This document shows positions 1 to 64,000 of a DNA stretch of 64,000 nucleotides, piece after piece. The DNA is from Ramlibacter rhizophilus (GTDB lineage: Bacteria > Pseudomonadota > Gammaproteobacteria > Burkholderiales > Burkholderiaceae_C), in assembly GCF_004681965.1 (NCBI RefSeq), contig NZ_SMLL01000002.1:186001-250000 (forward strand). The letters run 5' to 3'. The translations under genes and the position numbers were made by a program. The notes under the pieces are model-generated. The model saw nothing but the letters and a program-made list of their open reading frames with translations. It made no database searches and was not told the DNA's origin. Within the stretch, counting starts at the first letter, position 1, and every line of letters begins with the position of its first letter.

Positions 1-767
1 GCGCCCACGCGCGCCGCGAGTGAACGCAGCGCGCGCAGCACGCACTGCGGTTCGGTGCGCTGCGGAAAGTGCCCCGACCGCCACGCCATCACCTGCTCTC
101 CCTGTGGGGACAGTCGCGCCAGCTCGCGCTGGTGCAGGCGCCGGCGCTCCACCGCCTGCGCGTCGGCCAGCCATCGGGGCGGCGCCTGCGCGCCGGTGAC
201 CACCACCAGCGGCACGGGCGGAAACGGCGGTGCCTGCCGCACCTCGCGCGCGGTCTCGGCCTGCCAGCGCAACTCGGCCTCCAGGTTGGCCCTGAAGCGC
301 ACCTTCGGCAGAGGGAACAGGCGGTCCAGCACCTGCACCAAGCGCGACTCGTGCCCGCGCCCGTGGTCCTGTTCCTCAGGATGCGTGGCCTCCAGCAAGG
401 CCACCCCCGCCACCTGCTCGGGATATCGGCGCGCGAACAGGTGGGCATGCAGGCCGCCGAGCGAGTGGCCCACCAGCACGTAAGGCGGCTCCAGCGACAG
501 CGCCGCCAGCGCCTCGCGCAGCACCGCGACCACACCGTCTCCGGTCTGCGCCGCGCGCGGCGGGTCGCTGCGCCCGAGGCCGAAGCGGTTCCAAGCGAAC
601 ACGGTGCCGAACTGCTCGATGGCGGGATACAGGCCCTGCCAACCCTCCAGGCCGATGCCCGCGCCGTTGAAGAGGAGCCAGGTCGGGCGGCCTCGCCCGG
701 AGCGCACGAACTCGAGGCGGCCGGCGCTCGTCGCAACGAACTGCCGCGGCGGCAGCGCGCCAGGCAT
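1..767 (-). CDS. alpha/beta-hydrolase fold protein (3' end outside the window)
   Basis: The minus-strand frame opens with ATG at 765-767 and stays open to base 1, so the C-terminus is missing. The N-terminal half has the usual hydrolase layout: a strand ending in LLFNGAG (oxyanion-hole side), then AWNRFGLGRSD, then the nucleophile elbow VGHSLGG (GxSxG). A late SGHFPQ is placed like the catalytic histidine loop. There is no signal peptide, so it is probably cytoplasmic. The substrate cannot be told from sequence; esterase and haloalkane- or epoxide-hydrolase-like members share these motifs. The ribosome-binding site is weak (GAGA). It is codirectional with the small zinc-ribbon gene just upstream. 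The fold is sure, the exact activity is not. Confidence 0.75.
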   Translation of the reverse strand, partial: MPGALPPRQFVATSAGRLEFVRSGRGRPTWLLFNGAGIGLEGWQGLYPAIEQFGTVFAWNRFGLGRSDPPRAAQTGDGVVAVLREALAALSLEPPYVLVGHSLGGLHAHLFARRYPEQVAGVALLEATHPEEQDHGRGHESRLVQVLDRLFPLPKVRFRANLEAELRWQAETAREVRQAPPFPPVPLVVVTGAQAPPRWLADAQAVERRRLHQRELARLSPQGEQVMAWRSGHFPQRTEPQCVLRALRSLAARVG

Positions 768-814
768 CGTCTCAGGCCGCGCGACGCGAACGGCCCGAGT
801 CCACCCGCAGCCTC

Positions 815-1129
815 TCAGGCGCCGCCGATGCCGACATTCACCTTGCCAGTGCCGGCGCAGTCGGGACATGGGCCTGCGTCGATGCGGCCACTGCCGCCGC
901 AACGGGGGCACACGTCCTCGCCCGTGCCGGGCGTGCCCGGGGGCGCTTCGTCGCCCGGCGCCATGGGGGGCGTCGCGCGCGGGGCATCGACACCGGGCTT
1001 GCTGCCGTCCTGCGCGCCCGCGCGAACGGCGGGCGCCGCGAGGTCGAGCGTCGCACCCGGGTCTTCTTCACCGGCAACGGATTCGCCCGCGAGATCGACG
1101 GGCCGGCGGGGGGCTTCGGTCGGGGTCAT
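815..1129 (-). CDS. small protein with C-terminal CxxCxGxG zinc-ribbon-like motif
   Basis: This is a 104-residue protein. The first 70 residues are Pro/Ala/Gly-rich and probably disordered. The last 35 hold two DnaJ-type half-sites, CPRCGGSG and CPDCAGTG, which together could bind one zinc ion. There is no J-domain, so it is not a DnaJ chaperone. I have seen similar short proteins in Burkholderiales, but no function is known to me. The stop falls 47 bases before the start of the downstream hydrolase, so the two may be cotranscribed. Confidence 0.65.
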   Translation of the reverse strand: MTPTEAPRRPVDLAGESVAGEEDPGATLDLAAPAVRAGAQDGSKPGVDAPRATPPMAPGDEAPPGTPGTGEDVCPRCGGSGRIDAGPCPDCAGTGKVNVGIGGA

Positions 1130-1222
1130 GCAGGCATGCTAGGGAGCCGCCGCGGCCGCCTCGTGTAGGACGCTGCCGCGAGCGGGACGCGACGCAACGC
1201 TGCTGCCATGCACAATGCCCGC

Positions 1223-1672
1223 ATGACCCCCGTTGTGATCCGCGCCGCGCTGCCCGGTGACGAAGCCGCCTGGCGCAGCCTCTGGCGCGGCTATTGCAGC
1301 TTCTACGGCACCGTGCTGCCCGAGGAGGTGACCACGCGCACCTGGACCCGCATCCTCGACCCGGACTCGGCCATCATGTGCGTGGTGGCCGAGGTCGAGC
1401 AGCAGGTGTATGGCTTCGCGCACTGCGTGGTACACGAGAACACCTGGGAGACGCAGCCCGTGTGCTACCTGGAGGACCTGTACGTGCTGCCCTCGGCGCG
1501 CGGGCGCGGCATCGGCACCGCGCTGCTGGAGTGGCTGCGCAATGCGATGCGCGCCGAAGGCTGGGCCCGCGTGTACTGGATGACGCAGGAGAACAACCTC
1601 GCGGCGCGGCGCCTCTACGACCGCTTCACGCAGGCGGACGACTTCGTGCGCTACATGATCCGGCAGCGCTGA
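1223..1672 (+). CDS. GNAT-family N-acetyltransferase
   Basis: About 150 residues form one acetyltransferase domain. The acetyl-CoA pyrophosphate loop reads ARGRGIGTALLEWL (R/QxxGxG/A). It is preceded by the beta-4 stretch YLEDLYVLPSARG and followed by the NNLAARRLYDRF helix typical of the family. The acceptor substrate is unknown. An in-frame ATG lies 15 bases upstream (1208). I prefer 1223 because the domain begins at once and a -10-like CACAAT sits 7 bases before it, as in leaderless genes. It is convergent with matB, with 16 bases between the stops. Confidence 0.8.
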   Translation: MTPVVIRAALPGDEAAWRSLWRGYCSFYGTVLPEEVTTRTWTRILDPDSAIMCVVAEVEQQVYGFAHCVVHENTWETQPVCYLEDLYVLPSARGRGIGTALLEWLRNAMRAEGWARVYWMTQENNLAARRLYDRFTQADDFVRYMIRQR

Positions 1673-1688
1673 CGGCCGTCACGGCTTC

Positions 1689-3236
1689 TCAGGCGAACAG
1701 CCCCTTGTGCTGCTCGCGCAGCAGGTTCTTCTGCACCTTGCCCATGGTGTTGCGCGGCAGGTCGCCCACCACGAAGCAGCGCTTGGGGATCTTGAAGTTC
1801 GCCAGGCGGGTCTTGAGCTGCGCGATCACCTCCTCGCCATCGACTTTCGCGAGCGGCCGTGCAACCACCACCGCCACGCCCACTTCGCCGAAGTCCGGAT
1901 GCGGCACGCCCACCACGGCGCTCTCGGCCACGCCGGGCAGCTCGTTGATGGCGCTTTCGATCTCCGCCGGATAGACGTTGTAGCCGCCGCTGATGATCAG
2001 GTCCTTGCTGCGCCCGACGATGGTGAGGTAGCCCTGCTCGTCGAAGCGGCCGACGTCGCCGGTCTTGAACCAGCCGTCGGCGGTGAACTCCTCACGGGTC
2101 TTCTCGGGCAGGCGCCAGTAGGCCGTGAAGACGTTCGGGCCGGTGACCTCGATGCCACCGATCTCGCCTGCCGGGGCCGGCGTGCCGTCGTCAAGATGCA
2201 CGCGCACGCCCACGCCCGGCAACGGGAAGCCGACCGTTCCGGCGCGGCGCTCGCCCTGGGCGGCATCGTAGGGGTTGGAGGTGAGCATCAGCGTCTCGCT
2301 CATGCCGTATCGCTCCAGGATCGTATGCCCCGTGCGCTCGCGCCAGGCGACGAAGGTCTCGGGCAGCAGCGGCGCCGAGCCGGAAATGAACAGGCGCATG
2401 CGCCGCACCGCCTGCCGGCCCAGCGAGGGCTCGGCCAGCATGCGCACGTACAGCGTGGGCACGCCCATGAACACGGTGGCCTGCGACAGCCGCGCGATCG
2501 CCCGGCGCGGATCGAAGCGGTTCATCCAGATCATGCGGCTGCCGCTGATGAGGGCGCCGTGGATCGCGACGAAGAGGCCGTGCACATGGAAGATGGGCAG
2601 GGCGTGCAGCAGCACGTCGCCGCCCTCCTCGCCGGGCCGGCGCCAGCCCCAGTAGTCCTTGAGCACCCGCGCGTTGGACAGCAGGTTGCCGTGCGTGAGC
2701 ATGGCGCCCTTGCTGCGCCCGGTCGTGCCGCTGGTGTAGAGGATGGCCGCCAGGTCCGAGGCCTCGCGCTGCGCCGGCGCGTGCTCGCTCTCGTGGTGCA
2801 TGGCGCGTTCGAGCAGCGTGCCGCTGCGGTCCTCGCCCAGCGTGAACACATGGGGCGTTCCGCAGGCCTTGGCGATGGGCGCGACCCATGACAGGTTGCG
2901 CGGCGTGCACACCACCACCGCCGGTTCCGCGTTGCCGAGGAAGTACTCGATCTCGGCGGACTGGTAGGCGGTGTTGAGCGGCAGGAACACGTAGCCCGCG
3001 CGCAGCGTCGCCAGGTACAGCATCATGGCCTCGACCGACTTCTCCACCTGCACGGCCACGCGAGCCCCTTCGGGCAGGCCCAGCGAGGCGAGCAGGTTCG
3101 CCAGGCGCGCGGTGCCACGGTCCAGGTCGCGCCAGGTGAAGACCTGGCCCTCGTCGGTTTCGACGGCGACCGCGTCCAGGTTCTCGGGGAAGGCCTCGCG
3201 CAGGGCGACGAAGAGGTTCTGGTTCGAAAGGCTCAT
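1689..3236 (-). CDS. matB: malonyl-CoA synthetase (malonate-CoA ligase)
   Basis: This 515-residue acyl-CoA synthetase of the ANL superfamily would join malonate to CoA with ATP through malonyl-AMP. The sequence shows the P-loop ILYTSGTTGRSKG, the A5 region ERYGMSET, the A7/A8 block WFKTGDVGRFDEQGYLTIVGRSKD followed by ISGGYNVYP, and a C-terminal lysine in TMGKVQK. Length and the overall pattern fit MatB better than long-chain synthetases. The gene downstream on the same strand encodes a tricarboxylate-type periplasmic receptor, suggesting that the pair takes up and activates a dicarboxylic acid such as malonate. No malonyl-CoA decarboxylase is visible. Confidence 0.82.
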   Translation of the reverse strand: MSLSNQNLFVALREAFPENLDAVAVETDEGQVFTWRDLDRGTARLANLLASLGLPEGARVAVQVEKSVEAMMLYLATLRAGYVFLPLNTAYQSAEIEYFLGNAEPAVVVCTPRNLSWVAPIAKACGTPHVFTLGEDRSGTLLERAMHHESEHAPAQREASDLAAILYTSGTTGRSKGAMLTHGNLLSNARVLKDYWGWRRPGEEGGDVLLHALPIFHVHGLFVAIHGALISGSRMIWMNRFDPRRAIARLSQATVFMGVPTLYVRMLAEPSLGRQAVRRMRLFISGSAPLLPETFVAWRERTGHTILERYGMSETLMLTSNPYDAAQGERRAGTVGFPLPGVGVRVHLDDGTPAPAGEIGGIEVTGPNVFTAYWRLPEKTREEFTADGWFKTGDVGRFDEQGYLTIVGRSKDLIISGGYNVYPAEIESAINELPGVAESAVVGVPHPDFGEVGVAVVVARPLAKVDGEEVIAQLKTRLANFKIPKRCFVVGDLPRNTMGKVQKNLLREQHKGLFA

Positions 3237-3252
3237 GGAAGCAGCTTGAAGT

Positions 3253-4263
3253 TCAGTCGAGCTTGGCGCCGGATGCCTTCACCACCGAGGCCCAGCGCTT
3301 GATTTCACTGTTGATGAGGGCGGCGAACTGCTGCTGGTCCAGGTTCGGCACCTCGGCCCCCTGGTTGCCCCACACGGCCTTGAGCTCCTCGCTGGCCAGG
3401 GCCTTGCGGATTTCCTCGATGGCGCGGGCCTGCGCCTCGGGCGGCGTGCCCTTGGGCGCCCACAGGCCGTACCAGGTGCTCACGGTGTAGTCGGGAAAAC
3501 CCACCTCGGTGGCGGCGGGCACGTCCGGGAAGGCGGCCACGCGCTTGTTGCCGGACACCATCAGGGCCTTGATGCGACCGCCCTTGATGTGCGCTGCCGA
3601 AGAGCCCAGGCCGTCGAACATCATGTCCACCTGCCCACCCACCAGGTCGCGCAGCGCCGGGCCGGCGCCGGTGTACGGGATGTGCGTGATGAAGGTCTTG
3701 CTCTGCTGCTTGAACAGCTCGCCGGCCAGGTGGTGCGAGGTGCCCGTGCCGGCCGATCCGTAGTTGAAGCGCCCCGGCTTGCCGCGCACCTCGGCGAGGA
3801 AGGCCTTGAAGTCGGCCACGGGCATCTGGCGCGGGTTGACCACCAGCACCTGCGGCACGTTGGCCACCACCATCAGCGGCACGAAGTCGCGTTCCAGGTC
3901 GTAGTCCAGCCGCGCGTACATGGACGGCGCGATGGTGTGGTGCACCGCCCCCATGAAGAGGGTGTAGCCATCGGCGGGCGCCTTGGCCGCCAGGGAGGCG
4001 CCGACCGTGCCGCCGGCCCCGCCCCGGTTCTCCACCACCAGCGTGCGGCCGGTCTGCTTGGCGAATTGCGCGGCCAGCGGACGCGCGAAGGCGTCGGTGC
4101 CGCCGCCGGCCGGGAAGGGAACGATCAGGTTGACGGGCTTGGTGGGCCAGCCTGCGCCCGATGCGCCTTGCGCGCGCACGAGCGGCGCGAAGCCGGCCAG
4201 GGCGGCCGCCGCCCCGAGAGCACTGGTACGCAGCACGGCGCGGCGGGTGGGATGCGAATGCAT
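3253..4263 (-). CDS. Bug/TctC-type periplasmic substrate-binding protein
   Basis: This 336-residue extracytoplasmic receptor has a twin-arginine-like signal (TRRAVLRTSALG, then a hydrophobic Ala-rich stretch and a cleavage site near VRAQG). The mature part has the Bug family hallmarks: PVNLIVPFPAGGGTDAFAR near the N-terminus, VENRGGAGGTVG, and YGSAGTGTSHHLAGE in the middle. Such proteins bind carboxylates and deliver them to tripartite tricarboxylate transporters, but most in Burkholderiales are orphans without tctAB nearby, as here. Its position next to matB hints at malonate or a related diacid. Start ATG at 4261-4263. Confidence 0.88.
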   Translation of the reverse strand: MHSHPTRRAVLRTSALGAAAALAGFAPLVRAQGASGAGWPTKPVNLIVPFPAGGGTDAFARPLAAQFAKQTGRTLVVENRGGAGGTVGASLAAKAPADGYTLFMGAVHHTIAPSMYARLDYDLERDFVPLMVVANVPQVLVVNPRQMPVADFKAFLAEVRGKPGRFNYGSAGTGTSHHLAGELFKQQSKTFITHIPYTGAGPALRDLVGGQVDMMFDGLGSSAAHIKGGRIKALMVSGNKRVAAFPDVPAATEVGFPDYTVSTWYGLWAPKGTPPEAQARAIEEIRKALASEELKAVWGNQGAEVPNLDQQQFAALINSEIKRWASVVKASGAKLD

Positions 4264-4348
4264 GTCTTGTCTCCGTTATGGATGAGCAGAAAGCCGGAAG
4301 ATAACCCGACGCGCGCCGGCCGCCATCGGGGCTTGTCCTCGCGCAGGG

Positions 4349-5170
4349 CTAAGCGTGCGCCACTCCTGCACGCCGTTGCGACCACACCCACAGGCCGATG
4401 CCCGCGAGCACCATGGGCACGCACAGCCACTGCCCCATGGTCATGCCCAGCGACAGCACGCCCAGGTGCGCGTCGGGCTCGCGGAAGTATTCGGCGATGA
4501 AGCGCAGCACGCCATAGCCGATGAGGAAGGCCGCCGAGACCTGCGCGCGCGGCCGCGGCTTGCGCGCGAAGAACCAGAGGATCACGAACAGCAGCAGGCC
4601 TTCCAGCAGGAACTGGTAGATCTGCGAGGGGTGGCGCGGCACCATGGAGCCGCTTTGCGGGAACACCATGCCCCAGGGCAGCGAGGGGTCGGCCGGGCGG
4701 CCCCAGAGCTCGCCGTTGATGAAGTTGCCGACGCGGCCGGCCGCCAGGCCCAGCGGCACGCAGGGCGCGATCAGGTCCATCACCTGCCAGAAAGGCTTGC
4801 CGCGCGAACGCGCGAACCACCACTGAGACACCAGCACGCCGATGAGGCCGCCGTGGAAACTCATGCCGCCGCGCCAGACGGCGAAGATCTCCAGCGGGTT
4901 CGCGGCGTAGTAGCCGGGCTTGTAGAACAGGCAATAGCCGAGCCGGCCCCCGACGATGACGCCCAGCACCCCGAAGAACAGCATGTCCTCCACGTCGCGC
5001 CGGCTCCAGGCGCCCGGGCCGCGCACCGAGGCATAGGGCTCGTGGTGCAGGCGCCGCACGGCCAGCAGGTAGAACAGCGCGAAGGCCACCACGTAGGTCA
5101 AGCCATACCAGTGGATGGCGATCGGCCCGATCTGCAGGGCCACCGGGTCGATCTGGGGATAGGTCAGCAT
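4349..5170 (-). CDS. lgt: phosphatidylglycerol--prolipoprotein diacylglyceryl transferase
   Basis: This 273-residue integral inner-membrane enzyme transfers diacylglycerol from phosphatidylglycerol to the lipobox cysteine of prolipoproteins. The family signature [14 protein letters not shown] is present, as are the conserved periplasmic [10 protein letters not shown] segment and the N-terminal [12 protein letters not shown]. About seven hydrophobic segments can be counted. Length is normal. It is divergent from ilvD, with 116 bases between the starts. Confidence 0.95.
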
Positions 5171-5286
5171 GCGGGCTATTGTGCCGCCGCGCCTTGCCGC
5201 GCCGGGCCCCTGCCGCGCGCGGTGCGAGAATGTCGCGCCCGCCGCCTGCCGCCGCGGCGCGAACCCCTGAACCTCCCGAGAGACGT

Positions 5287-6981
5287 ATGGACACCAAGCC
5301 GATCCAGATGCACTTGCGCAGCAGCCACATCACCGAAGGCAAGTCGCGCGCGCCGAACCGCTCCATGTACTACGGCATGGGCTACAAGGAATCCGATTTC
5401 GGCAAGCCCATGGTCGGCGTGGCCAACGGCCACAGCACCATCACCCCCTGCAACAGCGGCCTGCAGAAGCTGGCCGACGCGGCGGTGGCCGGCATCCAGG
5501 AAGCCGGCGGCAACCCGCAGGTCTTCGGCGTGCCCACCATCTCCGACGGCATGGCCATGGGCACCGAGGGCATGAAGTACAGCCTGGTCAGCCGCGAAGT
5601 CATCTCCGACTGCATCGAGACCTGCGTGCAGGGCCAGTGGATGGACGGCGTGGTCGTCATCGGCGGCTGCGACAAGAACATGCCCGGCGGCCTCATGGGC
5701 ATGCTGCGCGCCAACGTGCCGGCCATCTACGTGTACGGCGGCACCATCCTGCCGGGCCAGTGGAAGGGCCAGGACCTGAACATCGTGAGCGTGTTCGAGG
5801 CCGTGGGCCAGAACGCCGCCGGCAAGATCGACGACGCCGAACTCAAGGCCATCGAGCAGCACGCCATCCCGGGCACCGGCTCCTGCGGTGGCATGTACAC
5901 CGCCAACACCATGTCCTCGGCCTTCGAGGCGCTGGGCATCTCGCTGCCCTACTCGTCCACCATGGCCAACCCGCACGACGAGAAGATGAACTCCGCCAAG
6001 GAGTCGGCCCGCGTGCTGCTGGAGGCCATCCGCAAGGACATCAAGCCGCGCGACATCGTCACGCGCAAGTCCATCGAGAACGCCGTGGCCGTGATCATGG
6101 CCACGGGCGGCTCCACCAACGCGGTGCTGCACTTCCTGGCCATCGCCCACGCCGCCGAGGTGGAGTGGACCATCGACGACTTCGAGCGCATCCGCCAGCG
6201 CACGCCGGTGCTGTGCGACCTCAAGCCCAGCGGCAAGCACCTGGCGGTGGACCTGCACCGCGCCGGCGGCATCCCGCAGGTCATGAAGATCCTGCTCTCG
6301 GCCGGCCTGCTGCACGGCGACTGCCTCACCATCACCGGCAAGACCATTGCCGAAGTGCTCGCCGACGTGCCCGCGCAGCCGCGCGCCGACCAGGACGTGA
6401 TCCGTCCCATCGACAAGCCCATGTACGCGCAGGGCCACCTGGCCATCCTCAAGGGCAACCTCTCGCCCGAGGGCGCGGTCGCCAAGATCACCGGCCTGGC
6501 CAACCCCGTCATCACCGGCCCGGCCCGGGTGTTCGAGGACGAGCAGTCGGCGCTGCAGGCCATCCTGGACGGTCGCATCCAGGCCGGCGACGTCATGGTG
6601 CTGCGCTACCTGGGCCCCAAGGGCGGCCCCGGCATGCCCGAGATGCTGGCACCCACCGGCGCGCTCATCGGCGCCGGGCTGGGTGAGAGCGTGGGCCTCA
6701 TCACCGACGGGCGCTTCTCCGGCGGGACCTGGGGCATGGTGGTGGGCCACGTGGCGCCCGAGGCCGCGGTGGGCGGCACCATCGCGCTGGTGCACGAGGG
6801 CGATTCGGTCACCATCGACGCGCACCGCCTGCTGCTGCAGCTGAACGTGCCCGAGGACGAGCTTGCCCGCCGCCGCGCCGCGTGGAAGGCGCCCGCACCG
6901 CGCTACACGCGCGGCGTGCAAGCCAAGTTCGCCTTCAATGCCTCCAGCGCCAGCAAGGGCGCCGTGCTCGACGCCTTTTGA
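5287..6981 (+). CDS. ilvD: dihydroxy-acid dehydratase
   Basis: This 564-residue enzyme dehydrates 2,3-dihydroxy-isovalerate and -methylvalerate to the 2-oxo acids in valine, isoleucine and leucine synthesis. Fe-S ligand motifs are seen at [10 protein letters not shown] and [16 protein letters not shown], plus the [12 protein letters not shown] block and the C-terminal [14 protein letters not shown] with its active-site serine. Translation most likely starts at ATG 5287 ([12 protein letters not shown]) behind a GAGAG ribosome site; the frame is open further upstream but without family similarity. It is a single gene, not part of an ilvBNC operon here. Confidence 0.96.
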
Positions 6982-7054
6982 CGCGAGGCCCGGGCGCCGT
7001 CCTACGCGGCGGCCCGGGCGCGCTGCCTAGCATGAGGCGGCACCGGAGGCCCTC

Positions 7055-8563
7055 ATGAACACCCTGTCCGTCTGGCGCGGCATCGCGCCCTCGCCCGGCT
7101 TTGCCATGCTGTCGGCCGACATCTCCACCGATGTCCTCATCATCGGTGGCGGCATCACCGGCGTCACGCTGGCCTGGCTGCTGGCGCGGCAGGGGCGCCA
7201 GGTCACGCTGCTGGAGGCGCATGAGATCGGCAGCGGCACCACGGGCAACTCCACCGGCAACCTCTACGAGACGCTCTCGCACGGCCTGCACGACGTGAGT
7301 TCGCGCTGGGGCAAGGACGTGGCCCGGCAGGTCGTCGCTGAGCGCCGCGCGGCGCTGCAGTTCATCCAGGAACAGGCCCAGGATGCCCCCGGCGCGGCCT
7401 TCCGCCGCTGCCCCCTGGTGCTCTACGCGCTGGCCGACAAGCAGCAGTCGCTGGTGGACCAGGAGTTCGAGGCCTTGTCGGCCGCCGGCTGCGCCGTCCA
7501 GCGCGGCCCGGTTCCCGCCGCGCTGCCCGCCGCTGCCGGCCCGGCCGTGATCCTTGCGGACCAGGCGCAGTTCCAGCCGCAGGCGTATCTGGTTCACCTG
7601 GCGCAGGAAGCCGCGCGAGCCGGCGCGCGCATCCACGAGCACAGCCGCGTGCTGGACATCAATGCCAGGACGCGCATCGTCGACACCGCCACCGGCGCGG
7701 TGAATGCGCGCGAGATCGTCATGGCCACGCACACGCCCAAGGGCATCCGCCTGGTGCATGCCGAGATGCCGGTGTACCGCGAGTACGCGGTGGCGCTGCC
7801 CTTCGTGGACGGCGCCCGCGACCCGGGGCCGGGCATCTTCTGGGCCAAGGGCGAGGAGGGCCTGTCGATGCGCACCCTGGAGCAGCCGGACGGGCGCAGG
7901 TTCCTGATCTGCGTCGGCCAGGAGCATCCGCCCGGGGCCCACAACGCCAAGGCGGCGCTGATGGCGGTGGAAGCGGCGGCGCAGCGCCATTTCGGCGACG
8001 CCGAGCCGGCCTACCGCTGGTCGGCCCAGCACTACAAGGGCGCTGACGGACTGCCCTACATCGGCCGCGATGCCTCGGGCTGCCTGGTCGCCACCGGCTT
8101 CGCCACCGACGGCCTCACCTGGGGCACGGTCGCCGCTCGGCTGCTCGCCGAGGAAGTGGCCGACCGCAGCCCGCCCTTCGCCGCGCTGTGCAAGCCCACG
8201 CGCCTGTCGCCCATCAAGGGCGCGCGGACCATCCTGGAGGAAGCCACCGTCACCGCCCGCTCGCTGGTCAAGGACTACCTCACCCACCGGCAGGAGGAAA
8301 AACTCTCCAGCCTCGCGCCGGGCGACAGCGCGGTGGTCGATTCCGAAGGCGAGAGCTGCGCCGCCTGGCGTTCACCGCAGGGCGAACTGTTCGCGGTCTC
8401 GTCCGTGTGCACGCACATGGGCTGCAAGGTGCACTGGAACAGCGTGGAGACGAGCTGGGACTGCCCCTGCCACGGCAGCCGCTTCCGGCCGGACGGCACG
8501 GTCATCGAAGGGCCGGCGCTCAGGCCGCTGGCCCGCCGTCACCCGAGGTCGCTGGAGCCCTGA
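7055..8563 (+). CDS. FAD-dependent oxidoreductase (DAO type) fused to a C-terminal Rieske [2Fe-2S] domain
   Basis: This protein has 502 residues. Residues about 25-370 form a DAO-type flavoprotein with the dinucleotide-binding motif VLIIGGGITGVTLAWLLARQG, followed by TTGNSTGNLYETL. Residues about 410-500 form a Rieske domain whose two ligand boxes read CTHMGCKVHW and CPCHGSRF. Fusions of this layout are known in bacteria and presumably pass electrons from an oxidised amine- or hydroxyl-type substrate through FAD to the cluster. The physiological substrate is unknown. A GGAGG-like site precedes the ATG at 7055. It stands alone between ilvD and a convergent small gene. Confidence 0.85.
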   Translation: MNTLSVWRGIAPSPGFAMLSADISTDVLIIGGGITGVTLAWLLARQGRQVTLLEAHEIGSGTTGNSTGNLYETLSHGLHDVSSRWGKDVARQVVAERRAALQFIQEQAQDAPGAAFRRCPLVLYALADKQQSLVDQEFEALSAAGCAVQRGPVPAALPAAAGPAVILADQAQFQPQAYLVHLAQEAARAGARIHEHSRVLDINARTRIVDTATGAVNAREIVMATHTPKGIRLVHAEMPVYREYAVALPFVDGARDPGPGIFWAKGEEGLSMRTLEQPDGRRFLICVGQEHPPGAHNAKAALMAVEAAAQRHFGDAEPAYRWSAQHYKGADGLPYIGRDASGCLVATGFATDGLTWGTVAARLLAEEVADRSPPFAALCKPTRLSPIKGARTILEEATVTARSLVKDYLTHRQEEKLSSLAPGDSAVVDSEGESCAAWRSPQGELFAVSSVCTHMGCKVHWNSVETSWDCPCHGSRFRPDGTVIEGPALRPLARRHPRSLEP

Positions 8564-8575
8564 AGCGTCGCCGCT

Positions 8576-8815
8576 TCAGAGCACGGTGTTGCGGCCGTTG
8601 TTGCGCGCGATGATCTTGCGCATGCGCGCGATGCGGCGCGACTCCTCGCGCTCGGCCACGCGCTTCTTGGTGATGCCGGTGAGGTCGCAGAACGCCCACC
8701 AGAACGACACCAGCGGGAAAGGCAGCATGACGCCCCACCAGGGCCAGTCGGCCACGGGTGCGACGCCCAGCAGTTTGAGCGCGACGAGCAGCAGCCCGAG
8801 CCCCAGCAGATACAT
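8576..8815 (-). CDS. small Trp-rich membrane protein
   Basis: This 79-residue protein has a hydrophobic N-terminal segment (LGLGLLLVALKLLGV), a Trp-rich centre (WPWWGVMLPFPLVSFWWAF) and a basic C-terminal tail (KKRVAEREESRRIARMRK). The pattern matches the 'small Trp-rich protein' family described for Burkholderiales, whose function is not known. It probably sits in the inner membrane with the basic tail in the cytoplasm. It is convergent with the Rieske fusion gene, with 12 bases between the stops. Confidence 0.75.
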   Translation of the reverse strand: MYLLGLGLLLVALKLLGVAPVADWPWWGVMLPFPLVSFWWAFCDLTGITKKRVAEREESRRIARMRKIIARNNGRNTVL

Positions 8816-8926
8816 AGGTGGTTCCCCTCGAATCAGGGCGGTGTCGGTGCCTCTTGGGGGCCGCAGTCAACCGCCATCACTACAATTGCGTTGGCTGACT
8901 GTAAACCAACCCAAGAGGAAGACTGC

Positions 8927-9232
8927 ATGAAACGCGCTGTGTTCGTCCTGTTCGCCGCCGCCGCTGTTGCGGGCCCGGCACTGGCGGATCAAGCCCTGGC
9001 CACCGCCAAGAACTGCATGGCCTGCCATGCAGTGGACAAGAAGCTGGTGGGGCCGTCCTTCAAGGACATCTCGGCCAAGTACGCCGCCGACTCGGGCGCC
9101 GCGGACAAGCTGGCCGTCAAGATCATCAAGGGCGGCTCGGGCGTCTGGGGCCCGGTGCCCATGCCCGCCAACGCGCAGGTCAGCGAGGCGGAAGCCAAGA
9201 AGCTCGCCGCCTGGGTCATGAGCCAGAAGTAA
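8927..9232 (+). CDS. periplasmic c-type cytochrome (class I, c551/c552-like)
   Basis: This 101-residue monohaem cytochrome starts with a Sec signal peptide ([20 protein letters not shown], cut after ALA). The haem-binding CMACH follows early in the mature protein, and the axial methionine is in [13 protein letters not shown], as in the c551/c8 group. It acts as a small periplasmic electron carrier. The start at ATG 8927 is chosen for the signal peptide and an AAGAGGA site 6 bases before it. A strong hairpin terminator follows the stop, so the gene is probably monocistronic. Confidence 0.93.
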
Positions 9233-9255
9233 TCCGGGCCTTCGCGCCCCCTGCC

Positions 9256-9286
9256 GGAAAGGCCGCTGCACGCGGCCTTTTCCTTT
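9256..9286 (+). terminator. rho-independent terminator after the cytochrome c gene
   Basis: The arms AAAGGCCGC (9258-9266) and GCGGCCTTT (9272-9280) pair perfectly around a 5-base loop, followed by a T/C-rich run. Confidence 0.8.
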
Positions 9287-9381
9287 CTTGCAGCCGCGGG
9301 CTCTTGATAAAGTCGCAGGCCCGTCGCAAGCAGGGTCCGCGTCCCCTCCCCTGTTTCCACCCCATCCACGAGAAGGCCGCC

Positions 9382-9660
9382 ATGCCCCGTACCGTTCACT
9401 GCATCAAGCTCGGCAAGGAAGCCGAAGGCCTGGACCTGCCGCCCTACCCGGGCGAGCTGGGCAAGCGCATCTATGACAACGTGAGCAAGCAGGCCTGGGC
9501 CGACTGGCTCAAGCACCAGACCATGCTGGTCAACGAGAACCGTCTCAACCTGGCCGACCAGCGCGCCCGCGAGTACCTCAAGCGCCAGATGGAGAGCCAC
9601 TTCTTCGGCTCCGGCGCCGACCAGGCGGCCGGCTACGTGCCGCCCAGCGCCACCTCCTGA
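9382..9660 (+). CDS. yggX: probable Fe(2+)-trafficking protein
   Basis: This 92-residue protein begins [17 protein letters not shown]. The family's conserved N-terminal cysteine (R-x-V-x-C) and the [19 protein letters not shown] block are present, followed by [16 protein letters not shown] and an amphipathic C-terminal helix. YggX-type proteins protect Fe-S clusters from oxidative damage and influence iron supply. The start ATG at 9382 is fixed by the family N-terminus, with GAAGG upstream. Length is normal. Confidence 0.92.
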
Positions 9661-9685
9661 TGCAGGCAAGGCGCGCCCCGCGCGC

Positions 9686-11413
9686 ATGAGCGCACCCATC
9701 GGCGGACTGCGGGTCGCCCTGTTCCTCACCGGCACCGGGACACCGCGCGACCTTCTCGAGACCTGGCAGGCCTGGCAGCAGGACGCCCCGGAGGCGGCGC
9801 GGCTGCACCTGCTGGCCATCGAGCCCTGGCCGAAACCCGCCGCCGAGTGGCTCCCCGACCTTCCGCCCGCACTGTCCGCGCTCGGCGCCCGGCTCGGCGA
9901 GGCCTGGTGGGGACTGGTGCCTGGCCTGCACCGCATGGCCTTCGAGCGTGGGCGCGTCACCGTCTCTGTCTTCGTCGGCCCGGCGCAGGACGCCCTGCGC
10001 GAGCTCGCGTTCACGGCCGACGAGGTCCACCTCGGCGCCGCGGGTGCGGCCGTTCCCCGCGACGCCGCGGCCTTGCGGCCCGTGGCGCGACTGTGCCGCC
10101 GGGGCACGGTGCTGCGGGCCAGCGACGCGGACGAGTCCCTGCGCCATGGCCTCGCGAGCGCCGGCTTCGTCATCCGCCACGACCGGGGCGAAAGCCTGGA
10201 GGCGATCTATGCCCCGGCCTGGACGCCCAGGGTGCGACGAGGCGACGCACGGCGAGGCAACGAGCGACACGGTTCCGAGCACGCGGTGGTCGTCGGCGGC
10301 GGGCTGGCCGGCGCGGCCGTGGCCTCGTCGCTGGCGCGGCGTGGCTGGCGCGTGCAGGTGATCGACGCCGCCGCGCATCCCGCCTCCGGCGCCTCGGCCT
10401 TGCCCGCGGGGCTGCTCGCGCCGCATGTCTCGCCGGACGACAACCTGCTGTCCCGCCTGTCGCGCGCGGGCCTGCGGCTCACGCGCGCTGAAGCGCAGGC
10501 CTTGCTGCGGCCAGGCGTGGACTGGGACGGCCAAGGCACGCTGGAGCACCGCATCAAGCCCGCCAGCCGGCGCAAGGAGCGCGACGCCCCACCCGCCGAC
10601 GCACTCGAATCGCTGCTGCAGCGCCGTCCCGCCGTCGGTTTCGCCGACGACTGGAGTTGTGCCGCCGGCGCCCGGCACAAGCAGGAGGCCCTGCTGCCCG
10701 GGAACGCCGCCGCCCTGTGGCACGCCCGCGCGGCCTGGATCCGACCCGGCGCGCTCGTGCGGGCCTGGCTGGACCAGCCCGGTATCGCGTGGCGCGGTGG
10801 CCTGCAGGTGCAGCGAATCGAGCATGACGCCGGTACGTGGCACCTCTTCGATTCGAACGGGCGCGCACTGGCCGACGCGCCGCTGCTCGTCGTTGCCGCC
10901 GCGCTGGGCTCGGCACCGCTGCTGGACCATCGGCTCCTGCTGCATCCGGTGCGCGGCCAGGTGTCCTGGGCGCCGCACCGTCCCGGGCAGCGCCTGCCGG
11001 CCCGGCCGGTGAACGGCAACGGCCACTTCCTGCCGGCCGTGCCCCTGGATGGGGGCATGGCCTGGATGAGCGGCTCCAGCTACGGCCGCGGCGAGCGCGA
11101 GCTGCAGCCACGCGAGGCCGACCACCAGGCCAACTTCGAGCGCATTCGCACGCTGCTGCCCGCCGTTGCGGACCAGCTCGCGCCCGAGTTCGCCGCCGGC
11201 CGCGTGCAGGCCTGGACGGGCGTGCGCTGCGCGAGCGGCGACCGCCGGCCGCTGGTGGGCGAGATCGCACCCGGTCTGTGGGTGAGCACGGCCATGGGCT
11301 CGCGCGGCCTGACCTTCGCCGCGCTGTGCGCCGAACTCATCGCCTCCCGGCTGCACGAGGAGCCGCTGCCGCTGCCGCTCTCGCTGGCCATGGCGCTGGA
11401 CGCGCATCGCTGA
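9686..11413 (+). CDS. mnmC: MnmC-like tRNA-modifying oxidoreductase with a degenerate N-terminal methyltransferase half
   Basis: This protein has 575 residues. Residues about 195-570 form the FAD-dependent domain with VVVGGGLAGAAVASSLARRG, the PAGLLAPHVSPDDNLLSRLSRAG stretch typical of MnmC, and the C-terminal VQAWTGVRCASGDRRPLVGE. It would remove the carboxymethyl group from cmnm5(s2)U34 in tRNA. The N-terminal 190 residues correspond to the MnmD-like methyltransferase by position (ETWQAWQQDAP...). However, the glycine-rich SAM motif is replaced by FLTGTGTPRD and the expected DGFAP catalytic block is not visible. The second step may therefore be lost or done elsewhere. Confidence 0.78.
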   Translation: MSAPIGGLRVALFLTGTGTPRDLLETWQAWQQDAPEAARLHLLAIEPWPKPAAEWLPDLPPALSALGARLGEAWWGLVPGLHRMAFERGRVTVSVFVGPAQDALRELAFTADEVHLGAAGAAVPRDAAALRPVARLCRRGTVLRASDADESLRHGLASAGFVIRHDRGESLEAIYAPAWTPRVRRGDARRGNERHGSEHAVVVGGGLAGAAVASSLARRGWRVQVIDAAAHPASGASALPAGLLAPHVSPDDNLLSRLSRAGLRLTRAEAQALLRPGVDWDGQGTLEHRIKPASRRKERDAPPADALESLLQRRPAVGFADDWSCAAGARHKQEALLPGNAAALWHARAAWIRPGALVRAWLDQPGIAWRGGLQVQRIEHDAGTWHLFDSNGRALADAPLLVVAAALGSAPLLDHRLLLHPVRGQVSWAPHRPGQRLPARPVNGNGHFLPAVPLDGGMAWMSGSSYGRGERELQPREADHQANFERIRTLLPAVADQLAPEFAAGRVQAWTGVRCASGDRRPLVGEIAPGLWVSTAMGSRGLTFAALCAELIASRLHEEPLPLPLSLAMALDAHR

Positions 11414-11493
11414 GCGGGTAAGCAAGCGCTGCACGCCCCCCAGCAGCGCGGGCTGGTGCATACACTGGCCACCCCTGTCCGCCGCCCAGCGCC

Positions 11494-12573
11494 TTGATCG
11501 CCCTCGACTTCACCCTCGGCCTCATCGCCCTCATCGCCGGCGCCGAACTCCTGGTGCGCGGCGCCTCGAAGCTGGCCCTGTCCTTCGGCATCTCGCCCCT
11601 GGTGGTGGGCCTCACGGTGGTGGCCTTCGGCACCAGCGCACCGGAAGTCGCCGTGTCCATCCGCTCGGCCTATGCGGGCCAGGTGGACATCGCCATGGGC
11701 AACGTGGTGGGCTCCAACATCTTCAACGTGCTCTTCATCCTGGGCGTGGCTGCGCTGATCTCGCCGCTGCTGGTCGCACGCCAGCTGATCCGGCAGGAGG
11801 TGCCGATCATGCTCGGCTGCTTCGTGCTGCTCTACCTCTTCGCGCTGGACGGGAAGATCAGCCGCTTCGACGGCTTCGCCGGCGTGCTGCTGCTGGGCCT
11901 GTACAACGTGTTCCTCATCCTGCAAAGCCGCCGGGAACAGCAGCGCAACGGCGACGAGAGCCCGCCGGCCAAGGACGGCTGGGATTCGAAGCTCTGGGTG
12001 CAGCTCCTGCTCATCGCGGCGGGCCTGGCGCTGCTGGTGTTCGGCGCGCGCGCGCTGGTCGACGCGGCCGTGGCGCTGGCCCGCCTCTTCGGGCTGAGCG
12101 AGCTGGTGATCGGCCTGACCATCATCGCGGCGGGCACCTCATTGCCTGAAGTCGCCGCATCCGTCCTCGCCGCCATTCGCGGCCAGCGCGACATTGCCGT
12201 GGGCAACGTGGTGGGCAGCAACATCTTCAACGTGCTGGGCGTCCTGGGGGTCTCGTCCCTGGTCGCACCCGAGGCGCTGCCGGTGGCGCCGGCCATGCTC
12301 AACGCCGACCTGCCGGTGCTGATCGGCATCGGCATCGCCTGCCTGCCCATCTTCTTCACGGGCAATGTCATCGCGCGCTGGGAGGGCGCGCTGTTCCTGG
12401 CGTTCTACGTTGCCTACACGGCCTATGTCCTCATGGCGGCACAGCAGCGGGAGGCGGCCTCGGCCTTCGGTTTCGCCATGGGTGCCTTCGTCGCGCCGCT
12501 GACGGTCGTGACGCTGCTGGTGGTCGGCTGGCGCGAATACGTGCAGCGACGCGCGCGCAAGGCCCGCAAGTAG
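11494..12573 (+). CDS. calcium/sodium antiporter of the CaCA (YrbG) family
   Basis: This 359-residue membrane protein is built from two homologous halves of about five helices each. Both halves carry the alpha-repeat signature: AFGTSAPEVAVSI with GNVVGSNIFNVLFILG in the first, and AAGTSLPEVAASV with GNVVGSNIFNVLGVLG in the second. The acidic residues of these repeats bind the cation in CaCA exchangers. The start is a TTG at 11494. Which ions it moves in vivo is unknown (E. coli YrbG is a presumed Ca2+/Na+ exchanger). It stands directly upstream of the sulfur operon, with about 90 bases between them. Confidence 0.88.
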   Translation: MIALDFTLGLIALIAGAELLVRGASKLALSFGISPLVVGLTVVAFGTSAPEVAVSIRSAYAGQVDIAMGNVVGSNIFNVLFILGVAALISPLLVARQLIRQEVPIMLGCFVLLYLFALDGKISRFDGFAGVLLLGLYNVFLILQSRREQQRNGDESPPAKDGWDSKLWVQLLLIAAGLALLVFGARALVDAAVALARLFGLSELVIGLTIIAAGTSLPEVAASVLAAIRGQRDIAVGNVVGSNIFNVLGVLGVSSLVAPEALPVAPAMLNADLPVLIGIGIACLPIFFTGNVIARWEGALFLAFYVAYTAYVLMAAQQREAASAFGFAMGAFVAPLTVVTLLVVGWREYVQRRARKARK

Positions 12574-12662
12574 GCGGTCGCGAGGCTCATATGCCCTGCG
12601 CCATATAACGCCCAGAGAAAAAGTTAGTTTGGAATCCGAAGGCGGGCCTCTAGAGTGCCCGC

Positions 12663-14471
12663 ATGTACCAGTACACCGAGTTCGACCGGGAGTTCGTGCG
12701 CGCGCGGGCGGCCCAGTACCGCGACCAGCTCGAGCGCTTCCAGCGCGGCGAGTTGGGCGAAGACGAGTTCCGCCCCCTGCGCCTGCAAAACGGCTGGTAT
12801 ATCCAGCGCTACGCACCCATGCTGCGCGTTGCCGTGCCCTACGGCGAAATCTCCAGCGCCCAGCTGCGCGTGCTGGCCCGCATCGCGCGTGAGTACGACC
12901 AGCCCAGCGCCGAGCTCTTCGCCGAGGCGCGCGAGAAACAGGACGCGCTCGGCCCCGTGCCTTTGCCCGGCGGCGGCTCGGTGCACTCGCGCCTGACCGT
13001 CGGCTACGGCCACTTCACCACCCGCCAGAACGTCCAGTTCAACTGGATCCCGCTGGACAAGAGTGCCGACGTCATGGAGCTGCTGGCCAGCGTGGACATG
13101 CACGGCATCCAGACCAGCGGCAACTGCATCCGCAACATCACCACCGACGCGCTGGCCGGCATCGCGCCGGACGACGTCGCCGACCCGCGCCCTTTCTGCG
13201 AGATCCTGCGTCAGTGGAGCACGCTGCATCCCGAGTTCGCCTTCCTGCCGCGCAAGTTCAAGATCGCCGTCTCCGGGTCTCGCGAGGACCGCGCGGCCAC
13301 CTACTGGCACGACGTGGGCCTGCACCTCGTGCGCGACCCCGAGGACAGGCTGGGCTTTCGCGTGCTGGTGGGCGGCGGCATGGGTCGCACGCCCGTCACC
13401 GCCACTGTCGTGCGCGAGTTCCTGCCCTGGGACCAGGTGCTCAACTACCTGGAAGCCGTGGTGCGCGTCTACAACCGCTGGGGCCGGCGCGACAACATGT
13501 ACAAGGCCCGCATCAAGATCCTGGTCAAGGCCGAGGGCCAGCGCTACATCGCCGAGGTGGAGGCCGAGTACCGCGCCATCACCGAGCAGGACGGCGCCCC
13601 GCACACCATCACGCCGGCCGAACTCGACCGCGTGTCCGCCAGCTTCCTCGCGCCGCGCATCTCGCAGGGCAACGCCCTGCCCGCGCCGGACGGTGAAGGC
13701 CAGGTGGACCTGGAGCCGGCCTACCAGCGCTGGCTGCAGTCCAACGTCACCCGCCACCGCGACCCGCATCTGCGCGCCGTCACGCTGTCCTTCAAGCGCC
13801 TGGGCCAGGCGCCCGGCGACGCCACGGGCGAGCAGCTCGACGCCGCCGCCGAGCTGGCCGAGCGCTTCTCCGCCGGCGAGGCGCGCGTCACCCATGACCA
13901 GAACCTGCTGCTGCCCTGGGTCCGCGCCCGCGACCTGCCGGCGCTGTGGCACGCCGCGCGCAAGGTGGGCCTGGCCAAGGCCAACATCGGCCTGCTGTCG
14001 GACATGATCGCCTGCCCCGGCGGCGACTTCTGCGCCCTGGCCAATGCCCGTTCGCTGCCCATCGCCGAGGCCATCACCCAGCGCTACCAGGACCTGGACG
14101 AGCTCCACGACATCGGGCCCATCGACCTGCACATCAGCGGCTGCATCAACTCCTGCGGCCACCACCACAGCGGCCACATCGGCATCCTCGGCGTCGACAA
14201 GGACGGCAAGGAGTGGTACCAGGTCACCCTGGGCGGCTCGGACGGCTCGCGCCTGTCGGGCGCGCCCGGTGCGGGCAAGGTGGTCGGCCCCTCCTTCTCC
14301 GCGGCCGAAGTGCCCGAGGTGATCGAGGCCGTGCTGGACACCTACCGCGCCCAGCGCCGCAGCAGCGGCGAGCGCGCGGAAACCTTCGTCGAAACCCTGC
14401 GCCGCGTCGGCCTGGAGCCGTTCAAGACGGCCGCCAACGGCGCGCGCTTCGCGGCCCGGGAGGTGGCGTGA
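12663..14471 (+). CDS. cysI: assimilatory sulfite (nitrite/sulfite) reductase haemoprotein subunit
   Basis: This 602-residue siroheme/[4Fe-4S] protein would reduce sulfite to sulfide. It shows two ferredoxin-like half-domains and the paired cofactor ligands near the C-terminus: CPGGDFC (C-x5-C), then CINSC (C-x3-C) followed by GHHHSGHIG. An N-terminal QTSGNCIRNIT block binds the siroheme. First gene of a tight operon: its TGA overlaps the next ATG by one base. No cysJ flavoprotein follows, so electrons may come from ferredoxin. The AT-richer stretch at 12600-12640 upstream is the likely promoter and regulator region. Confidence 0.93.
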   Translation: MYQYTEFDREFVRARAAQYRDQLERFQRGELGEDEFRPLRLQNGWYIQRYAPMLRVAVPYGEISSAQLRVLARIAREYDQPSAELFAEAREKQDALGPVPLPGGGSVHSRLTVGYGHFTTRQNVQFNWIPLDKSADVMELLASVDMHGIQTSGNCIRNITTDALAGIAPDDVADPRPFCEILRQWSTLHPEFAFLPRKFKIAVSGSREDRAATYWHDVGLHLVRDPEDRLGFRVLVGGGMGRTPVTATVVREFLPWDQVLNYLEAVVRVYNRWGRRDNMYKARIKILVKAEGQRYIAEVEAEYRAITEQDGAPHTITPAELDRVSASFLAPRISQGNALPAPDGEGQVDLEPAYQRWLQSNVTRHRDPHLRAVTLSFKRLGQAPGDATGEQLDAAAELAERFSAGEARVTHDQNLLLPWVRARDLPALWHAARKVGLAKANIGLLSDMIACPGGDFCALANARSLPIAEAITQRYQDLDELHDIGPIDLHISGCINSCGHHHSGHIGILGVDKDGKEWYQVTLGGSDGSRLSGAPGAGKVVGPSFSAAEVPEVIEAVLDTYRAQRRSSGERAETFVETLRRVGLEPFKTAANGARFAAREVA

Positions 14472-14863
14472 TGAACCGCACCCTCGAACTCCTGGGCGGC
14501 GCCCAGCACGAGGCGCAGCCTGCCGACGCCCAGGTGCTCGTCCTTGCCAACGACGCGGACCCGCTCACCGCGCCGCTGGACGGCATCACCCGCATCGACC
14601 TGCACTTCCCCAAGTTCAGCGACGGCCGCGCCTACAGCCAGGCCGCCATGCTGCGCCGCCGCCGCGGCTTCACCGGTGACATCCGCGCCACCGGCGACGT
14701 GCTGGTGGACCAGCTGGTGCAGATGCAGCGCACGGGCTTTACCAGCGCCGTGTTGCGCTCCGACCAGGACCTGAGCCACGTGGAACCGCAATTCGCACGC
14801 TTTCCTGGCTACTACCAGGGCGACACGCAGCAAGCCATGCCGCTGTTCCGGAAGGCCGCGTGA
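14471..14863 (+). CDS. DUF934 protein of the sulfate-assimilation operon
   Basis: This 130-residue protein shows the DUF934 pattern: LHFPKFSDGRAYSQAAMLRRRRGFTGDIRATGDVLVDQLVQMQRTGF. The family is almost always encoded between a nitrite/sulfite reductase and cysH in proteobacteria, exactly as here. Its biochemical role is not established; a part in sulfite reductase assembly or electron supply is a common guess. The start overlaps the cysI stop (TGATG) and its stop region overlaps the start of cysH, so translation is coupled. Confidence 0.9.
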   Translation: MNRTLELLGGAQHEAQPADAQVLVLANDADPLTAPLDGITRIDLHFPKFSDGRAYSQAAMLRRRRGFTGDIRATGDVLVDQLVQMQRTGFTSAVLRSDQDLSHVEPQFARFPGYYQGDTQQAMPLFRKAA

Positions 14864-15591
14864 TGAGCGCCACCCACCTGCATGCCCGGCCCAGCGCCGG
14901 CTTCGATACCCGCCTGGCCGAAACGCAGGCCCTGCTGCGCCGCGCGGCCGCCGAATTCGCCCCGCTCACGCAGGCCTCCAGCCTGGGCGCCGAGGACGTG
15001 GTGATCACGCACCTGATCAACGCGCTCGGCCTGGACATCCCGGTTTTCGTGCTGGACACCGGCATGCTGCACGCCGAGACGCTGGCCCTGCTGGAACGCA
15101 CCCGCGCCAGCTCGAACGTGCCGGTGCGCGTATTCCAGCCGCGCGAGGAAGCCACCATCGCCTTCGTGGCCCGCGAGGGCCAGGACGCCATGTACCGCAG
15201 CCTCGCGTTGCGCAAGGCCTGCTGCCAAATCCGCAAGATGGAGCCGCTCGCCCGCGCCCTGGACGGCCAGCGCGCCTGGATCACCGGCCTGCGGCGCGAG
15301 CAGTCGGCCACGCGCGCCGAGGTGCCGCTCATCGACACCAGCGAGGCGCGCACCAAGTTCAACCCCTTGGCCGACTGGACCTGGGGCGACGTGTGGCACT
15401 ACATCGCCACGCGCGGCGTGGACTACAACCCGCTGCACGACCAGTTCTATCCCAGCATCGGCTGCGCGCCCTGCACCCGGGCCATCAGCCTGGGCGAGGA
15501 CTTCCGCGCCGGCAGGTGGTGGTGGGAGGACGAGGCCGCCAAGGAATGCGGCTTGCACGTGAAGAAGACGACGGAGGACACCCCGGCATGA
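14863..15591 (+). CDS. cysH: adenylyl-sulfate (APS/PAPS) reductase
   Basis: This 242-residue enzyme reduces adenylyl sulfate to sulfite. The adenylate-binding fold begins with ASSLGAEDVVITHL. The paired cysteines KACCQIRKMEP and GCAPCTRAI are the [4Fe-4S] ligands that mark the bacterial APS-using type, whereas true PAPS reductases lack them. This agrees with the absence of a cysC (APS kinase) gene or domain in the operon. ATG at 14863 is preferred over the GTG one codon earlier. Its TGA overlaps the ATG of cysD (ATGA). Confidence 0.93.
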   Translation: MSATHLHARPSAGFDTRLAETQALLRRAAAEFAPLTQASSLGAEDVVITHLINALGLDIPVFVLDTGMLHAETLALLERTRASSNVPVRVFQPREEATIAFVAREGQDAMYRSLALRKACCQIRKMEPLARALDGQRAWITGLRREQSATRAEVPLIDTSEARTKFNPLADWTWGDVWHYIATRGVDYNPLHDQFYPSIGCAPCTRAISLGEDFRAGRWWWEDEAAKECGLHVKKTTEDTPA

Positions 15592-16520
15592 ACGCACGCA
15601 CCGAACCGCGCTATCTCGAGCGCCTGAGCAACCGCCACCTCGACGCGCTGGAGGAGGAAGCCATCTTCGTGTTGCGCGAGGTCGCCGCTGCCTTCGAGCG
15701 GCCCACCCTGCTCTTCTCCGGCGGCAAGGATTCGCTGGTGCTGCTGCGCTGCGTCGAGAAGGCCTTCGGCCGTGGCCGGCTGCCCTACCCGCTGCTGATG
15801 ATCGACACGGGCCACAACTTCCCGGAAGTCACCGCCTTCCGTGACCAGCGCGCGCAGGAGCTGGGCGCCGAACTCATCGTGCGCAGCGTGGAAGACTCCA
15901 TGAAGCGCGGCACGGTGCGGCTCGCGCGGCCCGACGAGTCGCGCAACGCGCACCAGTCGGTCACGCTGCTGGAGGCCATCGAGGAGTTCCGCTTCGACGC
16001 GCTGATCGGCGGTGCCCGCCGCGACGAGGAGAAGGCCCGCGCCAAGGAGCGCATCTTTTCCCACCGCGACGGCTTCGGCCAGTGGCAGCCCAAGGACCAG
16101 CGCCCGGAGCTGTGGACCCTGTTCAACACGCGCCTGCAACCCGGCGAGCATTTCCGCGTCTTCCCCATCTCCAACTGGACCGAGCTGGACGTGTGGCAAT
16201 ACATCGAGCGCGAGCAGATCGCGCTGCCCGCCCTCTACTACGCGCATCAGCGCCAGGTGGTGGAGCGCCGCGGCCTGCTCGTTCCCGTGACCGAGCTCAC
16301 CCCGCCGCGCGAGGGCGAGGCCGTGGTCACGCGCACGGTGCGCTTTCGCACCGTGGGCGACATCACCTGCACCTGCCCGGTGGAAAGCCCCGCTGCCGAC
16401 GCCTCGGCCGTCGTGCTCGAAACCCTGGCCGCCGAAGTGAGCGAACGCGGCGCCACCCGCATGGACGACAAGACCTCCGACGCCTCCATGGAAAAGCGCA
16501 AGAAGGACGGATATTTCTGA
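15588..16520 (+). CDS. cysD: sulfate adenylyltransferase subunit 2
   Basis: This is a 310-residue ATP-pyrophosphatase-fold subunit with the PP-loop LLFSGGKDSLVLL. Conserved downstream blocks are MIDTGHNFPEVTAFRD, GGARRDEEKARAKER and the C-terminal MEKRKKDGYF, which is nearly invariant in CysD. With CysN it forms adenylyl sulfate from sulfate and ATP. The start ATG overlaps the cysH stop by four bases, and its own stop overlaps the cysN start (TGATG). Confidence 0.96.
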   Translation: MNARTEPRYLERLSNRHLDALEEEAIFVLREVAAAFERPTLLFSGGKDSLVLLRCVEKAFGRGRLPYPLLMIDTGHNFPEVTAFRDQRAQELGAELIVRSVEDSMKRGTVRLARPDESRNAHQSVTLLEAIEEFRFDALIGGARRDEEKARAKERIFSHRDGFGQWQPKDQRPELWTLFNTRLQPGEHFRVFPISNWTELDVWQYIEREQIALPALYYAHQRQVVERRGLLVPVTELTPPREGEAVVTRTVRFRTVGDITCTCPVESPAADASAVVLETLAAEVSERGATRMDDKTSDASMEKRKKDGYF

Positions 16521-17827
16521 TGACCGCCGCCCCCCAGACCCTCTCCGCCCCCGTGCAGGCGCCGCCGCACGGCGACCATGAAGCCGCCCTGCGCTTCATC
16601 ACCTGCGGCAGCGTGGACGACGGCAAGAGCACCCTCATCGGCCGCCTGCTGGTGGACAGCCGTGCCGTGCTCCAGGACCAGCTCGCCAGCGTCTCGCGCT
16701 CGGGGCAGGCGGACCTGGCGCTGCTCACCGACGGCCTGTCGGCCGAGCGGGAACAGGGCATCACCATCGACGTGGCCTACCGCTACTTCGCCACGCCCGC
16801 GCGCAAGTTCATCATCGGCGACGCACCCGGCCATGAGCAGTACACGCGCAACATGGTCACCGCCGCCTCCAGCGCCGACGCGGCCGTGGTGCTGGTGGAC
16901 GCCACCAAGCTCGACTGGTGCAGCCCCCAGCTGGAGCTGCTCGCGCAGACGCGCCGCCACACGCTGCTGGTGAACCTGCTGCGCGTGCCGGCCATCGTGT
17001 TCACGGTCAACAAGCTCGACGCGGTGGACGACCCCGCCCTCGCCTTCGCGCACATCCGCGCGGCCCTGCAGCGCTTCGCGCTCGCGGCCGGTGTCGGCGT
17101 GCGGGCCATCGTGCCCATCTCCGCGCTCAAGGGTCACAACGTCGCCACCGCGCAGCCCGGCTGGTGCGACTACCACGGCCCTTCCCTGCTGCAGCTGCTC
17201 GAATCCCTGGACGTCACCCCTGCCCCCGACCAGGCCGAATTCGCCTTCCCGGTGCAGTGGGTGGAGAAGTTCCATGACCGCGCCGACACCGCGCAGGGCC
17301 GCCGTGTCTTCTGGGGCCGCGTGGCCTCGGGCCAGGCCCGCGTCGGCCAGCCGGTGCGCGTGATGCCCAGCGGCCAGACGGCCCTGGTGGCCCAGGTGCT
17401 GGACCACGTGCGCCACGCGCGGGACATTCCCGCCGGCCACAGCGCCGGCCTGGTCCTGGACCGGGAGGTGGACGTCTCGCGCGGCGACTGGCTGCTCGCC
17501 CCCGAATCGGCCGAGCCCTCGCGCGAACTCACCGCCACCGTCGCCTGGCTGGACGACGAGCCCCTGGTACCTGGCCGCGCCTACTGGGCGCTGCACGGCC
17601 ACCGCTGGGTCAAGGCCAAGGTCAAGCGGGTGCTGCACCGCCTGGACATCCACACCCTCTCCCAAGCCGAGGCCGCGCAGCTGGAGGCCAACGCCATCGG
17701 CCGCGTGGAACTCGCCCTCCAGGAGCCCCTGGCCACGCAGCCCTATGCCCGCTCGCGCGTGCTCGGCTCGCTGGTCCTGGTGGACACTGCCACGCACCGC
17801 ACGGCCGGCGCGGTGCTGGTGGACTGA
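16520..17827 (+). CDS. cysN: sulfate adenylyltransferase subunit 1 (GTPase)
   Basis: This 435-residue elongation-factor-like GTPase powers the ATP sulfurylase reaction. G motifs: GSVDDGKST (G1), [12 protein letters not shown] (G3), NKLD (G4). [14 protein letters not shown] is the switch I region. The protein ends after the third domain without a CysC kinase fusion, fitting an APS-reducing pathway. Last gene of the coupled operon; a hairpin with a T-run lies about 20 bases after the stop. Confidence 0.96.
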
Positions 17828-17848
17828 GTTCACCCCTCCCCGGACCAT

Positions 17849-17872
17849 GGCCGGGCTGCCCCGGCCTTTTTT
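17849..17872 (+). terminator. rho-independent terminator of the cys operon
   Basis: GGCCGGG and CCCGGCC pair around the 4-base loop CTGC and are followed by six T residues. Confidence 0.9.
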
Positions 17873-17918
17873 GCGTTTTCACCCGCCTAGAATTACGGGT
17901 TTCCCCGTCTTCACCGCC

Positions 17919-18248
17919 ATGACCCACGTCGTCTCCGAATCCTGTATCCGCTGCAAGTACACCGACTGCGTCGACGTCTGCCCCGTGGACTGCTTCCGCG
18001 AGGGACCGAACATGCTGGTGATCGACCCGGACGAATGCATCGACTGCGCGGTGTGCATCCCCGAATGCCCCGTCAACGCCATCTACGCCGAGGAAGACCT
18101 CCCGGCCGACCAGCTCGCCTTCGTCAAGCTCAACGCGGACCTGTCCCGCGACCCCAGCTGGAAGAGCATCACCAAGCGCAAGCCCGCGCTGCCGGATGCC
18201 GATGAGTGGAAGGACAAGCCGGGCAAGATCTCCGAGCTGGTCCGCTGA
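17919..18248 (+). CDS. fdxA: 7Fe-type ferredoxin
   Basis: This 109-residue electron carrier has [18 protein letters not shown] at the N-terminus ([3Fe-4S]/[4Fe-4S] arrangement), followed by [13 protein letters not shown]. The rest is the long C-terminal extension of FdxA proteins ([14 protein letters not shown]). Start ATG at 17919. It is followed after 22 bases by a ferredoxin-NADP reductase, and the pair sits directly behind the sulfite reductase operon, which lacks a flavoprotein subunit. They are therefore good candidates for its electron supply (inference). Confidence 0.93.
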
Positions 18249-18270
18249 CGCGCGCATCGTCTCCCCCGGC

Positions 18271-19374
18271 ATGAGCCCCGAACTCGGCGAGCAGCTGCGC
18301 GGCACGGTGGCCGCGCAGGACCGTGCGACCGAAACCGATGCGGTCATCATCGGCGCCGGTCCCGTCGGGCTGTTCCAGGTGTTCGAGCTGGGCCTGCTGG
18401 AGATCAAGGCCCACGTCATCGACGCCCTGCCGCACCCCGGCGGCCAGTGCATCGAGCTCTACCCCGACAAGCCCATCTACGACATTCCGGCCGTCCCGGT
18501 GTGCACGGGCCAGGAACTCACAACCAACCTCCTCAAGCAGATCGAGCCCTTCGGCGCCACCTTCCACCTGGGCCAGGAAGTCACCACCGTGCGCCGCGAG
18601 GCCGATGGCCGCTTCTTCATCGAGACCAGCAAGGGCACGCGCTTTCTCTCGCGCACGGTCTTCATCGCCGCGGGCGTCGGCGCCTTCCAGCCGAGGGCCT
18701 TGAAGGTCGAGGGCATCGACGCCTTCGAGGGCCGCCAGCTGTTCTACCGCGTGCGCAAGCCCGCCGACTTCGCGGGCAGGAACCTCGTGATCCTGGGCGG
18801 TGGCGACTCCGCGCTGGACTGGGCGCTGCACTTCGCGGGCGAAGGCCCGCACCGCGCCGAAAGCGTCATCCTCGTGCACCGCCGCGACGGCTTCCAGGCC
18901 GCGCCGGCCTCCATCGCCCGCATGCGCGAGCTGTGCGATCGGCAGGAGATGCAGTTCATCGTCGGGCAGGTCACCGGCTACGAAGAACGCGAGGGGCGCC
19001 TCACAGGCCTGAAGGTCACCGGCGGCGATGCCGTCACCCGCGTGGTCCCGCTCGACGTGCTGCTGGTCTTCTTCGGCCTCTCGCCCAAGCTCGGCCCCAT
19101 CGCCGACTGGGGCCTGGACATCGAGCGCAAGCAGCTCGTCGTGGACACCGAGAAGTTCTCCACCAGCGTGCCGGGCATCTTCGCCGTGGGCGACATCAAC
19201 ACCTACCCGGGCAAGAAGAAGCTGATCCTCTGCGGCTTCCACGAATGCGCCCTCGCCGCCTTCGGCGCCGCGCCCATCGTCTTCCCGGAAAAAGGCAAGG
19301 TGCCGCTGCAGTACACCACCACGTCCACCCGGCTGCACAAGGTGCTGGGCGTGGACACGCCGGTCTTCGATTGA
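18271..19374 (+). CDS. ferredoxin--NADP(+) reductase, thioredoxin-reductase-like type
   Basis: This is a 367-residue flavoprotein. FAD site: [20 protein letters not shown] near residue 25, followed by [19 protein letters not shown], which is characteristic of the TrxB-like ferredoxin-NADP reductases. NADPH site: [16 protein letters not shown]. The C-terminal [27 protein letters not shown] completes the FAD domain. There is no redox CxxC, which excludes thioredoxin reductase. It probably forms a unit with fdxA. Confidence 0.93.
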
Positions 19375-19446
19375 GGTCTCGCGCGCCGCTCGCAAGCGCC
19401 TCTGCATTTTTCTACGCCCCTCCACGGAAGAGCCAATTTTCCAGCC

Positions 19447-19452
19447 TATAAT
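19447..19452 (+). promoter_or_regulatory. -10 box of the tRNA-Asn promoter
   Basis: A perfect TATAAT stands 12 bases before the tRNA, in a short AT-rich window between the reductase stop and the tRNA. No good -35 consensus is visible at the right distance. Confidence 0.6.
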
Positions 19453-19463
19453 CTGAGGCTTGT

Positions 19464-19539
19464 TCCCCGATAGCTCAGTCGGTAGAGCGCCGGACTGTTA
19501 ATCCGTAGGTCCCTGGTTCGAGCCCAGGTCGGGGAGCCA
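19464..19539 (+). tRNA. tRNA-Asn (GTT)
   Basis: This is a 76-base cloverleaf. The acceptor stem TCCCCGA pairs with TCGGGGA, followed by discriminator G and an encoded CCA. D-arm TAGCTCAGTCGGTAGAG. The anticodon loop CTGTTAA has anticodon GTT at 19497-19499. T-arm CTGGTTCGAGCCCAG. It is the integration target of the island: its 3' part from the anticodon loop on is repeated exactly at the far end. Confidence 0.97.
19495..19539 (+). repeat. left attachment repeat (in the tRNA-Asn 3' half)
   Basis: These 45 bases, from the first base of the anticodon loop to the CCA end, recur exactly at 60730-60774. Preceding bases (GGA here, GGC there) and following bases differ, so the core is 45 bp. The integrated element keeps the tRNA gene intact at this end. 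Confidence 0.93.
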
Positions 19540-19614
19540 TAAGTTACTGATCTGCCAGTGTTTTTTCTCGGACTCCGCTAGTCCGCCGGTTTTCGGCACA
19601 TAACGGAGCACGAA

Positions 19615-20634
19615 ATGAGCATTGAGCACACCCACCCCGCTGCGGGGGCGATTCCCGACGCCCCCGCAGCCTCTTCTCTCGCGCAGCGCCTCAAAGCGCT
19701 TTCTGCGCGGCCGCAGTCTCTGACTGCGCGCGAGCTCATCGACCGGTACATGGCTGCCTACGCGGGCGCGGACACCACACGCGCGCAACGGCTGTCCGCC
19801 TGGTCTACCTTGATCGGTGAGTTCACCCTCGAGCAAATCGACAGCGATGTCATGTATGCCGGACGCGCCGAGCTCTCCCAGCAGCCCGCTCTTGTCTACT
19901 TGGGCCTCGATCACCAAGGGCGGCAAATCTTTCGCGCCAAAGGGCGAAAACAGGAAAAGACCCCCGCGACGGTGAACCGCTACATGGTTGCCATGGCCGC
20001 GGTGTTCACCTGGGCGATCGAGCAGCGCCTGGCCCCCCGCGGCTGGGTCCACCCATGCCGCGGCATCAAGCGACTGCCAGAGCCAGACGGGCGCGTGCGG
20101 TACTTGGACGATGCGGAGAGGATTCGGCTGTTCGAAGCCTGCCGTGCCTCTCAATACCCGCGGCTTTACGCCCTAGCGCTCATGGCCATGCTCACCGGCG
20201 CACGCAAGGGTGAACTGCTCGGACTCAAATGGCGGCAGGTGGACCTCGATGCCGGCGTGGCCACTCTCGCCAGGACGAAGAACGGCGACCGTCGCACGTT
20301 AGTACTACTACCGGAGCTCGTGGACGTGCTGCGCCCATTCGCAGGCGACCGCGACCGCCATCTCTTTGGGTCGGTCGCCTCGAAGCACCAGAAGCCAGCT
20401 TCCGTTGACTCCGCTTGGAGGGATGCGGTGGCGCGAGCAAAGATCCGTGACTTTCGCTTTCACGACCTGCGGCACTGCTGCGCCTCTTACCTAGCCCAGG
20501 CGGGAACGCCCCTGAACGTGATTGCGGAGGTCCTCGGGCATCGCAAGCTGGACATGACACGCCGCTATGCACATCTGACCACCCAGACCAAAGCAGCAGC
20601 GATGAGGACGGCCTTGTCCGGCATCGGCTGCTAG
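19615..20634 (+). CDS. int: tyrosine recombinase (island integrase)
   Basis: This is a 339-residue integrase. The N-terminal part (about 35-140) is the core-binding domain (ATVNRYMVAMAAVFTWAIEQ). The catalytic domain (about 155-335) shows the first arginine in LTGARKGELLGLKW, a beta-hairpin lysine in LARTKNGDRRT, the HDLRH box, the second histidine in VLGHRKLDMT, and the nucleophile tyrosine in RRYAHL. It starts 75 bases after tRNA-Asn and reads away from it, the usual arrangement for site-specific integration into tRNA 3' ends. Transcripts from the tRNA promoter could run into it, since no clear terminator lies between them. Confidence 0.95.
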   Translation: MSIEHTHPAAGAIPDAPAASSLAQRLKALSARPQSLTARELIDRYMAAYAGADTTRAQRLSAWSTLIGEFTLEQIDSDVMYAGRAELSQQPALVYLGLDHQGRQIFRAKGRKQEKTPATVNRYMVAMAAVFTWAIEQRLAPRGWVHPCRGIKRLPEPDGRVRYLDDAERIRLFEACRASQYPRLYALALMAMLTGARKGELLGLKWRQVDLDAGVATLARTKNGDRRTLVLLPELVDVLRPFAGDRDRHLFGSVASKHQKPASVDSAWRDAVARAKIRDFRFHDLRHCCASYLAQAGTPLNVIAEVLGHRKLDMTRRYAHLTTQTKAAAMRTALSGIGC

Positions 20635-20644
20635 ACGAGCACGC

Positions 20645-21280
20645 ATGCCCTCTGCCGCAGTTGAGACGAATCCTCTTGCTGGCCGCGTCTTCGAGGGCGA
20701 GGCGGCTGCAGTCCTGGCCACACTGCGGCGTTCTAAGAACAAGACCGTCGTCGAGGGGTGCCAGAGGGAGCTCCGGGCACTGAGCGCCGCCGCGGATTTT
20801 TACGATCTTTGGGGCGAGGCGCACCAGGAGCTTAGTCTCGGCCGGATGACCGAGCACCGGCGTCGCGAAGCCGAAGTTGACCTGCTGCTGGACGCCGTCA
20901 TCGACGTGGCCACGTCCTTCCCGCAGGATCATTGGCGCAAGACCATGGCGACGCGGTTCTTTCAGCTTCTCGCCGAATGTGCTCGCTGCATGTTGGCCGC
21001 CACCCAGCAGTTTCATCCGGTGATGTTCAGAGAACTGATCAATGAGGGCTGGCGCGCACTAGGCCGCGCAGAAGAACTCGGTTGGGCTCTCGAGCAGTCG
21101 CACGAGTCGGGCGCACGAGGTGGCGGCGAGGGTGTCAGAAGAACCACCAGCGAGCTCAGAGCCGCACTGCTCGAAGGCACGGCGGTCGGCACCATTGAGG
21201 AACTCGCCCAAAGGTACGAGATGAGCACGCGAAACGTCAGCTTCGCCAAGGCCTGGGCTCGCCGGCGTCAACCAATTTAG
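20645..21280 (+). CDS. hypothetical protein with a C-terminal HTH-like segment
   Basis: This 211-residue protein begins 10 bases after the integrase stop and is probably cotranscribed. It is mostly helical by composition. The last 40 residues (TIEELAQRYEMSTRNVSFAKAWARRR) look like a helix-turn-helix with a basic end. I do not recognise the family; a role in integration or excision control would be natural for the position but is only a guess. Confidence 0.6.
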   Translation: MPSAAVETNPLAGRVFEGEAAAVLATLRRSKNKTVVEGCQRELRALSAAADFYDLWGEAHQELSLGRMTEHRRREAEVDLLLDAVIDVATSFPQDHWRKTMATRFFQLLAECARCMLAATQQFHPVMFRELINEGWRALGRAEELGWALEQSHESGARGGGEGVRRTTSELRAALLEGTAVGTIEELAQRYEMSTRNVSFAKAWARRRQPI

Positions 21281-21372
21281 AAGGCCCTTCTTTCCTTCTC
21301 AGGACAACACGAACGGACTGAAATCTCCACTACGGGGTTCGGGAGAAACACCGGTAGATCAGGAGTTTTCAA

Positions 21373-21648
21373 ATGACCAAGAAAAAGGAGGATCCGACGT
21401 GGGATCCGGTCATGGGGGCAGAATTTCACCCCCTGCGAGCACTGTGGGAGGGCGCCAATCCACCCTACCCGTCCGAGCAATCTGCGCGCTGGGCCATTCG
21501 CCAACTGCAACGACGGCTGGCCGACGTCGGTGCCTTGGGTTTGCACCGGGGCATGCTGTTCATCCACATGCCTAAGCTCGTACAGGTTGCACGCGAGCAC
21601 GCGATCGAGCAAGCGACAAAGCGCTGCGTGAAGAAGGATCGCTTGTGA
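21373..21648 (+). CDS. small hypothetical protein (possible DNA-binding/excisionase-like)
   Basis: This 91-residue protein has an AAAAAGGAGG-rich start region. The middle (PYPSEQSARWAIRQLQRRLADVG) could form a helix-turn-helix-like unit, followed by LHRGMLFIHMPKLVQVAREHAIEQA, resembling the wing and last helix of excisionase-type proteins. This is weak evidence. The stop TGA overlaps the GTG start of the next ORF, so they are translationally coupled. Confidence 0.5.
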   Translation: MTKKKEDPTWDPVMGAEFHPLRALWEGANPPYPSEQSARWAIRQLQRRLADVGALGLHRGMLFIHMPKLVQVAREHAIEQATKRCVKKDRL

Positions 21649-21857
21649 GCGGCGGTCTCGTCAATCCTGTTTTCGCTGCCGCGTCGCTCGAAGGCGGGAG
21701 GTCGCTCGTGCCGGCTGTGTCGTCAACGTTCGTCCTGCCGATGGGTCGTCGCTGCACCTTGAGCAAGAGGCAGGCGCGTCGTGCGGTTTCGACCGTCCAA
21801 GACAGTGGTGAGAATCAGCAAGCTCCCAAGGCCCGCCCGAAGGAGGATTGCCTGTGA
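21645..21857 (+). pseudogene. shrunken duplicate of the following HTH gene
   Basis: This 70-codon reading frame starts with GTG at 21645. Its first bases (GTGAGCGGCGGTCTCGT) closely match the start of the next gene (GTGAGCGGTCGTCACGT). Further on, RRCTLSKRQARRAVSTVQDSGE parallels RRCKLSKRQAFRALAALRSSGE of the neighbour. The stretch between is much shorter here, and there is no homologue of the neighbour's C-terminal 200 residues. It is best read as an internally deleted, truncated tandem copy; a short expressed protein is not excluded because the frame is open and has an AAGAAGGA site. Confidence 0.55.
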
Positions 21858-22744
21858 GCGGTCGTCACGTTGGCATTGTTTTCACCTCGTCCTCGCACGC
21901 CGGCAGCGAGCTTCTTGTACTTGCCTGCGTTGCCGAGACGTTGAATGATGCAACAGGCACCTGGTCGATCTCGGTCGGCGAGATTGCCCGCCGCTGCAAA
22001 CTGAGCAAACGGCAGGCCTTTCGTGCACTGGCGGCTCTGCGCAGCAGTGGTGAGCTCGCCATCCGGAAGGGCGGCCCTGGTGGCAAGAGCGTCTTCACCT
22101 TGATGCTTGAGCGCACCACTGCTTCTGGCGGTCTTGGTTGGAACAAGCTGGGGGGGACAGCACCCGGTGCCTCTTGGTCGGGCGCGATGGCTGCAACACA
22201 GATGACGAAGGTCGCAGAACAGGAGCAGATGACGAAGGTGACATCACCCCAGAGTGGTTGCTTCGCAGCTGGCGCGCCTGTCACTGATGAGCTGACCTCC
22301 AGTTCAGCAACTGCTGACCGCGGCGTCATTCAACCAATGACGCCGGCGTCATGCATAACCAGACACTCAGATCAAACCACCACCACCCGCCCTGTGCGCG
22401 CGCTCGATGAAACAACTTCGATGGTCAAAGCTCTCGCAGCGGCAGGAGTTGCCAAGGTGTTCGTGACTGCAGAACTGCGGGAGGTGATCCGGCTGGGCGC
22501 CTCCTTGCAGGATGTACTCGACGCAATCACCCGCTCGGCCCACGCCGCGAACCCTTTCGCCTACGGCGTTGCTCGATTGCTTAATGAGCTGCAGGCAGCG
22601 TCCACACCGAGTCGCACCGGACAGAGGCTCCCGGATGCGGCTAGTGACCGTGACCCAGCGCTGGTGAAGATCGAGCGCGATGCACTGCTGGCGACTCCTG
22701 TACCTGCATTTGTCCGCGAGTTGAGCCGGCGCCTTCGCCAATAG
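21854..22744 (+). CDS. winged-helix/HTH protein (replication-initiator- or regulator-like)
   Basis: This is a 296-residue protein. Residues 10-80 form a winged helix: a helix (ELLVLACVAETLND), the GTWSISVGEIARRCKLSKRQAFRALAALRSSGEL recognition region, and a Gly-rich wing ending in VFTLML. The next 80 residues are polar and low-complexity; the last 100 are helical and unrecognised. The GTG at 21854 is preferred because AAGGAGG stands 7 bases upstream; the longer TTG frame has no ribosome site. This architecture is common in phages and integrative elements (replication protein O-like or regulatory). Confidence 0.65.
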   Translation: MSGRHVGIVFTSSSHAGSELLVLACVAETLNDATGTWSISVGEIARRCKLSKRQAFRALAALRSSGELAIRKGGPGGKSVFTLMLERTTASGGLGWNKLGGTAPGASWSGAMAATQMTKVAEQEQMTKVTSPQSGCFAAGAPVTDELTSSSATADRGVIQPMTPASCITRHSDQTTTTRPVRALDETTSMVKALAAAGVAKVFVTAELREVIRLGASLQDVLDAITRSAHAANPFAYGVARLLNELQAASTPSRTGQRLPDAASDRDPALVKIERDALLATPVPAFVRELSRRLRQ

Positions 22745-22867
22745 AAGGAAGGCACCTCCGTATAGGTACTTCCACCAGCAAGTAGATGCGGGTGATTCGA
22801 CCCCCAGCGACATCCTAGTGACTGCGATTTAAAACTGGTTGACGCTTGACAAATTGAAAGGAGAAGA

Positions 22868-23057
22868 ATGAGCCAGTCGGTGATGAAAGAGGTTTGGGAG
22901 CACTACCCTGGCTCTATGCCAGATCTGATTCTCTTGCTTGCACTGGCGCACCAGGCATCGGTACGCACTTGCGTTCGCTGCGGTCGAGCGCCGCGGCTGG
23001 ATCAGAGAGCGGGGGGATGACGGCGGCGATTTCTACGAGATCCCCTTCCTGCGTTAG
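22868..23057 (+). pseudogene. remnant of a second winged-helix gene, frameshifted
   Basis: A strong AAAGGAG site precedes ATG 22868, and the frame reads MSQSVMKEVWEHYPGSMPDL and then LILLLALAHQA, a typical start of element-borne winged-helix proteins. It reaches a stop at 23018-23020. In another frame the same DNA reads AAVERRGWIRERGDDGGDFY and then EIPFLR before a TAG at 23055-23057, which resembles the wing end of such a domain. The central recognition helices are missing, so I read this as an internally deleted, frameshifted gene. Confidence 0.5.
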
Positions 23058-23200
23058 ATCTGCAGCGGGACAGGGCTCAATGCTGGTCGGCGTCCGTGTC
23101 GAGTCGACATGAAGGGCGCCGCAGATAATCAGTGATTCTTGAGGTGACGCGCTGTTGGTTCGGCACGCGTAACCGATTTAGGGCAACGAGGAGGAATATC

Positions 23201-23953
23201 GTGAATACCCAGATTTCGGCACCTAGCGCCCTCGAGTTGGAGCGACTGAAGGCATCTCTGTCGATTGACCTGGAAAGGGAGAAGAGCAGGCTGCAGACTG
23301 AGCTCGAGCAAGAAAAGCATCGGCTGAGCGCGCAGCGAGAAGAAGAAGCTCGTCGGGCTAAGCGCTCCGAAGTCGTGTATCTCGAGCTCGGCCAGCACAT
23401 GCGCTCGCTGAACACGTTCCTGTGGCAAGTCCCCGGTCTCGTGATTGCGATCACAGGGGGACTCTGGTTCGGTGCTGCAAGCATCGAGAACCTTCAATCG
23501 AAGAGAATTGCCTTAGGGTTTACAGCAGCAGTCGACCTTCTGATGATCCCCATCGTTTGGCGCATGCGGATGCTGTTCCAGCGCAACCTCGCCTACCAGA
23601 TGAAGTACGAGAGCAATACGCTAGACGGGCCTGCAGCCGCATCATCATGGAAGTACGTAGTGATTGGCATTTGGACCTTGCTCCTCGGAGCCGGTGGCGT
23701 CATCAGCGTCTGTGGTGCGATCTCTCCAGAACTCGTTCGTCGCAGCGAACCGTCCGGCCTCGTTGCAGCTCACAAGGAATCCAACAGCAGACCCGCAGCA
23801 GCTCCAGAACAAGGTCAGCCCGCCCTTCCCGCCAGCACTGGGAATGCTCAAGAGCGCACCGGCGCGAAGGGGCAAGCGCGAGCAAGCGATGGTCGCAGTG
23901 CCGCGAACCCAGCGCCTACGGCAGATGGAGCAGTGTCCGGCAATGTCAAATAG
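23201..23953 (+). CDS. coiled-coil membrane protein of unknown function
   Basis: This protein has 250 residues. An N-terminal cytoplasmic coiled coil (about residues 10-65, rich in E/K/R/L: LSIDLEREKSRLQTELEQEK) is followed by three hydrophobic segments: VPGLVIAITGGLWFGAASI, ALGFTAAVDLLMIPIVW and YVVIGIWTLLLGAGGVISVCGAI. A 60-residue polar, Ala/Pro/Gln-rich tail ends the protein. The start is GTG 23201, with GAGGAGGA five bases upstream; an ATG at 23132 in frame lacks a site. I do not recognise a family. Confidence 0.6.
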   Translation: MNTQISAPSALELERLKASLSIDLEREKSRLQTELEQEKHRLSAQREEEARRAKRSEVVYLELGQHMRSLNTFLWQVPGLVIAITGGLWFGAASIENLQSKRIALGFTAAVDLLMIPIVWRMRMLFQRNLAYQMKYESNTLDGPAAASSWKYVVIGIWTLLLGAGGVISVCGAISPELVRRSEPSGLVAAHKESNSRPAAAPEQGQPALPASTGNAQERTGAKGQARASDGRSAANPAPTADGAVSGNVK

Positions 23954-24010
23954 TGAGCGCGCCACTAGTGCCAGTTCGGGCACCTGCGGGCAATCCTCAA
24001 GGTCAAACGC

Positions 24011-24385
24011 ATGAAAACATTTGGAAACTTCGACCCTCGTAGCATCGTGGCCGAAGACGATCTATTCACTCTCATCTGGGACAAGTACCCCGTCTCGCCT
24101 GGGCACCTCTTGATCGTGGTGAAAAGGCCAGTGGCTCGATTTCAAGAGCTCACCGATAACGAGCGGAGCCGCTTGATGCACTGGATGGCGTGGTCGACAG
24201 ACCACCTGTACTCTACTCTGCAGCCCAAGCCAGATGGCATCAATTTTGGACTCAATGACGGTGAAGCTGCCGGTCAGACGGTTGGGCAGCTTCACTTTCA
24301 CATGATTCCGCGCTACCGAGGCGATGCGCCTGACCCGCGAGGAGGAGTCCGGTTTGTGCTGCCGGAACGTGCGCGGTACTGGTAG
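24011..24385 (+). CDS. HIT-family nucleotide hydrolase/transferase-like protein
   Basis: This 124-residue protein has a single HIT fold. The N-terminal LIWDKYPVSPGHLLIVVKRPVARFQEL is the typical nucleotide-side strand pair. The GQTVGQLHFHMIPRYRGDAP stretch holds the histidine triad region, but the first of the three histidines is glutamine (Q-L-H-F-H). The central nucleophile histidine is kept, so activity on diadenosine or nucleotidyl substrates is possible. It stands alone on the plus strand between unrelated accessory genes. Confidence 0.85.
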   Translation: MKTFGNFDPRSIVAEDDLFTLIWDKYPVSPGHLLIVVKRPVARFQELTDNERSRLMHWMAWSTDHLYSTLQPKPDGINFGLNDGEAAGQTVGQLHFHMIPRYRGDAPDPRGGVRFVLPERARYW

Positions 24386-24707
24386 TAGTACAGTACTCGG
24401 CCACTCCACCGTGAGTGAGCTTTCTTGGGGGCGAAGGCCGCCGTCGCCTTGTCCGTGTTCACGCGAAAGCGACGGATGAACAATCCTGTGGTCCCCAAGC
24501 CCGCTTTGGCCAAGAGCAGACGTTGCGCTGCACGGCCCTGTGGGCGAGTTCATACAGGCGCCAGACGAGCTAGGTTGAAGCCGCGGTGAGGACATGACGT
24601 GCTCAAGGGCTGAGGTCGTTGCAGCCCAGCCGAAATGGCCAGGGCGTCACTTTTCAGCGATGGAGGCGGCGCTTATGTTCATCGAACCTCGTTCTCTGGA
24701 GCACGCC
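24386..24707. other. intergenic region without a supported gene
   Basis: About 320 bases between the HIT gene and the first serine recombinase. Short frames exist on both strands, but none has a recognisable protein or good ribosome site. The leader of the recombinase presumably lies here. Confidence 0.5.
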
Positions 24708-26237
24708 ATGGACCTCACTCCCGCCGCGCAGTACGTGCGCATGTCTACGGACAAGCAAGACCTCTCGCCCGATTTGCAGAAGGCGGCGATCGCGGCCTAT
24801 GCCGCTTCGCACAACATCGAGGTCGTCGCAACGTACGAAGATGGCGGCAAGAGCGGTCTGCAGATCGTGAACCGGGCGGGGATGAAGCGACTGCTCGCCG
24901 ATGTAGAGGGGCGGGACTGCCCGTTTTCGAAGATCCTCGTCTACGACATCAGCCGATGGGGCCGATTCCAGAACACGGACGCCTCCGCCTACTACGACTA
25001 CCACTGCAAGCTGAACGGGGTCACCGTCGTCTACGTCGCCGAACCCTTGAGCGACGAGGCCAGCCCCTTCGCATCTGTGCTGAAGAATCTCAAGCGGGCG
25101 ATGGCCGCCGAGTACAGCCGCGAGCTTGCCGCGAAGACCGCGGCGGGACAGGAGCGGGTGATGGCACTCGGCTATCAAATGGGACCTACACCCTGTCTCG
25201 GCTTCCGCCGGGTAGCCGTAAGCGCCGATGGATCGAAGCGGCGGGTGCTCGAGCGCGGCGAGCGAAAACCTCGCGAGACTGACCGGGTCTCCTGGGCTCT
25301 GGCGCCAGACGAGGAGCTCGAACTCGTCCGGCGCATCTTCCACGTGTACGCGTCCACTAGGGTCACTCTGAAGCAGATTGCAGCGACGCTGAGCACGGAG
25401 GGGCACAGGACGGCGAACGGCGACGTCATCACCCGCGACATGCTCTCTACCCTGCTGTCCTGCGAGGCAGTGATAGGGAGCTTCGTCTGGGGCCGGCTAG
25501 AGAACGCTCGCACCCGTACGATCCGGCCAAGATCAGAGCCAATACGTATCAAGGGAAGTGTTCCGGCGATCGTTGACGAAGACACGTGGCTCCTGGTTCA
25601 AGACAAGCGAGCGGCGACTGGGAATATCAAGCGCACGCAGACTCGGCTCCTTGCAGACCTCCGGGAAGCGCTTCGCCTCACTCCCGACCTCACTGCACGC
25701 GACCTTGCCTCCCACGGGTGTGCGCACGTGACGACCTACAGGCGAGCCTTCGGTAGTTTCCCTGCTGCAATCTCTCTGGCAGGCGGCGATGCGAATGCGA
25801 TGAAAGTCGGAGCGGCGCGGCATCATTCAGAACGAGCTACTGTGTGCTACCGGTTCTCGCTTGACGTTGTGCAGCTTCTAAAGGAGCACGGCATCAGATC
25901 GACTCAGCACGGGCGATTCCGAACGATCACATTAAACGACGCGGTGACATTGCGGGTTCATCCAGTCTGGATTGCACGAAAAGGAAGCCGCTCGATGTGG
26001 TCCGTAGGTGATTTCGAGTCGATATGCGCATTTCAGGAAGTTCTCATCATGAGGATGAATCCCGACGGCGTGACGGCTCTGGACTTCTTCACCGTTCCCG
26101 CTCCGTACTTCCGGACGGAGTTTCCACGCTGGCTCTCGTTGAACGTCCCTCCAACGATTGGGCGGTTTCGGCTTGCAGACCGCCAGCAGCTAGTTGACAG
26201 GCTGACGCAGCTTGCGCAAGGAACCGGGAGGCGATGA
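24708..26237 (+). CDS. large serine recombinase (resolvase/integrase family) 1
   Basis: This protein has about 509 residues. The N-terminal catalytic domain (1-150) carries the nucleophile serine in AAQYVRMSTDKQ, followed by DGGKSGL and ISRWGRFQNTDASAYYDYHC. A 'recombinase' DNA-binding domain follows (about 170-290, RIFHVYASTRVTLKQIAATL). The C-terminal 200 residues have no visible zinc ribbon or coiled coil and contain DLTARDLASHGCAHVTTYRRAFG. ATG 24708 is chosen because the resolvase fold begins there with TGGAG upstream; the frame extends 38 codons further up. It faces a related recombinase 427 bases downstream. Confidence 0.88.
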   Translation: MDLTPAAQYVRMSTDKQDLSPDLQKAAIAAYAASHNIEVVATYEDGGKSGLQIVNRAGMKRLLADVEGRDCPFSKILVYDISRWGRFQNTDASAYYDYHCKLNGVTVVYVAEPLSDEASPFASVLKNLKRAMAAEYSRELAAKTAAGQERVMALGYQMGPTPCLGFRRVAVSADGSKRRVLERGERKPRETDRVSWALAPDEELELVRRIFHVYASTRVTLKQIAATLSTEGHRTANGDVITRDMLSTLLSCEAVIGSFVWGRLENARTRTIRPRSEPIRIKGSVPAIVDEDTWLLVQDKRAATGNIKRTQTRLLADLREALRLTPDLTARDLASHGCAHVTTYRRAFGSFPAAISLAGGDANAMKVGAARHHSERATVCYRFSLDVVQLLKEHGIRSTQHGRFRTITLNDAVTLRVHPVWIARKGSRSMWSVGDFESICAFQEVLIMRMNPDGVTALDFFTVPAPYFRTEFPRWLSLNVPPTIGRFRLADRQQLVDRLTQLAQGTGRR

Positions 26238-26359
26238 CAGCAAGGGGCAGGACAACCGCGACGGCATGCCGCCACATCCATGGCGCGAGTTGGAAGCCTT
26301 GAAGCGAGGCCGAAACCAGTAATGCCTCTTCGTCAGCGAATCGACACTACCAGACCAAG

Positions 26360-26596
26360 TCATTCCCTTGGCCCGTTCTCCGCCTGTGCGTCGTTGATCA
26401 GCTGTCCTATCCGGGCGAGCTCTTTGAAATCCTGGCGTTCTTCACCATCCAGCATCCGATTCCACCCCCAACACCCTATGAGCAGCAGGAGCCCGATCGA
26501 AACGGTCACCATCGTCGCTTGGTCCTGAGACCTCGCCCAGAGCACCAGACCGATGGCGCCGAGGAAAACCACGCTGAGAACAACTGGAGAGCGCAT
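26360..26596 (-). CDS. small membrane protein (hypothetical)
   Basis: This 78-residue frame starts at ATG 26594-26596 behind a GAGGTGG site. It encodes two hydrophobic segments (VVLSVVFLGAIGLVLW and TMVTVSIGLLLLIGCWGW) and a charged C-terminal tail. The hydrophobic pattern and ribosome site speak for a real gene lodged between the two convergent recombinases. No family is recognised. Confidence 0.5.
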   Translation of the reverse strand: MRSPVVLSVVFLGAIGLVLWARSQDQATMVTVSIGLLLLIGCWGWNRMLDGEERQDFKELARIGQLINDAQAENGPRE

Positions 26597-26664
26597 GACC
26601 ACCTCACCGATGAGCGACTATGCCGCGCTCCGGGGGTTGGGGCAAGTTCTGACCTGGATACGGC

Positions 26665-28239
26665 TTACCTTCGACTCGGTGGCCGTCGGCCTCTTGTCGG
26701 CAGGTGTTCATCTGGATCTTGAGCCGCTGATTTAAGCGTGAGGTAATGAGCAAGGTGCTCGATATTGAAGAGACCGTACGGGTTCATCGCATCCAATCCC
26801 TCAGGGCGGATCAACATGGGGACCTTGCGATGGTCCTCCTCCGAGATGAGGTAGTAGCGATCTGCTGCGCCGCCTTCGCCCATGAACACGACCAACCGGT
26901 AGTCGCTGCGGGTTATCCGCCTGCGCTGGACATACCAAGCAGCGATTTTCGTGAACGACCGACGCCAGGAAAGGTAGAGCTGCACGTACCAGCGACCGTT
27001 CACGGTGAGCATGTGGCTCTGGAAGTCGCACTCGACGTCACAGCCGAACTCGGCGAGTTGGGAAGCCACAGAATCCTGAAGCACCTTCGTCGCCGCGTTC
27101 GTCCTGTTCATCCTTTCCCGGGAGATCGCGCCTGCTATGTCCGACGTCCGCCCAGCGAAGGCGTAGGCAGCCTCCATTGTTCCAAACGCCTTCAGGTACG
27201 TCTGCGCGGGTGGGCACCCGTATCTCGAGAGGTCGGCTGCGGAGAGGTCCGGACACTGTTTCAGGGCAGCGGCGAGTTCCGCGAGCAACCACTCAGGGCT
27301 GCGCCGTGGGGTTGCCCGTGCAGCTTTCTTTGCCTGAACCCTATCCCAGGTCTGCCTATCGATCAGCTGCTCTATGGCGCTCGGAAAGCGGTGCCACCTC
27401 TCGGGGGGAACAGGTAGCAGGCCGCGAGGCGTCTGCATTTTCTTGCCCCACACATACGTTCCGGTGAACAGCTCACAGGAGAGCAGGGAGTCCACGATGC
27501 CCTGCGTGAACGGACCGCCCGCACGCGTGCGGTGCCCTTCTTCCGCAAGTAGACGCACCAGGTCGTTGATGTTTGCGGGTGTGTTCGCATAGAGGTCGAA
27601 AATCCGGCGAAGGAGCGCGACTTCCTCCGCAGGTCCAGGCACAAGCCGGATGCGATCCGACTGAACTCCCTTGCGCTCATTGACGCCAAGAAGTCCTCTG
27701 GGCACGCCGTCTCTGGTGACCGTCTGCCGGATCAGTCCGATTGCTGGCCTGCCGCCTGCTGAGTAGCCCATGCCAATCACCCGCACTTGGCCCGCGCGGG
27801 CCTTCACGGCCAACTCCCTGCTGTACTCTGCGGCCATGGCGCGCTTCAGGCTCTTGACAAGGGCCGCAATCGGGCCCGCATCGCGTCCGAAGCTCTCAGT
27901 GACGTAGACAACGTCAACGTCATGCAGGCGACAGTGGTAGTCATAGTAGGCTGAGGCATCGGTGTTCTGAAACCGCCCCCATCGGCTCACGTCGTAAACG
28001 AGCACCGTTCTGTAGATGCACGCTGGATCCATAACGTCGGCCAGAAGGCGCTGCATGCCCGGTCGGTTCCTCACGGCCAGCCCGCTTTTGCCCTGGTCCT
28101 CGTACGTGGCAACAATCTGGAGTCCGTTGTTGGACGCGTACTGCTGGATGGCGGCTTTCTGATTTTCAGGCGAGAGGTCCTGTTGGTCCGTCGACATGCG
28201 GATGTACTGGGCAGCGTTGGAGGGAGGTGTATCGCTCAT
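26665..28239 (-). CDS. large serine recombinase 2
   Basis: This 524-residue protein is homologous to recombinase 1 over its whole length. Its catalytic domain has AAQYIRMSTDQQ, DQGKSGL, and the same SRWGRFQNTDASAYYDYHC block. The recombinase domain has RIFDLYANTPANINDLVRLL. The C-terminal region has the parallel DLSAADLSRYGCPPAQTYLKAFG element. The start at MSDTPPSN (28237-28239) is chosen for the domain boundary; a longer frame reaches 28275. Two paralogous recombinases in tail-to-tail orientation suggest a nested or duplicated element. Confidence 0.87.
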   Translation of the reverse strand: MSDTPPSNAAQYIRMSTDQQDLSPENQKAAIQQYASNNGLQIVATYEDQGKSGLAVRNRPGMQRLLADVMDPACIYRTVLVYDVSRWGRFQNTDASAYYDYHCRLHDVDVVYVTESFGRDAGPIAALVKSLKRAMAAEYSRELAVKARAGQVRVIGMGYSAGGRPAIGLIRQTVTRDGVPRGLLGVNERKGVQSDRIRLVPGPAEEVALLRRIFDLYANTPANINDLVRLLAEEGHRTRAGGPFTQGIVDSLLSCELFTGTYVWGKKMQTPRGLLPVPPERWHRFPSAIEQLIDRQTWDRVQAKKAARATPRRSPEWLLAELAAALKQCPDLSAADLSRYGCPPAQTYLKAFGTMEAAYAFAGRTSDIAGAISRERMNRTNAATKVLQDSVASQLAEFGCDVECDFQSHMLTVNGRWYVQLYLSWRRSFTKIAAWYVQRRRITRSDYRLVVFMGEGGAADRYYLISEEDHRKVPMLIRPEGLDAMNPYGLFNIEHLAHYLTLKSAAQDPDEHLPTRGRRPPSRR

Positions 28240-28322
28240 CCAGCCTGAGTAACCGCCTCGCCTCTCCAGTTCCACTCGTTCTGACCGGGGCCATGTCGCA
28301 GTTCAGCTGATAACCTCGACGA

Positions 28323-28823
28323 ATGAGATTCACGCGCAGCGCAGCCGCCCTTCTCCTTGGTGCGGTGTTTTTCTCCGCTCACGCCGACGTGCTAACGGGC
28401 AAGATCGTTGGCGTCGCTGACGGAGACACGGTCACGCTCCTCGTGCGAGGTCGCGAACAGGTGCGCGTCAGGGTTGCCGGTATTGATGCGCCGGAAAAGA
28501 GGCAGGCGTTTGGACAGCGCTCGAAGGAGGCGCTGTCGGATTGTGCGTTTGGCAGGATCGCCCAGGTCGAGAGAGGCAAGACCGACCGCTACGGCCGTGT
28601 AGTTGGAAAAGTCACCGTCGGTCGTGTGGATTGTGGGCTGCGCCAGATTCAGTCCGGGCTGGCTTGGCACTACAAGGCATACGAACAGGAGCAGTCGCGA
28701 ACAGACCGGGTCATCTATGCGGAAGCAGAAGTTCAGGCGCGCGCATCACGCCGGGCGATCTGGAGCCAACATGCACCAGAGGCGCCGTGGACCTTCCGCC
28801 GGGAAAGCCACGCGCGGTACTAG
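28323..28823 (+). CDS. exported thermonuclease-like (SNase-fold) protein
   Basis: This 166-residue protein has a signal peptide (TRSAAALLLGAVFFSAHA) followed directly by a staphylococcal-nuclease OB fold: GKIVGVADGDTVTLLV, then RVRVAGIDAPEKRQAFG (catalytic Arg and Asp), then KTDRYGRVVGKV (catalytic D-R-Y-G-R). The second catalytic glutamate/arginine region is present as QRSKEAL. It is thus probably an active secreted or periplasmic nuclease. Such genes are common cargo on plasmids and islands. It diverges from recombinase 2 with 83 bases between starts. Confidence 0.9.
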   Translation: MRFTRSAAALLLGAVFFSAHADVLTGKIVGVADGDTVTLLVRGREQVRVRVAGIDAPEKRQAFGQRSKEALSDCAFGRIAQVERGKTDRYGRVVGKVTVGRVDCGLRQIQSGLAWHYKAYEQEQSRTDRVIYAEAEVQARASRRAIWSQHAPEAPWTFRRESHARY

Positions 28824-28922
28824 GCGAAGTCCACGCCGGAAGTCATCGTCGTATCAAGCTTCGATTGAAGAACGATCATTTGGGATCGTTCCACCGCCGG
28901 GCTGAAGCCGCATGCCACTCAG

Positions 28923-29328
28923 TCATGCGATCGTCCTGACCTGTCGCAACGCCTCTGACGCTTCCGTTTTGGATAATTTGCGTACCCTGGCGATGGCGTC
29001 AAGCTGCGCCTGTCGTGGTCGAACTTTTCCGGATTCCCACTTGTAGATCGATAGCGCCGAGCAGCCAACCAAGCGCGGCATCTGCTCGGCGCTCAAACCC
29101 AAGCGCTTACGATGTTGGCCGAATCCGTCTGGACGCCAGCGCAATGCCGGCGCCGTTTGCGCATGTGTCTGCCCCCTTCCAGGCGTGGCAGAGGACGATC
29201 TCTCACTCCTCTGGAGTTGCTTGATACAGCGCTGTAGCTCACTCAGTTAACGCCGCATGGCGGCGATCTGCTTCCGGCTGCTCCGCGTTTGTCTTGGCGA
29301 GAGCTGCTGTTTCAGTGCGAATCTCCTT
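28923..29328 (-). pseudogene. broken HTH regulator gene (coiled coil plus Xre-like HTH)
   Basis: The 3' part is intact: HRKRLGLSAEQMPRLVGCSA then LSIYKWESGKVRPRQAQLDA form an Xre-like HTH. Upstream, the reading continues through LSELQRCIKQLQRSE, but a TAA interrupts it just before (MRR-stop-LSEL). Further up, the matching coiled-coil start KEIRTETAALAKTNAEQ is in another frame (29278-29328). The expected family layout is a short coiled coil followed by this HTH. The gene has at least one frameshift and one stop, and lacks its start. Confidence 0.6.
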
Positions 29329-29669
29329 TCAAGCCGCGAGGGTGACCATGTCGAGGCGAAAGAGTCTGGCTTCGACGGATTCATTGCGAAGCCCACGGGA
29401 ATCGAAGAGTTGCTCTCGGTGGCCTTGCCCCAGGCCTCCAGCCGCAAACGGCGGCAAACCTCAAGACCACTCATGCCTGGCATGCTTAGGTCCAGCAACA
29501 CGACATCAGGTCGAAGGCTCTCTGCTATGCACAGCGCCCGTTCGCCCCCGTGGGCCACGGCCACGCAACAGCCGCTCTCGTCGAAGATCAGTCCGAAAAG
29601 GTCAGCGGTGTCCATATCGTCATCGACTACAAGCACCCTCACAGCTTCGGAGGCGAGTGACCGGTTCAT
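29327..29669 (-). pseudogene. response-regulator receiver gene with its 3' third inverted
   Basis: From ATG 29667-29669 the minus strand encodes a receiver domain: VLVVDDDMDTADLF (acidic pair), VVLLDLSMPGMSG (phospho-acceptor Asp) and LEVCRRLRLEAWG. Homology then stops near 29427. The missing receiver end (REGDHVEAKESGFDGFIAKP then TGIEELLSVAL, with the conserved lysine) is found on the plus strand at about 29335-29427. A segment of about 95 bases has therefore been inverted. The open frame on the minus strand continues but is unrelated in sequence. Confidence 0.6.
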
Positions 29670-30054
29670 TGCGTGTCCCCTGTAGGCAGTGGGACTGCTC
29701 AGAGTACGCAGTATTTCTACATTGCGCAACTCGAAGCAATGAGCGGACACTCTCGCCCCCGAGATGCGAGGCCCAATCTACCGCAAAGATCTCGAGCTGC
29801 ACCTAGCGGAAGATCACGCGGACGCTACATCGAGTATGGCGGAACAGTCAGCAGCAGCATTGTCCCCGTGCGTGCCGATGCCTGACGGGATCTGCTTTCG
29901 CCGGACATTGGTCGCACCCGCTCCATACCCCCATCAGGCTGGGACATCAGGCCGCCGGACTCGCAATCCGCCGGTCGGGTCCAAAACTGATCGAGGACGC
30001 GGAACGGGCGTGCGCTGTAGCGCTGTACCACCGCCTACGTCGACCGCTAAAGCC
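29670..30054. other. intergenic region, nothing recognised
   Basis: About 385 bases between the receiver remnant and the end of the membrane-protein gene. Only short frames without motif or ribosome site are seen. A small hairpin-forming CGGA/TCCG stretch near 29957-29971 is not long enough to call. Confidence 0.4.
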
Positions 30055-30939
30055 TTAGGCGCCGGCCATCGGTTCACCGCAGTCGCTCACGGCTTCACTA
30101 ACCACAGGCGGAGGCTCCTGTGGCTGAACTGCTTGTTCGTCGGCGCCCTCACGTACCCAAGACCAGAACCTCACAATGCCTGCAGCTGCGGCGGCTGCTG
30201 TAGCGACACCTGCAACGACGGGGGCCGCGACGACTACCAATGGCGCACTGGTGATGCCCAATGCGACTCCGACAGCCGCAAGGCCGGTGGGAGCTGCTGC
30301 GGCAGCAGCAAGGCCGGTAACAGCAGAGGCGGCTGTCGCGACGCCTGCCATCGCGGCAGTAGACTTAGCTAGCCGCTGGTGCTGCAAGCCTCCGCGGATT
30401 CGCGCGCCTAACCCAGCTGAGCGATGGTTGGTGGATGGAGTTGTCATCTCAATCTCCTTGCCCAATGCTAGAAACGGACTCGGACGGCTGGGAGTAGCGC
30501 CCGCCGGCTCGGTGACCTCAGTCCATCCGCGGGCAACGAGCGCCGCGTCCCGCCAGCGCCAAGTGGCGAACCCAATCCAGCACCCGACGCAGCCCCGCAC
30601 CACACCTACCCCAATCAGGCTTACCGGCATTGCGTCGCCCAGACTTACGGCTGCTAATCCCCAGGCGCTTGGCAGGACGACCAGATATGGCATGAGCACC
30701 ATGAGTACCGCGCGACGCAATCCGAACCGATAGACAAAGTATGGAAGTGCGAAGTAGAAAGCGATCGCATAGAGAAGTCCATCGGTCCAACTGAACCCCG
30801 GACCGACGCGGCGGCTGATCGACTTACGCCCGCGGCTGTAGGTCACGCGTCTCGTGGGCCGCGGTGTTGGCAGCAGCACTGATAGCAGTAGGAATACGAC
30901 GCCTGCGATAGCCAGTTGAAACAACGCGATTTCTCGCAT
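30055..30939 (-). CDS. membrane protein of unknown function
   Basis: This protein has about 294 residues if it starts at MREIALFQ (30937-30939). Helices: LFQLAIAGVVFLLLSVLL at the N-terminus, then DGLLYAIAFYFALPYFVY, LRRAVLMVLMPYLVVLPSAW and a fourth near VSLIGVGVVRGCVGCWIGFA. A polar linker and an Ala/Val/Gly-rich hydrophobic region (about 190-260) follow, then a Pro/Glu-rich tail. There is no clear ribosome site and no recognised family. The frame is open upstream to 31140 but without hydrophobic or conserved features. Confidence 0.55.
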   Translation of the reverse strand: MREIALFQLAIAGVVFLLLSVLLPTPRPTRRVTYSRGRKSISRRVGPGFSWTDGLLYAIAFYFALPYFVYRFGLRRAVLMVLMPYLVVLPSAWGLAAVSLGDAMPVSLIGVGVVRGCVGCWIGFATWRWRDAALVARGWTEVTEPAGATPSRPSPFLALGKEIEMTTPSTNHRSAGLGARIRGGLQHQRLAKSTAAMAGVATAASAVTGLAAAAAAPTGLAAVGVALGITSAPLVVVAAPVVAGVATAAAAAAGIVRFWSWVREGADEQAVQPQEPPPVVSEAVSDCGEPMAGA

Positions 30940-31194
30940 GGCGGGATGGTAGCACTCGCATTCGCGAATTCCTACTGCCGAGTTTTTTGGCGCCAGTTGG
31001 AACGGCGAAGTCGTAGTCCGAGGCCGCCTGTGGCCAACCGCGGATGAACAAGCAGTTATGGGCAACTGATTCCGAACCAACGCAGACGTTTCACGGAGAA
31101 AAATGAGGCGCTCCGCTTGCCGCCGATGGCCGCGCTCCAACGAGGATGCGTCGGGTGAGTAGTTGGTTCGACTCCGACTCTTTTTCTTTTCAGA

Positions 31195-31515
31195 TCACCA
31201 AACGATCTTTTTTTCGTTTCCCCAGCCTTGTCGGTCTGTTTTCACACCCCGGTGTGCTGCAGTAGCCTGGATTCGGAAAACTATCCGGCCATCCTCAACT
31301 CCTCCTTGATGCACACGGAAGCCAACGATCCTTCCGCCGAACCGAGAAGGTTCGTTCTGACCATCGTGAAGGTAAAGGTCAGCGCCCTCCTGAACAAGTC
31401 GTTCCGCAGTGCTCACCGCCACAACCCAAAACCCGCAGTCGTACTCGTGAGGATGTTCGGCATCCTGGACCTTCCGCGTGTTTCCTAGGCGCTCGACAAA
31501 ATGAATGGCTGGCAT
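31195..31515 (-). CDS. conserved hypothetical protein
   Basis: This 106-residue protein has a balanced amino-acid composition unlike the opposite strand. Landmarks are CGFWVVAVSTAERLV, LYLHDGQNEPSRFGGRIVGF and a C-terminal RGVKTDRQGWGNEKKIVW. I associate this pattern with a short conserved protein seen on bacterial accessory elements, but I cannot name a function. The start is ATG 31513-31515. Confidence 0.6.
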   Translation of the reverse strand: MPAIHFVERLGNTRKVQDAEHPHEYDCGFWVVAVSTAERLVQEGADLYLHDGQNEPSRFGGRIVGFRVHQGGVEDGRIVFRIQATAAHRGVKTDRQGWGNEKKIVW

Positions 31516-32549
31516 ACTTGAACTATGAAAAGGCGCCTGCGATTCTGAAATTGGCGGGGCCAGTTGTCTATGGCAGTTTTGACCCGGAAGCCGACCTCAA
31601 AGCGGGTCGAAGAACCCGACGACTTCCTCCGGGCGGCCCTGGCGCGAGAACCTGTCGAAGTCTGCCCCCATCGACGGCCTGCCTCCCGTGTGACCAGCCA
31701 GTTCGGAGAAGCTGGCGCTCCTGCTCACACGCTGCAAGCATGCGCGCGGACCGCTTCTCTTCATCCCCCTCTGTCTTCCCGAGCGGTCACGGACTGCTCT
31801 ACAGTCTCGGCGCCAGCGCTCGGCTCGGGCGTGCCTTGTTGCATTCTCCCGGAGCCGGCAGCCGGTTTGTCACTTTCGTTCTGGCCGGAAAGCAGCCATC
31901 GCGCAACATCTCGCCGGGCGAGCGGACCGCTGCGTTGAGCCTGTCCTGTTTTGGTCCTGTTGGCAGCCGCTACTCCCCTGGTCCGCGGACGCACGGAGCC
32001 TCAATCCGTCGGTGCGGCCTGAGCGCCCTACGATTCAGTGCTTCTGAACCGAAACATGCATGGCAGCAGCGGTGCCCGGCCTAGCAAGAAGCAAAGCGGC
32101 AGCGGTGGCCTGTACCACGCACCGCCCAGAACGTGCCATTATTTTCCCTCCTGGCGGAGTAGTGCATAGCGGCTCCCTGCGCGCGGCACATGGCAATCAC
32201 CTCATCGAGTTTTAAACAGGACCGCCACGCCTGTTCCTGGTCAACAGCAGAGTTCGTACTCCATGACCAAGGTCCCACAGGAAACGGCGAAGATAAGCGC
32301 TAAGCGACTGCTGTTGACGGGAGCAATAGACCTGGCCGCAACGTGACACCAGCGTCTGGCAACTGCAGGGCACTTGAGCTCAGCTGAACGTGGTATGCGA
32401 ACTTACTTCAGCCTGACCTTCATATCCGACCATCTGTGCATTTCTCGGCCAGTACGAGGCGGGCTTAACCGGTCCTGCCCTCCGCTGAATCTCACTGAGG
32501 ACTGCTCCGGCAGTAAGCTGCCGCTCCCACCTGAACGTGCGAGTACTTG
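31516..32549. other. about 1 kb with no well-supported gene
   Basis: Open frames exist (plus 31518-32084, minus 32081-32278) but lack clear motifs. A plus-strand stretch near 31570-31650 reads MAVLTRKPTSKRVEEPDDFL and then RAALAREP, which resembles the start of small plasmid CopG-like proteins. It does not continue as one, so it may be a remnant. The minus frame 32081-32278 (65 codons, LDEVIAMCRAQGAAMHYSARR) could be a small gene. The promoter of the following methyltransferase gene must lie here. Confidence 0.35.
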
Positions 32550-35162
32550 ATGGAAGAAGTCGGGAAGCGCGTAGTAGATGAGCTCTACGTCCATCTGTCC
32601 GCCTTGGACGCCCTCGCCCATGCCGACCACCGGCTGGCCATCCAAAGCGCCCTTGCACGCCTGCCTGCAAATGCAGCGCCGGACGTCGCCAAGCTCAACT
32701 TGCGCTCGAGGCGCGTGTCGCTACTTTCATATCCGCGCTTTCACGAGGAAGCATTCCCAACCCTAGCAGCCAGTTGGGCGGTAGCGCCGGACTTGGCGAC
32801 TGCACCAGTGTTCAGATCGTATGACGCCAGTCTGAATCCACCGATCTTGCATCGCAAGGAGCTGCTCGTCAAAAACGACCATCCGCAGCGAGAAGCCTGG
32901 GTGCGGCTCACCCAGCAAGCGGAAGAACTCGGGCTGTTTTCGGAGACGACAACGATCGGCTTCAAAATGAACTGGGAACGACTGATCGCGCAAAACGGCT
33001 ACACCATCGACGGTCAGGTGTTGGCTCCCCTTGGCAATGTCATTCCTGATGGAGAGGACGGCGATCTCAACGCAGAAGTTGGCGTCGTACAAAGACATCT
33101 CACTGCACTGCATCGACAAGCACTCTCCGCGCCGATGCAGCTTTTGATGCGACACGGGTTCTTTACGCTTGGCTGCACCGTATTCGATTATGGATGCGGC
33201 CGTGGCGGCGACATCACGGAGCTGGAAGCAGCAGGTATCAACGCGCGTGGCTGGGACCCGTACTACGCGCCGCACAACACCCGTGTCCCAGCAGACGTGG
33301 TGAACCTCGGGTTCGTCATCAACGTAATCGAAGATCCAGCCGAGCGCGTGTACGCGCTTCAGTCTGCGTTCGCACTCGCTTCCACCGTCCTCGCTGTGTC
33401 CGTGATGCTGTATCCAGCCGCGCCCCCAGGCCGCCGCTTCGGCGACGGTTTTCTCACCTCGCGCAACACATTTCAAAAGTACTTCAGTCAGCCCGAGCTC
33501 AAAGACTACATCGAGCACGTTCTTCATCGCGAACCGCACATGGTCGGGCCTGGAATCGCTTTTATCTTCGCCAGCGAATCCGCCGAGCAGCAGTTTGCCG
33601 CCGGCCGCTGTCGCACCAGTGACGTATCCAGACGACTCATCGCGCTTCGGGCCCGGCGCGCTCCACAGCCGCCGACCAGCGACAGCAGCACCCGCACTCG
33701 TGCGCTAAGCAGTCCGCCCAAGCAGCTCGCGGCAAAAAAACCACTGTCAGAAAGGAAACCGAAACTGGACCGCTTCGGGCGCGCCAAGCCAATCTTAGAT
33801 GTGCTTTGGCGCGATGCGCTGGAGCTTGGACGCATTCCCGAAGTGGACGAAGTGTCTGTCGATCTTTTTCAACTGGAAGCGGCGGCTGGCAGCGTTGGGC
33901 GCGCGTGGGCGCTGATTCGCCGCCACTATGATCTATCGCTGCTTGAGGAGGCTGCCAAGGTCAGAAAGGACGACTTGCGACTTTTCATGGCAGTGCGGGC
34001 GTTCAGCAAGCGGTCAAACTACGGCCAGCTCGAGAAGCGGCTTCAGCGCGACGTACGGGCCTTCTTCGGCAGCTACGAGGCCGCTAGGCAGGCCGGCATC
34101 ACGCTGCTTGCGCAGGCTGGTTCGACCGATGAAATCCTTTATGCATGCAAGCTCGCGGCTGCTAACGGCTTAGGTTGGCTCGATGACGAGCATTCGCTGC
34201 AATTGAGCATGGGCTTAGTCGACCGCCTGCCAGTTGTTTTGCGCGCCTACATTGCATGCGGCCTTGTACTCTGGGACAGCGTTAGTGAAGTGGACATGGT
34301 CAAAATCCACATCACGTCAGGCAAGCTGACTCTGCTTGAGCACTACGACTTCGACGGCCCGATACCAGAGCTGAAGCGGCGCGTGAAGGTGAACATCCGC
34401 AAGCTCGACTACTCAATCTTTGAGTACGGCGAAGCGCACTCAGAACGCTCCTGGCTTTTTCCTAAGAGCCGCTACCAGCATGAGGATCTACCGAACTATG
34501 CAAGACAATGCGCGATCGAGGAGCAACTTAGGGTCTTCTGCTGCATCAGCGAAACCGAACAACATCGCATTCAGCTGCCACAAATAACAGAAGACTTGGA
34601 AGCAAAGCGACTGCAGATTGAGGGACTATCGCTCGTTCCGAGCACAACCATTCCCGAACTCGACGCACGCTGCGGTGCACGCTATACGTTCAGAGATTTC
34701 ATCGAGTGTGGCCAGACTCAGAAAAGCTTGGGGATCCGCAACGTGCCGCTTCGGCCGGAGTCGTACAACGCACTGCAACAACTTGCGGTGTATATAATTG
34801 ACCCGATTGTCGATTACTTCGGGAGTATCGAGCTCACGTACGGCTTCTGCTCGTCAGCCCTGGCCAAATGCATCGAATCGCGAATTGCGCCGAAGCTAGA
34901 TCAGCACGCCAGCTGCGAACACAACGCCCGAGGACAACCAATCTGTGCTCGGGGTGGAGCCGCTTGCGACTTTCTCGTGCGTGATGAGGACATGTTGGAG
35001 GTTGCACGCTGGATCGCGCAGAACCTCCCCTTTGATCGGCTGTACTTCTACGGGTCAGACAAGCCGCTGCATGTGAGCTACTCGTCCGCACCAGTTGGGG
35101 AGATCTACCACATGTCTGTCTCTGCGGTTGGGCGGCTGTTCCCACGACGGCTGGAACTTTGA
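32550..35162 (+). CDS. DNA phosphorothioation-associated putative methyltransferase
   Basis: This 870-residue protein begins MEEVGKRVVDELYVHLSALD. The N-terminal 180 residues (KLNLRSRRVSLLSYPRFHEE, SYDASLNPPILHRKELL) and the central SAM-binding region (VFDYGCGRGGDITELEAAGI, GWDPYYAP, ADVVNLGFVINVIED) match the dnd-linked methyltransferase family as I know it. The target is not established. The remainder (about 380-870) is long and unrecognised. ATG 32550 is preferred over the adjacent TTG. It is convergent with dndE; a perfect hairpin overlaps its last codons. Confidence 0.85.
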   Translation: MEEVGKRVVDELYVHLSALDALAHADHRLAIQSALARLPANAAPDVAKLNLRSRRVSLLSYPRFHEEAFPTLAASWAVAPDLATAPVFRSYDASLNPPILHRKELLVKNDHPQREAWVRLTQQAEELGLFSETTTIGFKMNWERLIAQNGYTIDGQVLAPLGNVIPDGEDGDLNAEVGVVQRHLTALHRQALSAPMQLLMRHGFFTLGCTVFDYGCGRGGDITELEAAGINARGWDPYYAPHNTRVPADVVNLGFVINVIEDPAERVYALQSAFALASTVLAVSVMLYPAAPPGRRFGDGFLTSRNTFQKYFSQPELKDYIEHVLHREPHMVGPGIAFIFASESAEQQFAAGRCRTSDVSRRLIALRARRAPQPPTSDSSTRTRALSSPPKQLAAKKPLSERKPKLDRFGRAKPILDVLWRDALELGRIPEVDEVSVDLFQLEAAAGSVGRAWALIRRHYDLSLLEEAAKVRKDDLRLFMAVRAFSKRSNYGQLEKRLQRDVRAFFGSYEAARQAGITLLAQAGSTDEILYACKLAAANGLGWLDDEHSLQLSMGLVDRLPVVLRAYIACGLVLWDSVSEVDMVKIHITSGKLTLLEHYDFDGPIPELKRRVKVNIRKLDYSIFEYGEAHSERSWLFPKSRYQHEDLPNYARQCAIEEQLRVFCCISETEQHRIQLPQITEDLEAKRLQIEGLSLVPSTTIPELDARCGARYTFRDFIECGQTQKSLGIRNVPLRPESYNALQQLAVYIIDPIVDYFGSIELTYGFCSSALAKCIESRIAPKLDQHASCEHNARGQPICARGGAACDFLVRDEDMLEVARWIAQNLPFDRLYFYGSDKPLHVSYSSAPVGEIYHMSVSAVGRLFPRRLEL

Positions 35163-35177
35163 CCCAGCCGTCGTGGG
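35141..35177. terminator. bidirectional hairpin between methyltransferase gene and dndE
   Basis: CCCACGACGGCTGG (35141-35154) and CCAGCCGTCGTGGG (35164-35177) are perfectly complementary over 14 bases with a 9-base loop. It covers the last codons of the methyltransferase and ends 6 bases before the dndE stop, so it can stop both converging transcripts. T-runs are weak on both sides. Confidence 0.7.
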
Positions 35178-35183
35178 CCGATC

Positions 35184-35543
35184 TCACGCCGCGAGCAACC
35201 CAGAGTGCTGCGTCAGCTCAAGCAACGAGCGGGACTTTCGCAGCCGCTCCAAGCCTGAGTCTATGTGGCTAGCCACGATCAACGGGACATCTTTTGCATC
35301 GAGCCTGCCGTGGACCTGCCGAAGCAAGCCTTCGAAGACAAAACCGAACTCCCCAAACAGCGTGGGCGCATTGAACTCGCTCCCGAATTCGTCGATACGC
35401 CGAGACCCTCCCCCAGCCCCCTCTTCGAGAGACAGCAGAAGCGCCATTCGGCACACCAAGTTCGGGGTCAACCCCGTGCGTCCTTTTAAGACTCGCAGCG
35501 TGTCACTGGCCGATTTAGAGATTTTGAGGCGCTTAGGCAGCAT
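35184..35543 (-). CDS. dndE: DNA sulfur modification protein DndE
   Basis: This 119-residue protein begins MLPKRLKISKSASDTLRVLK and continues GRTGLTPNLVCRMALLLSLE, which is the conserved DndE N-terminus. DndE is thought to bind nicked DNA during phosphorothioation. The start lies inside the end of dndD (11-base overlap, ATGCTGCCTAA), which fixes it; the same frame is open further upstream within dndD but is not homologous. It is the last gene of dndBCDE. Confidence 0.93.
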   Translation of the reverse strand: MLPKRLKISKSASDTLRVLKGRTGLTPNLVCRMALLLSLEEGAGGGSRRIDEFGSEFNAPTLFGEFGFVFEGLLRQVHGRLDAKDVPLIVASHIDSGLERLRKSRSLLELTQHSGLLAA

Positions 35544-37536
35544 GCTTAAGCTCCTGTTGAGTGCTCCAGAAGTAGCCCTTTGAAGCCGTGGTGCATCCTT
35601 CCGTTTCACTGAAGACCAGGTGGAAGGAATGCGAGATGTGCGGGCGCATGCCTGTATAAAAGGCTTGGTCAACCTCAGTGTCGGTTGAAAGCACGATGAC
35701 CTGATGGCTCGCCATTGGGAAATAGCTCTCGACAAGTTTGGCTCTGTGCTTGCTGTCCAAACGGCCTAGCGGGGTGTCGATGATGATGGGTAGATTTCTC
35801 CCCGAGGTCTTGGCGAGCGCTTCCAGCATCGCGATTGCGAATATCTGCTTCTCTCCCGCTGACAGTCGCTTCTTCGGCGTCTCGCGCCCATGCCGATCGA
35901 CGAGCGTTACTGCGAAGCTGTCTGGGTCGATCACTGCGTGGTCGATGATGTCTTCTTTTCGAGCAAGACGACGAAATGCAGTGACAAAATGCCGCTCAAG
36001 CGTCTTGCATTTCTCGCGCGCCGCGCGGGCCTTATACAGCTCAATCAACTCCTGCACCTTCTGGGCTGTCTCCTCGGCCCGAGAGTCTCCGTCTACCCGT
36101 TCGAGCTGCTCTTCGAGCTGGCGGCGCCTTCGGAGAAGACCAATATGATTCATCACCAAAGCTCGCAGCAGCTCGAGGCGCCGTCTCTTCTGAGCTTGCG
36201 CCCGGGCGAGCTCGGCGGCAGCAGCTTGATAGCGCTCGAACGTCTCCTGTAGGCTTTCCTCGGTAGGAGCGCGTGCAAGTTGGTCCTGAACAGCGGTGAG
36301 CTCCCCACGCAAGGTGTCCAACTTGCGGCCAAGCTGGCTGACCTTCTCCTTGGCCAGAGGCAGCAGCTCGAGCAAACTCTCCTCCAGGCGCCGAACATCA
36401 CTTGTTGCGAACCCATGCAGTGGCGCCGAATTGCTGGACGGGGTGCCAAGCCCCGAGACCCACGCGTCGACACACTGCTTGGCCTCGGGTGCAAGCGCAG
36501 TTCCTCGCAGTGCGGAGTCAAGCATCTCCTTAAGTTGCGCGGCTTTAGCAGACACTGCGACGAGTGCCGCAGTTTCCTCTTGCGCCTTCTGCTCCTTTTT
36601 TGCCTCCGAGAGCAGGGTCTTGCACATTACGGGCGCGAGGGCAAAGACGCTTAGCCCAGCGAACTCTTCGCGCAGCTGCTGCTCCGCTTCTGACTGCTCC
36701 TCCTGAAGTCGATCCAGCCTTGCTTCAAGCGCCTTTCGATCAACTGACCATCCGCCGCCGCGCTCCGTCAGTGACGCCTTCGCGCGTGACACTTTCTCCT
36801 GGGCTGCTAACACTACACGCGTGCAGTTGCCTTCCAACTCGGCTTCGCCTGCTTTGATCTCTGCCTCAACCTTCTGGATCAGCGCGCTCACGTCTAGCAG
36901 TTCGCTCCTGCTACGGCCTGCAGCGCCTTGAAGCCGACGCGCTCGCAGGAACACCGCAAGGTCGCTTCGCAGTCGATCCGCGGTGTCTAGGCCGAGCAGA
37001 CGCCGGATCGCATCGGACAAAACTGTGTCTGCATCGTCCTTGGCCAAGGCGGCGATCTTCTCGCCGTCGAAAAAGAAAAACTGAGAGACGCCGGCTGGGA
37101 TCAGCTGGCTCAGAAACGTCTGCGCGCTGTCGCCTTGCAGCAATACCGTCGCGTCATCTTCCTGACGTACGACCAGCGATTCTTCAACTGAGCTTCCCTT
37201 ATCGACCCAACTACGTGTGACCTGGTAGCGGGTGCGCTTGCCAAAGCGGGAGTACACGAAGTGGATCTGCACGTGGGCGCGATCCGGCTTGATCAACTGC
37301 TGCGACGGATTGTGGATCAGTCCACGTAAGAACTCCTGGTACTGCGCCTGCGTGACGGCGCCGTCCAGCGCCTGCCGCCCGTACAGGCAATGGCGCACGC
37401 TGGTCAGAACAGTGGTCTTCCCTGCCCCGTTCAGCCCTCCAAACAGGACGACGGGGCGCCCGCGCGGCGCCAAATCGAATGCTTGCTCGCCGCGGAAGGT
37501 GCCGATGTCGCAAAGGACTAGTTTCTCAAGCAGCAT
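35533..37536 (-). CDS. dndD: DNA sulfur modification ATPase DndD
   Basis: This 667-residue SMC/RecN-like ATPase has Walker A in GGLNGAGKTTVL (residues about 32-43), followed by VRHCLYGRQALDG. A long coiled-coil middle follows (about 200-500), then the ABC signature KRLSAGEKQIFAIAMLEAL and Walker B IIIDTPLGRLDSKHRAKLVE. DndD couples ATP hydrolysis to the sulfur insertion step. The start ATG 37534-37536 (or GTG one codon earlier) overlaps the dndC end and has AGGAGC upstream. Confidence 0.95.
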   Translation of the reverse strand: MLLEKLVLCDIGTFRGEQAFDLAPRGRPVVLFGGLNGAGKTTVLTSVRHCLYGRQALDGAVTQAQYQEFLRGLIHNPSQQLIKPDRAHVQIHFVYSRFGKRTRYQVTRSWVDKGSSVEESLVVRQEDDATVLLQGDSAQTFLSQLIPAGVSQFFFFDGEKIAALAKDDADTVLSDAIRRLLGLDTADRLRSDLAVFLRARRLQGAAGRSRSELLDVSALIQKVEAEIKAGEAELEGNCTRVVLAAQEKVSRAKASLTERGGGWSVDRKALEARLDRLQEEQSEAEQQLREEFAGLSVFALAPVMCKTLLSEAKKEQKAQEETAALVAVSAKAAQLKEMLDSALRGTALAPEAKQCVDAWVSGLGTPSSNSAPLHGFATSDVRRLEESLLELLPLAKEKVSQLGRKLDTLRGELTAVQDQLARAPTEESLQETFERYQAAAAELARAQAQKRRRLELLRALVMNHIGLLRRRRQLEEQLERVDGDSRAEETAQKVQELIELYKARAAREKCKTLERHFVTAFRRLARKEDIIDHAVIDPDSFAVTLVDRHGRETPKKRLSAGEKQIFAIAMLEALAKTSGRNLPIIIDTPLGRLDSKHRAKLVESYFPMASHQVIVLSTDTEVDQAFYTGMRPHISHSFHLVFSETEGCTTASKGYFWSTQQELKHAA

Positions 37537-39040
37537 CACTGAGCTCCTGTGTCAGGCGTGCGTACTTCTGAGCGGCCGTTTGCTCCTCTTGATCTGCCGC
37601 GTAGAGCCGCTGCTTCTTCTCTCCCACCGACTTCACAAGCTCCTCATCAGCCCCCCAATCGCGAGCGAGCAGCTCTTTGATTTCGACCTGAACATTTGAC
37701 CTTCTCGCGTAGCCTTCGTAAGAGACCTCAACTTCCATTAGCTTCATGAAAAGCTGAGGAGCTATGCCGTGTTCAGCACACAAAGTACGAATCAAATTCG
37801 CTTCCTCTGCACCGAAGATGAAGTCATCGGTCCCTTGCCACTGGCGCGCCTGAGACGCACCCATTACCTCGTCAAAAATCCGTGGGACGGAGTCGTCCCA
37901 ATCGGGCTCGTTAGGGTCTTGACGCCACTCAACTCGGATCTGCTCCAGCTCATCGTGCGTGATGAGCTCGTAGGCTTCGCCAGGATTATTCTCGTTAACC
38001 AGCTTCTGGTTCTCCAGCAGCTGCTTGAGCAGCTTTTTGCGAACCTCGAGCCGGTAAGGTCCAAGCACATGCTTTTCTTCGACAGGCTTTCCGGGCTCGC
38101 CAAGCTTGCCAGGCTTGTCTTGCTTGAGCACGACGGTGACAGAGCCATCGCGACGGCGCGCGCTGCGGTAATTCTTCTTCTGGTCCGGAAGAGTGGTCTC
38201 ATAAAGCTGATTTCGAAACTGCTGGAGCGGAATGAGCCAGGTATGACCGGTCTCGATCAGACCGTCCATCGCCCGATCCTTCGTGACGACGGTGCACACC
38301 CAGCATCCGAACCGAGAGTTGCCGCACGAGGGCGTCGACGAGTCAATTACGAGGGGGCACTCCCCCGCGTTTGAGTCCTTGTACAAATCAAAGAGCGCTT
38401 GATGATCGCCCCCCCAGGGAGCGGGTCCGGAAAATAGGTACTCCCAAACGTCGTCCGCGGACCATTGGTCGATGGGCGTGAAGACGTAAGCGTTAGGAAG
38501 CGTCGTGTGTCGTGCCAAGCGCGAGCCCTGAATGCGATGCTTTCGCATCACTTGCGCGCGTGAGGAGGACTCCTCAAGTCGAGACCCAAGTACAACGACG
38601 ACTTCGCCGAAGGCGGCTACCTTTTCGGTGATGAACTCGCTGACGGGGTCGATCTTCATGCGTTCAGTGCACCACCTGAATTGTCGTGTCGGCGCAGGAT
38701 AGCCTTTGCCAAGCAGATTGACCCAGAACGTCTGATCAAGCCTTGGAACCACTGGCTTGGCGACATTGAGGGGGAGCTTGAGCCCTTCGGCGGCGTCGTG
38801 CATGCTCGCCAATGTGTCTTTGATGAGATTGACGACCAGCGGAGTCTCAACCAAGGTGTCGGAAGACACCACAAAAACCGGCTTAAGCCGCTTTTCCTGC
38901 GGCAGCTCCATCAGCGCCTCAAAGACAAGCCGCACAACGGCGGTGGAATCTTTGCCTCCGCTATAGCCGATGACCCAAGGCCTCGCATCAGAAAGGTAGA
39001 TGGACGCAATGTCCGTCTTCGTTTGTTCAAGGTGCTTCAA
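37526..39040 (-). CDS. dndC: DNA sulfur modification protein DndC (PAPS-reductase-like)
   Basis: This 504-residue ATP-pyrophosphatase has the PP-loop GYSGGKDSTAVVRL near residue 28. FRWCTERMK and the downstream SCGNSRFGCWVCTVV supply cysteines that hold the [4Fe-4S] cluster of DndC. DDVWEYLFSG is another family block. It activates the DNA backbone and takes part in sulfur transfer. The start is a TTG at 39040 with AGGAGGG upstream. It follows dndB by 16 bases and overlaps dndD. Confidence 0.95.
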   Translation of the reverse strand: MKHLEQTKTDIASIYLSDARPWVIGYSGGKDSTAVVRLVFEALMELPQEKRLKPVFVVSSDTLVETPLVVNLIKDTLASMHDAAEGLKLPLNVAKPVVPRLDQTFWVNLLGKGYPAPTRQFRWCTERMKIDPVSEFITEKVAAFGEVVVVLGSRLEESSSRAQVMRKHRIQGSRLARHTTLPNAYVFTPIDQWSADDVWEYLFSGPAPWGGDHQALFDLYKDSNAGECPLVIDSSTPSCGNSRFGCWVCTVVTKDRAMDGLIETGHTWLIPLQQFRNQLYETTLPDQKKNYRSARRRDGSVTVVLKQDKPGKLGEPGKPVEEKHVLGPYRLEVRKKLLKQLLENQKLVNENNPGEAYELITHDELEQIRVEWRQDPNEPDWDDSVPRIFDEVMGASQARQWQGTDDFIFGAEEANLIRTLCAEHGIAPQLFMKLMEVEVSYEGYARRSNVQVEIKELLARDWGADEELVKSVGEKKQRLYAADQEEQTAAQKYARLTQELSDAA

Positions 39041-39056
39041 GGACCCTCCTGCAATA

Positions 39057-40130
39057 TTAAGATTTTTCGAAAGCGAGGTCTTCCGGCGAGAGCTTTAGGC
39101 CGTAGACCGTTTTGATGGAATTCGCGGTCAGCTGCACACTGGTATTTGCCTTACTCAGGCGGCCGTTTTGAAGCGCCCTGCCCTCCCAAAGGCTGGCGTT
39201 TCTTCGTGACCAATCGACCTTGCGCAAGTGCTTTACACGGCTTCGCCAATCCTTCGGGTGCGCAGCAAGAAGCGCGGAGCCCGCGATGCCTAAGGCATGA
39301 AGCGTCACACCATGTGCATGTACAAACTCTTGGCGTAGCTCCGCTGTCGAGATTTGGCGGCTGCGCGCGCGCTCCCAATCAGGAATGCTTTCCCCGACTG
39401 CTTCCCAGTAGCTTTGAGCAAGCAGCTTCTCCTCAGTGCTGACAGTCTGCCGGGAGCTGGGACCGAGCAGCGCACGGCTCGCGTGTTTGATCCCGCTTAA
39501 TGTGAAAAGCTTCGTCGAGCGATTTGATATGGTTGATTTCTCCATCTCAGTGAGGCCCTTGAAAGTGACGCAGTTCGCAGCGAGGAAGCGCGCCAACTCA
39601 GACGCGGCGTCGCGATGGTCATAGAGCGTTGAGAGGGAGTGGCTTGGGCGAACTGCGTACTTGTTCAAGTCCGCGAACATCTGCTGGCTGCGCTGCAGCC
39701 CTTCGTCGGAGAAGAACAGCACCGGCACGTTCTCTTGCCCCAGTTCCGGGCGGTGCTTGACCGCTTCCTCGATCGCAGCGCGCCGATGTTGTCCATCGTT
39801 GATGAGGATGCGAGCGCCCATGGGCACTTGGAGCATCCCCAACGGTGTATCCGCGCCACTGCTGCCGACAAAATTCACAGGACCGTCGACAGACGCGGTC
39901 AGCGCTGACAAGACGTACGAGGCTGGATGAGTAACGAGGTAGTCTGCGATCTCTGGGACCCGCGCCCGGTTCAAAGTCCTCTGAGCCCGCATCTCAGGCG
40001 GAACCTCCTCCTCGTCAAAGACGAAGATCTTAGGCACCAGCCTGAGCGGACACATTGCGATGTAAAACTCCCGTCTAGCCTGAACACCGCGCACGGCAGG
40101 AAACGAGTGGAAGTAGCTGTTTTCGCTCAT
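39057..40130 (-). CDS. dndB: DndB (DGQHR-domain protein; regulator of phosphorothioation)
   Basis: This 357-residue protein has the family motif MGARILINDGQHRRAAIEEA in the middle, preceded by VPEIADYLVTHPASYVLSAL and followed by LFADLN-like MFADLNKYAVRPSHSLS. The ParB/Srx-like DGQHR fold is typical. In other species DndB represses the dnd operon. ATG 40130 (MSENSYFHSFPAVRG) is preferred by similarity to DndB N-termini. An in-frame ATG ten codons earlier (40160) also has a fair site and would put the inverted repeat inside the gene. First gene of dndBCDE. Confidence 0.92.
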   Translation of the reverse strand: MSENSYFHSFPAVRGVQARREFYIAMCPLRLVPKIFVFDEEEVPPEMRAQRTLNRARVPEIADYLVTHPASYVLSALTASVDGPVNFVGSSGADTPLGMLQVPMGARILINDGQHRRAAIEEAVKHRPELGQENVPVLFFSDEGLQRSQQMFADLNKYAVRPSHSLSTLYDHRDAASELARFLAANCVTFKGLTEMEKSTISNRSTKLFTLSGIKHASRALLGPSSRQTVSTEEKLLAQSYWEAVGESIPDWERARSRQISTAELRQEFVHAHGVTLHALGIAGSALLAAHPKDWRSRVKHLRKVDWSRRNASLWEGRALQNGRLSKANTSVQLTANSIKTVYGLKLSPEDLAFEKS

Positions 40131-40135
40131 TTTAG

Positions 40136-40156
40136 CTTCCAAGCCCAACTTGGAAG
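40136..40156. promoter_or_regulatory. inverted repeat CTTCCAA-N7-TTGGAAG before dndB, candidate operator
   Basis: A perfect 7-base inverted repeat lies 6 bases upstream of the preferred dndB start, and a third half-site (CTTCCA) is at 40168-40173. It falls in the 116-base divergent spacer between dndB and the restriction-like operon. The spacing suggests a dimeric regulator, possibly DndB itself or the HhH/sigma-like protein. A GTTAC direct repeat (40200-40204, 40218-40222) is also present. Confidence 0.45.
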
Positions 40157-40246
40157 TCATTAAAACACTTCCAGGACTGCAGGTCAACGGAAGAGGCACG
40201 TTACCGTGGCGGCATTGGTTACGATAGCTGAGCAGGGGCGGGACGA

Positions 40247-41755
40247 ATGCAACAACTGACAACGCTAATAGTATCTTCGGGTTACGACGGGAGTACGCAG
40301 CGTCACGTTTTTGGAGATCAGATCCACCAGGCGGTGGTGACAGCTCTTCATTCGAGCTTTGAGCGCACAGCGATTCATGTGGGGTTTGGCGTACCGGACG
40401 AAAACGCAGTTCGCTCTGCGCTGGAGCAGTTGCCGCCGGGTGCCGTTGTCGCTTCAGATGCGGCGTGCGCCGTGTTTCAAGCTGAATGCAAGGTTGGCCA
40501 GCGGTGCGCGCTGCAAGCTTCTGGCCTGCAGTTCCACTATGTAGTGGGCTGGACGCGGGCTGAGACGTCCGAGCGGTCGCTGCCACCTTTTGCTTCTATT
40601 AGCCAGGCTCGCCATAGACCAAGGATGTCGTGGCTAGAAGCTTTGCACCATGAGCGACCGGAAGTTCACGCGCGCTTGCTTGCTGCGGGCGTGCAAGATG
40701 AAGACTCGTACGTAGAGCTCGACGCCGCCCTCCCGCTTCCTCTTCGCCTCGCCGTCGGACTGGCGCGCTATCGACATCTTGCTGGCGTAGAGGCTGACCC
40801 CGCCACGCTTCTTGATAACTTGAGTTGCGCACCACCATGGTTGCTCGCCCTTTCAGTCCACCAGCTAACGCTGAGCGTACGGCAAGCCAACGTGCTCAAC
40901 GAGCACAGCGTCAAGACAGTCGGTGATTTGGCGCGCTTCGGAAACTCTGGGCTCTTGAAGCTGCCTCGGATGGGGAGCAAGTCTTTGAGAGAACTTGCCG
41001 TGTTGATCTGCAACGCAATGACCGGGCGAGCAGAGGGGGTTCAGCCAGCCGAAGCCATCAATGAGGCATTAGGTTTTGCTCCTGGCGAGACGACCTTCGC
41101 CGCAGACTTTGACGTCATTGTGCGGCGCACGCTTCCAAAGCTGGAAGCGCAGGTTGTACTTGTACGCTCCGGTCAGGTGGGCGCAGGTCAAAGTCTGCGC
41201 GAAGCAGCCTCGTACCTTGGCGTAGTGGATTTGAGGCCCCTACGGCAAGCGGAGGAACGCGCAATCTCTACTCTTACAGAGCATCCGATCTGCGCGTACG
41301 TGACCCGTTTGATCACCGAGCATCTTGCCCGGCGCGCAGCCCCTCTGGAGCTCAACGCGCTCCACGTCGTTGATACATGGCTGGGCACCAACACTCAAGA
41401 TGCTGATCTCCACCGCTACTTCCTCACGAAGCTCGCGGACGATCATCTGCACTTTTGGCTGCTCGATGGTTGCTGGATAGTCAGTCGGCTTGGCAAAAGG
41501 GAATGGTATCGAGCGATCAACGCTGCGGCCTCGATGCTTGCGGACGTGCACGGCGAAGAACGGCTTCGGAGGGGACCGTCCGTCGCTCGTGCCGTGCTGC
41601 CAGATCGGGGCAGCGAGTTGCGCGATGTTCTGTTGGCGCACCTGCGCGAGCCGCATAAAGAGAGAAGTTCGCCGATTCAGACGAAGGACGCTGACCGCGA
41701 GCTCGCCTTGCGTTTGCGACGCGAAGTACTTAGACGACAGTTGGGGGTGCAATGA
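40247..41755 (+). CDS. HhH (RNAP alpha-CTD-like) and sigma-region-4-like protein, first gene of the restriction-like operon
   Basis: This is a 502-residue protein. Residues about 205-262 resemble an RNA-polymerase alpha C-terminal domain (LSVRQANVLNEHSVKTVGDL then ARFGNSGLLKLPRMGSKSLR). Residues about 300-350 (GAGQSLREAASYLGV then LRPLRQAEERAISTL) resemble the sigma-70 region 4 recognition helix pair. The N-terminal 100 residues and the C-terminus are unrecognised. It diverges from dndB and overlaps the helicase gene by 4 bases. It could be a sequence-specific DNA-binding subunit or a regulator of the module; neither is shown. Confidence 0.7.
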   Translation: MQQLTTLIVSSGYDGSTQRHVFGDQIHQAVVTALHSSFERTAIHVGFGVPDENAVRSALEQLPPGAVVASDAACAVFQAECKVGQRCALQASGLQFHYVVGWTRAETSERSLPPFASISQARHRPRMSWLEALHHERPEVHARLLAAGVQDEDSYVELDAALPLPLRLAVGLARYRHLAGVEADPATLLDNLSCAPPWLLALSVHQLTLSVRQANVLNEHSVKTVGDLARFGNSGLLKLPRMGSKSLRELAVLICNAMTGRAEGVQPAEAINEALGFAPGETTFAADFDVIVRRTLPKLEAQVVLVRSGQVGAGQSLREAASYLGVVDLRPLRQAEERAISTLTEHPICAYVTRLITEHLARRAAPLELNALHVVDTWLGTNTQDADLHRYFLTKLADDHLHFWLLDGCWIVSRLGKREWYRAINAAASMLADVHGEERLRRGPSVARAVLPDRGSELRDVLLAHLREPHKERSSPIQTKDADRELALRLRREVLRRQLGVQ

Positions 41756-43701
41756 CGCAACCCGTGTGGCGGTCTTTGAAGTCAGGGTATGCGACGCGTC
41801 ACGGCTCGCTGAAACATACTTTTTTCCTACCATGCTTTACCTGGTGCACGCGCTACCGCAGAGCAGCTGGATTCTTCTCAAGCTCCGCGCTATTGACCTG
41901 GGCTGAGGGGTTCAGAAGTAATCCAAGCCAAGACCAACTACAGCTGCAGTTACTAATATCGCCCGAACTATCCTCACCCGACAAGGCGGCATTGGAGCGA
42001 ACACTGGCCGAAGACCAATGCCGAGAAATCCTCACACGTAGCGCTGATCACCTGATCGAGTCGGTCCTCGCGCAATCCGGGTCCGATGTTGTCCGCGCAG
42101 ATTACCTGCTCTGGTTGATTGCGTCCGGACATCTGGAGCTCCGATTTGCGATCCCCGTCCACTTAAGCAATCCAGGGATGTTTCACCAAAAAATCGGCAT
42201 CTTTGACTTCGATGGAGAGGACAAGGTCGGCTTTGATGGATCTGCCAACGAGAGCGCTGGAGGTCATGAACGCAATTATGAGAGCCTGCAGGTATTTCGA
42301 AGCTGGGTCTCAGCAGATCTAGAGCGCGTGCAGTTTGTTGAGGAGGAGTTTGGCCAGCTCTGGCAAGGAGTCGACAAGGACCTGCTGGTCGAACCCTTGG
42401 GACCTTCGGTACTTGCAAAGATCAAGGAACGAGCACCAACCGCAAATCCATTTGCGCCCACGCCGCCAGCAGTGGTACAACCGCCACTCGAAGACGAGCG
42501 CTGGCGGCACCAAACGCAAGCGGCCGAGATCTTTCTTGCAAAACGCCGGGGCGTTTTGGAGATGGCGACCGGCACGGGCAAGACCAAGACGGCACTACGG
42601 ATTGCGAACGAGCTCTTCGCCCGTGGAGACATCGATTCAATCATCGTCACGACTGACGGTACAGACCTGCTAACCCAATGGTTCGAGGAGCTGGCCGAGT
42701 GGAGTTCACGACGTCCGCACAAGCTCGCCGTCTACCGTCACTTTGGAGCGATGCATGAGGGCATGCGCTACTTACTGGCGTCCAGTGGCGCCGCCCTGAT
42801 TGTTTCCAGGGCGCAACTCGCCAGATACCTGCCCCAGCTTACCGCAGCACAAAGCCGGCGCACGCTGGTCATTCACGATGAGGTCCACGGACTTGGAGCG
42901 CCCTCGCTCCGCGGCACGTTAGCGGGTATGCACCGCCAATACGGATATGTCCTTGGGCTGTCCGCCACACCAGAACGCGAATATGACAGCGAAGGCACCG
43001 CGTTCATTGCGAGTGAGATAGGCTCTGTCATCTTCCAGTTTCCCCTTGAGGAAGCAATCAGGCGAGGAATTCTTGTTGAATTCGACTATGTCCCACTCGA
43101 ATATGAGTTGACTGAAGGTGACCGAATCCGACTGAAGGCTGTATACAGCAAGAAGGCAGCGCGGCAGGCAAACGGCACGCCGATGTCGCAGGAGGAGCTG
43201 TGGACGGAGCTCTCCAAGGTTTATAAGACAGCTGAGATGAAGCCCTCGGTCTTCGACAACTATCTGGCGGACCACGGCTCGGTGCTCCAAGGGTGCATTT
43301 TGTTCGTGGAGGAGAAGTCGTACGGCGAACGAATACTCCCCATGCTTCACCAAGCGGGAGTGAAGTACAGAACCTATTACGCGGAAGACGACCGCGACCA
43401 TCTGGTGATGTTCGGTCGCGGCGAAATCGACTGCCTAGTGACCTGCCACAAAGTTTCGCAAGGCATCGATATTCGAAGCCTACGTACTGTCGTGCTCTTC
43501 TCGTCAGCCCGAGCTAAGTTAGAAACGATTCAACGGATCGGGCGCTGCCTGAGAAGCGATCCGAATAACCCATACAAGCGGGCACTCGTTGTGGACTTCG
43601 TTCTGACCGAAAACGGTGAACCCCGCGAGGGCAGCGCGGACCGGCAGCGGCTAGAGTGGTTAAGTGAGCTTTCTGAAGTGAGAAGGACAAATGCCAATTG
43701 A
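41752..43701 (+). CDS. phosphorothioation-linked restriction protein: PLD-like nuclease fused to DEAD/DEAH helicase
   Basis: This protein has 649 residues. N-terminal PLD-like domain (about 30-210) with one complete HKD motif, FHQKIGIFD (HxKx4D), followed by GSANESAGG. C-terminal superfamily-2 helicase (about 245-640): Walker A MATGTGKTKTAL, box II IHDEVHGLG, motif III LSATPER, and motif VI QRIGRCLR. I associate this architecture with the 'DNA phosphorothioation system restriction enzyme' family. It probably translocates on DNA lacking the sulfur mark and cuts it. The start ATG overlaps the previous stop (ATGA). Confidence 0.85.
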   Translation: MTQPVWRSLKSGYATRHGSLKHTFFLPCFTWCTRYRRAAGFFSSSALLTWAEGFRSNPSQDQLQLQLLISPELSSPDKAALERTLAEDQCREILTRSADHLIESVLAQSGSDVVRADYLLWLIASGHLELRFAIPVHLSNPGMFHQKIGIFDFDGEDKVGFDGSANESAGGHERNYESLQVFRSWVSADLERVQFVEEEFGQLWQGVDKDLLVEPLGPSVLAKIKERAPTANPFAPTPPAVVQPPLEDERWRHQTQAAEIFLAKRRGVLEMATGTGKTKTALRIANELFARGDIDSIIVTTDGTDLLTQWFEELAEWSSRRPHKLAVYRHFGAMHEGMRYLLASSGAALIVSRAQLARYLPQLTAAQSRRTLVIHDEVHGLGAPSLRGTLAGMHRQYGYVLGLSATPEREYDSEGTAFIASEIGSVIFQFPLEEAIRRGILVEFDYVPLEYELTEGDRIRLKAVYSKKAARQANGTPMSQEELWTELSKVYKTAEMKPSVFDNYLADHGSVLQGCILFVEEKSYGERILPMLHQAGVKYRTYYAEDDRDHLVMFGRGEIDCLVTCHKVSQGIDIRSLRTVVLFSSARAKLETIQRIGRCLRSDPNNPYKRALVVDFVLTENGEPREGSADRQRLEWLSELSEVRRTNAN

Positions 43702-43885
43702 TGAAGAACTTCGCACGGCGGTGCACCAGGCGGTCATTGCGGCACAGCAGCCGCGCTCTGTCGAAACACAGCTCCTTGCGCTACTGACCGCTTTGAGTGA
43801 AGGTGAGGTCACCGCCGAGACGCGGCTCCAGCGGGTGAACCTGCTTAAAGACGAGCTCGATTTGAGCCAGGTGCGGAGATTCTGA
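43691..43885 (+). CDS. small protein between the helicase and ATPase genes of the restriction-like operon
   Basis: This 64-residue, mostly helical protein (EELRTAVHQAVIAAQQPRSVETQLLALLTALSEGEV...) starts 11 bases inside the helicase gene and ends with TGA overlapping the next ATG (TGATG). Such strict coupling on both sides argues that it is translated. A small protein next to a CxC-motif ATPase is a recurring partner in my memory of such systems, but I could not verify this. No motif is visible. Confidence 0.7.
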   Translation: MPIDEELRTAVHQAVIAAQQPRSVETQLLALLTALSEGEVTAETRLQRVNLLKDELDLSQVRRF

Positions 43886-45858
43886 TGGATATCAAGCTCG
43901 AGAAGTGGGCATGCAGCGGCTTCCGTTGCCCCGACATGACGATCGACCTTGTCGCTGGCGACCATGTCCCGCGAGTGGCATTGATTCAGATGCCGAACGG
44001 GACGGGGAAGACGACAACGCTGACGCTGCTGAAGGCAACGTTAACGGGGACGGCGTCAGAGTGGACGCCTACCCAGCTTCAAGAAATCCGTCGGGCGGGC
44101 TCCAGTGTCGGCAAGTTCTCTGTGGACTTGCGAATCAACGAGCGGCCATTGAAGCTAGAGTTGACCTGCGACTTCGAAAGCGGTGCGGTGTCCTACACGA
44201 CGACCTCACCTGAGGTCGGTGGCTTCAACAAGGGCTGGGCCCCTCCTGCAGCAGTACGCCGTTTTCTGACGCGACGTTTCGTCGATCTCTTCGTGTTTGA
44301 CGGCGAGTTAGCTGCGAGCCTGCTAGACGCGAGAGAGACTAAGGCCGAGGAAGCAATTGAGACGCTCTGCCAACTAGACTTGCTGGACAGTGTTTCTGCT
44401 GATTGTGAAGCAGTGTGGGAGCGCGAGACCAGGTCTGGCGCAAAGAATGAAAAGGGCTTGGCTCGGTATAAGAATATCGAAGGGAAGCTAGTGCTGAGAC
44501 TTGATCTTCTCAGAAAGAATGTCGATTCAATGCGCCAGGAGTTAGCCGCAACGACAAAGAGGATCGAAGACCTGAACGCACAAGTTAAACGACTGGTCGA
44601 GCAGAACGGCCGCAACCGCGAGCTTTGGCATGAGAAGAACGGGTTGAAGCTTGAGAAAGAGCAGGCGCTTAGCGACGAACTCCGTATGCTAATGGCACAC
44701 ATGAGGCGTCCTGAGGCGCTGTGTCCTGACTTCGGCGGCTCGCTGCAAACCCTGAAAGCCAGCCTTGACAAGGTAAAGCTTCCAGACAGCACATCACGCC
44801 AATTCTTTCTCGAACTGTCCAAGGAACCGCTCTGCATTTGCGGGCGCCCAATCGGCCATGAGCAGAAGGAGACGATCCTTGGTCGCGCAGAAGAATTCCT
44901 TGGCGAAGAGCTCGCCGGAGTTCTAAACGCATTCAAGCAAGAAGTTGATCTGCTGGAGCCGCAGAGTCGATCGCTCGAGCTTCAGAAATCAAGCGAGAAG
45001 ATTTCTGAGCTGCGACACGCAATTGCGACGCTCATTTCCGAGATGACCGCGATTGAGAAGCTGTCACTTGCCGCGGCGGGGGAGGATCCAGAGAGCTATC
45101 GGCAGGAACTGATTCGATATGAGAGCAAAGCGCAGGAGCTAACTGATCAGCTTGAGGTACTCACCGGCACGGCCGCAGCCAAAGACACCGCAATGCTCAC
45201 CTCGCCGACAGAGGTGGACGATCTATTCGAGGTCGCGGCGGTGCAGCGCCAACTCAAACTCGTTCGAGAGGAGATCAGCCGGATCAACGGCACTCTAGAG
45301 CTCAGGCAACGGCTGGACCTCCTCAAGGAGATCTGCAAAGGCGCGCGAGATACGGCCAAGCTCATGCTCAAGAAAACGATTCTCGAGCGGGCTAATCATC
45401 GATTGCAGCAGGTCCTGAAGGGAGATCCGATCCAGATTAAGGACATTGATCGCTCTCTCGTTCTAGATGGACGCTCCTCCGGAAGCGCCGGGCAGAATCT
45501 TGCGATTGGGTATACGTTCTTGGCGCAGGCGCTCCACAAAGGCTCGCACGAATTTCCTTTGGTAGTTGATAGCCCCGCTGGCCCGCTCGATCACGACGTG
45601 CGACGAGAAGTGGCCTCCATGGTGCCTGGGTTGTGCAATCAGTTTGTAGCGTTCACTATTTCAACTGAGCGGGAAGCTTTTCTCGAGCCACTGGAGGCTA
45701 GCGCCGAAGGCGACGTGAAGTACATCACCGCATTTCGTAACTCTCCCGGAAACGCCTACCTGATGGCCAGATTACCTCCAGACCACGTCACCAATGGGCA
45801 GTCAAGTGTGGTGGAAGGCCGCGACTTCTTCGTCCAGTTCGCCGTCAAGGAGGAGTGA
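43885..45858 (+). CDS. SMC/DndD-like ATPase with a CxC motif
   Basis: This 657-residue ATPase has Walker A in MPNGTGKTTTL (residue about 38), a long coiled-coil middle, and a hook-like KEPLCICGRPIG (CxC, about residue 310) at the centre of the coiled coil, where Rad50 has its CxxC zinc hook. The signature is GRSSGSAGQNLAIGYTFLAQ and Walker B is LVVDSPAGPLDHD. It is related to DndD but is a distinct protein with its own operon place. It probably powers the restriction arm (inference). Confidence 0.85.
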   Translation: MDIKLEKWACSGFRCPDMTIDLVAGDHVPRVALIQMPNGTGKTTTLTLLKATLTGTASEWTPTQLQEIRRAGSSVGKFSVDLRINERPLKLELTCDFESGAVSYTTTSPEVGGFNKGWAPPAAVRRFLTRRFVDLFVFDGELAASLLDARETKAEEAIETLCQLDLLDSVSADCEAVWERETRSGAKNEKGLARYKNIEGKLVLRLDLLRKNVDSMRQELAATTKRIEDLNAQVKRLVEQNGRNRELWHEKNGLKLEKEQALSDELRMLMAHMRRPEALCPDFGGSLQTLKASLDKVKLPDSTSRQFFLELSKEPLCICGRPIGHEQKETILGRAEEFLGEELAGVLNAFKQEVDLLEPQSRSLELQKSSEKISELRHAIATLISEMTAIEKLSLAAAGEDPESYRQELIRYESKAQELTDQLEVLTGTAAAKDTAMLTSPTEVDDLFEVAAVQRQLKLVREEISRINGTLELRQRLDLLKEICKGARDTAKLMLKKTILERANHRLQQVLKGDPIQIKDIDRSLVLDGRSSGSAGQNLAIGYTFLAQALHKGSHEFPLVVDSPAGPLDHDVRREVASMVPGLCNQFVAFTISTEREAFLEPLEASAEGDVKYITAFRNSPGNAYLMARLPPDHVTNGQSSVVEGRDFFVQFAVKEE

Positions 45859-45861
45859 CAC

Positions 45862-46323
45862 ATGTCTTTCAAGCTTCGCACAGAAGTCGACGATTGGTTC
45901 TCTCGCATATACAAGGCGAAAGACTCGCCACTGTCGACAAAATTTGACTATTACTACTTGTGCCTGATGATGGGCTTTTCGCGAGGCAAGGCGACCCCCG
46001 TCACGAATGCGGTCGAATTTGTACAAAACTTTGTTCTCGATTACCGCTCAGTACAAAGCCAGATCATCGGTCTTCTGATCGCAACAGAGGCGCGCGCGCT
46101 AGGCATTGAGCTAACTAACCGGGCGCGCATCAAGGACCTGCTTTCTCGATACGTAAGTCCGGAGGCATCCGTTGCATTGACCCCTAAAGGATTTGAGAGG
46201 TTGAATGACTATGCAAATGGCGGGTTCAACGCGATTGTTGCGAGCTACCCTGAGGAACAGCCCTGGATTGCCAGCGATTTCATGCAATGGTATCAGCGAG
46301 CCATTTCAGCGCCCGTTTCCTGA
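45862..46323 (+). CDS. phosphorothioation-associated small protein (last gene of the operon)
   Basis: This 153-residue, mostly helical protein begins MSFKLRTEVDDWFSRIYKAK and contains FDYYYLCLMMGFSRGKAT, LIATEARALGIELTNRARIK and a C-terminal MQWYQRA. It lies 3 bases after the ATPase stop behind AAGGAGG, so it belongs to the operon. Size and position agree with the short 'dnd-associated' proteins described computationally. I cannot assign the exact family or a catalytic role. Confidence 0.7.
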   Translation: MSFKLRTEVDDWFSRIYKAKDSPLSTKFDYYYLCLMMGFSRGKATPVTNAVEFVQNFVLDYRSVQSQIIGLLIATEARALGIELTNRARIKDLLSRYVSPEASVALTPKGFERLNDYANGGFNAIVASYPEEQPWIASDFMQWYQRAISAPVS

Positions 46324-46447
46324 AGTCAAGGAGTTACTCGCCAAACAGGAGCAGTGTGGAGAAGGATTGCAGCAACGGACTCCCCCAATGTCCTGTGGCA
46401 TCTCCGCCATCGATAGTTCGTTGCCAGGCAGGTCGACGGGCGGCGCT

Positions 46448-46948
46448 TCACGCTCGCGCCTCCTCCATTCGCACCAGCTGCTCGCGTAGCAGAGCGGTCA
46501 GCTGCTCAACATCGGACATGTTTCGGACAGCGCCAGAGAAGGTCACGCTTTCGCGCCCGATTCGTCCGCTGACGTTCTCGTTGGCGAAAGCTGCGGGATC
46601 ATAGCCACTGAGTCCGCATAACAACGAGGTCAAGATCTCCCGATGCCTAGCTAAATCGCTGCCAAGGCCCCTTCTCTCCGAGCGGATTTCCTCCCCAACC
46701 CAAGAGTCAGCAGCAGCGAAGCTCCCCTCCGAAGTCGGCTCAAAACGCACGGCATAGCAAAACCACCCCTCCGAGTTCGGCCGCCAAATCTCCAACCATG
46801 GAGGGCGGAAACACGACGACCATTTTTCACTTTGCTCTGCGGACTCGTAGCCCTGAGTCAGGCGATAGAACGCCTCTGCCGGCATCAGAAAGCGGACTCC
46901 TAAAGGCAGCGGATTTCTTGGTAGTCTGTCCATCACGGGGTCAATCAT
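46448..46948 (-). CDS. hypothetical protein
   Basis: This 166-residue protein is read from ATG 46946-46948 (MIDPVMDRLPRNPLPLGVRF). The composition is normal and unlike the opposite strand; WSSCFRPPWLEIWRPNSEGW and DVEQLTALLREQLVRMEEAR are notable segments, the latter a C-terminal amphipathic helix. The frame extends upstream to 47197, but that part is basic and low-complexity. No family is recognised. It is convergent with the restriction-like operon, 124 bases away, and could mark the boundary of that module. Confidence 0.6.
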   Translation of the reverse strand: MIDPVMDRLPRNPLPLGVRFLMPAEAFYRLTQGYESAEQSEKWSSCFRPPWLEIWRPNSEGWFCYAVRFEPTSEGSFAAADSWVGEEIRSERRGLGSDLARHREILTSLLCGLSGYDPAAFANENVSGRIGRESVTFSGAVRNMSDVEQLTALLREQLVRMEEARA

Positions 46949-47102
46949 CGCATGGCACGGCGATCGACGGCTACTCGTCACAATCGAAGTTTGCTGCGAT
47001 CCTTGGGCTCGTTCTGCAGCGCCCAGCCCTGTCCTCCCGACGGGTTTGCAGTCGCCTTGTGCGCGTCGACTGCCTTCTCGCATGCGGAGCACTGAGGTTC
47101 GA

Positions 47103-47130
47103 CTGGACCTGCAATCCGCCGCTTCAGCGA
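47103..47130 (+). repeat. 28-base sequence repeated near 56.17 kb (copy 1)
   Basis: CTGGACCTGCAATCCGCCGC followed by TTCAGCGA. The second copy (56166-56192) differs by one substitution and one deleted base. Surroundings are unrelated and non-coding in both places. Confidence 0.5.
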
Positions 47131-47413
47131 CACGGGTCGCTCCTACACCGCTGCCTCCGATCGACCAGCGGACGGGCCGACCGGTGATGACGTTCACATT
47201 CGCGACTGGTGGTCGCGATCCTGCAAGAGGCGAGAATCATTGGGTGTGGACGATGCGACCGCACATTGCTGAAGGCCTGCGTTTGGCGCAAATACTGTAG
47301 TGTGAGCGGGGGCCAATAGAAGCGCACATTGATTGAAGCTACATGACGCACTATCGATCGGCGACGGTCTTCGAAAGCTTTAGAATGACGCCTGTTTGAC
47401 ACCCATTGACTGC

Positions 47414-47785
47414 ATGCCTAATCGGAACGACTTCAAGGAACAAATCTTCGCGTGCACCTGCAGCCGCTGCCGCGCGATCGTCGAATTGGTCAAGCGTGGG
47501 GCCGTGCTTCAGTTTTCCCGTAAACGTGCAGGGCGACTGTGTGAAATTGCCGTAGTGGCGGCCACAGGAGCCTCCGGGCTGCCGGAAAGCGACGTCGTCG
47601 CTGCCAGACGCGAATATGCCAAACATCTGCGCATTGAGCTCGCAGGGCCTACCCAGGACGGTGACACCCCTGGGCACATCGAATGGGCTGTCAAGAGTAA
47701 CAACCACGTCCCCAACGCACCTCAGCCTATCAACTTGGGATCGGCCACCCCGCGCAAGCGAGACGGCCGCTTCTTCATTAGCTGA
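47414..47785 (+). CDS. possible small protein with an N-terminal CxCxxC motif
   Basis: This frame of about 123 codons, read from ATG 47414 (MPNRNDFKEQIFACTCSRCR), holds cysteines that could bind zinc. There is no ribosome site, and the opposite strand is also open over the same stretch, so either or neither may be real. I list it because the cysteine cluster and the REYAKHLRIELAG helix look protein-like. Function unknown. Confidence 0.3.
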   Translation: MPNRNDFKEQIFACTCSRCRAIVELVKRGAVLQFSRKRAGRLCEIAVVAATGASGLPESDVVAARREYAKHLRIELAGPTQDGDTPGHIEWAVKSNNHVPNAPQPINLGSATPRKRDGRFFIS

Positions 47786-48096
47786 AGGGGATCCGTGCCG
47801 CAACTACATCGCTCCTGGCGAGTACTTCATCCCAGTGGCGGCGGAGGGTCAGGCTCGCACCATTGATTGAGGCAAGATAGCCGGCCGTTGGCTGGGCCTT
47901 TCTTCCAAAGCCCTACATATACAAGTGGAAGCCTTTGTGACGTGTGACAGTCAGCCACCGGCACGAGGTCAGCAATCCCAGAAATGTACAAAGCGTACGC
48001 ACCCGGTGCACTGGGCCTGACGAGGGCCGGCTAAGAACCTCTTGTCGACTCCCTAGCTTGGACCGGCGGTCCAGAGTGTCCTTAACGTAAGTCGAC
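47786..48096. other. intergenic region with possible terminator
   Basis: About 310 bases. Near 47887-47910 a GCCGGCC/GGCTGGGCC imperfect hairpin followed by TTTCTT may be a terminator for plus-strand transcripts. Nothing else is recognised. Confidence 0.35.
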
Positions 48097-48558
48097 TCAG
48101 CTTACATTTGGTGGTGCGGAGACGCCCGACGCGTCCAAGCGTTCGCGCGAAAGACGTACCGCCGCTTCAGAGAAGTTCTCAGGATGCCTGAGCACAACCG
48201 CCTCGAAAGCGAGATCCAACAGGTGCATCCTGGCAAGCGCATTGAAGCCGGAAGAGTCAGCCCGGTTCGTCACGATCCTCTCGACCGCGGCCACAATCCC
48301 GTGCCGCTTGATCATCTGCCACGTTCGTGAGGCAGGTTGGCGCCGGCCGCGTTCCGCTGAAAGCACTTCTTCGTACGCGTAGACAGCTTCAAGGCATTCT
48401 CGTTCCAAATCGCTTGCAGCACCAAGAGCCTCTGCTCTCAGTTGAACAGCTCGCCTCCTCGCGGCAAGAGCAAGTGCACTCTCTCCCCTCGCGAGCGCAT
48501 TCACTTCGAAGTTGGAGCAGTCCTCAACTGTCTTTAGTCGAGCAATATGTGGATCCAC
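48097..48558 (-). CDS. conserved hypothetical protein
   Basis: This protein has about 153 residues, probably starting with GTG 48556-48558 (DPHIARLKTVEDCSNFEVNA, AGGGGGG upstream); an ATG ten codons earlier is possible. Landmarks are ALAARRRAVQLRAEALGAAS, EAVYAYEEVLS, SRTWQMIKRHGIVAAVERIV and LAFEAVVLRHPENFS. I know this helical pattern from conserved hypothetical proteins encoded next to defence genes, sometimes as the C-terminal part of a longer protein. No activity is known. It overlaps the small upstream frame by about 34 bases. Confidence 0.6.
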   Translation of the reverse strand: MDPHIARLKTVEDCSNFEVNALARGESALALAARRRAVQLRAEALGAASDLERECLEAVYAYEEVLSAERGRRQPASRTWQMIKRHGIVAAVERIVTNRADSSGFNALARMHLLDLAFEAVVLRHPENFSEAAVRLSRERLDASGVSAPPNVS

Positions 48559-48757
48559 GCGCGGCCCCCCCTGTGCATCTGCTCCCAATTATCTTCGACC
48601 AGCGCGAAACTGGGAACGCCGACCCCGCAGAGTGCCACTCCTGGTAGAACTCATCCTCTGCCGCCCACCGGACCCAGCTGAGAAACTCGAGGCTCCGCTC
48701 GCCGTCGCAAGGCAGCATCGCCGGACGGATAGTCCGACGGCCGCTCGCAGGACTCAC
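48524..48757 (-). CDS. small hypothetical protein upstream of the preceding gene
   Basis: This 77-codon frame begins with GTG at 48757, and LEFLSWVRWAAEDEFYQEWH is a protein-like, Trp-rich segment. Its end overlaps the start of the 48097-48558 gene by about 34 bases, consistent with translational coupling or with one original gene split by a frameshift. The ribosome site is poor. Confidence 0.4.
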   Translation of the reverse strand: MSPASGRRTIRPAMLPCDGERSLEFLSWVRWAAEDEFYQEWHSAGSAFPVSRWSKIIGSRCTGGAARGSTYCSTKDS

Positions 48758-48857
48758 TGTGCTTCATCCAAATGGATCAGGAAACCCAGCAGTCTCGCTT
48801 TGGCTGGGGAGTAGACGGGGACCTGGCCTCGTCGCCAATTGCCAAGAGCCCGCTGGC

Positions 48858-49229
48858 TCAGAGAAGCTCTGACTCTTCAAGTTCAACGCTCTTGATCACC
48901 CAAGCGGCCGCCCATGAATGTCCAGCCTTTTTCATGGCTTCTCTGACGCGCTGCAGACTGGTGTAGCGAACGTTGCGTACATTGATTCGTACCGGATAAG
49001 CGTCCGGTCGGCCAGGCCACGGCTTCGCCCTATCTGGCGCGAACTGCCCACTCGCCGCGTCCGCGACGAGTGCCTTCAGAGTCTTGGCCTTCGAGGTCGG
49101 CACGACTACCACGATCTCGAAGTCATCGTCCTTGGCACGTTTGTAAACCTCGGTGCATCCGTTCCTCTCAACAGCTTCAATATCCGGCAAGTTGTCGTAC
49201 CTGTGGATGATCGCTTTCTTCCTAGCCAT
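48858..49229 (-). CDS. hypothetical protein
   Basis: This 123-residue protein starts with ATG behind AGGGGGGGG (49227-49229). It begins MARKKAIIHRYDNLPDIEAV, contains a beta-like DFEIVVVVPTSKAKTLKALV segment, and ends in VIKSVELEESELL. The composition speaks for a real gene. I do not recognise it. It diverges from the NYN gene with 95 bases between starts. Confidence 0.6.
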   Translation of the reverse strand: MARKKAIIHRYDNLPDIEAVERNGCTEVYKRAKDDDFEIVVVVPTSKAKTLKALVADAASGQFAPDRAKPWPGRPDAYPVRINVRNVRYTSLQRVREAMKKAGHSWAAAWVIKSVELEESELL

Positions 49230-49324
49230 GTCGCCCCCCCCTGTAGTCCTCTATTGTCCTTAAGCCTACGGCCAGGTCAAGCCAGTTGAGGGGCGCTACC
49301 ATTGTGGACACTAGGAGGGGACAG

Positions 49325-50137
49325 ATGGAAAACACTCAGACGCAGACGGATCCGCGCGTTGCTGTACTAGTGGACTGTGACAACACCACCCCAGAGGTGC
49401 TGGAACACGCGCTTCGTGTGGTCGCGCAGTTCGGTCGGGTGGTTTTGCGTCGTGGCTACGGCAACCACACGACACTGGCAAACAATTGGCAGGACGCATT
49501 GGTCCGGTTAGCCTTCACGCCTTGCCTCCAGTATCAGTACGCGGCCGGCAAGAACACGTCCGACATTGCCTTAGCGCTGGACGCCATGGAGGCGCTGTTT
49601 GACCAGCGTGCCGACACGTTTTGCCTGGTCACCAGCGACTCCGACTTCGCCTATTTGTGCCGCAAGCTTCGCGAGCGCGGCGCCACTGTACACATCGTGG
49701 GTGAGACAAAGACGCCAGATGCGCTTCGAAATGCCAGCGATCAGTTTTTTGAGTGGGTGAAGCCGGCGAGCACACCTGAAACCGCCGGCAGTGCCACGAT
49801 CCCGATAACGAAGCCGGCTGATGCGCGGTCGGTAGCGCCCAAGCTGGAACCGACCAAGCCCGCGACGAAACGTCGGCCCCTGATGGTGGTGGAGGCCGTC
49901 AAGCTCATGGCGGTGGATACTCCCGAAGGCAAGGTTCACCTCGGCCCCTTGGGGCAGTATCTGAAGCGCGCCGACCCTGCATTCTCTCCCCAGACTTACG
50001 GCCACTCCGGTCTGCTGGATATGCTGCGCACGTACGACCTACTGGCGGTGCAGCAGGAAGAAGGTCACTATTGGACAGTGCGCCTGACACAGTCTCACGA
50101 GGCGGGAGCGACGGTTAGTACTGCGGCCGCCGACTAA
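49325..50137 (+). CDS. NYN/PIN-like nuclease with C-terminal OST-HTH (LOTUS) domain
   Basis: This is a 270-residue protein. Residues 1-150 form a NYN domain of the LabA/DUF88 type: RVAVLVDCDNTTPEVLEHAL, KNTSDIALALDAM, and FCLVTSDSDFAYLCRKLRER. The acidic residues DCDN, D in SDIAL and SDSD would hold the metal for RNA cleavage. After a polar linker, residues about 195-260 (VEAVKLMAVDTPEGKVHLGP then LGQYLKRADPAFSPQTYGHS) match an OST-HTH RNA-binding domain. The ATG at 49325 has AGGAGGGG 6 bases upstream. It probably acts on RNA; such proteins occur in defence islands. Confidence 0.88.
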   Translation: MENTQTQTDPRVAVLVDCDNTTPEVLEHALRVVAQFGRVVLRRGYGNHTTLANNWQDALVRLAFTPCLQYQYAAGKNTSDIALALDAMEALFDQRADTFCLVTSDSDFAYLCRKLRERGATVHIVGETKTPDALRNASDQFFEWVKPASTPETAGSATIPITKPADARSVAPKLEPTKPATKRRPLMVVEAVKLMAVDTPEGKVHLGPLGQYLKRADPAFSPQTYGHSGLLDMLRTYDLLAVQQEEGHYWTVRLTQSHEAGATVSTAAAD

Positions 50138-50225
50138 CGTCAGGCAAGGCAGATGGATTCGCTCTGAGGAAATCGCGCCTTGGTGAGCGGCCGCTGATGG
50201 ACCAAACTTTTCTAGGAGCAGCTGA

Positions 50226-50468
50226 ATGAATCATCTAGAGAATAAAGGGCGCGAGTACCGGGTTGGCGAGCTCGAACTTATCTTGAGCCTACCGCCCACG
50301 AAAACGAACATCGCTCACTTAGCCACTTCGCTCGGCAGGAGTGAAAGTGCAATCTCGATCGTATACAAAATCGCGTACCAGCCGGATGCTCCGTTTGGGT
50401 CCAACGCTGACATTCAGCGGCAGAAGATCGAGGCCGCCAAGACACAGCTTGGCTTCATGAAGTTCTGA
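50226..50468 (+). CDS. small putative HTH protein
   Basis: This 80-residue protein has an AGGAGC site 5 bases before ATG 50226. A stretch KTNIAHLATSLGRSESAISI could form a helix-turn-helix. It lies 88 bases after the NYN gene on the same strand and may be part of its transcript. No named family. Confidence 0.5.
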   Translation: MNHLENKGREYRVGELELILSLPPTKTNIAHLATSLGRSESAISIVYKIAYQPDAPFGSNADIQRQKIEAAKTQLGFMKF

Positions 50469-50612
50469 ATGCCCGTCGCGAAAGTTTCTAGGGTGAAAAT
50501 CCGTGCGTCGTGGCTGTGACCTGTGCTCCGGCACGGGCTATAACGTGAACTGGTGGGAGGCGCTGCTTCTCGCAACCACATGGTTGATGCCCCTTGCACG
50601 AAAGGAGCCTTC

Positions 50613-50867
50613 ATGGCGACACGGAGCGAACTTCAGGACTGGGTAATCCAAGCGCTGAAGGCTGCAGGCGGTGCAGCGAGCATCGTCGAAGTGGCCAAAT
50701 ACATTTGGGAGCACCACGAGTCCGAGCTCAAATCATCAGGCGATCTTTTCTATACGTGGCAGTACGACATGCGATGGGCATGTACGAAGTTGCGGGAGCG
50801 AAAGATCGTTCAAGCGGCGGAAATGTCGGATCGCGGCGAGTGGCGCCTTCAGCCTAAGCTCGATTAG
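50613..50867 (+). CDS. small winged-helix-like protein
   Basis: This 84-residue protein starts at ATG 50613 (MATRSELQDWVIQALKAAGG) behind AAAGGAG. The sequence ASIVEVAKYIWEHHESEL, then YTWQYDMRWACTKLRERKIV and GEWRL fit a small winged helix like those fused to Mrr-type restriction enzymes. Here it is a separate protein. No catalytic part is adjacent. Confidence 0.6.
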   Translation: MATRSELQDWVIQALKAAGGAASIVEVAKYIWEHHESELKSSGDLFYTWQYDMRWACTKLRERKIVQAAEMSDRGEWRLQPKLD

Positions 50868-51518
50868 TTGCAAGGCAAGTCTCTGTGGCGCAGGCGGTCC
50901 CGGAGCAGAGCCGTGGCAACACTTCCAACTAGAGCGGCCACGAACAGGCTCCGCCCGCGCGGGCGACGTGGGAACCGCCCGCTCCGCGGCTGCGCCGTGT
51001 AAGGCCGGATGGGACACCCTAATCGCTTGGCCGCACTGCCTCCGCCCTAGCCTTTCCACCCGCATGGGACCTGGCGTGCAAGCCCGCCGTTAACATCACC
51101 TCAACTCGGAACTAGGTCTTGGGTCTTAGACGGAGAATGCAAAGGCCGATGGCAACTCGGCTCAGTGACCAGCGCTCCGCAGGCAGGGTGGATCAGCCAC
51201 GCGGCCTGATGCCTTGAGCTCCTGGTGTCAATGTAGAAGAACACGGACGTCGGAGCTGGGCCGTTTCCGCACTTCGATAGATCCAGCGCAACGCCTAGGA
51301 GCAGACTACGTTCGGACTGACAATCCGCTATTCATTTCAGCGGCCTGCGGTTCGCTCCGCTGCTTCACACCGCGAGTACACATTAGTGCGACCGCCCCCT
51401 GCCCAGTCAGGATAGGTCGAAAGCAATCAATGATGGCGCGACGATCTGCCGGAGCCCGGGCCACGAGTCTGGCAGCGCGTTCCAACTGCGGTTAAGCTTA
51501 AGCAGCCTGGAGCTCTCC
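50868..51518. other. 650-base intergenic region, no gene recognised
   Basis: Only short frames without ribosome sites or motifs. It must contain the promoter of the following ParB/MBL operon. Confidence 0.45.
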
Positions 51519-51839
51519 TTGAACGATAAAGCTAACCCTGGACTTGTTGTTTTCGACATGCCCCAGTTCGACCGTTTTCAGGCCACGCAGGCGCCCAAGC
51601 TCTTGGAAGTGGTATCACCACCATACTTGGTAGCGACTCGCATGGGCTACGCTCCTATGCTGGACGTGGAGTTACCAGGAGGCGTGAGGTACACACTTTT
51701 GATTTCATCCGCCAGTTTGACGGCGGGCCTCGAAAAGTTGCGAGTGGCTAACCGAGGCCAGTTGAACAATATTCGGTTCTGGATCTCACGGGAATCGCCG
51801 GATCCGAAGTCGAAGTACATGATTTTGCCAGCCACCTGA
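51519..51839 (+). CDS. small hypothetical protein, first gene of the ParB/MBL operon
   Basis: This 106-residue protein starts with TTG at 51519 behind GGAG. It is rich in beta-type segments (MLDVELPGGVRYTLLISSAS, IRFWISRESPDPKSKYMILP). I do not recognise a family. The stop lies 14 bases before the ATG of the ParB gene, so the genes are probably cotranscribed. Confidence 0.55.
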   Translation: MNDKANPGLVVFDMPQFDRFQATQAPKLLEVVSPPYLVATRMGYAPMLDVELPGGVRYTLLISSASLTAGLEKLRVANRGQLNNIRFWISRESPDPKSKYMILPAT

Positions 51840-51853
51840 AATTGGAGATTCTT

Positions 51854-52675
51854 ATGGCCACGAAGGCACGTATCGAATCAGTGAAGGATATTCCGCTTTC
51901 CGCGCTGACTATCGGCAAATCACAGGTTCGCCTGAGGGAGGTCAGCAAGGATCTGGATGAACTGGCTGACAGCATCAGCAAGGTCGGACTGCTGGAGCCG
52001 ATCGTCGTCGCGCCCCTGGGGAACGACAGATACGAGATAGTCACTGGGCAACGCCGATTCCTGGCGCATCAAAAGCTGAAGAAAGACTCGATCATGTGCG
52101 CCGTGTTAAGTGGTGCCGTCGAAGAGATCGACGCAAAGATCATCTCAGTAACTGAAAATCTAGTTAGACTCGATCTCAACCGTGCTGATCTTATCGACGT
52201 ATGCACTAGTCTCTACAAGAGATACGGTTCGGTCGATCTGGTAGTTCAAGAGACAGGATTGCCTAAGGCGAAAGTACAGGAATACGTCAAGTACGACCGC
52301 TTGGTTCCTGAGTTGCGCCAGCTGGTGGATTCCGGCGACATGGATATCAAAGCTGCGCTTCGCGCACAAGACGCGGCAGCTGCATCTGGTCAGTTCGACC
52401 CTAACCAAGCAGTGAAGTTGGCGAGAGAAATGAGGCTCATGTCGGGCGCTCAGCAAAGGAAGGTCGTTGACACAATTAAAGATGAGCCTCGACGAGAAAT
52501 TGAGGATGTAATCGAGGCGGCGAAATCAGGCGACAAAATCGTACAGATCACGGTCACGTTGGGCATTCGGGTACATGAGGGCCTGAAGAAGTACGCTAAA
52601 GATGAAGACACATCTATGGACGATGCGGCAGCATCTCTCATCGAGGAGTCCCTAGGTCAGAAGGGTTTTTCTTAA
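51854..52675 (+). CDS. ParB/Srx-fold protein with HTH
   Basis: This is a 273-residue protein. Residues about 12-100 form a ParB N-terminal (Srx-like) domain: IPLSALTIGKSQVRLREVSK, LADSISKVGLLEPIVVAP and YEIVTGQRRFLAHQKL, where GQRR replaces the GERR/GHRR box of plasmid ParB. A HTH region follows (SVDLVVQETGLPKAKVQEYV), then a basic-acidic C-terminal helix region (DEDTSMDDAAASLIEESLG). ParB CTPase folds act as clamps or nucleases; no ParA partner lies nearby, which argues against a partition role. GGAG stands 7 bases before the ATG. Confidence 0.82.
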   Translation: MATKARIESVKDIPLSALTIGKSQVRLREVSKDLDELADSISKVGLLEPIVVAPLGNDRYEIVTGQRRFLAHQKLKKDSIMCAVLSGAVEEIDAKIISVTENLVRLDLNRADLIDVCTSLYKRYGSVDLVVQETGLPKAKVQEYVKYDRLVPELRQLVDSGDMDIKAALRAQDAAAASGQFDPNQAVKLAREMRLMSGAQQRKVVDTIKDEPRREIEDVIEAAKSGDKIVQITVTLGIRVHEGLKKYAKDEDTSMDDAAASLIEESLGQKGFS

Positions 52676-53380
52676 ATGCTCGATGGAGCAGAGTGGCGCA
52701 ACCTGCTGCTTTCCGTTGGCACACACCAAGGTAGTAGGCCGCTTTCTCCTATTGAAGTTGCCGAGTTCATTCAGCGTCTCGTAAGGGCCGGTGAGACTAA
52801 GGCGACCATTGCGTCGAAGCTTCATCTTAACGACGCATCTATGGTCGCGAAGTTTTTGACTCTGCTGAATCTGGCCGAAGATGTGCGTCCATTAGTCGAC
52901 TGGGGTTCGAAGCAAAAGCTTCTAAGCATGTCCTCTGCCCTGGAAATCGCGCGACTGCCGGAAAATGAGCAGATTGCACTGAGCGCTGCCGTTCTCAAGC
53001 ATCAATTGAACAAGAGCGAAACTCAGCAAGTCGTACAACTCAAGCTGCGGACTGGCCGTCAAGTTGGCGCGTGCGTTGATCAGACTCTTGCCATGCGTCC
53101 GACGATCACCGTTCGGGAGGTGCTCGTGGGCGCAATACAGGACGAATCCGTCCAACACGCGCTGCTTCAGCTCGTCCAAACGGACCGAGACGAGCTGCTC
53201 CGGCGGTCGCTGCTTGGCCTCGGCATATCAGGTGCGGCCGTTCGGCTCCAGCCGAAGAGATTCGTGATCTCTGGTTCTCAGCAAGTAGGGGATCAAGTTC
53301 GGAGTTTGCAGCCCGACTTCGAACAGGCCGTCTGTCAGGCTATCCAACAGAACCTGTGTAATGGTTATGCCCCTTCTTGA
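52676..53380 (+). CDS. ParB-HTH-like protein
   Basis: This 234-residue protein starts directly after the stop of the ParB gene (TAA-ATG). Residues about 22-70 (LSPIEVAEFIQRLVRAGETK then ATIASKLHLNDASMVAKFLT) match the KorB/ParB helix-turn-helix, but the Srx-like N-terminal domain is absent. It looks as if the two halves of a ParB protein are split and duplicated over adjacent genes. The C-terminal 120 residues are unrecognised. It overlaps the next gene by 20 bases. Confidence 0.7.
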   Translation: MLDGAEWRNLLLSVGTHQGSRPLSPIEVAEFIQRLVRAGETKATIASKLHLNDASMVAKFLTLLNLAEDVRPLVDWGSKQKLLSMSSALEIARLPENEQIALSAAVLKHQLNKSETQQVVQLKLRTGRQVGACVDQTLAMRPTITVREVLVGAIQDESVQHALLQLVQTDRDELLRRSLLGLGISGAAVRLQPKRFVISGSQQVGDQVRSLQPDFEQAVCQAIQQNLCNGYAPS

Positions 53381-54389
53381 TGCCGTAGATGTGGGCCCGC
53401 TCGGGGGCGTTCGCCTTGGGCCAGATGTGATCTGCGACGGCTTCCGGCGTGACTGTACGGTCCGAGTCCAGACACACGTACATGCAGACCACTTGCATGA
53501 TTTCGAGACCAGCAAGGGGTACCAGGAGATCATCACCAGCCCCGGCTCGTATGACCTCCTCGTGACCGCAAAGAACGCTGATCTGCCATATCGCCGGAAC
53601 TTCGCCGCGGTGCCATTCGGAAAGAGTATACGATTTGGCTCTTCAACGATCACCTTGCTCCCTACAAATCACATTCTGGGTGCGGCACAGGTGCAGGTTG
53701 TTGTTGATGATGGAAGGCGGCTCGGATATTCGGGAGACTTTCAATGGCCGATGGATTCAGTTATTAGCTGCGACTGTCTAGTTCTAGATAGCACTCATGG
53801 TTCTCCGCGGTATCAGAGACAATATCGGCAAGACCAGGTCGATTCGCAACTGCAAGAGCTTCTACTCCGGCAACTGCGATTTGGCCCAGTTGCTCTCCGA
53901 GGCCACACAGGCCTATTACAGCGGGCGATAACTCTGCTGTGCGGTCAAGCTAGTGTGCCCGTATTCGCAAGCGATCGGACAATAAAGGAATATCGAGTTT
54001 ACGAAGCTCACGGTTATCCGCCTCAAGAGCTGAGCGCTTTCCCGGCCACGACTCGATTTCCCGGGGTAGGCCTGGTGCTGCTGCGCATGCATGAACGCCC
54101 ACCAGCGTTCATTGATTCAAATTTCACGAGGATCACACTTAGTCAGTACATCAGTGACCCGAGGGAGCCGCTTCTTAGATTCAGTGACAAGGACTTCCGC
54201 GTTGCAATGTCAGACCACGCGGAGTTCGCGGGCATCCTCGAGTACGTCTCGGCAGTCGCTCCGAAGCTGGTCCTGACAGACAACAGTAGAGGGGGTCATG
54301 CAGTCGAGCTGGCTAGGGAAATATCAGTCCGTCTCGGCATTCCTGCCGTACCCTCGACGTTCTCACTCAACCGTGAGTGGGGGGGTTAA
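53361..54389 (+). CDS. metallo-beta-lactamase-fold hydrolase (exonuclease-like)
   Basis: This 342-residue protein of the MBL fold has the metal box THVHADHLHDF (HxHxDH) near residue 38, later TNHILGAAQV with a second histidine, the aspartate block YSGDFQ, and a C-terminal SDHAEFAGIL. This pattern is that of the nuclease branch of the family (beta-CASP/ligase-associated exonuclease type) rather than lactamases. It starts within the previous gene. Its end overlaps the end of the convergent GHKL/STAS gene by 23 bases. It is probably the effector or processing nuclease of this cluster (inference). Confidence 0.82.
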   Translation: MVMPLLDAVDVGPLGGVRLGPDVICDGFRRDCTVRVQTHVHADHLHDFETSKGYQEIITSPGSYDLLVTAKNADLPYRRNFAAVPFGKSIRFGSSTITLLPTNHILGAAQVQVVVDDGRRLGYSGDFQWPMDSVISCDCLVLDSTHGSPRYQRQYRQDQVDSQLQELLLRQLRFGPVALRGHTGLLQRAITLLCGQASVPVFASDRTIKEYRVYEAHGYPPQELSAFPATTRFPGVGLVLLRMHERPPAFIDSNFTRITLSQYISDPREPLLRFSDKDFRVAMSDHAEFAGILEYVSAVAPKLVLTDNSRGGHAVELAREISVRLGIPAVPSTFSLNREWGG

Positions 54390-55203
54390 CGCGACTCGTC
54401 ACGTGCCGGATGACCCGCTCGACTTCAGGAGAGGCATTTACAAAATCCAGCGAAATGCCCTGATGCTGGAGCGCGAAGACGCGGAAGACCTGATCTGCAA
54501 ATCCCTGGCCGATATGAGTGACACCAGCGAAGTCTAATACTGCGTGCTCAAACCTGTCGATCCGAGCAAGGAATCGTTTTGCCTGAGATCTTGACACTAG
54601 GTTATGACCGGCTTCTTTCGCCAGGCGCACAGGTACAACCGTTCTGTTAAACCGAAGGTCTCCATCATCGGACTCGTACGCACTAAATACATCAACGGTG
54701 CGCTTTGTCGTCGAGTTAGAGAGCTCCATTATGACTGCGGTCCCGTGCGTGTGCTTGGCGCGAACCAACCAGTCGTCTTCCAACCTGGCGTCATGGACAA
54801 AAACAAGCCCCCGGGACAGGATCGAAAACGTGTCCATCAGCCGTGACGAGAAGAAAATGCCCTCGCCCGAGTGGTTTGAAGGATCTGTAGTCAATTTGCC
54901 TTTTGACAGTTCGAAGAGTGACTCCCGAGGGTCTGAAAGTCCTAAGAGGCGTTGAATGCGGCGGAATATGCCTTCTCCATCATCGCCCACAATGATTCTC
55001 GTATGCCTCGGAAGCCGAAGTATGGAGCTCCATATCACGGTTCCTTCTGAGTGGTCCATACTGTTATTGAACATCTCGGTGAAGCAGTAGCTCCAGGTGT
55101 TCGTCACGTTTTCAGGAAGGTCCTGGAGGACAGGAAGGACGTCCCGCTCCCACACACTGTGCTCTTCTAGAGTCGGTTTGATCAGGTAGTAATGTTCAGT
55201 CAT
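54367..55203 (-). CDS. GHKL-ATPase domain fused to a STAS-like (DUF4325) domain
   Basis: This is a 278-residue protein. Residues about 35-170 form a histidine-kinase-like ATP-binding fold: N box FTEMFNNSMDHSEG, G1 VGDDGEGIF, G2-like SNHSGEGIFFSSRLMDTF. No phospho-acceptor histidine or transmembrane part is present. Residues about 185-270 (LAKEAGHNLVSRSQAKRFLA then RFEHAVLDFAGVTHIGQGFA) match the STAS-like DUF4325 domain. Combinations like this resemble anti-sigma kinase/antagonist pairs. It is convergent with and overlaps the MBL gene. Confidence 0.85.
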   Translation of the reverse strand: MTEHYYLIKPTLEEHSVWERDVLPVLQDLPENVTNTWSYCFTEMFNNSMDHSEGTVIWSSILRLPRHTRIIVGDDGEGIFRRIQRLLGLSDPRESLFELSKGKLTTDPSNHSGEGIFFSSRLMDTFSILSRGLVFVHDARLEDDWLVRAKHTHGTAVIMELSNSTTKRTVDVFSAYESDDGDLRFNRTVVPVRLAKEAGHNLVSRSQAKRFLARIDRFEHAVLDFAGVTHIGQGFADQVFRVFALQHQGISLDFVNASPEVERVIRHVTSRVNPPTHG

Positions 55204-55477
55204 AGCCGCTTAAGCTGAAGAGTGCCACTCGATGGGCTCGCGATCTGTCAGGTTGTATCACCTGCCGGCGGGAGTCGCCTTTCAGCGACGCCTGCTCGCC
55301 TCGTCAGACGCACGGCATCGTCGGTCCCGCTCCTGGCTAGTGCCTGGCTTTGAGGATGTAGCCTCTGCATGTCCAAACAACGTCGTGCTGATCGGGTCTG
55401 AGAGTCCGCAGGTGCCGGATGGGAAGAGCCTCCCCGGCCCCGCGTCCAGCGGCGGGCGCTTCTGGCCGAAACCGCCC

Positions 55478-56002
55478 TCACCCACGCTCAACAGGGAGTT
55501 GCTCAAGAAGGCACTGCGCCCAAGCGCGTATTCGCAGCGCACGTCTTGCCTCCGGTGTCGCTCCGCCTTTGGAAGCGGCATTGTGTTTAGACACCAGACC
55601 TCGATTACCCGTATGTGAACAGCGGACCACCTGGAAGCCAGATTCACGCAGCACATCTGCCAGGTACGCAGCCTTCGCTCCACACAGCACGACGAGTGGA
55701 ATGCCCTTCAGCTCCTGCTTTACGCGCAGGACGTTCTCAGGACTGAGAATCTCCTCGCGAGTAGCCTCGGTTCGGCGGTCGCCAAGACTTCTCGCTAGTG
55801 GCGTGGCGAAGGCGTTAGTGATTCTGTAGTCGTACCTTGTACGTGAAGGAAAAACGTCGGGTCGAGCGTCGGCCAAGTACGCAAGTGCTTCTTCGAGGTT
55901 CGTACCGGTATCACCGGTGACAGGCTTGCCGCTGGCCTTTTCTTTTGCTCCAGGTGCACTGAAGATGAAGGCAGTCGGATGGCGCCCGCGATGGAAGTGC
56001 AT
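55478..56002 (-). CDS. uracil-DNA-glycosylase-superfamily-like protein
   Basis: This 174-residue protein has near the N-terminus FSAPGAKEKASGKPVTGDTG followed by TNLEEAL, which parallels the family-4/5 glycosylase motif GEAPGxxEdxxGxPFvGxxG. Near the C-terminus VRCSHTGNRGLVSKH stands where glycosylases have the HPS loop. The middle LKGIPLVVLCGAKAAYLADVL fits the Rossmann-like strand. The catalytic details differ from housekeeping UDG, so the substrate may differ; a modified or damaged base is possible. Confidence 0.6.
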   Translation of the reverse strand: MHFHRGRHPTAFIFSAPGAKEKASGKPVTGDTGTNLEEALAYLADARPDVFPSRTRYDYRITNAFATPLARSLGDRRTEATREEILSPENVLRVKQELKGIPLVVLCGAKAAYLADVLRESGFQVVRCSHTGNRGLVSKHNAASKGGATPEARRALRIRAWAQCLLEQLPVERG

Positions 56003-56327
56003 GACTGTGTCTGTTAGAAGGCTCTAGTCGTGGCTCGGCATGGTACGTCGGCTTTCGACCCAAGCGGACATATAGGGCCTAAGAGTTCCCGCTTCCGCTG
56101 TTTTCGCGCCCTCCTAGCTTGGCTCAGGCCGACCGCCCTTCCCCTGCGGCAGCTGCAGCGGCCAGCTGGACGTGCAATCCGCCGCTTAGCGATGCAGCGC
56201 GTCCGCTCATGGAATGCCTCAATGCCTTGCTAGAGAATTGCGGCGCATCGGCGCTGTTGATGCGCTTCCTCGTGGAGAACAAGACAGAGCGCCCTTCTCT
56301 GCTCAGGTGGACGAGACAGAACTTCCG
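56003..56327. other. intergenic region holding repeat copy 2
   Basis: About 325 bases between two minus-strand genes. It contains the 27-base relative of the 47.1 kb repeat at 56166-56192; nothing else is recognised. Confidence 0.4.
56166..56192 (+). repeat. 27-base sequence related to 47103-47130 (copy 2)
   Basis: CTGGACGTGCAATCCGCCGC followed by TTAGCGA: one substitution and one missing base against copy 1, same orientation. Confidence 0.5.
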
Positions 56328-56861
56328 TCAATGCGGAAACCCAATCGCAAGCCACGCAGACACAGCAATGCTTAGTAGAGTCGTCCCAAAGACCAGCCAC
56401 ATCTGCCAGCTCTTTGCCGATTTGTCGTTGGCCTCGTAGTGCGCCTTGCGCAGCCTCTCGATGTGGCCAAGCCCCCATTCGAGTATTTTTAGATCAGATT
56501 TCTCGGCCCACGCTTCTGCGCGAAACTGACTTCGAAATCCATCATCCCGGTCTAAGTTATTTATCGTCGCAATCCTATCAGACGGGTCCATTTCACGAAT
56601 CCACACCGGAATACGCTTGCCCGCCAGCATGCTCTCCTTCCAGGTTTCGAGCTGACTTTTTGGAATACCCAACCGGAACAGGTCGCGTCGCTTCCGGATC
56701 AGCGCTCGAATCGGAAAGTCGTCCTGCAAGTCCAATCTCTTGACCAAACCCTCATAAGTGATCACGTTGTTCTCGTCATTACTAGCCAGGACCCAAGCCG
56801 CCGAGAGGACGTCGAAGACGTCTGGTTCAAGAAGATGGAACTGCTTCCGGTTAATCGCCAT
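56328..56861 (-). CDS. hypothetical protein with a C-terminal membrane anchor
   Basis: This 177-residue protein starts at ATG behind GAGGTGAAG. It begins MAINRKQFHLLEPDVFDVLS, contains a charged helical middle with DFPIRALIRKRRDLFRLGIP, and ends in one hydrophobic segment MWLVFGTTLLSIAVSAWLAI followed by GFPH. A single C-terminal membrane anchor would leave the bulk in the cytoplasm. No family is recognised. It stands between the glycosylase-like and nuclease-like genes on the same strand. Confidence 0.65.
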   Translation of the reverse strand: MAINRKQFHLLEPDVFDVLSAAWVLASNDENNVITYEGLVKRLDLQDDFPIRALIRKRRDLFRLGIPKSQLETWKESMLAGKRIPVWIREMDPSDRIATINNLDRDDGFRSQFRAEAWAEKSDLKILEWGLGHIERLRKAHYEANDKSAKSWQMWLVFGTTLLSIAVSAWLAIGFPH

Positions 56862-57082
56862 GCTTCACCTCACTGCTCTACCCACCCCCACCGCCATCAC
56901 CACCGCTCGAAGAAACATACCGGTGGGACCCACGTCTAAGTTCAGTCGCCCGTGAGTGGAGGTTGATTGCAGTATCCACCAGTGTGTGCACGCAGCAGCA
57001 GGGCACCGCGAAGTCTCTTCATCTAGCGGTCTCGCACCGCTGCAGGTGCGTGTTCGTCTTGAACGGTCTGTTATGCCGCATC

Positions 57083-57919
57083 TCACCCCCGCTGTCGCTG
57101 TGGGCCAGGTGGCAGCCAATCATCAGAATCTCTCTGAACCGCGGTCCAATCATCGCCCGCGGGCTCGGATGCTTCTACCCTTAATGTCCGAAACGCCATC
57201 GCATGGCGCTCCAGAACGGCCGCATCTCTCGTCCAGCTGGATCGACGGCAGAGGAGAAGCTCCATGAAAAGCTGCCAGAACGGTACGCCAGCTTTGAACT
57301 GCCCTGGCGCGATCTGAGGGACTTTTCGCTTCGCGTCGCGCCATCGGCCGGTTTTACCAAGCAGGTCGTCGACCGCAATGAGGGTCGCACCATGAAAAGC
57401 TTCGGCCGGCCCGAGACCGACAAAATGATCGTGCTGCTCATAGGTGCCGAACCCGTAGCCATTTCCATTGAGCAACTCACCGGGAATGTATATCAGGAGG
57501 AACGCGAGATCTCCAGCCACGTCACGTGCAGCAACTAGTTGCCTCCGGAGCTTTTTCCATCCAGCCGTGGTATCGCACCGTAGCTTTTTCGAAACCGGAT
57601 CGAGGACTTTCGCCTGAATCAGGCAGCGCTTCGACCCGAGTGGACTTGAAATAAGAAGCTCGAGGTCGGCACCATTCTTGACCTCTTCCGCCGTTGTCGT
57701 TTTTGACAGCGTTAGAGTGAAATCCTTAACCGATTTCGGACTCCGACGCGTTTGCATACCGAGCCAAATGCACATCATGTCGCAGAGCTCGTCCGTCAGC
57801 GTTCGCTCGTCCGTTTGGAAGATCTGCAGCTTAGCCGCCAGGTGGGCGCCGACGGATTGCGCAGGGGCAGGTATATCCGCGACCGAGAGTCGTTGTGTGA
57901 AGCTGAAGGCCGTAGTCAT
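57083..57919 (-). CDS. PD-(D/E)xK nuclease-like protein
   Basis: This 278-residue protein starts at MTTAFSFTQRLSVADIPAPA (57917-57919). Residues about 45-130 look like a PD-(D/E)xK core: a helix with TLTDELCDMMCIWLG, then NGADLELLISSPLG (Asp) and CLIQAKVLD (QxK). A LLIYIPGE strand follows. I know similar proteins as putative restriction-like nucleases of unknown target (a DUF6615-type pattern). The frame is open to 58078 upstream without homology. Confidence 0.65.
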   Translation of the reverse strand: MTTAFSFTQRLSVADIPAPAQSVGAHLAAKLQIFQTDERTLTDELCDMMCIWLGMQTRRSPKSVKDFTLTLSKTTTAEEVKNGADLELLISSPLGSKRCLIQAKVLDPVSKKLRCDTTAGWKKLRRQLVAARDVAGDLAFLLIYIPGELLNGNGYGFGTYEQHDHFVGLGPAEAFHGATLIAVDDLLGKTGRWRDAKRKVPQIAPGQFKAGVPFWQLFMELLLCRRSSWTRDAAVLERHAMAFRTLRVEASEPAGDDWTAVQRDSDDWLPPGPQRQRG

Positions 57920-58253
57920 CACAAGCGCCGTGCGGCATATTTGGACGGCAGCCGCGGAGCTGTTATCTCGCAGCGGAGAATGGTCAATCGATGCCCATCT
58001 GGCGCGTGGATATTGTCCTCCAAGCCTCCTCCTTGACTTCATGCGGAGAACCTGCTCCCCGCGGCCATCAACGCACACTCGCTTTTCTCCCCAGCCTCCG
58101 CGGAACCTTCATCCAAGTCGAAGTTGCGCGATGTAGTTCGGGTGAATGAGGCTGTTTGCTATCGCAGTGTAATTCTAGGGGCGAGGCGCGCCGTCTCCAA
58201 GGAAAACGGGCCGAGATGCTTATGAAATATCATGTGAACGCACATTGACGGCA
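57920..58253. other. divergent intergenic region
   Basis: About 330 bases between the minus-strand nuclease-like gene and the plus-strand OLD remnant. Promoters for both must lie here; no clear boxes or repeats were found. Confidence 0.4.
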
Positions 58254-59783
58254 ATGAAGCGCGAGATGCAGATTCGGCACCTCAGGGTGGAGAACTTTCG
58301 GGGAATCGCGACGCTCGATTGGGCGCCTGGCGCGGCGTTCTGCTGCTTGATAGGGCCTGGCGACGCCGGAAAGTCCACCGTTCTCGACGCCATCGAGGCC
58401 GCGCTCTCCTCGCGCTGACTGTTTTTCGGCGAGCAGGCGGAGACACTTCCAAGGCCATCCTCGTCGAAGTCACGGTGGGCGAGTTGTCCAAAGCGTTGCG
58501 GTCAGACGAGCGCTCGGGCTCTACATCCGCGGCTGGACCGCCGACGACCAGCTTCGGGACGAGCCGGAAGGCGACGACGAGGCGGTGCTGACGGTGAGAC
58601 TGACCGTCGACGCGACGCTCGAGCCTGTGTGGCAGATCATTTCCGAGCGCGCGGACGAGCCGCGCACGATCTCCAACCGCGACCGCGCGCTGTTTGGCCT
58701 TGTCCGGCTTGCGGGCGACGACGCCAGGCACCTCGCTTGGGGGCAAGGCTCGATCCTCTCGCGGCTCACGGGAGACTCCGACGAGGCGGCCGCCAGGCTC
58801 GGGGCGGCGTACAAGGCGGCGCGAGATAGCGCGAACCTCTCGGAGATCGAAGCCCTTGCGAACGCCGCCGGCGCCGCGGAGCGCTTCGCGAGAAGCCTGG
58901 GCGCCTATGTCGAGAGCAGCTATGGGCCGGGCCTCGAGCTAGGACGCGGAGGCGTGTCGACAGGGTCGATCGCGCTGCATGACGGGGGCGTGCCGCTGCG
59001 GCTCGCGGGGCTGGGCTCTCGCCGGCTGGCCACCCTTGCGATTCAGAAGTCCGCCATCGCCGAAGGCGCCATCGTTTTGGTCGACGAGATCGAGCACGGC
59101 TTGGAGCCGCATCGCGTGATGGGCGCCATCTCCCAGCTTCGCGCCGATCAGGCGCGCGCTCAGGCGGACGGAAAGCCTAACGGTCAGATACTGCTCACGA
59201 CGCACTCCGAGGTGGCCTTTAGCGAGGCGGGCGCGCCGAGTCTTCGCGTTTGCCGCACTAGTCGACCCGATCGAGTGACCACGATCGTGAAGCCTGGCGC
59301 GCCGGAGCCGATTCGCGCCTTGATGCGACACGCGCCGCGAGCGCTCTTCTCGCGTCGAATCATGATCAGCGAGGGCATGACCGAGGTCGGCATCCTCAAC
59401 GGCGCTCGCGAATTCTGGCCTCCGCTGCACAGTGGCATGCCGATAGAGCACGTTCGCGGCTTCATCGCCGACGGCAACGGCGCGGAGGCGCCTGCGATCG
59501 CCCTTGGACTGCGTGAACTCGGCTTTGACGTCGCCCTCTACCGCGACTCGGACACAGCCTTGCCCCAGGCATTCCCGAGCAGCTTGCCGCGGCTGGCGTG
59601 CCCGTCATCGAGTACGGTAATGGTCTCGATGTGGAGCACGCCATCATCTCGCAAGCCGACAACGCGCAGATGCAGCGCTTGCTCGATCACCTTCGAGCGG
59701 AGCGCGGCGAGGGCAAGATCAACGAGAACTCGCGAGCTTCCCTCCAACGAATCACGCGATCCGTTGCAACGCCCTGGTGGTGA
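58254..59783 (+). pseudogene. broken OLD/GajA-like ATPase-TOPRIM gene
   Basis: From ATG 58254 the frame reads MKREMQIRHLRVENFRGIAT and a Walker A GPGDAGKST, but stops after 53 codons. Homology goes on in other frames: DTSKAILVEVTVGELSKALR, then LGLYIRGWTADDQLRDEPEG, then one long frame (VDEIEHGLEPHRVMGAISQL, TTHSEVAFSE, and the TOPRIM start MISEGMTEVGILNGAREF). After LYRDSDTALPQ it shifts again to VPVIEYGNGLDVEHAIIS up to a TGA at 59781-59783. At least three frameshifts make the ATPase-nuclease non-functional. The parent type is that of OLD nucleases and Gabija GajA. Confidence 0.85.
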
Positions 59784-60546
59784 CCAGGCGCTCGTAGACC
59801 ATCGAACATGTCGCCGCCATCCGAACAACTTTGGGAGAGCTGGGAGCGCCTAGCTTGTTGGCGGCGTAAGCGCCAAGCGCAATCCATCCGACAGGGCCGA
59901 GCACGACACTTAGCGCCGTAGAAGCAAAGGTGTAGGCGCCGAAAGACAGGGTGCCGAACGAGACAGCGCTGAGCAAGGTCGACATCAACGTGTACGTCGC
60001 GAAGCCACCCGCGTTCCCAAGGGCCAGCAGTGCTGCTCCCTGGCTGACACTGACAAGCCCATTGTCCTTTGCAAGCTTGTCGAGCTCCGCGTCAACTTTC
60101 CGACGTTGATCAGCTGTTAGTCCCGTATAGAGATCCACCATGAGCTTCGACAGAAGCATCTTCTGATGGTCCTTGATGTATTCGAGTACAGCAATTTTCC
60201 GATCAGCCTGTGTGACACCATCCGGCACCTTCGCCGTGCTGCGATCGGCATCAGCAATACAGACCCCATGCGCCGGCGAACTGAAGTAGCTCCGGCGCCC
60301 CTCTACCTTCAAAGTGTCGCAGGCGTCTGAAAGCATTTCCGCGTAGGAGATACCTTCACCACCTCGAAGCGCATTGAACACGCTGTGCCCCGCTGCTAGG
60401 GACATCTGCTTTTTTAGCTCTCCCGGGGGGAGCGGCACCGTCGCTTCGCTGTTCACCACTTGTGTGAGCGCGAGGCGCTCCTCGCGATCCGCCGCGGTCA
60501 GTAGCTTGTCGAAAACGTCGTTGGAAATGTAGTGCGACAAAGCCAC
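59752..60546 (-). CDS. YaaW-like (UPF0174/DUF3944-type) protein
   Basis: This is a 264-residue protein. The N-terminal half (SNDVFDKLLTAADREERLAL, EYIKDHQKMLLSKLMVDLYT) is helical. The C-terminal half has Gly/Ala/Thr-rich hydrophobic segments (LLALGNAGGFATYTLMSTLL, FGAYTFASTALSVVLGPVGW) with the IALGAYAANKLG end known from YaaW-type proteins. The function is unknown. It is the last gene before the right att site and overlaps the end of the decayed OLD gene on the opposite strand. Confidence 0.75.
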   Translation of the reverse strand: MALSHYISNDVFDKLLTAADREERLALTQVVNSEATVPLPPGELKKQMSLAAGHSVFNALRGGEGISYAEMLSDACDTLKVEGRRSYFSSPAHGVCIADADRSTAKVPDGVTQADRKIAVLEYIKDHQKMLLSKLMVDLYTGLTADQRRKVDAELDKLAKDNGLVSVSQGAALLALGNAGGFATYTLMSTLLSAVSFGTLSFGAYTFASTALSVVLGPVGWIALGAYAANKLGAPSSPKVVRMAATCSMVYERLVTTRALQRIA

Positions 60547-60729
60547 CCCTCGGAGTACAGGACTACCTCAACTATAGCCCGACCGCCCTCCTGCCAAGTC
60601 GAAGGTAACTGGCGATGCCGAGTTCGGAGGGCTGTGACCGTTCTGCGCCGGCAAGAGCATAGCGAGCGAACTTGGTGTAATCTGGCGTCTAGTGGTGTCC
60701 AGATACGCTGACAGGTGGGCTGATCGGGC

Positions 60730-60774
60730 CTGTTAATCCGTAGGTCCCTGGTTCGAGCCCAGGTCGGGGAGCCA
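60730..60774 (+). repeat. right attachment repeat of the island
   Basis: An exact 45-base copy of tRNA-Asn positions from the anticodon loop to CCA. It lacks the 5' half and therefore is not a tRNA gene. Confidence 0.93.
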
Positions 60775-60782
60775 AATTTGGC

Positions 60783-60821
60783 AAGGGTTTGCTGCTACGA
60801 ATAGTGCAGCAAACCCTTTTT
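60783..60821 (+). terminator. terminator, probably the original tRNA-Asn terminator displaced by integration
   Basis: AAGGGTTTGCTGC (60783-60795) pairs perfectly with GCAGCAAACCCTT (60806-60818) around a 10-base loop, and a T-run follows. It begins 9 bases after the CCA copy, where a tRNA terminator would stand without the island. Confidence 0.88.
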
Positions 60822-61018
60822 CCTTTGGGGCCAAGAAGCCACCCTGTAGCTGCCGTGCTCGGGTTTTTCGATTCAGGCAGCCGCCGCTGGGCACGTGCCG
60901 ACTCGGCACTTGGCACCATGGGCGCCCATCGACGCCCCACTGGTCAAGCGCCACCCGGCGAATCGCTGAGTCCGCGTCACGTCGAAGTCGGTGGCTGCGA
61001 CCTGTACCAATCCGCGGT

Positions 61019-62245
61019 TCAGGCCTGATCGGACCGACGCCCCGGGGCGGGCGTCGACGGCAACTGGCTCAGGGTAAGCAGCGTCACCACGGACGTTGCA
61101 GCCATCAGTCCCAGGAGCGCGGTGAAGCCCGCCTGCTTCACCACGGGGCCGATCAGCCAGACCGCAATGGAACTGGCACCGAACGACACCGCCATTCGCA
61201 TGCCCGACACGCGGGATCTCATGCTGTCGTCCACGAAGCGGACGACCATCGCGTCGGTGAACGGGATGGCCCCGAAGATCATCGTCATGAAGAAGAACAG
61301 GGCCGCGAAGAACAACCATCCCTCTACCAGCATCGACAGCGCAAGAAGAACGGCCTGTGCCGCGATGATGCTTCCATACAGAGGCTTCAGCGCCACGCGG
61401 TCGATCAGATTCCCGACAAGAAGCTGCGTGAGCGAGGCAACCGCATAAACGGCGGCCAGCAGCAGGCCGATCTGCGCCGGGTCCTGGAGGATTCCACGCA
61501 GGCGGTCGGTGAGCAATTCGAAGTTGCTGTTGGTGGAGAAATTGAACAACAGGCTGCCGCTGGTGGCGGCCATGGTCATCACCAGGAACAGCCTGGCCAT
61601 CGAGACCCCGGGCGGTGGCTTCGACGTCGCCTTCTTCTTCGCCGGCGCACCCTGCTCGCGCGTCGCCACCAGGGCGAAAACCAGGCCGATCAGCAGGCAG
61701 ATGACGCCGGGCACGGCAAAGGCCATGCGCCAGCCGAAGTACTTCACCAGGAAGCCCGTGGCGACCGCTGCCACGGCCACGCCCAGGTTTCCCACGAGGC
61801 CGTTGATGCCGATGGTCCAGCCGGGCCGCAGCGCGCCCTGCACGAGCATCGGAATCCCCACGGGGTGATAGATGGATGCAAAGCAACCCAGCAGGGCCAA
61901 GGCCAGCGCCATCTGCCACGGCGACTGCACCGCGCTGACCAGGAGCGCAGCAGCGCCCATGCCGAAGAAGAACACCAGCATCATGTTGCGGCGACCCCAG
62001 TGGTCGCCCAACCTGCCGGCCGGCAGGGAACCGACGCCGAAGAAGAAGAATGCTGCAACGCTGTAGGGCATCAGGTCTTCCCAGCGCGCAACCTGGAAGT
62101 CGCTCGCGATCGTCGTCACTGCTGTGGCGAAGATCAACAGGAACATGTGGTCGATGGCATGGCCGATGTTCAGCAGCCATCGAGTGGCCATCGAATTGCC
62201 CGCGCGGGCCGTGGCTGGCAATGCATCAGCGCTCAGGGTGCTCAT
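61019..62245 (-). CDS. major facilitator superfamily transporter
   Basis: This 408-residue inner-membrane protein has 12 predicted hydrophobic segments. The MFS motif A-like loop between helices 2 and 3 reads GRLGDHWGRRNMM, and a related GNLIDRVALKPLYG loop is in the second half. A central charged loop (REQGAPAKKKATSKPPPG) separates the two six-helix halves. The start is ATG 62243-62245 with GGAGAA upstream. The substrate is unknown. The divergent AraC-type regulator gene probably controls it; their starts lie about 190 bases apart. Confidence 0.92.
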   Translation of the reverse strand: MSTLSADALPATARAGNSMATRWLLNIGHAIDHMFLLIFATAVTTIASDFQVARWEDLMPYSVAAFFFFGVGSLPAGRLGDHWGRRNMMLVFFFGMGAAALLVSAVQSPWQMALALALLGCFASIYHPVGIPMLVQGALRPGWTIGINGLVGNLGVAVAAVATGFLVKYFGWRMAFAVPGVICLLIGLVFALVATREQGAPAKKKATSKPPPGVSMARLFLVMTMAATSGSLLFNFSTNSNFELLTDRLRGILQDPAQIGLLLAAVYAVASLTQLLVGNLIDRVALKPLYGSIIAAQAVLLALSMLVEGWLFFAALFFFMTMIFGAIPFTDAMVVRFVDDSMRSRVSGMRMAVSFGASSIAVWLIGPVVKQAGFTALLGLMAATSVVTLLTLSQLPSTPAPGRRSDQA

Positions 62246-62433
62246 CTCAGTTCTCCGTGGCGCGGGTCTCGGACGCGGGTGGGCAAGTTCTGCCGAACGG
62301 CGAGCTGACGGCATTGATGGCCGTGGCGACCTCGCGGCCGGTGGGAGTGAGGGGCATATCGGACTGCAGGGCTTCGGGGCGATCGGCCTGGATTCTGTGC
62401 AAGACTGGCTCTCCTGTCTCGCGCCAAACGTCC

Positions 62434-63249
62434 ATGAACCATCGCAAAACGGACACGCCATCCACACAGGCCCCGCCACCGCTGCACCAGGTGTTGAAGG
62501 AGATCGAGGCGGTGTCCTCGCCGGTCGCCGGCCGTGCGACGGACTACCCGCCGGGCTGGCACATCGCGCCGCACACGCACACCAAGCACCAGCTGATCTA
62601 CGCAGTACGCGGCGTGATGGTGGTGCAGGCGGACGCCGGCCACTGGGTGGTGCCGCCGACGCGGGCGATATGGATGGAGGCCGGGATGACCCATGCCATC
62701 CGCTGTGTCGGCGCGGTGCACATGCGCAGCCTGATGGTGGCACCTGAGGCCGCACCGAAGCTGCTGAACGGCACGCAAGCGGTCGGCATTTCGACGCTGC
62801 TGCGCGAGTTGATCCGCGCCGCGATGGACGTGCGGCAACCCTATGTGGCGAACAGCCGCGATGGGCGCCTCATGCGCCTGATCCTCGATGAGCTGCGAGC
62901 GCTGCCTGTCCTGCCACTGCACCTGCAGATGCCGAGCGACGCGCGGCTTGTCCGGATCTCGGAGGCGCTGCAGCAGAACCTGGGCGATGCATCCACGGTG
63001 GCCGACTGGGCTCAGCGCCTGCGGGTCGATGCGAAGACGATCCAGCGGCTGTTCGTGAAGGAGACCGGCATGACCTTTGGCCAATGGCGGCAGCAGGCGC
63101 GATTGCTTCGGGCGCTGCAACTGCTCGCCACCGGGGACAAGGTGATCGATGTAGCGCTTGCGCTCGGCTACGACAGCCCGAGTGCGTTCGCCTCCATGTT
63201 CAGGAAGCAGCTCGGAGAGACGCCGAGCGCATTCTTCGCCGAGGTCTAG
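62434..63249 (+). CDS. AraC-family transcriptional regulator
   Basis: This 271-residue protein has an N-terminal cupin-type ligand domain (HIAPHTHTKHQLIYAVRGVM, VVPPTRAIWMEAGMTHAIRC) and a C-terminal double helix-turn-helix (about 180-265): STVADWAQRLRVDAKTIQRL and VIDVALALGYDSPSAFASMF followed by RKQLGETPSAFF. It would control the divergent MFS gene. The start ATG 62434 was chosen by domain length; the frame extends far upstream without homology. Confidence 0.92.
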   Translation: MNHRKTDTPSTQAPPPLHQVLKEIEAVSSPVAGRATDYPPGWHIAPHTHTKHQLIYAVRGVMVVQADAGHWVVPPTRAIWMEAGMTHAIRCVGAVHMRSLMVAPEAAPKLLNGTQAVGISTLLRELIRAAMDVRQPYVANSRDGRLMRLILDELRALPVLPLHLQMPSDARLVRISEALQQNLGDASTVADWAQRLRVDAKTIQRLFVKETGMTFGQWRQQARLLRALQLLATGDKVIDVALALGYDSPSAFASMFRKQLGETPSAFFAEV

Positions 63250-63337
63250 GCGAGTCAGACGTCATGTGCCGCTCCCGGAACGTGGGAATGACGCCCTCAT
63301 GCCCTTGCCGCGGAGTGGCCCATACTCCGCCACTGAG

Positions 63338-64000
63338 ATGATCCTCGCTCCCCTCGTCATCGCCTTCGGCCTGCTGGGCGCCTGCCTGCCGGCACACGCG
63401 TCCGACCCCGTGGTCGTCGGCTCCAAGCGCTTCACCGAAAGCTATGTGCTCGGCGAAGTGCTGCGCCAGACCCTGGAGGACGCCGGCGTGCCGGCCCTGC
63501 ACCGCCAGGGCCTGGGGAACACGGCGGTGATGGAGCAGGCACTGGCCAGCGGTGCCATCGCCGTGTATCCCGAGTACACCGGGACCATCGTGCGCGAGCT
63601 GCTGAAGAAGGAAGGCGCGCAGGCCGCCGCTCCCCCGCTGGAGCAGATCAACCGCTGGCTCGCCCCACGCGGGCTGAAGGCGGCGGTGCCGCTCGGTTTC
63701 AACAACAGCTACGCGCTCGCCATGCGCGAGGACGACGCCGCGCGCCTGGGCATTGAAACGCTGTCGGACCTGGCGCGGGCTGGCGCTTCCTTGCGCTTCG
63801 GCCTGTCGCATGAGTTCCTGCAGCGCGCCGATGGCTGGAATGCGCTCAAGGCGGCGTACGGCATGCCCTTCACGCCCGGCAGCGGCCTGGACCACGGGCT
63901 GGCGTACCAGGCACTCGCGCGCAAGCAGGTGGACGTGATGGACGTCTACACCACCGACGCGCAGATCGCCCGGCTGGGCCTGCGCGTGCTGCGCGACGAT
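63338..64000 (+). CDS. osmoprotectant-type ABC transporter substrate-binding protein (3' end outside the window)
   Basis: From ATG 63338 the frame reads a signal peptide (MILAPLVIAFGLLGACLPAH, cut near AHA), then VVVGSKRFTESYVLGEVLRQ and AIAVYPEYTGTIVRELLKKE. These are the typical start and the YPEYTGT ligand loop of the OpuBC/OsmF glycine-betaine/choline binding family. The frame is open to the right edge (221 codons). Family members bind quaternary amines in the periplasm. The ligand aromatic residues cannot all be checked here. Confidence 0.9.
   Translation, partial: MILAPLVIAFGLLGACLPAHASDPVVVGSKRFTESYVLGEVLRQTLEDAGVPALHRQGLGNTAVMEQALASGAIAVYPEYTGTIVRELLKKEGAQAAAPPLEQINRWLAPRGLKAAVPLGFNNSYALAMREDDAARLGIETLSDLARAGASLRFGLSHEFLQRADGWNALKAAYGMPFTPGSGLDHGLAYQALARKQVDVMDVYTTDAQIARLGLRVLRDD

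What the first reader, a model, noticed from the sequence alone, without database searches (positions are those of the whole stretch)
32550..46323. Phosphorothioation locus paired with a restriction module that is not dndFGH
dndBCDE (minus strand) is divergent from a five-gene plus-strand operon: HhH/sigma-like protein, PLD-nuclease/DEAD helicase, 64-aa protein, CxC SMC-like ATPase, 153-aa protein. Every junction in the operon overlaps or is within 3 bases (ATGA, 11-base overlap, TGATG, 3-base gap), so it looks like one fixed machine. Known partners of Dnd are DndFGH, and of Ssp are SspE/FGH; this set resembles neither. It may be related to PbeABCD-like or other computationally noted dnd restriction proteins.
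Basis: partly seen in the sequence, partly recalled or inferred. Interest (0 to 1): 0.78.

Follow-up and report, generated by a model that had tools for sequence, protein, structure and literature searches.

The report
PbeABCD defence operon with sigma-like gene
This is a known kind of bacterial anti-virus system, which marks its own DNA with sulfur and uses the published PbeABCD genes to block unmarked DNA, here carrying an extra gene for a protein that resembles DNA-binding parts of RNA polymerase.

Summary
The reading as an unrecognised restriction module mostly fails. Four of the five genes are PbeABCD, the published phosphorothioation partner also called the CxC ABC-ATPase/DndE system: PbeA (PADLOC PbeA, 796 bits), PbeB (64 aa), PbeC (CxC ABC ATPase) and PbeD (153 aa; its model aligns best with DndE structures). 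Order and sizes match the archaeal original. The genome has no match to dptF or dptH and has iscS. PbeABCD is known to occur often without dnd. What I did not find in the text I could read is the first gene: an RNA polymerase alpha-CTD-type helix-hairpin-helix protein with a degenerate sigma region-4 helix-turn-helix. Related sigma-like genes sit in 14 of 35 PbeA loci (11 of 15 in the window's PbeA clade), upstream of pbeA, after pbeD, or at the end of a pbe-dnd run; none was found in the other 21. Seven loci also carry a RelA/SpoT-domain gene just upstream. I read it as a recruited, optional DNA-binding regulator or adaptor: a new variant of a known system.

The parts
32547..35162 (+). DNA phosphorothioation-associated putative methyltransferase (TIGR04096 family), convergent with dndE
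   Evidence: NCBIfam TIGR04096, 492.7 bits, cut-off 150
35184..35543 (-). dndE (119 aa)
   Evidence: TIGR03184 71.2 bits (cut-off 71.85), Pfam DndE 68.6 bits (cut-off 25), PADLOC DndE 92.4 bits; start
35533..37539 (-). dndD (668 aa)
   Evidence: TIGR03185 521.7 bits, cut-off 245.85
37526..39040 (-). dndC (504 aa)
   Evidence: TIGR03183 538.4 bits, cut-off 290.4
39057..40130 (-). dndB (357 aa)
   Evidence: TIGR03233 495.9 bits, cut-off 328; start
40131..40246 (.). 116-base divergent intergenic region between dndB and the plus-strand operon; presumed control region (inference)
   Evidence: coordinates; the simple sigma-70 scan found no promoter-like site in 39900-40500
40247..41755 (+). fifth gene: 502-aa RNA polymerase alpha-CTD-type HhH protein with a degenerate sigma region-4-like HTH
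   Evidence: Pfam RNA_pol_A_CTD 41.3 bits, cut-off 23.8, residues 200-250; 27% identical in a full-length alignment to a sigma factor-like protein in the CxC operon of an Aurantiacibacter plasmid
41752..43701 (+). pbeA (649 aa): single HKD/PLD nuclease motif plus SF2 helicase
   Evidence: PADLOC PbeA PDLC02703 796.4 bits; motifs HQKIGIFD 145, GSAN 163, ATGTGKT 272, DEVH 376
43691..43885 (+). pbeB-position small protein (64 aa)
   Evidence: Sp-CxC PF20304 only 14.2 bits (cut-off 27.5), but homologous to small proteins in L138 (E 6e-8) and L075 (ORF E 3e-4), which score above the cut-off
43885..45858 (+). pbeC (657 aa): CxC-type ABC ATPase
   Evidence: CIC at residue 317, Walker A GTGKTT at 39; PADLOC PbeC models up to 67.9 bits; phmmer E 7e-70 with the PbeC position of Halorubrum trapanicum
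45862..46323 (+). pbeD (153 aa), DndE-like
   Evidence: phmmer E 3e-10 with the Halorubrum PbeD position; predicted model (pLDDT 86.7) aligns best with DndE 4lrv Z 5.9 and 5wtu Z 5.0, next unrelated row 2.7

Best explanation
This is a Dnd phosphorothioation system coupled to a PbeABCD (CxC ABC-ATPase/DndE) exclusion module, with one recruited extra gene. Inferred working: the housekeeping cysteine desulfurase IscS feeds DndC; DndC, DndD and DndE put sulfur into the host DNA backbone; DndB restrains the system (recalled from the Dnd literature). PbeC and PbeD, the second DndD/DndE-like pair, scan DNA. PbeA, an SF2 translocase with a PLD-type nuclease domain, acts on DNA that lacks the mark, and small PbeB is a subunit or brake. 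The extra first gene encodes a DNA-binding protein built from parts like those by which RNA polymerase grips promoters (alpha-CTD HhH and a sigma region-4 HTH, degenerate here). It has no sigma region 2 match, so it is not a complete sigma factor. I think it most likely binds DNA near the divergent promoters, or on the target, as a regulator or adaptor of the Pbe operon. Shown here: gene identities, architecture, no match to dptF or dptH, and recurrence of the sigma-like gene. From the literature: PT-dependent protection by PbeABCD in a haloarchaeon. Inferred: activity here, and the role of the fifth gene. The confidence given is for the Dnd plus PbeABCD reading; for the fifth gene as a regulator I give about 0.45.
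For: PbeA 796.4 bits to PADLOC PbeA. Gene order and sizes match the published cassette: PbeB 66 aa and PbeD 152 aa in H. jeotgali, 64 and 153 here (passages of PMC6459918). Direct homology of PbeA, PbeC and PbeD to Halorubrum trapanicum CBA1232, a strain in that paper's PbeAC tree. CxC motif. PbeD model closest to DndE. No match to dptF or dptH in the genome, positive control rings in both; iscS present at 727.9 bits. Sigma-like genes in 14 of 35 PbeA loci, 11 of 15 in the window's clade, clustered on the PbeA tree more than in any of 500 shuffles (near-copies add to the clustering). Start/stop overlap of the sigma-like gene with pbeA: ATGA in the window, L070 and L073, GTGA in L063.
Against: The window's PbeB is below the Sp-CxC cut-off. 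TIGR04095 scores 154.8 against a cut-off of 600, so this PbeA is outside that curated subfamily. PbeD has no significant profile match to DndE and Foldseek gives DndE only E 4.2. Whether PbeABCD cleaves DNA is disputed: Xiong et al. saw intact viral DNA, while Rakesh et al. argue for cleavage, and doubt that Pbe replaces DndFGH because both often share a genome; in L078 here dptFGH and pbe lie on either side of dnd. The fifth gene is not general: four MAGs with the same layout lack it. Sigma-like genes also occur with no Pbe annotated within 9 kb on two Acidiphilium plasmids. The model of the fifth protein is poor (pLDDT 46.7).
Confidence: 0.86

Rival explanations
1. The fifth protein is a target-recognition or effector subunit of the Pbe complex rather than a transcriptional regulator: its HhH and HTH domains hold the complex on non-phosphorothioated or transcribed invader DNA.
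For: Start/stop coupling with pbeA. In the clade's other loci, where intact, the protein is large (748-1133 aa) with a long extra C-terminal region, more than a simple repressor needs. Sigma-HTH modules are reported inside defence proteins: a DndH variant (PMC10853773, passage) and BrxL (PMC12839542, passage).
Against: Not found in 21 of 35 PbeA loci (two of these, L086 and L102, are only partly assessable). In L067 it lies at the far end of a pbeABCD-dndBCDE-desulfurase run, and in L062 after pbeD, so it is not tied to pbeA.
Confidence: 0.3
2. The five genes are a distinct, previously unnamed restriction machine unrelated to PbeABCD.
For: The window's PbeB and PbeD miss curated profiles, PbeC scores modestly against PADLOC models, and a fifth gene is present.
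Against: PbeA 796 bits to PADLOC PbeA; PbeA, PbeC and PbeD all match a published PbeABCD strain in the same order; the PbeA tree places the window inside the Pbe radiation.
Confidence: 0.03
3. The fifth gene is a passenger: a mobile DNA-binding gene that happened to insert between dndB and pbeA.
For: Standalone relatives exist. It differs in type from the sigma-like proteins of the nearest PbeA relatives and is closest to the Aurantiacibacter one. Gammaproteobacterial relatives lack it.
Against: Sigma-like genes recur in Pbe loci on several branches of the PbeA tree (at least 4 label changes), in three positions, co-oriented with pbeA and mostly close upstream of it.
Confidence: 0.2

Closest known systems
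DndCDEA-PbeABCD of Haloterrigena (Natrinema) jeotgali A29 (PMC6459918)
   Same: Four-gene cassette PbeA (PLD+helicase), small PbeB, SMC-like/CxC PbeC, about 150-aa PbeD, next to dnd modification genes; no dptF or dptH match in the genome here.
   Different: Here dndB and a TIGR04096 gene are present, no dndA is linked, dnd is divergent, and a fifth sigma/alpha-CTD-like gene opens the pbe operon.
CxC ABC-ATPase/DndE-anchored systems (PMC10853773)
   Same: HKD+SF2 helicase, small protein, CxC ABC ATPase with DndE-like partner, located beside a canonical Dnd system.
   Different: In the sections and passages of that paper I read, no sigma- or alpha-CTD-like partner of the CxC system is described; its single 'sigma' mention concerns a DndH variant.
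CxC operon on the Aurantiacibacter atlanticus plasmid NZ_CP015441.1 (locus L062)
   Same: pbeA-small protein-pbeC-pbeD plus the closest relative I found of the window's fifth protein.
   Different: A site-specific DNA methyltransferase gene opens the operon and no dnd genes are annotated in the stretch; the sigma-like gene comes last, not first.
MzaA of the MZA anti-phage system
   Same: A sigma-70-like protein encoded inside a defence operon (PMC9523054, passage).
   Different: Similarity of the relatives is confined to the sigma region-4 HTH and its surroundings (at most 78.9 bits against a cut-off of 800); the window protein itself has no MzaA match.

Membership tests
PbeABCD / CxC ABC-ATPase-DndE system | PbeA: PLD/HKD nuclease domain fused to an SF2 helicase | tested here: met
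   PDLC02703 796.4 bits; PLDc_2, ResIII and Helicase_C above Pfam cut-offs; HKD and Walker motifs
PbeABCD / CxC ABC-ATPase-DndE system | PbeB: rapidly evolving small protein between pbeA and pbeC | tested here: met
   Position and 64 aa; below Sp-CxC cut-off itself, linked through homologous L138 and L075 proteins above the cut-off
PbeABCD / CxC ABC-ATPase-DndE system | PbeC: DndD-like ABC ATPase with CxC Zn-hook | tested here: met
   CIC at 317; PbeC and DndD models match
PbeABCD / CxC ABC-ATPase-DndE system | PbeD: DndE-like double-RHH partner | tested here: inconclusive
   Homologous to the PbeD position in a published strain; model best aligned to DndE, Z 5.9, next unrelated 2.7; profile comparison null, Foldseek E 4.2
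PbeABCD / CxC ABC-ATPase-DndE system | Gene order A-B-C-D in one operon beside dnd modification genes | tested here: met
PbeABCD / CxC ABC-ATPase-DndE system | Phosphorothioate-dependent protection against viruses | not testable with these tools
   bench assay needed
Dnd modification system | DndB, DndC, DndD, DndE plus a cysteine desulfurase | tested here: met
   DndB, DndC and DndD above NCBIfam cut-offs; DndE 71.2 against 71.85 in NCBIfam, but 68.6 against 25 in Pfam; IscS elsewhere in the genome 727.9 bits
DndFGH restriction module | DptF and DptH homologues in the genome | tested here: not met
   TIGR03238 and TIGR03237: 0 matches in the own genome, match in the control plasmid; DptG was not searched
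sigma-70 factor | sigma regions 2 and 4 | tested here: not met
   the fifth protein has only an alpha-CTD match in Pfam, no Sigma70_r2 or r4 match; region 4 is degenerate in the alignment
MZA system (MzaA) | MzaA-type full-length match | tested here: not met
   no MzaA match for the window protein; relatives match over the region-4 part only, 56-79 bits against 800

The most novel reading that the evidence does not exclude
PbeABCD systems of Pseudomonadota repeatedly recruit a fifth, functionally important component made of RNA polymerase-type DNA-binding modules (alpha-CTD HhH plus sigma region 4), in one subset together with a RelA/SpoT-domain enzyme. It would tie this phosphorothioation-dependent defence to transcription, for example by acting on DNA being transcribed or by sensing takeover of the host RNA polymerase.
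Probability: 0.13. Interest if true: 0.7.

Novelty: new variant of a known kind. Interest (0 to 1): 0.36.

Why it matters
How PbeABCD stops viruses is unresolved: no cleavage was seen in archaea, yet a nuclease domain is present. A recurrent extra protein built from RNA polymerase-type DNA-binding modules is a new handle on that question and gives a simple deletion test. It also shows that Pbe loci in Pseudomonadota can be more elaborate than the published four-gene cassette. The core of the finding, however, is already published.

Tried and rejected
Rejected: 'unnamed restriction module' (PbeABCD homology); dptF or dptH elsewhere in the genome; complete sigma factor.

Led nowhere: a viral-contig scan with the fifth protein matched 227 stretches but found no relative. 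Its structure model is too poor to use (pLDDT 46.7), so no fold search was run with it. The promoter scan of the divergent region found nothing. A profile comparison of PbeD with a shallow four-row DndE profile was null, and Foldseek gave nothing significant. A genome search with the whole sigma-like alignment was swamped by what look like housekeeping sigma factors: 352 of 385 genomes hit, at most the top two candidates per genome scored, and one long match, G259 (the list is cut, best first), so it is not a census. The first search with the fifth protein hit 360 of 398 genomes; apart from the window's own gene the rows listed match only around the alpha-CTD stretch.

Dropped before counting sigma-like genes: L072 (pbeA truncated), L103 (decayed locus that nevertheless carries pieces of an L062-type gene), L037 (contig of 3.5 kb), L039-L041, L088 and the weaker helicase-only matches, and L083 (same locus as L063). 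L086 and L102 are counted as 'without' although a contig end lies near. Plasmid hits H11, H13 and H16 were not opened. PbeA of 200 bits or more was found in 7 of 398 genomes of the window's phylum, its own included, and, at E 1e-60, in 8 of 385 genomes of the class of G259.
Full report
What is there. The window carries, on the minus strand, dndE (35184-35543), dndD (35533-37539), dndC (37526-39040) and dndB (39057-40130), and on the plus strand a five-gene operon at 40247-46323. A further gene in the interval, 32547-35162 (+), belongs to the phosphorothioation-associated putative methyltransferase family TIGR04096 (492.7 bits). The genome (G000, 4.59 Mb in 12 contigs) has no match to DptF or DptH, while the same profiles score 494 and 1306 bits in a Priestia plasmid used as positive control. 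DptG was not searched. It has IscS (727.9 bits), so the missing dndA need not be a defect.

Four of the five genes are PbeABCD. The 649-aa protein scores 796.4 bits against PADLOC PbeA and has one HKD motif, a Walker A and a DEVH box. The 657-aa protein has the CxC motif (CIC, residue 317) and matches PbeC and DndD models. The 64-aa protein falls below the Sp-CxC cut-off, but its relatives in L138 and L075 are above it. The 153-aa protein has no family match. It is homologous to the PbeD position in Halorubrum trapanicum (E 3e-10), and its predicted model (pLDDT 86.7) aligns first with two DndE structures (Z 5.9 and 5.0; next unrelated row 2.7). Z values of this size are not proof, Foldseek alone gave nothing significant and a shallow profile comparison was null. 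Order and sizes match the haloarchaeal cassette, where PbeB is 66 aa and PbeD 152 aa (passages of PMC6459918).

What is known about such systems. From the abstract and passages of PMC6459918: dndCDEA-pbeABCD lowered plating of virus SNJ1 about 10^4-fold; in-frame deletion of each pbe gene impaired protection; PT-modified virus escaped; viral DNA stayed intact; and 320 of 553 PbeAC pairs were solitary, only 233 having dndCD within 10 kb. From sections 16 and 17 and passages of PMC10853773: PbeA is an HKD nuclease fused to an SF2 helicase, PbeB a disordered small protein, PbeC a CxC ABC ATPase and PbeD its DndE; DndD- and CxC-centred systems occur in tandem in 936 bacterial taxa; the authors argue for cleavage or suicide action, and doubt that Pbe is a replacement for DndFGH because both often share a genome.

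The fifth gene. The 502-aa product has an RNA polymerase alpha-CTD match above cut-off (41.3 bits, residues 200-250). It aligns over its length (27% identity) with a 'sigma factor-like helix-turn-helix' protein that follows pbeD in a methylase-linked CxC operon on an Aurantiacibacter plasmid. That relative has both alpha-CTD and sigma region 4 above cut-off. In the window protein the region-4 helix-turn-helix is degenerate and not detected by Pfam. I then looked for sigma-like genes in other PbeA loci, using a profile built from twelve such sequences, the window's included. In 38 loci plus the window it found them in 16 of 39; two of these (L135, L136) are Acidiphilium plasmids fetched because of the gene itself, with no Pbe annotated within 9 kb, so the family is not confined to Pbe.

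On a tree of 35 PbeA proteins, 14 come from loci with a sigma-like gene. The label needs at least four changes, 0 of 500 shuffles were as low, and near-copies add to that clustering. In the window's own clade 11 of 15 have it. The four without are gammaproteobacterial MAGs with the same divergent dnd/pbe layout and dndB directly facing pbeA. Three of these four also show a homologue of the window's TIGR04096-family protein; in L066 none was detected. Positions vary: abutting or just upstream of pbeA (window, L063, L070, L073 and others); after pbeD (L062); and after a cysteine desulfurase gene in a co-directional pbeABCD-dndBCDE run (L067, contig end). The clade neighbours' sigma-like proteins are longer (748-1133 aa where intact) with a C-terminal region that the window protein lacks, so the window's version may have been acquired separately (inference).

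In seven of the 38 loci (L069, L070, L071, L073-L076) a RelA/SpoT-domain gene lies immediately upstream of the sigma-like gene; none was found in the window (Pfam support for L075 and L070). One viral contig, L138, carries a WYL regulator, a sigma-like gene and pbeABCD next to phage tail and head genes.

Best explanation. Dnd marks host DNA, PbeABCD acts against unmarked DNA, and the fifth protein is an optional recruited DNA-binding regulator or adaptor. The first two statements rest on family identity and published experiments on relatives. The third is inference: recurrence, operon coupling and domain content support a role with the system but do not separate transcriptional control from target binding. 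Precedents for sigma-type helix-turn-helix modules in defence proteins are a DndH variant (PMC10853773, passage), BrxL (PMC12839542, passage) and MzaA (PMC9523054, passage).

Novelty. The searches over the held open-access library gave no paper whose listing or read passages describe a sigma- or alpha-CTD-like partner of PbeABCD. The word 'sigma' was not found in the main text of PMC6459918. Supplementary tables, subscription papers and the earlier ABC-ATPase survey that PMC10853773 cites as its reference 24 were not seen, so the gene may already be listed there. I therefore file the locus as a new variant of a known kind.

Noticed in passing
L069, L070, L071, L073, L074, L075, L076 (upstream of the sigma-like gene): A RelA/SpoT-domain gene (about 360-450 aa) sits immediately upstream of the sigma-like gene in seven Pbe loci; one Rhizobium copy gives weak matches to GTP diphosphokinase and PADLOC candidate PDC-S33 models.
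   Followed up: partly
L138:5555-14583: IMG/VR contig with a WYL regulator, 1133-aa sigma-like protein and complete pbeABCD next to phage tail and head genes: apparently a phage- or prophage-borne Pbe cassette with no dnd gene found on the 15 kb held.
   Followed up: partly
window 35533-37539 (dndD): PADLOC models labelled PbeC score the canonical DndD at up to 644 bits, but the PbeC here at only 67.9 bits, so PbeC labels in PADLOC 2.0.0 probably mix DndD and CxC ATPases.
   Followed up: no
window 24594-28275: Two large serine recombinases face each other tail to tail just upstream of the locus (24594-26237 + and 26665-28275 -), suggesting an integrative element.
   Followed up: no
L067:490-12481: Rhizomicrobium electricum has pbeABCD, dndBCDE, a cysteine desulfurase and a sigma-like gene in one co-directional run.
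   Followed up: partly
L103 (G735): Decayed CxC locus that still carries pieces of an L062-type sigma-like protein.
   Followed up: no
L100 and L104: Divergent Pbe-type loci in two genomes of one genus: pbeA lies next to dndBCDE, with the ATPase gene and a 159-165-aa gene in a different order from A-B-C-D.
   Followed up: no
window 49286-50137: NYN-domain protein with an OST-HTH/LOTUS domain downstream of the locus.
   Followed up: no
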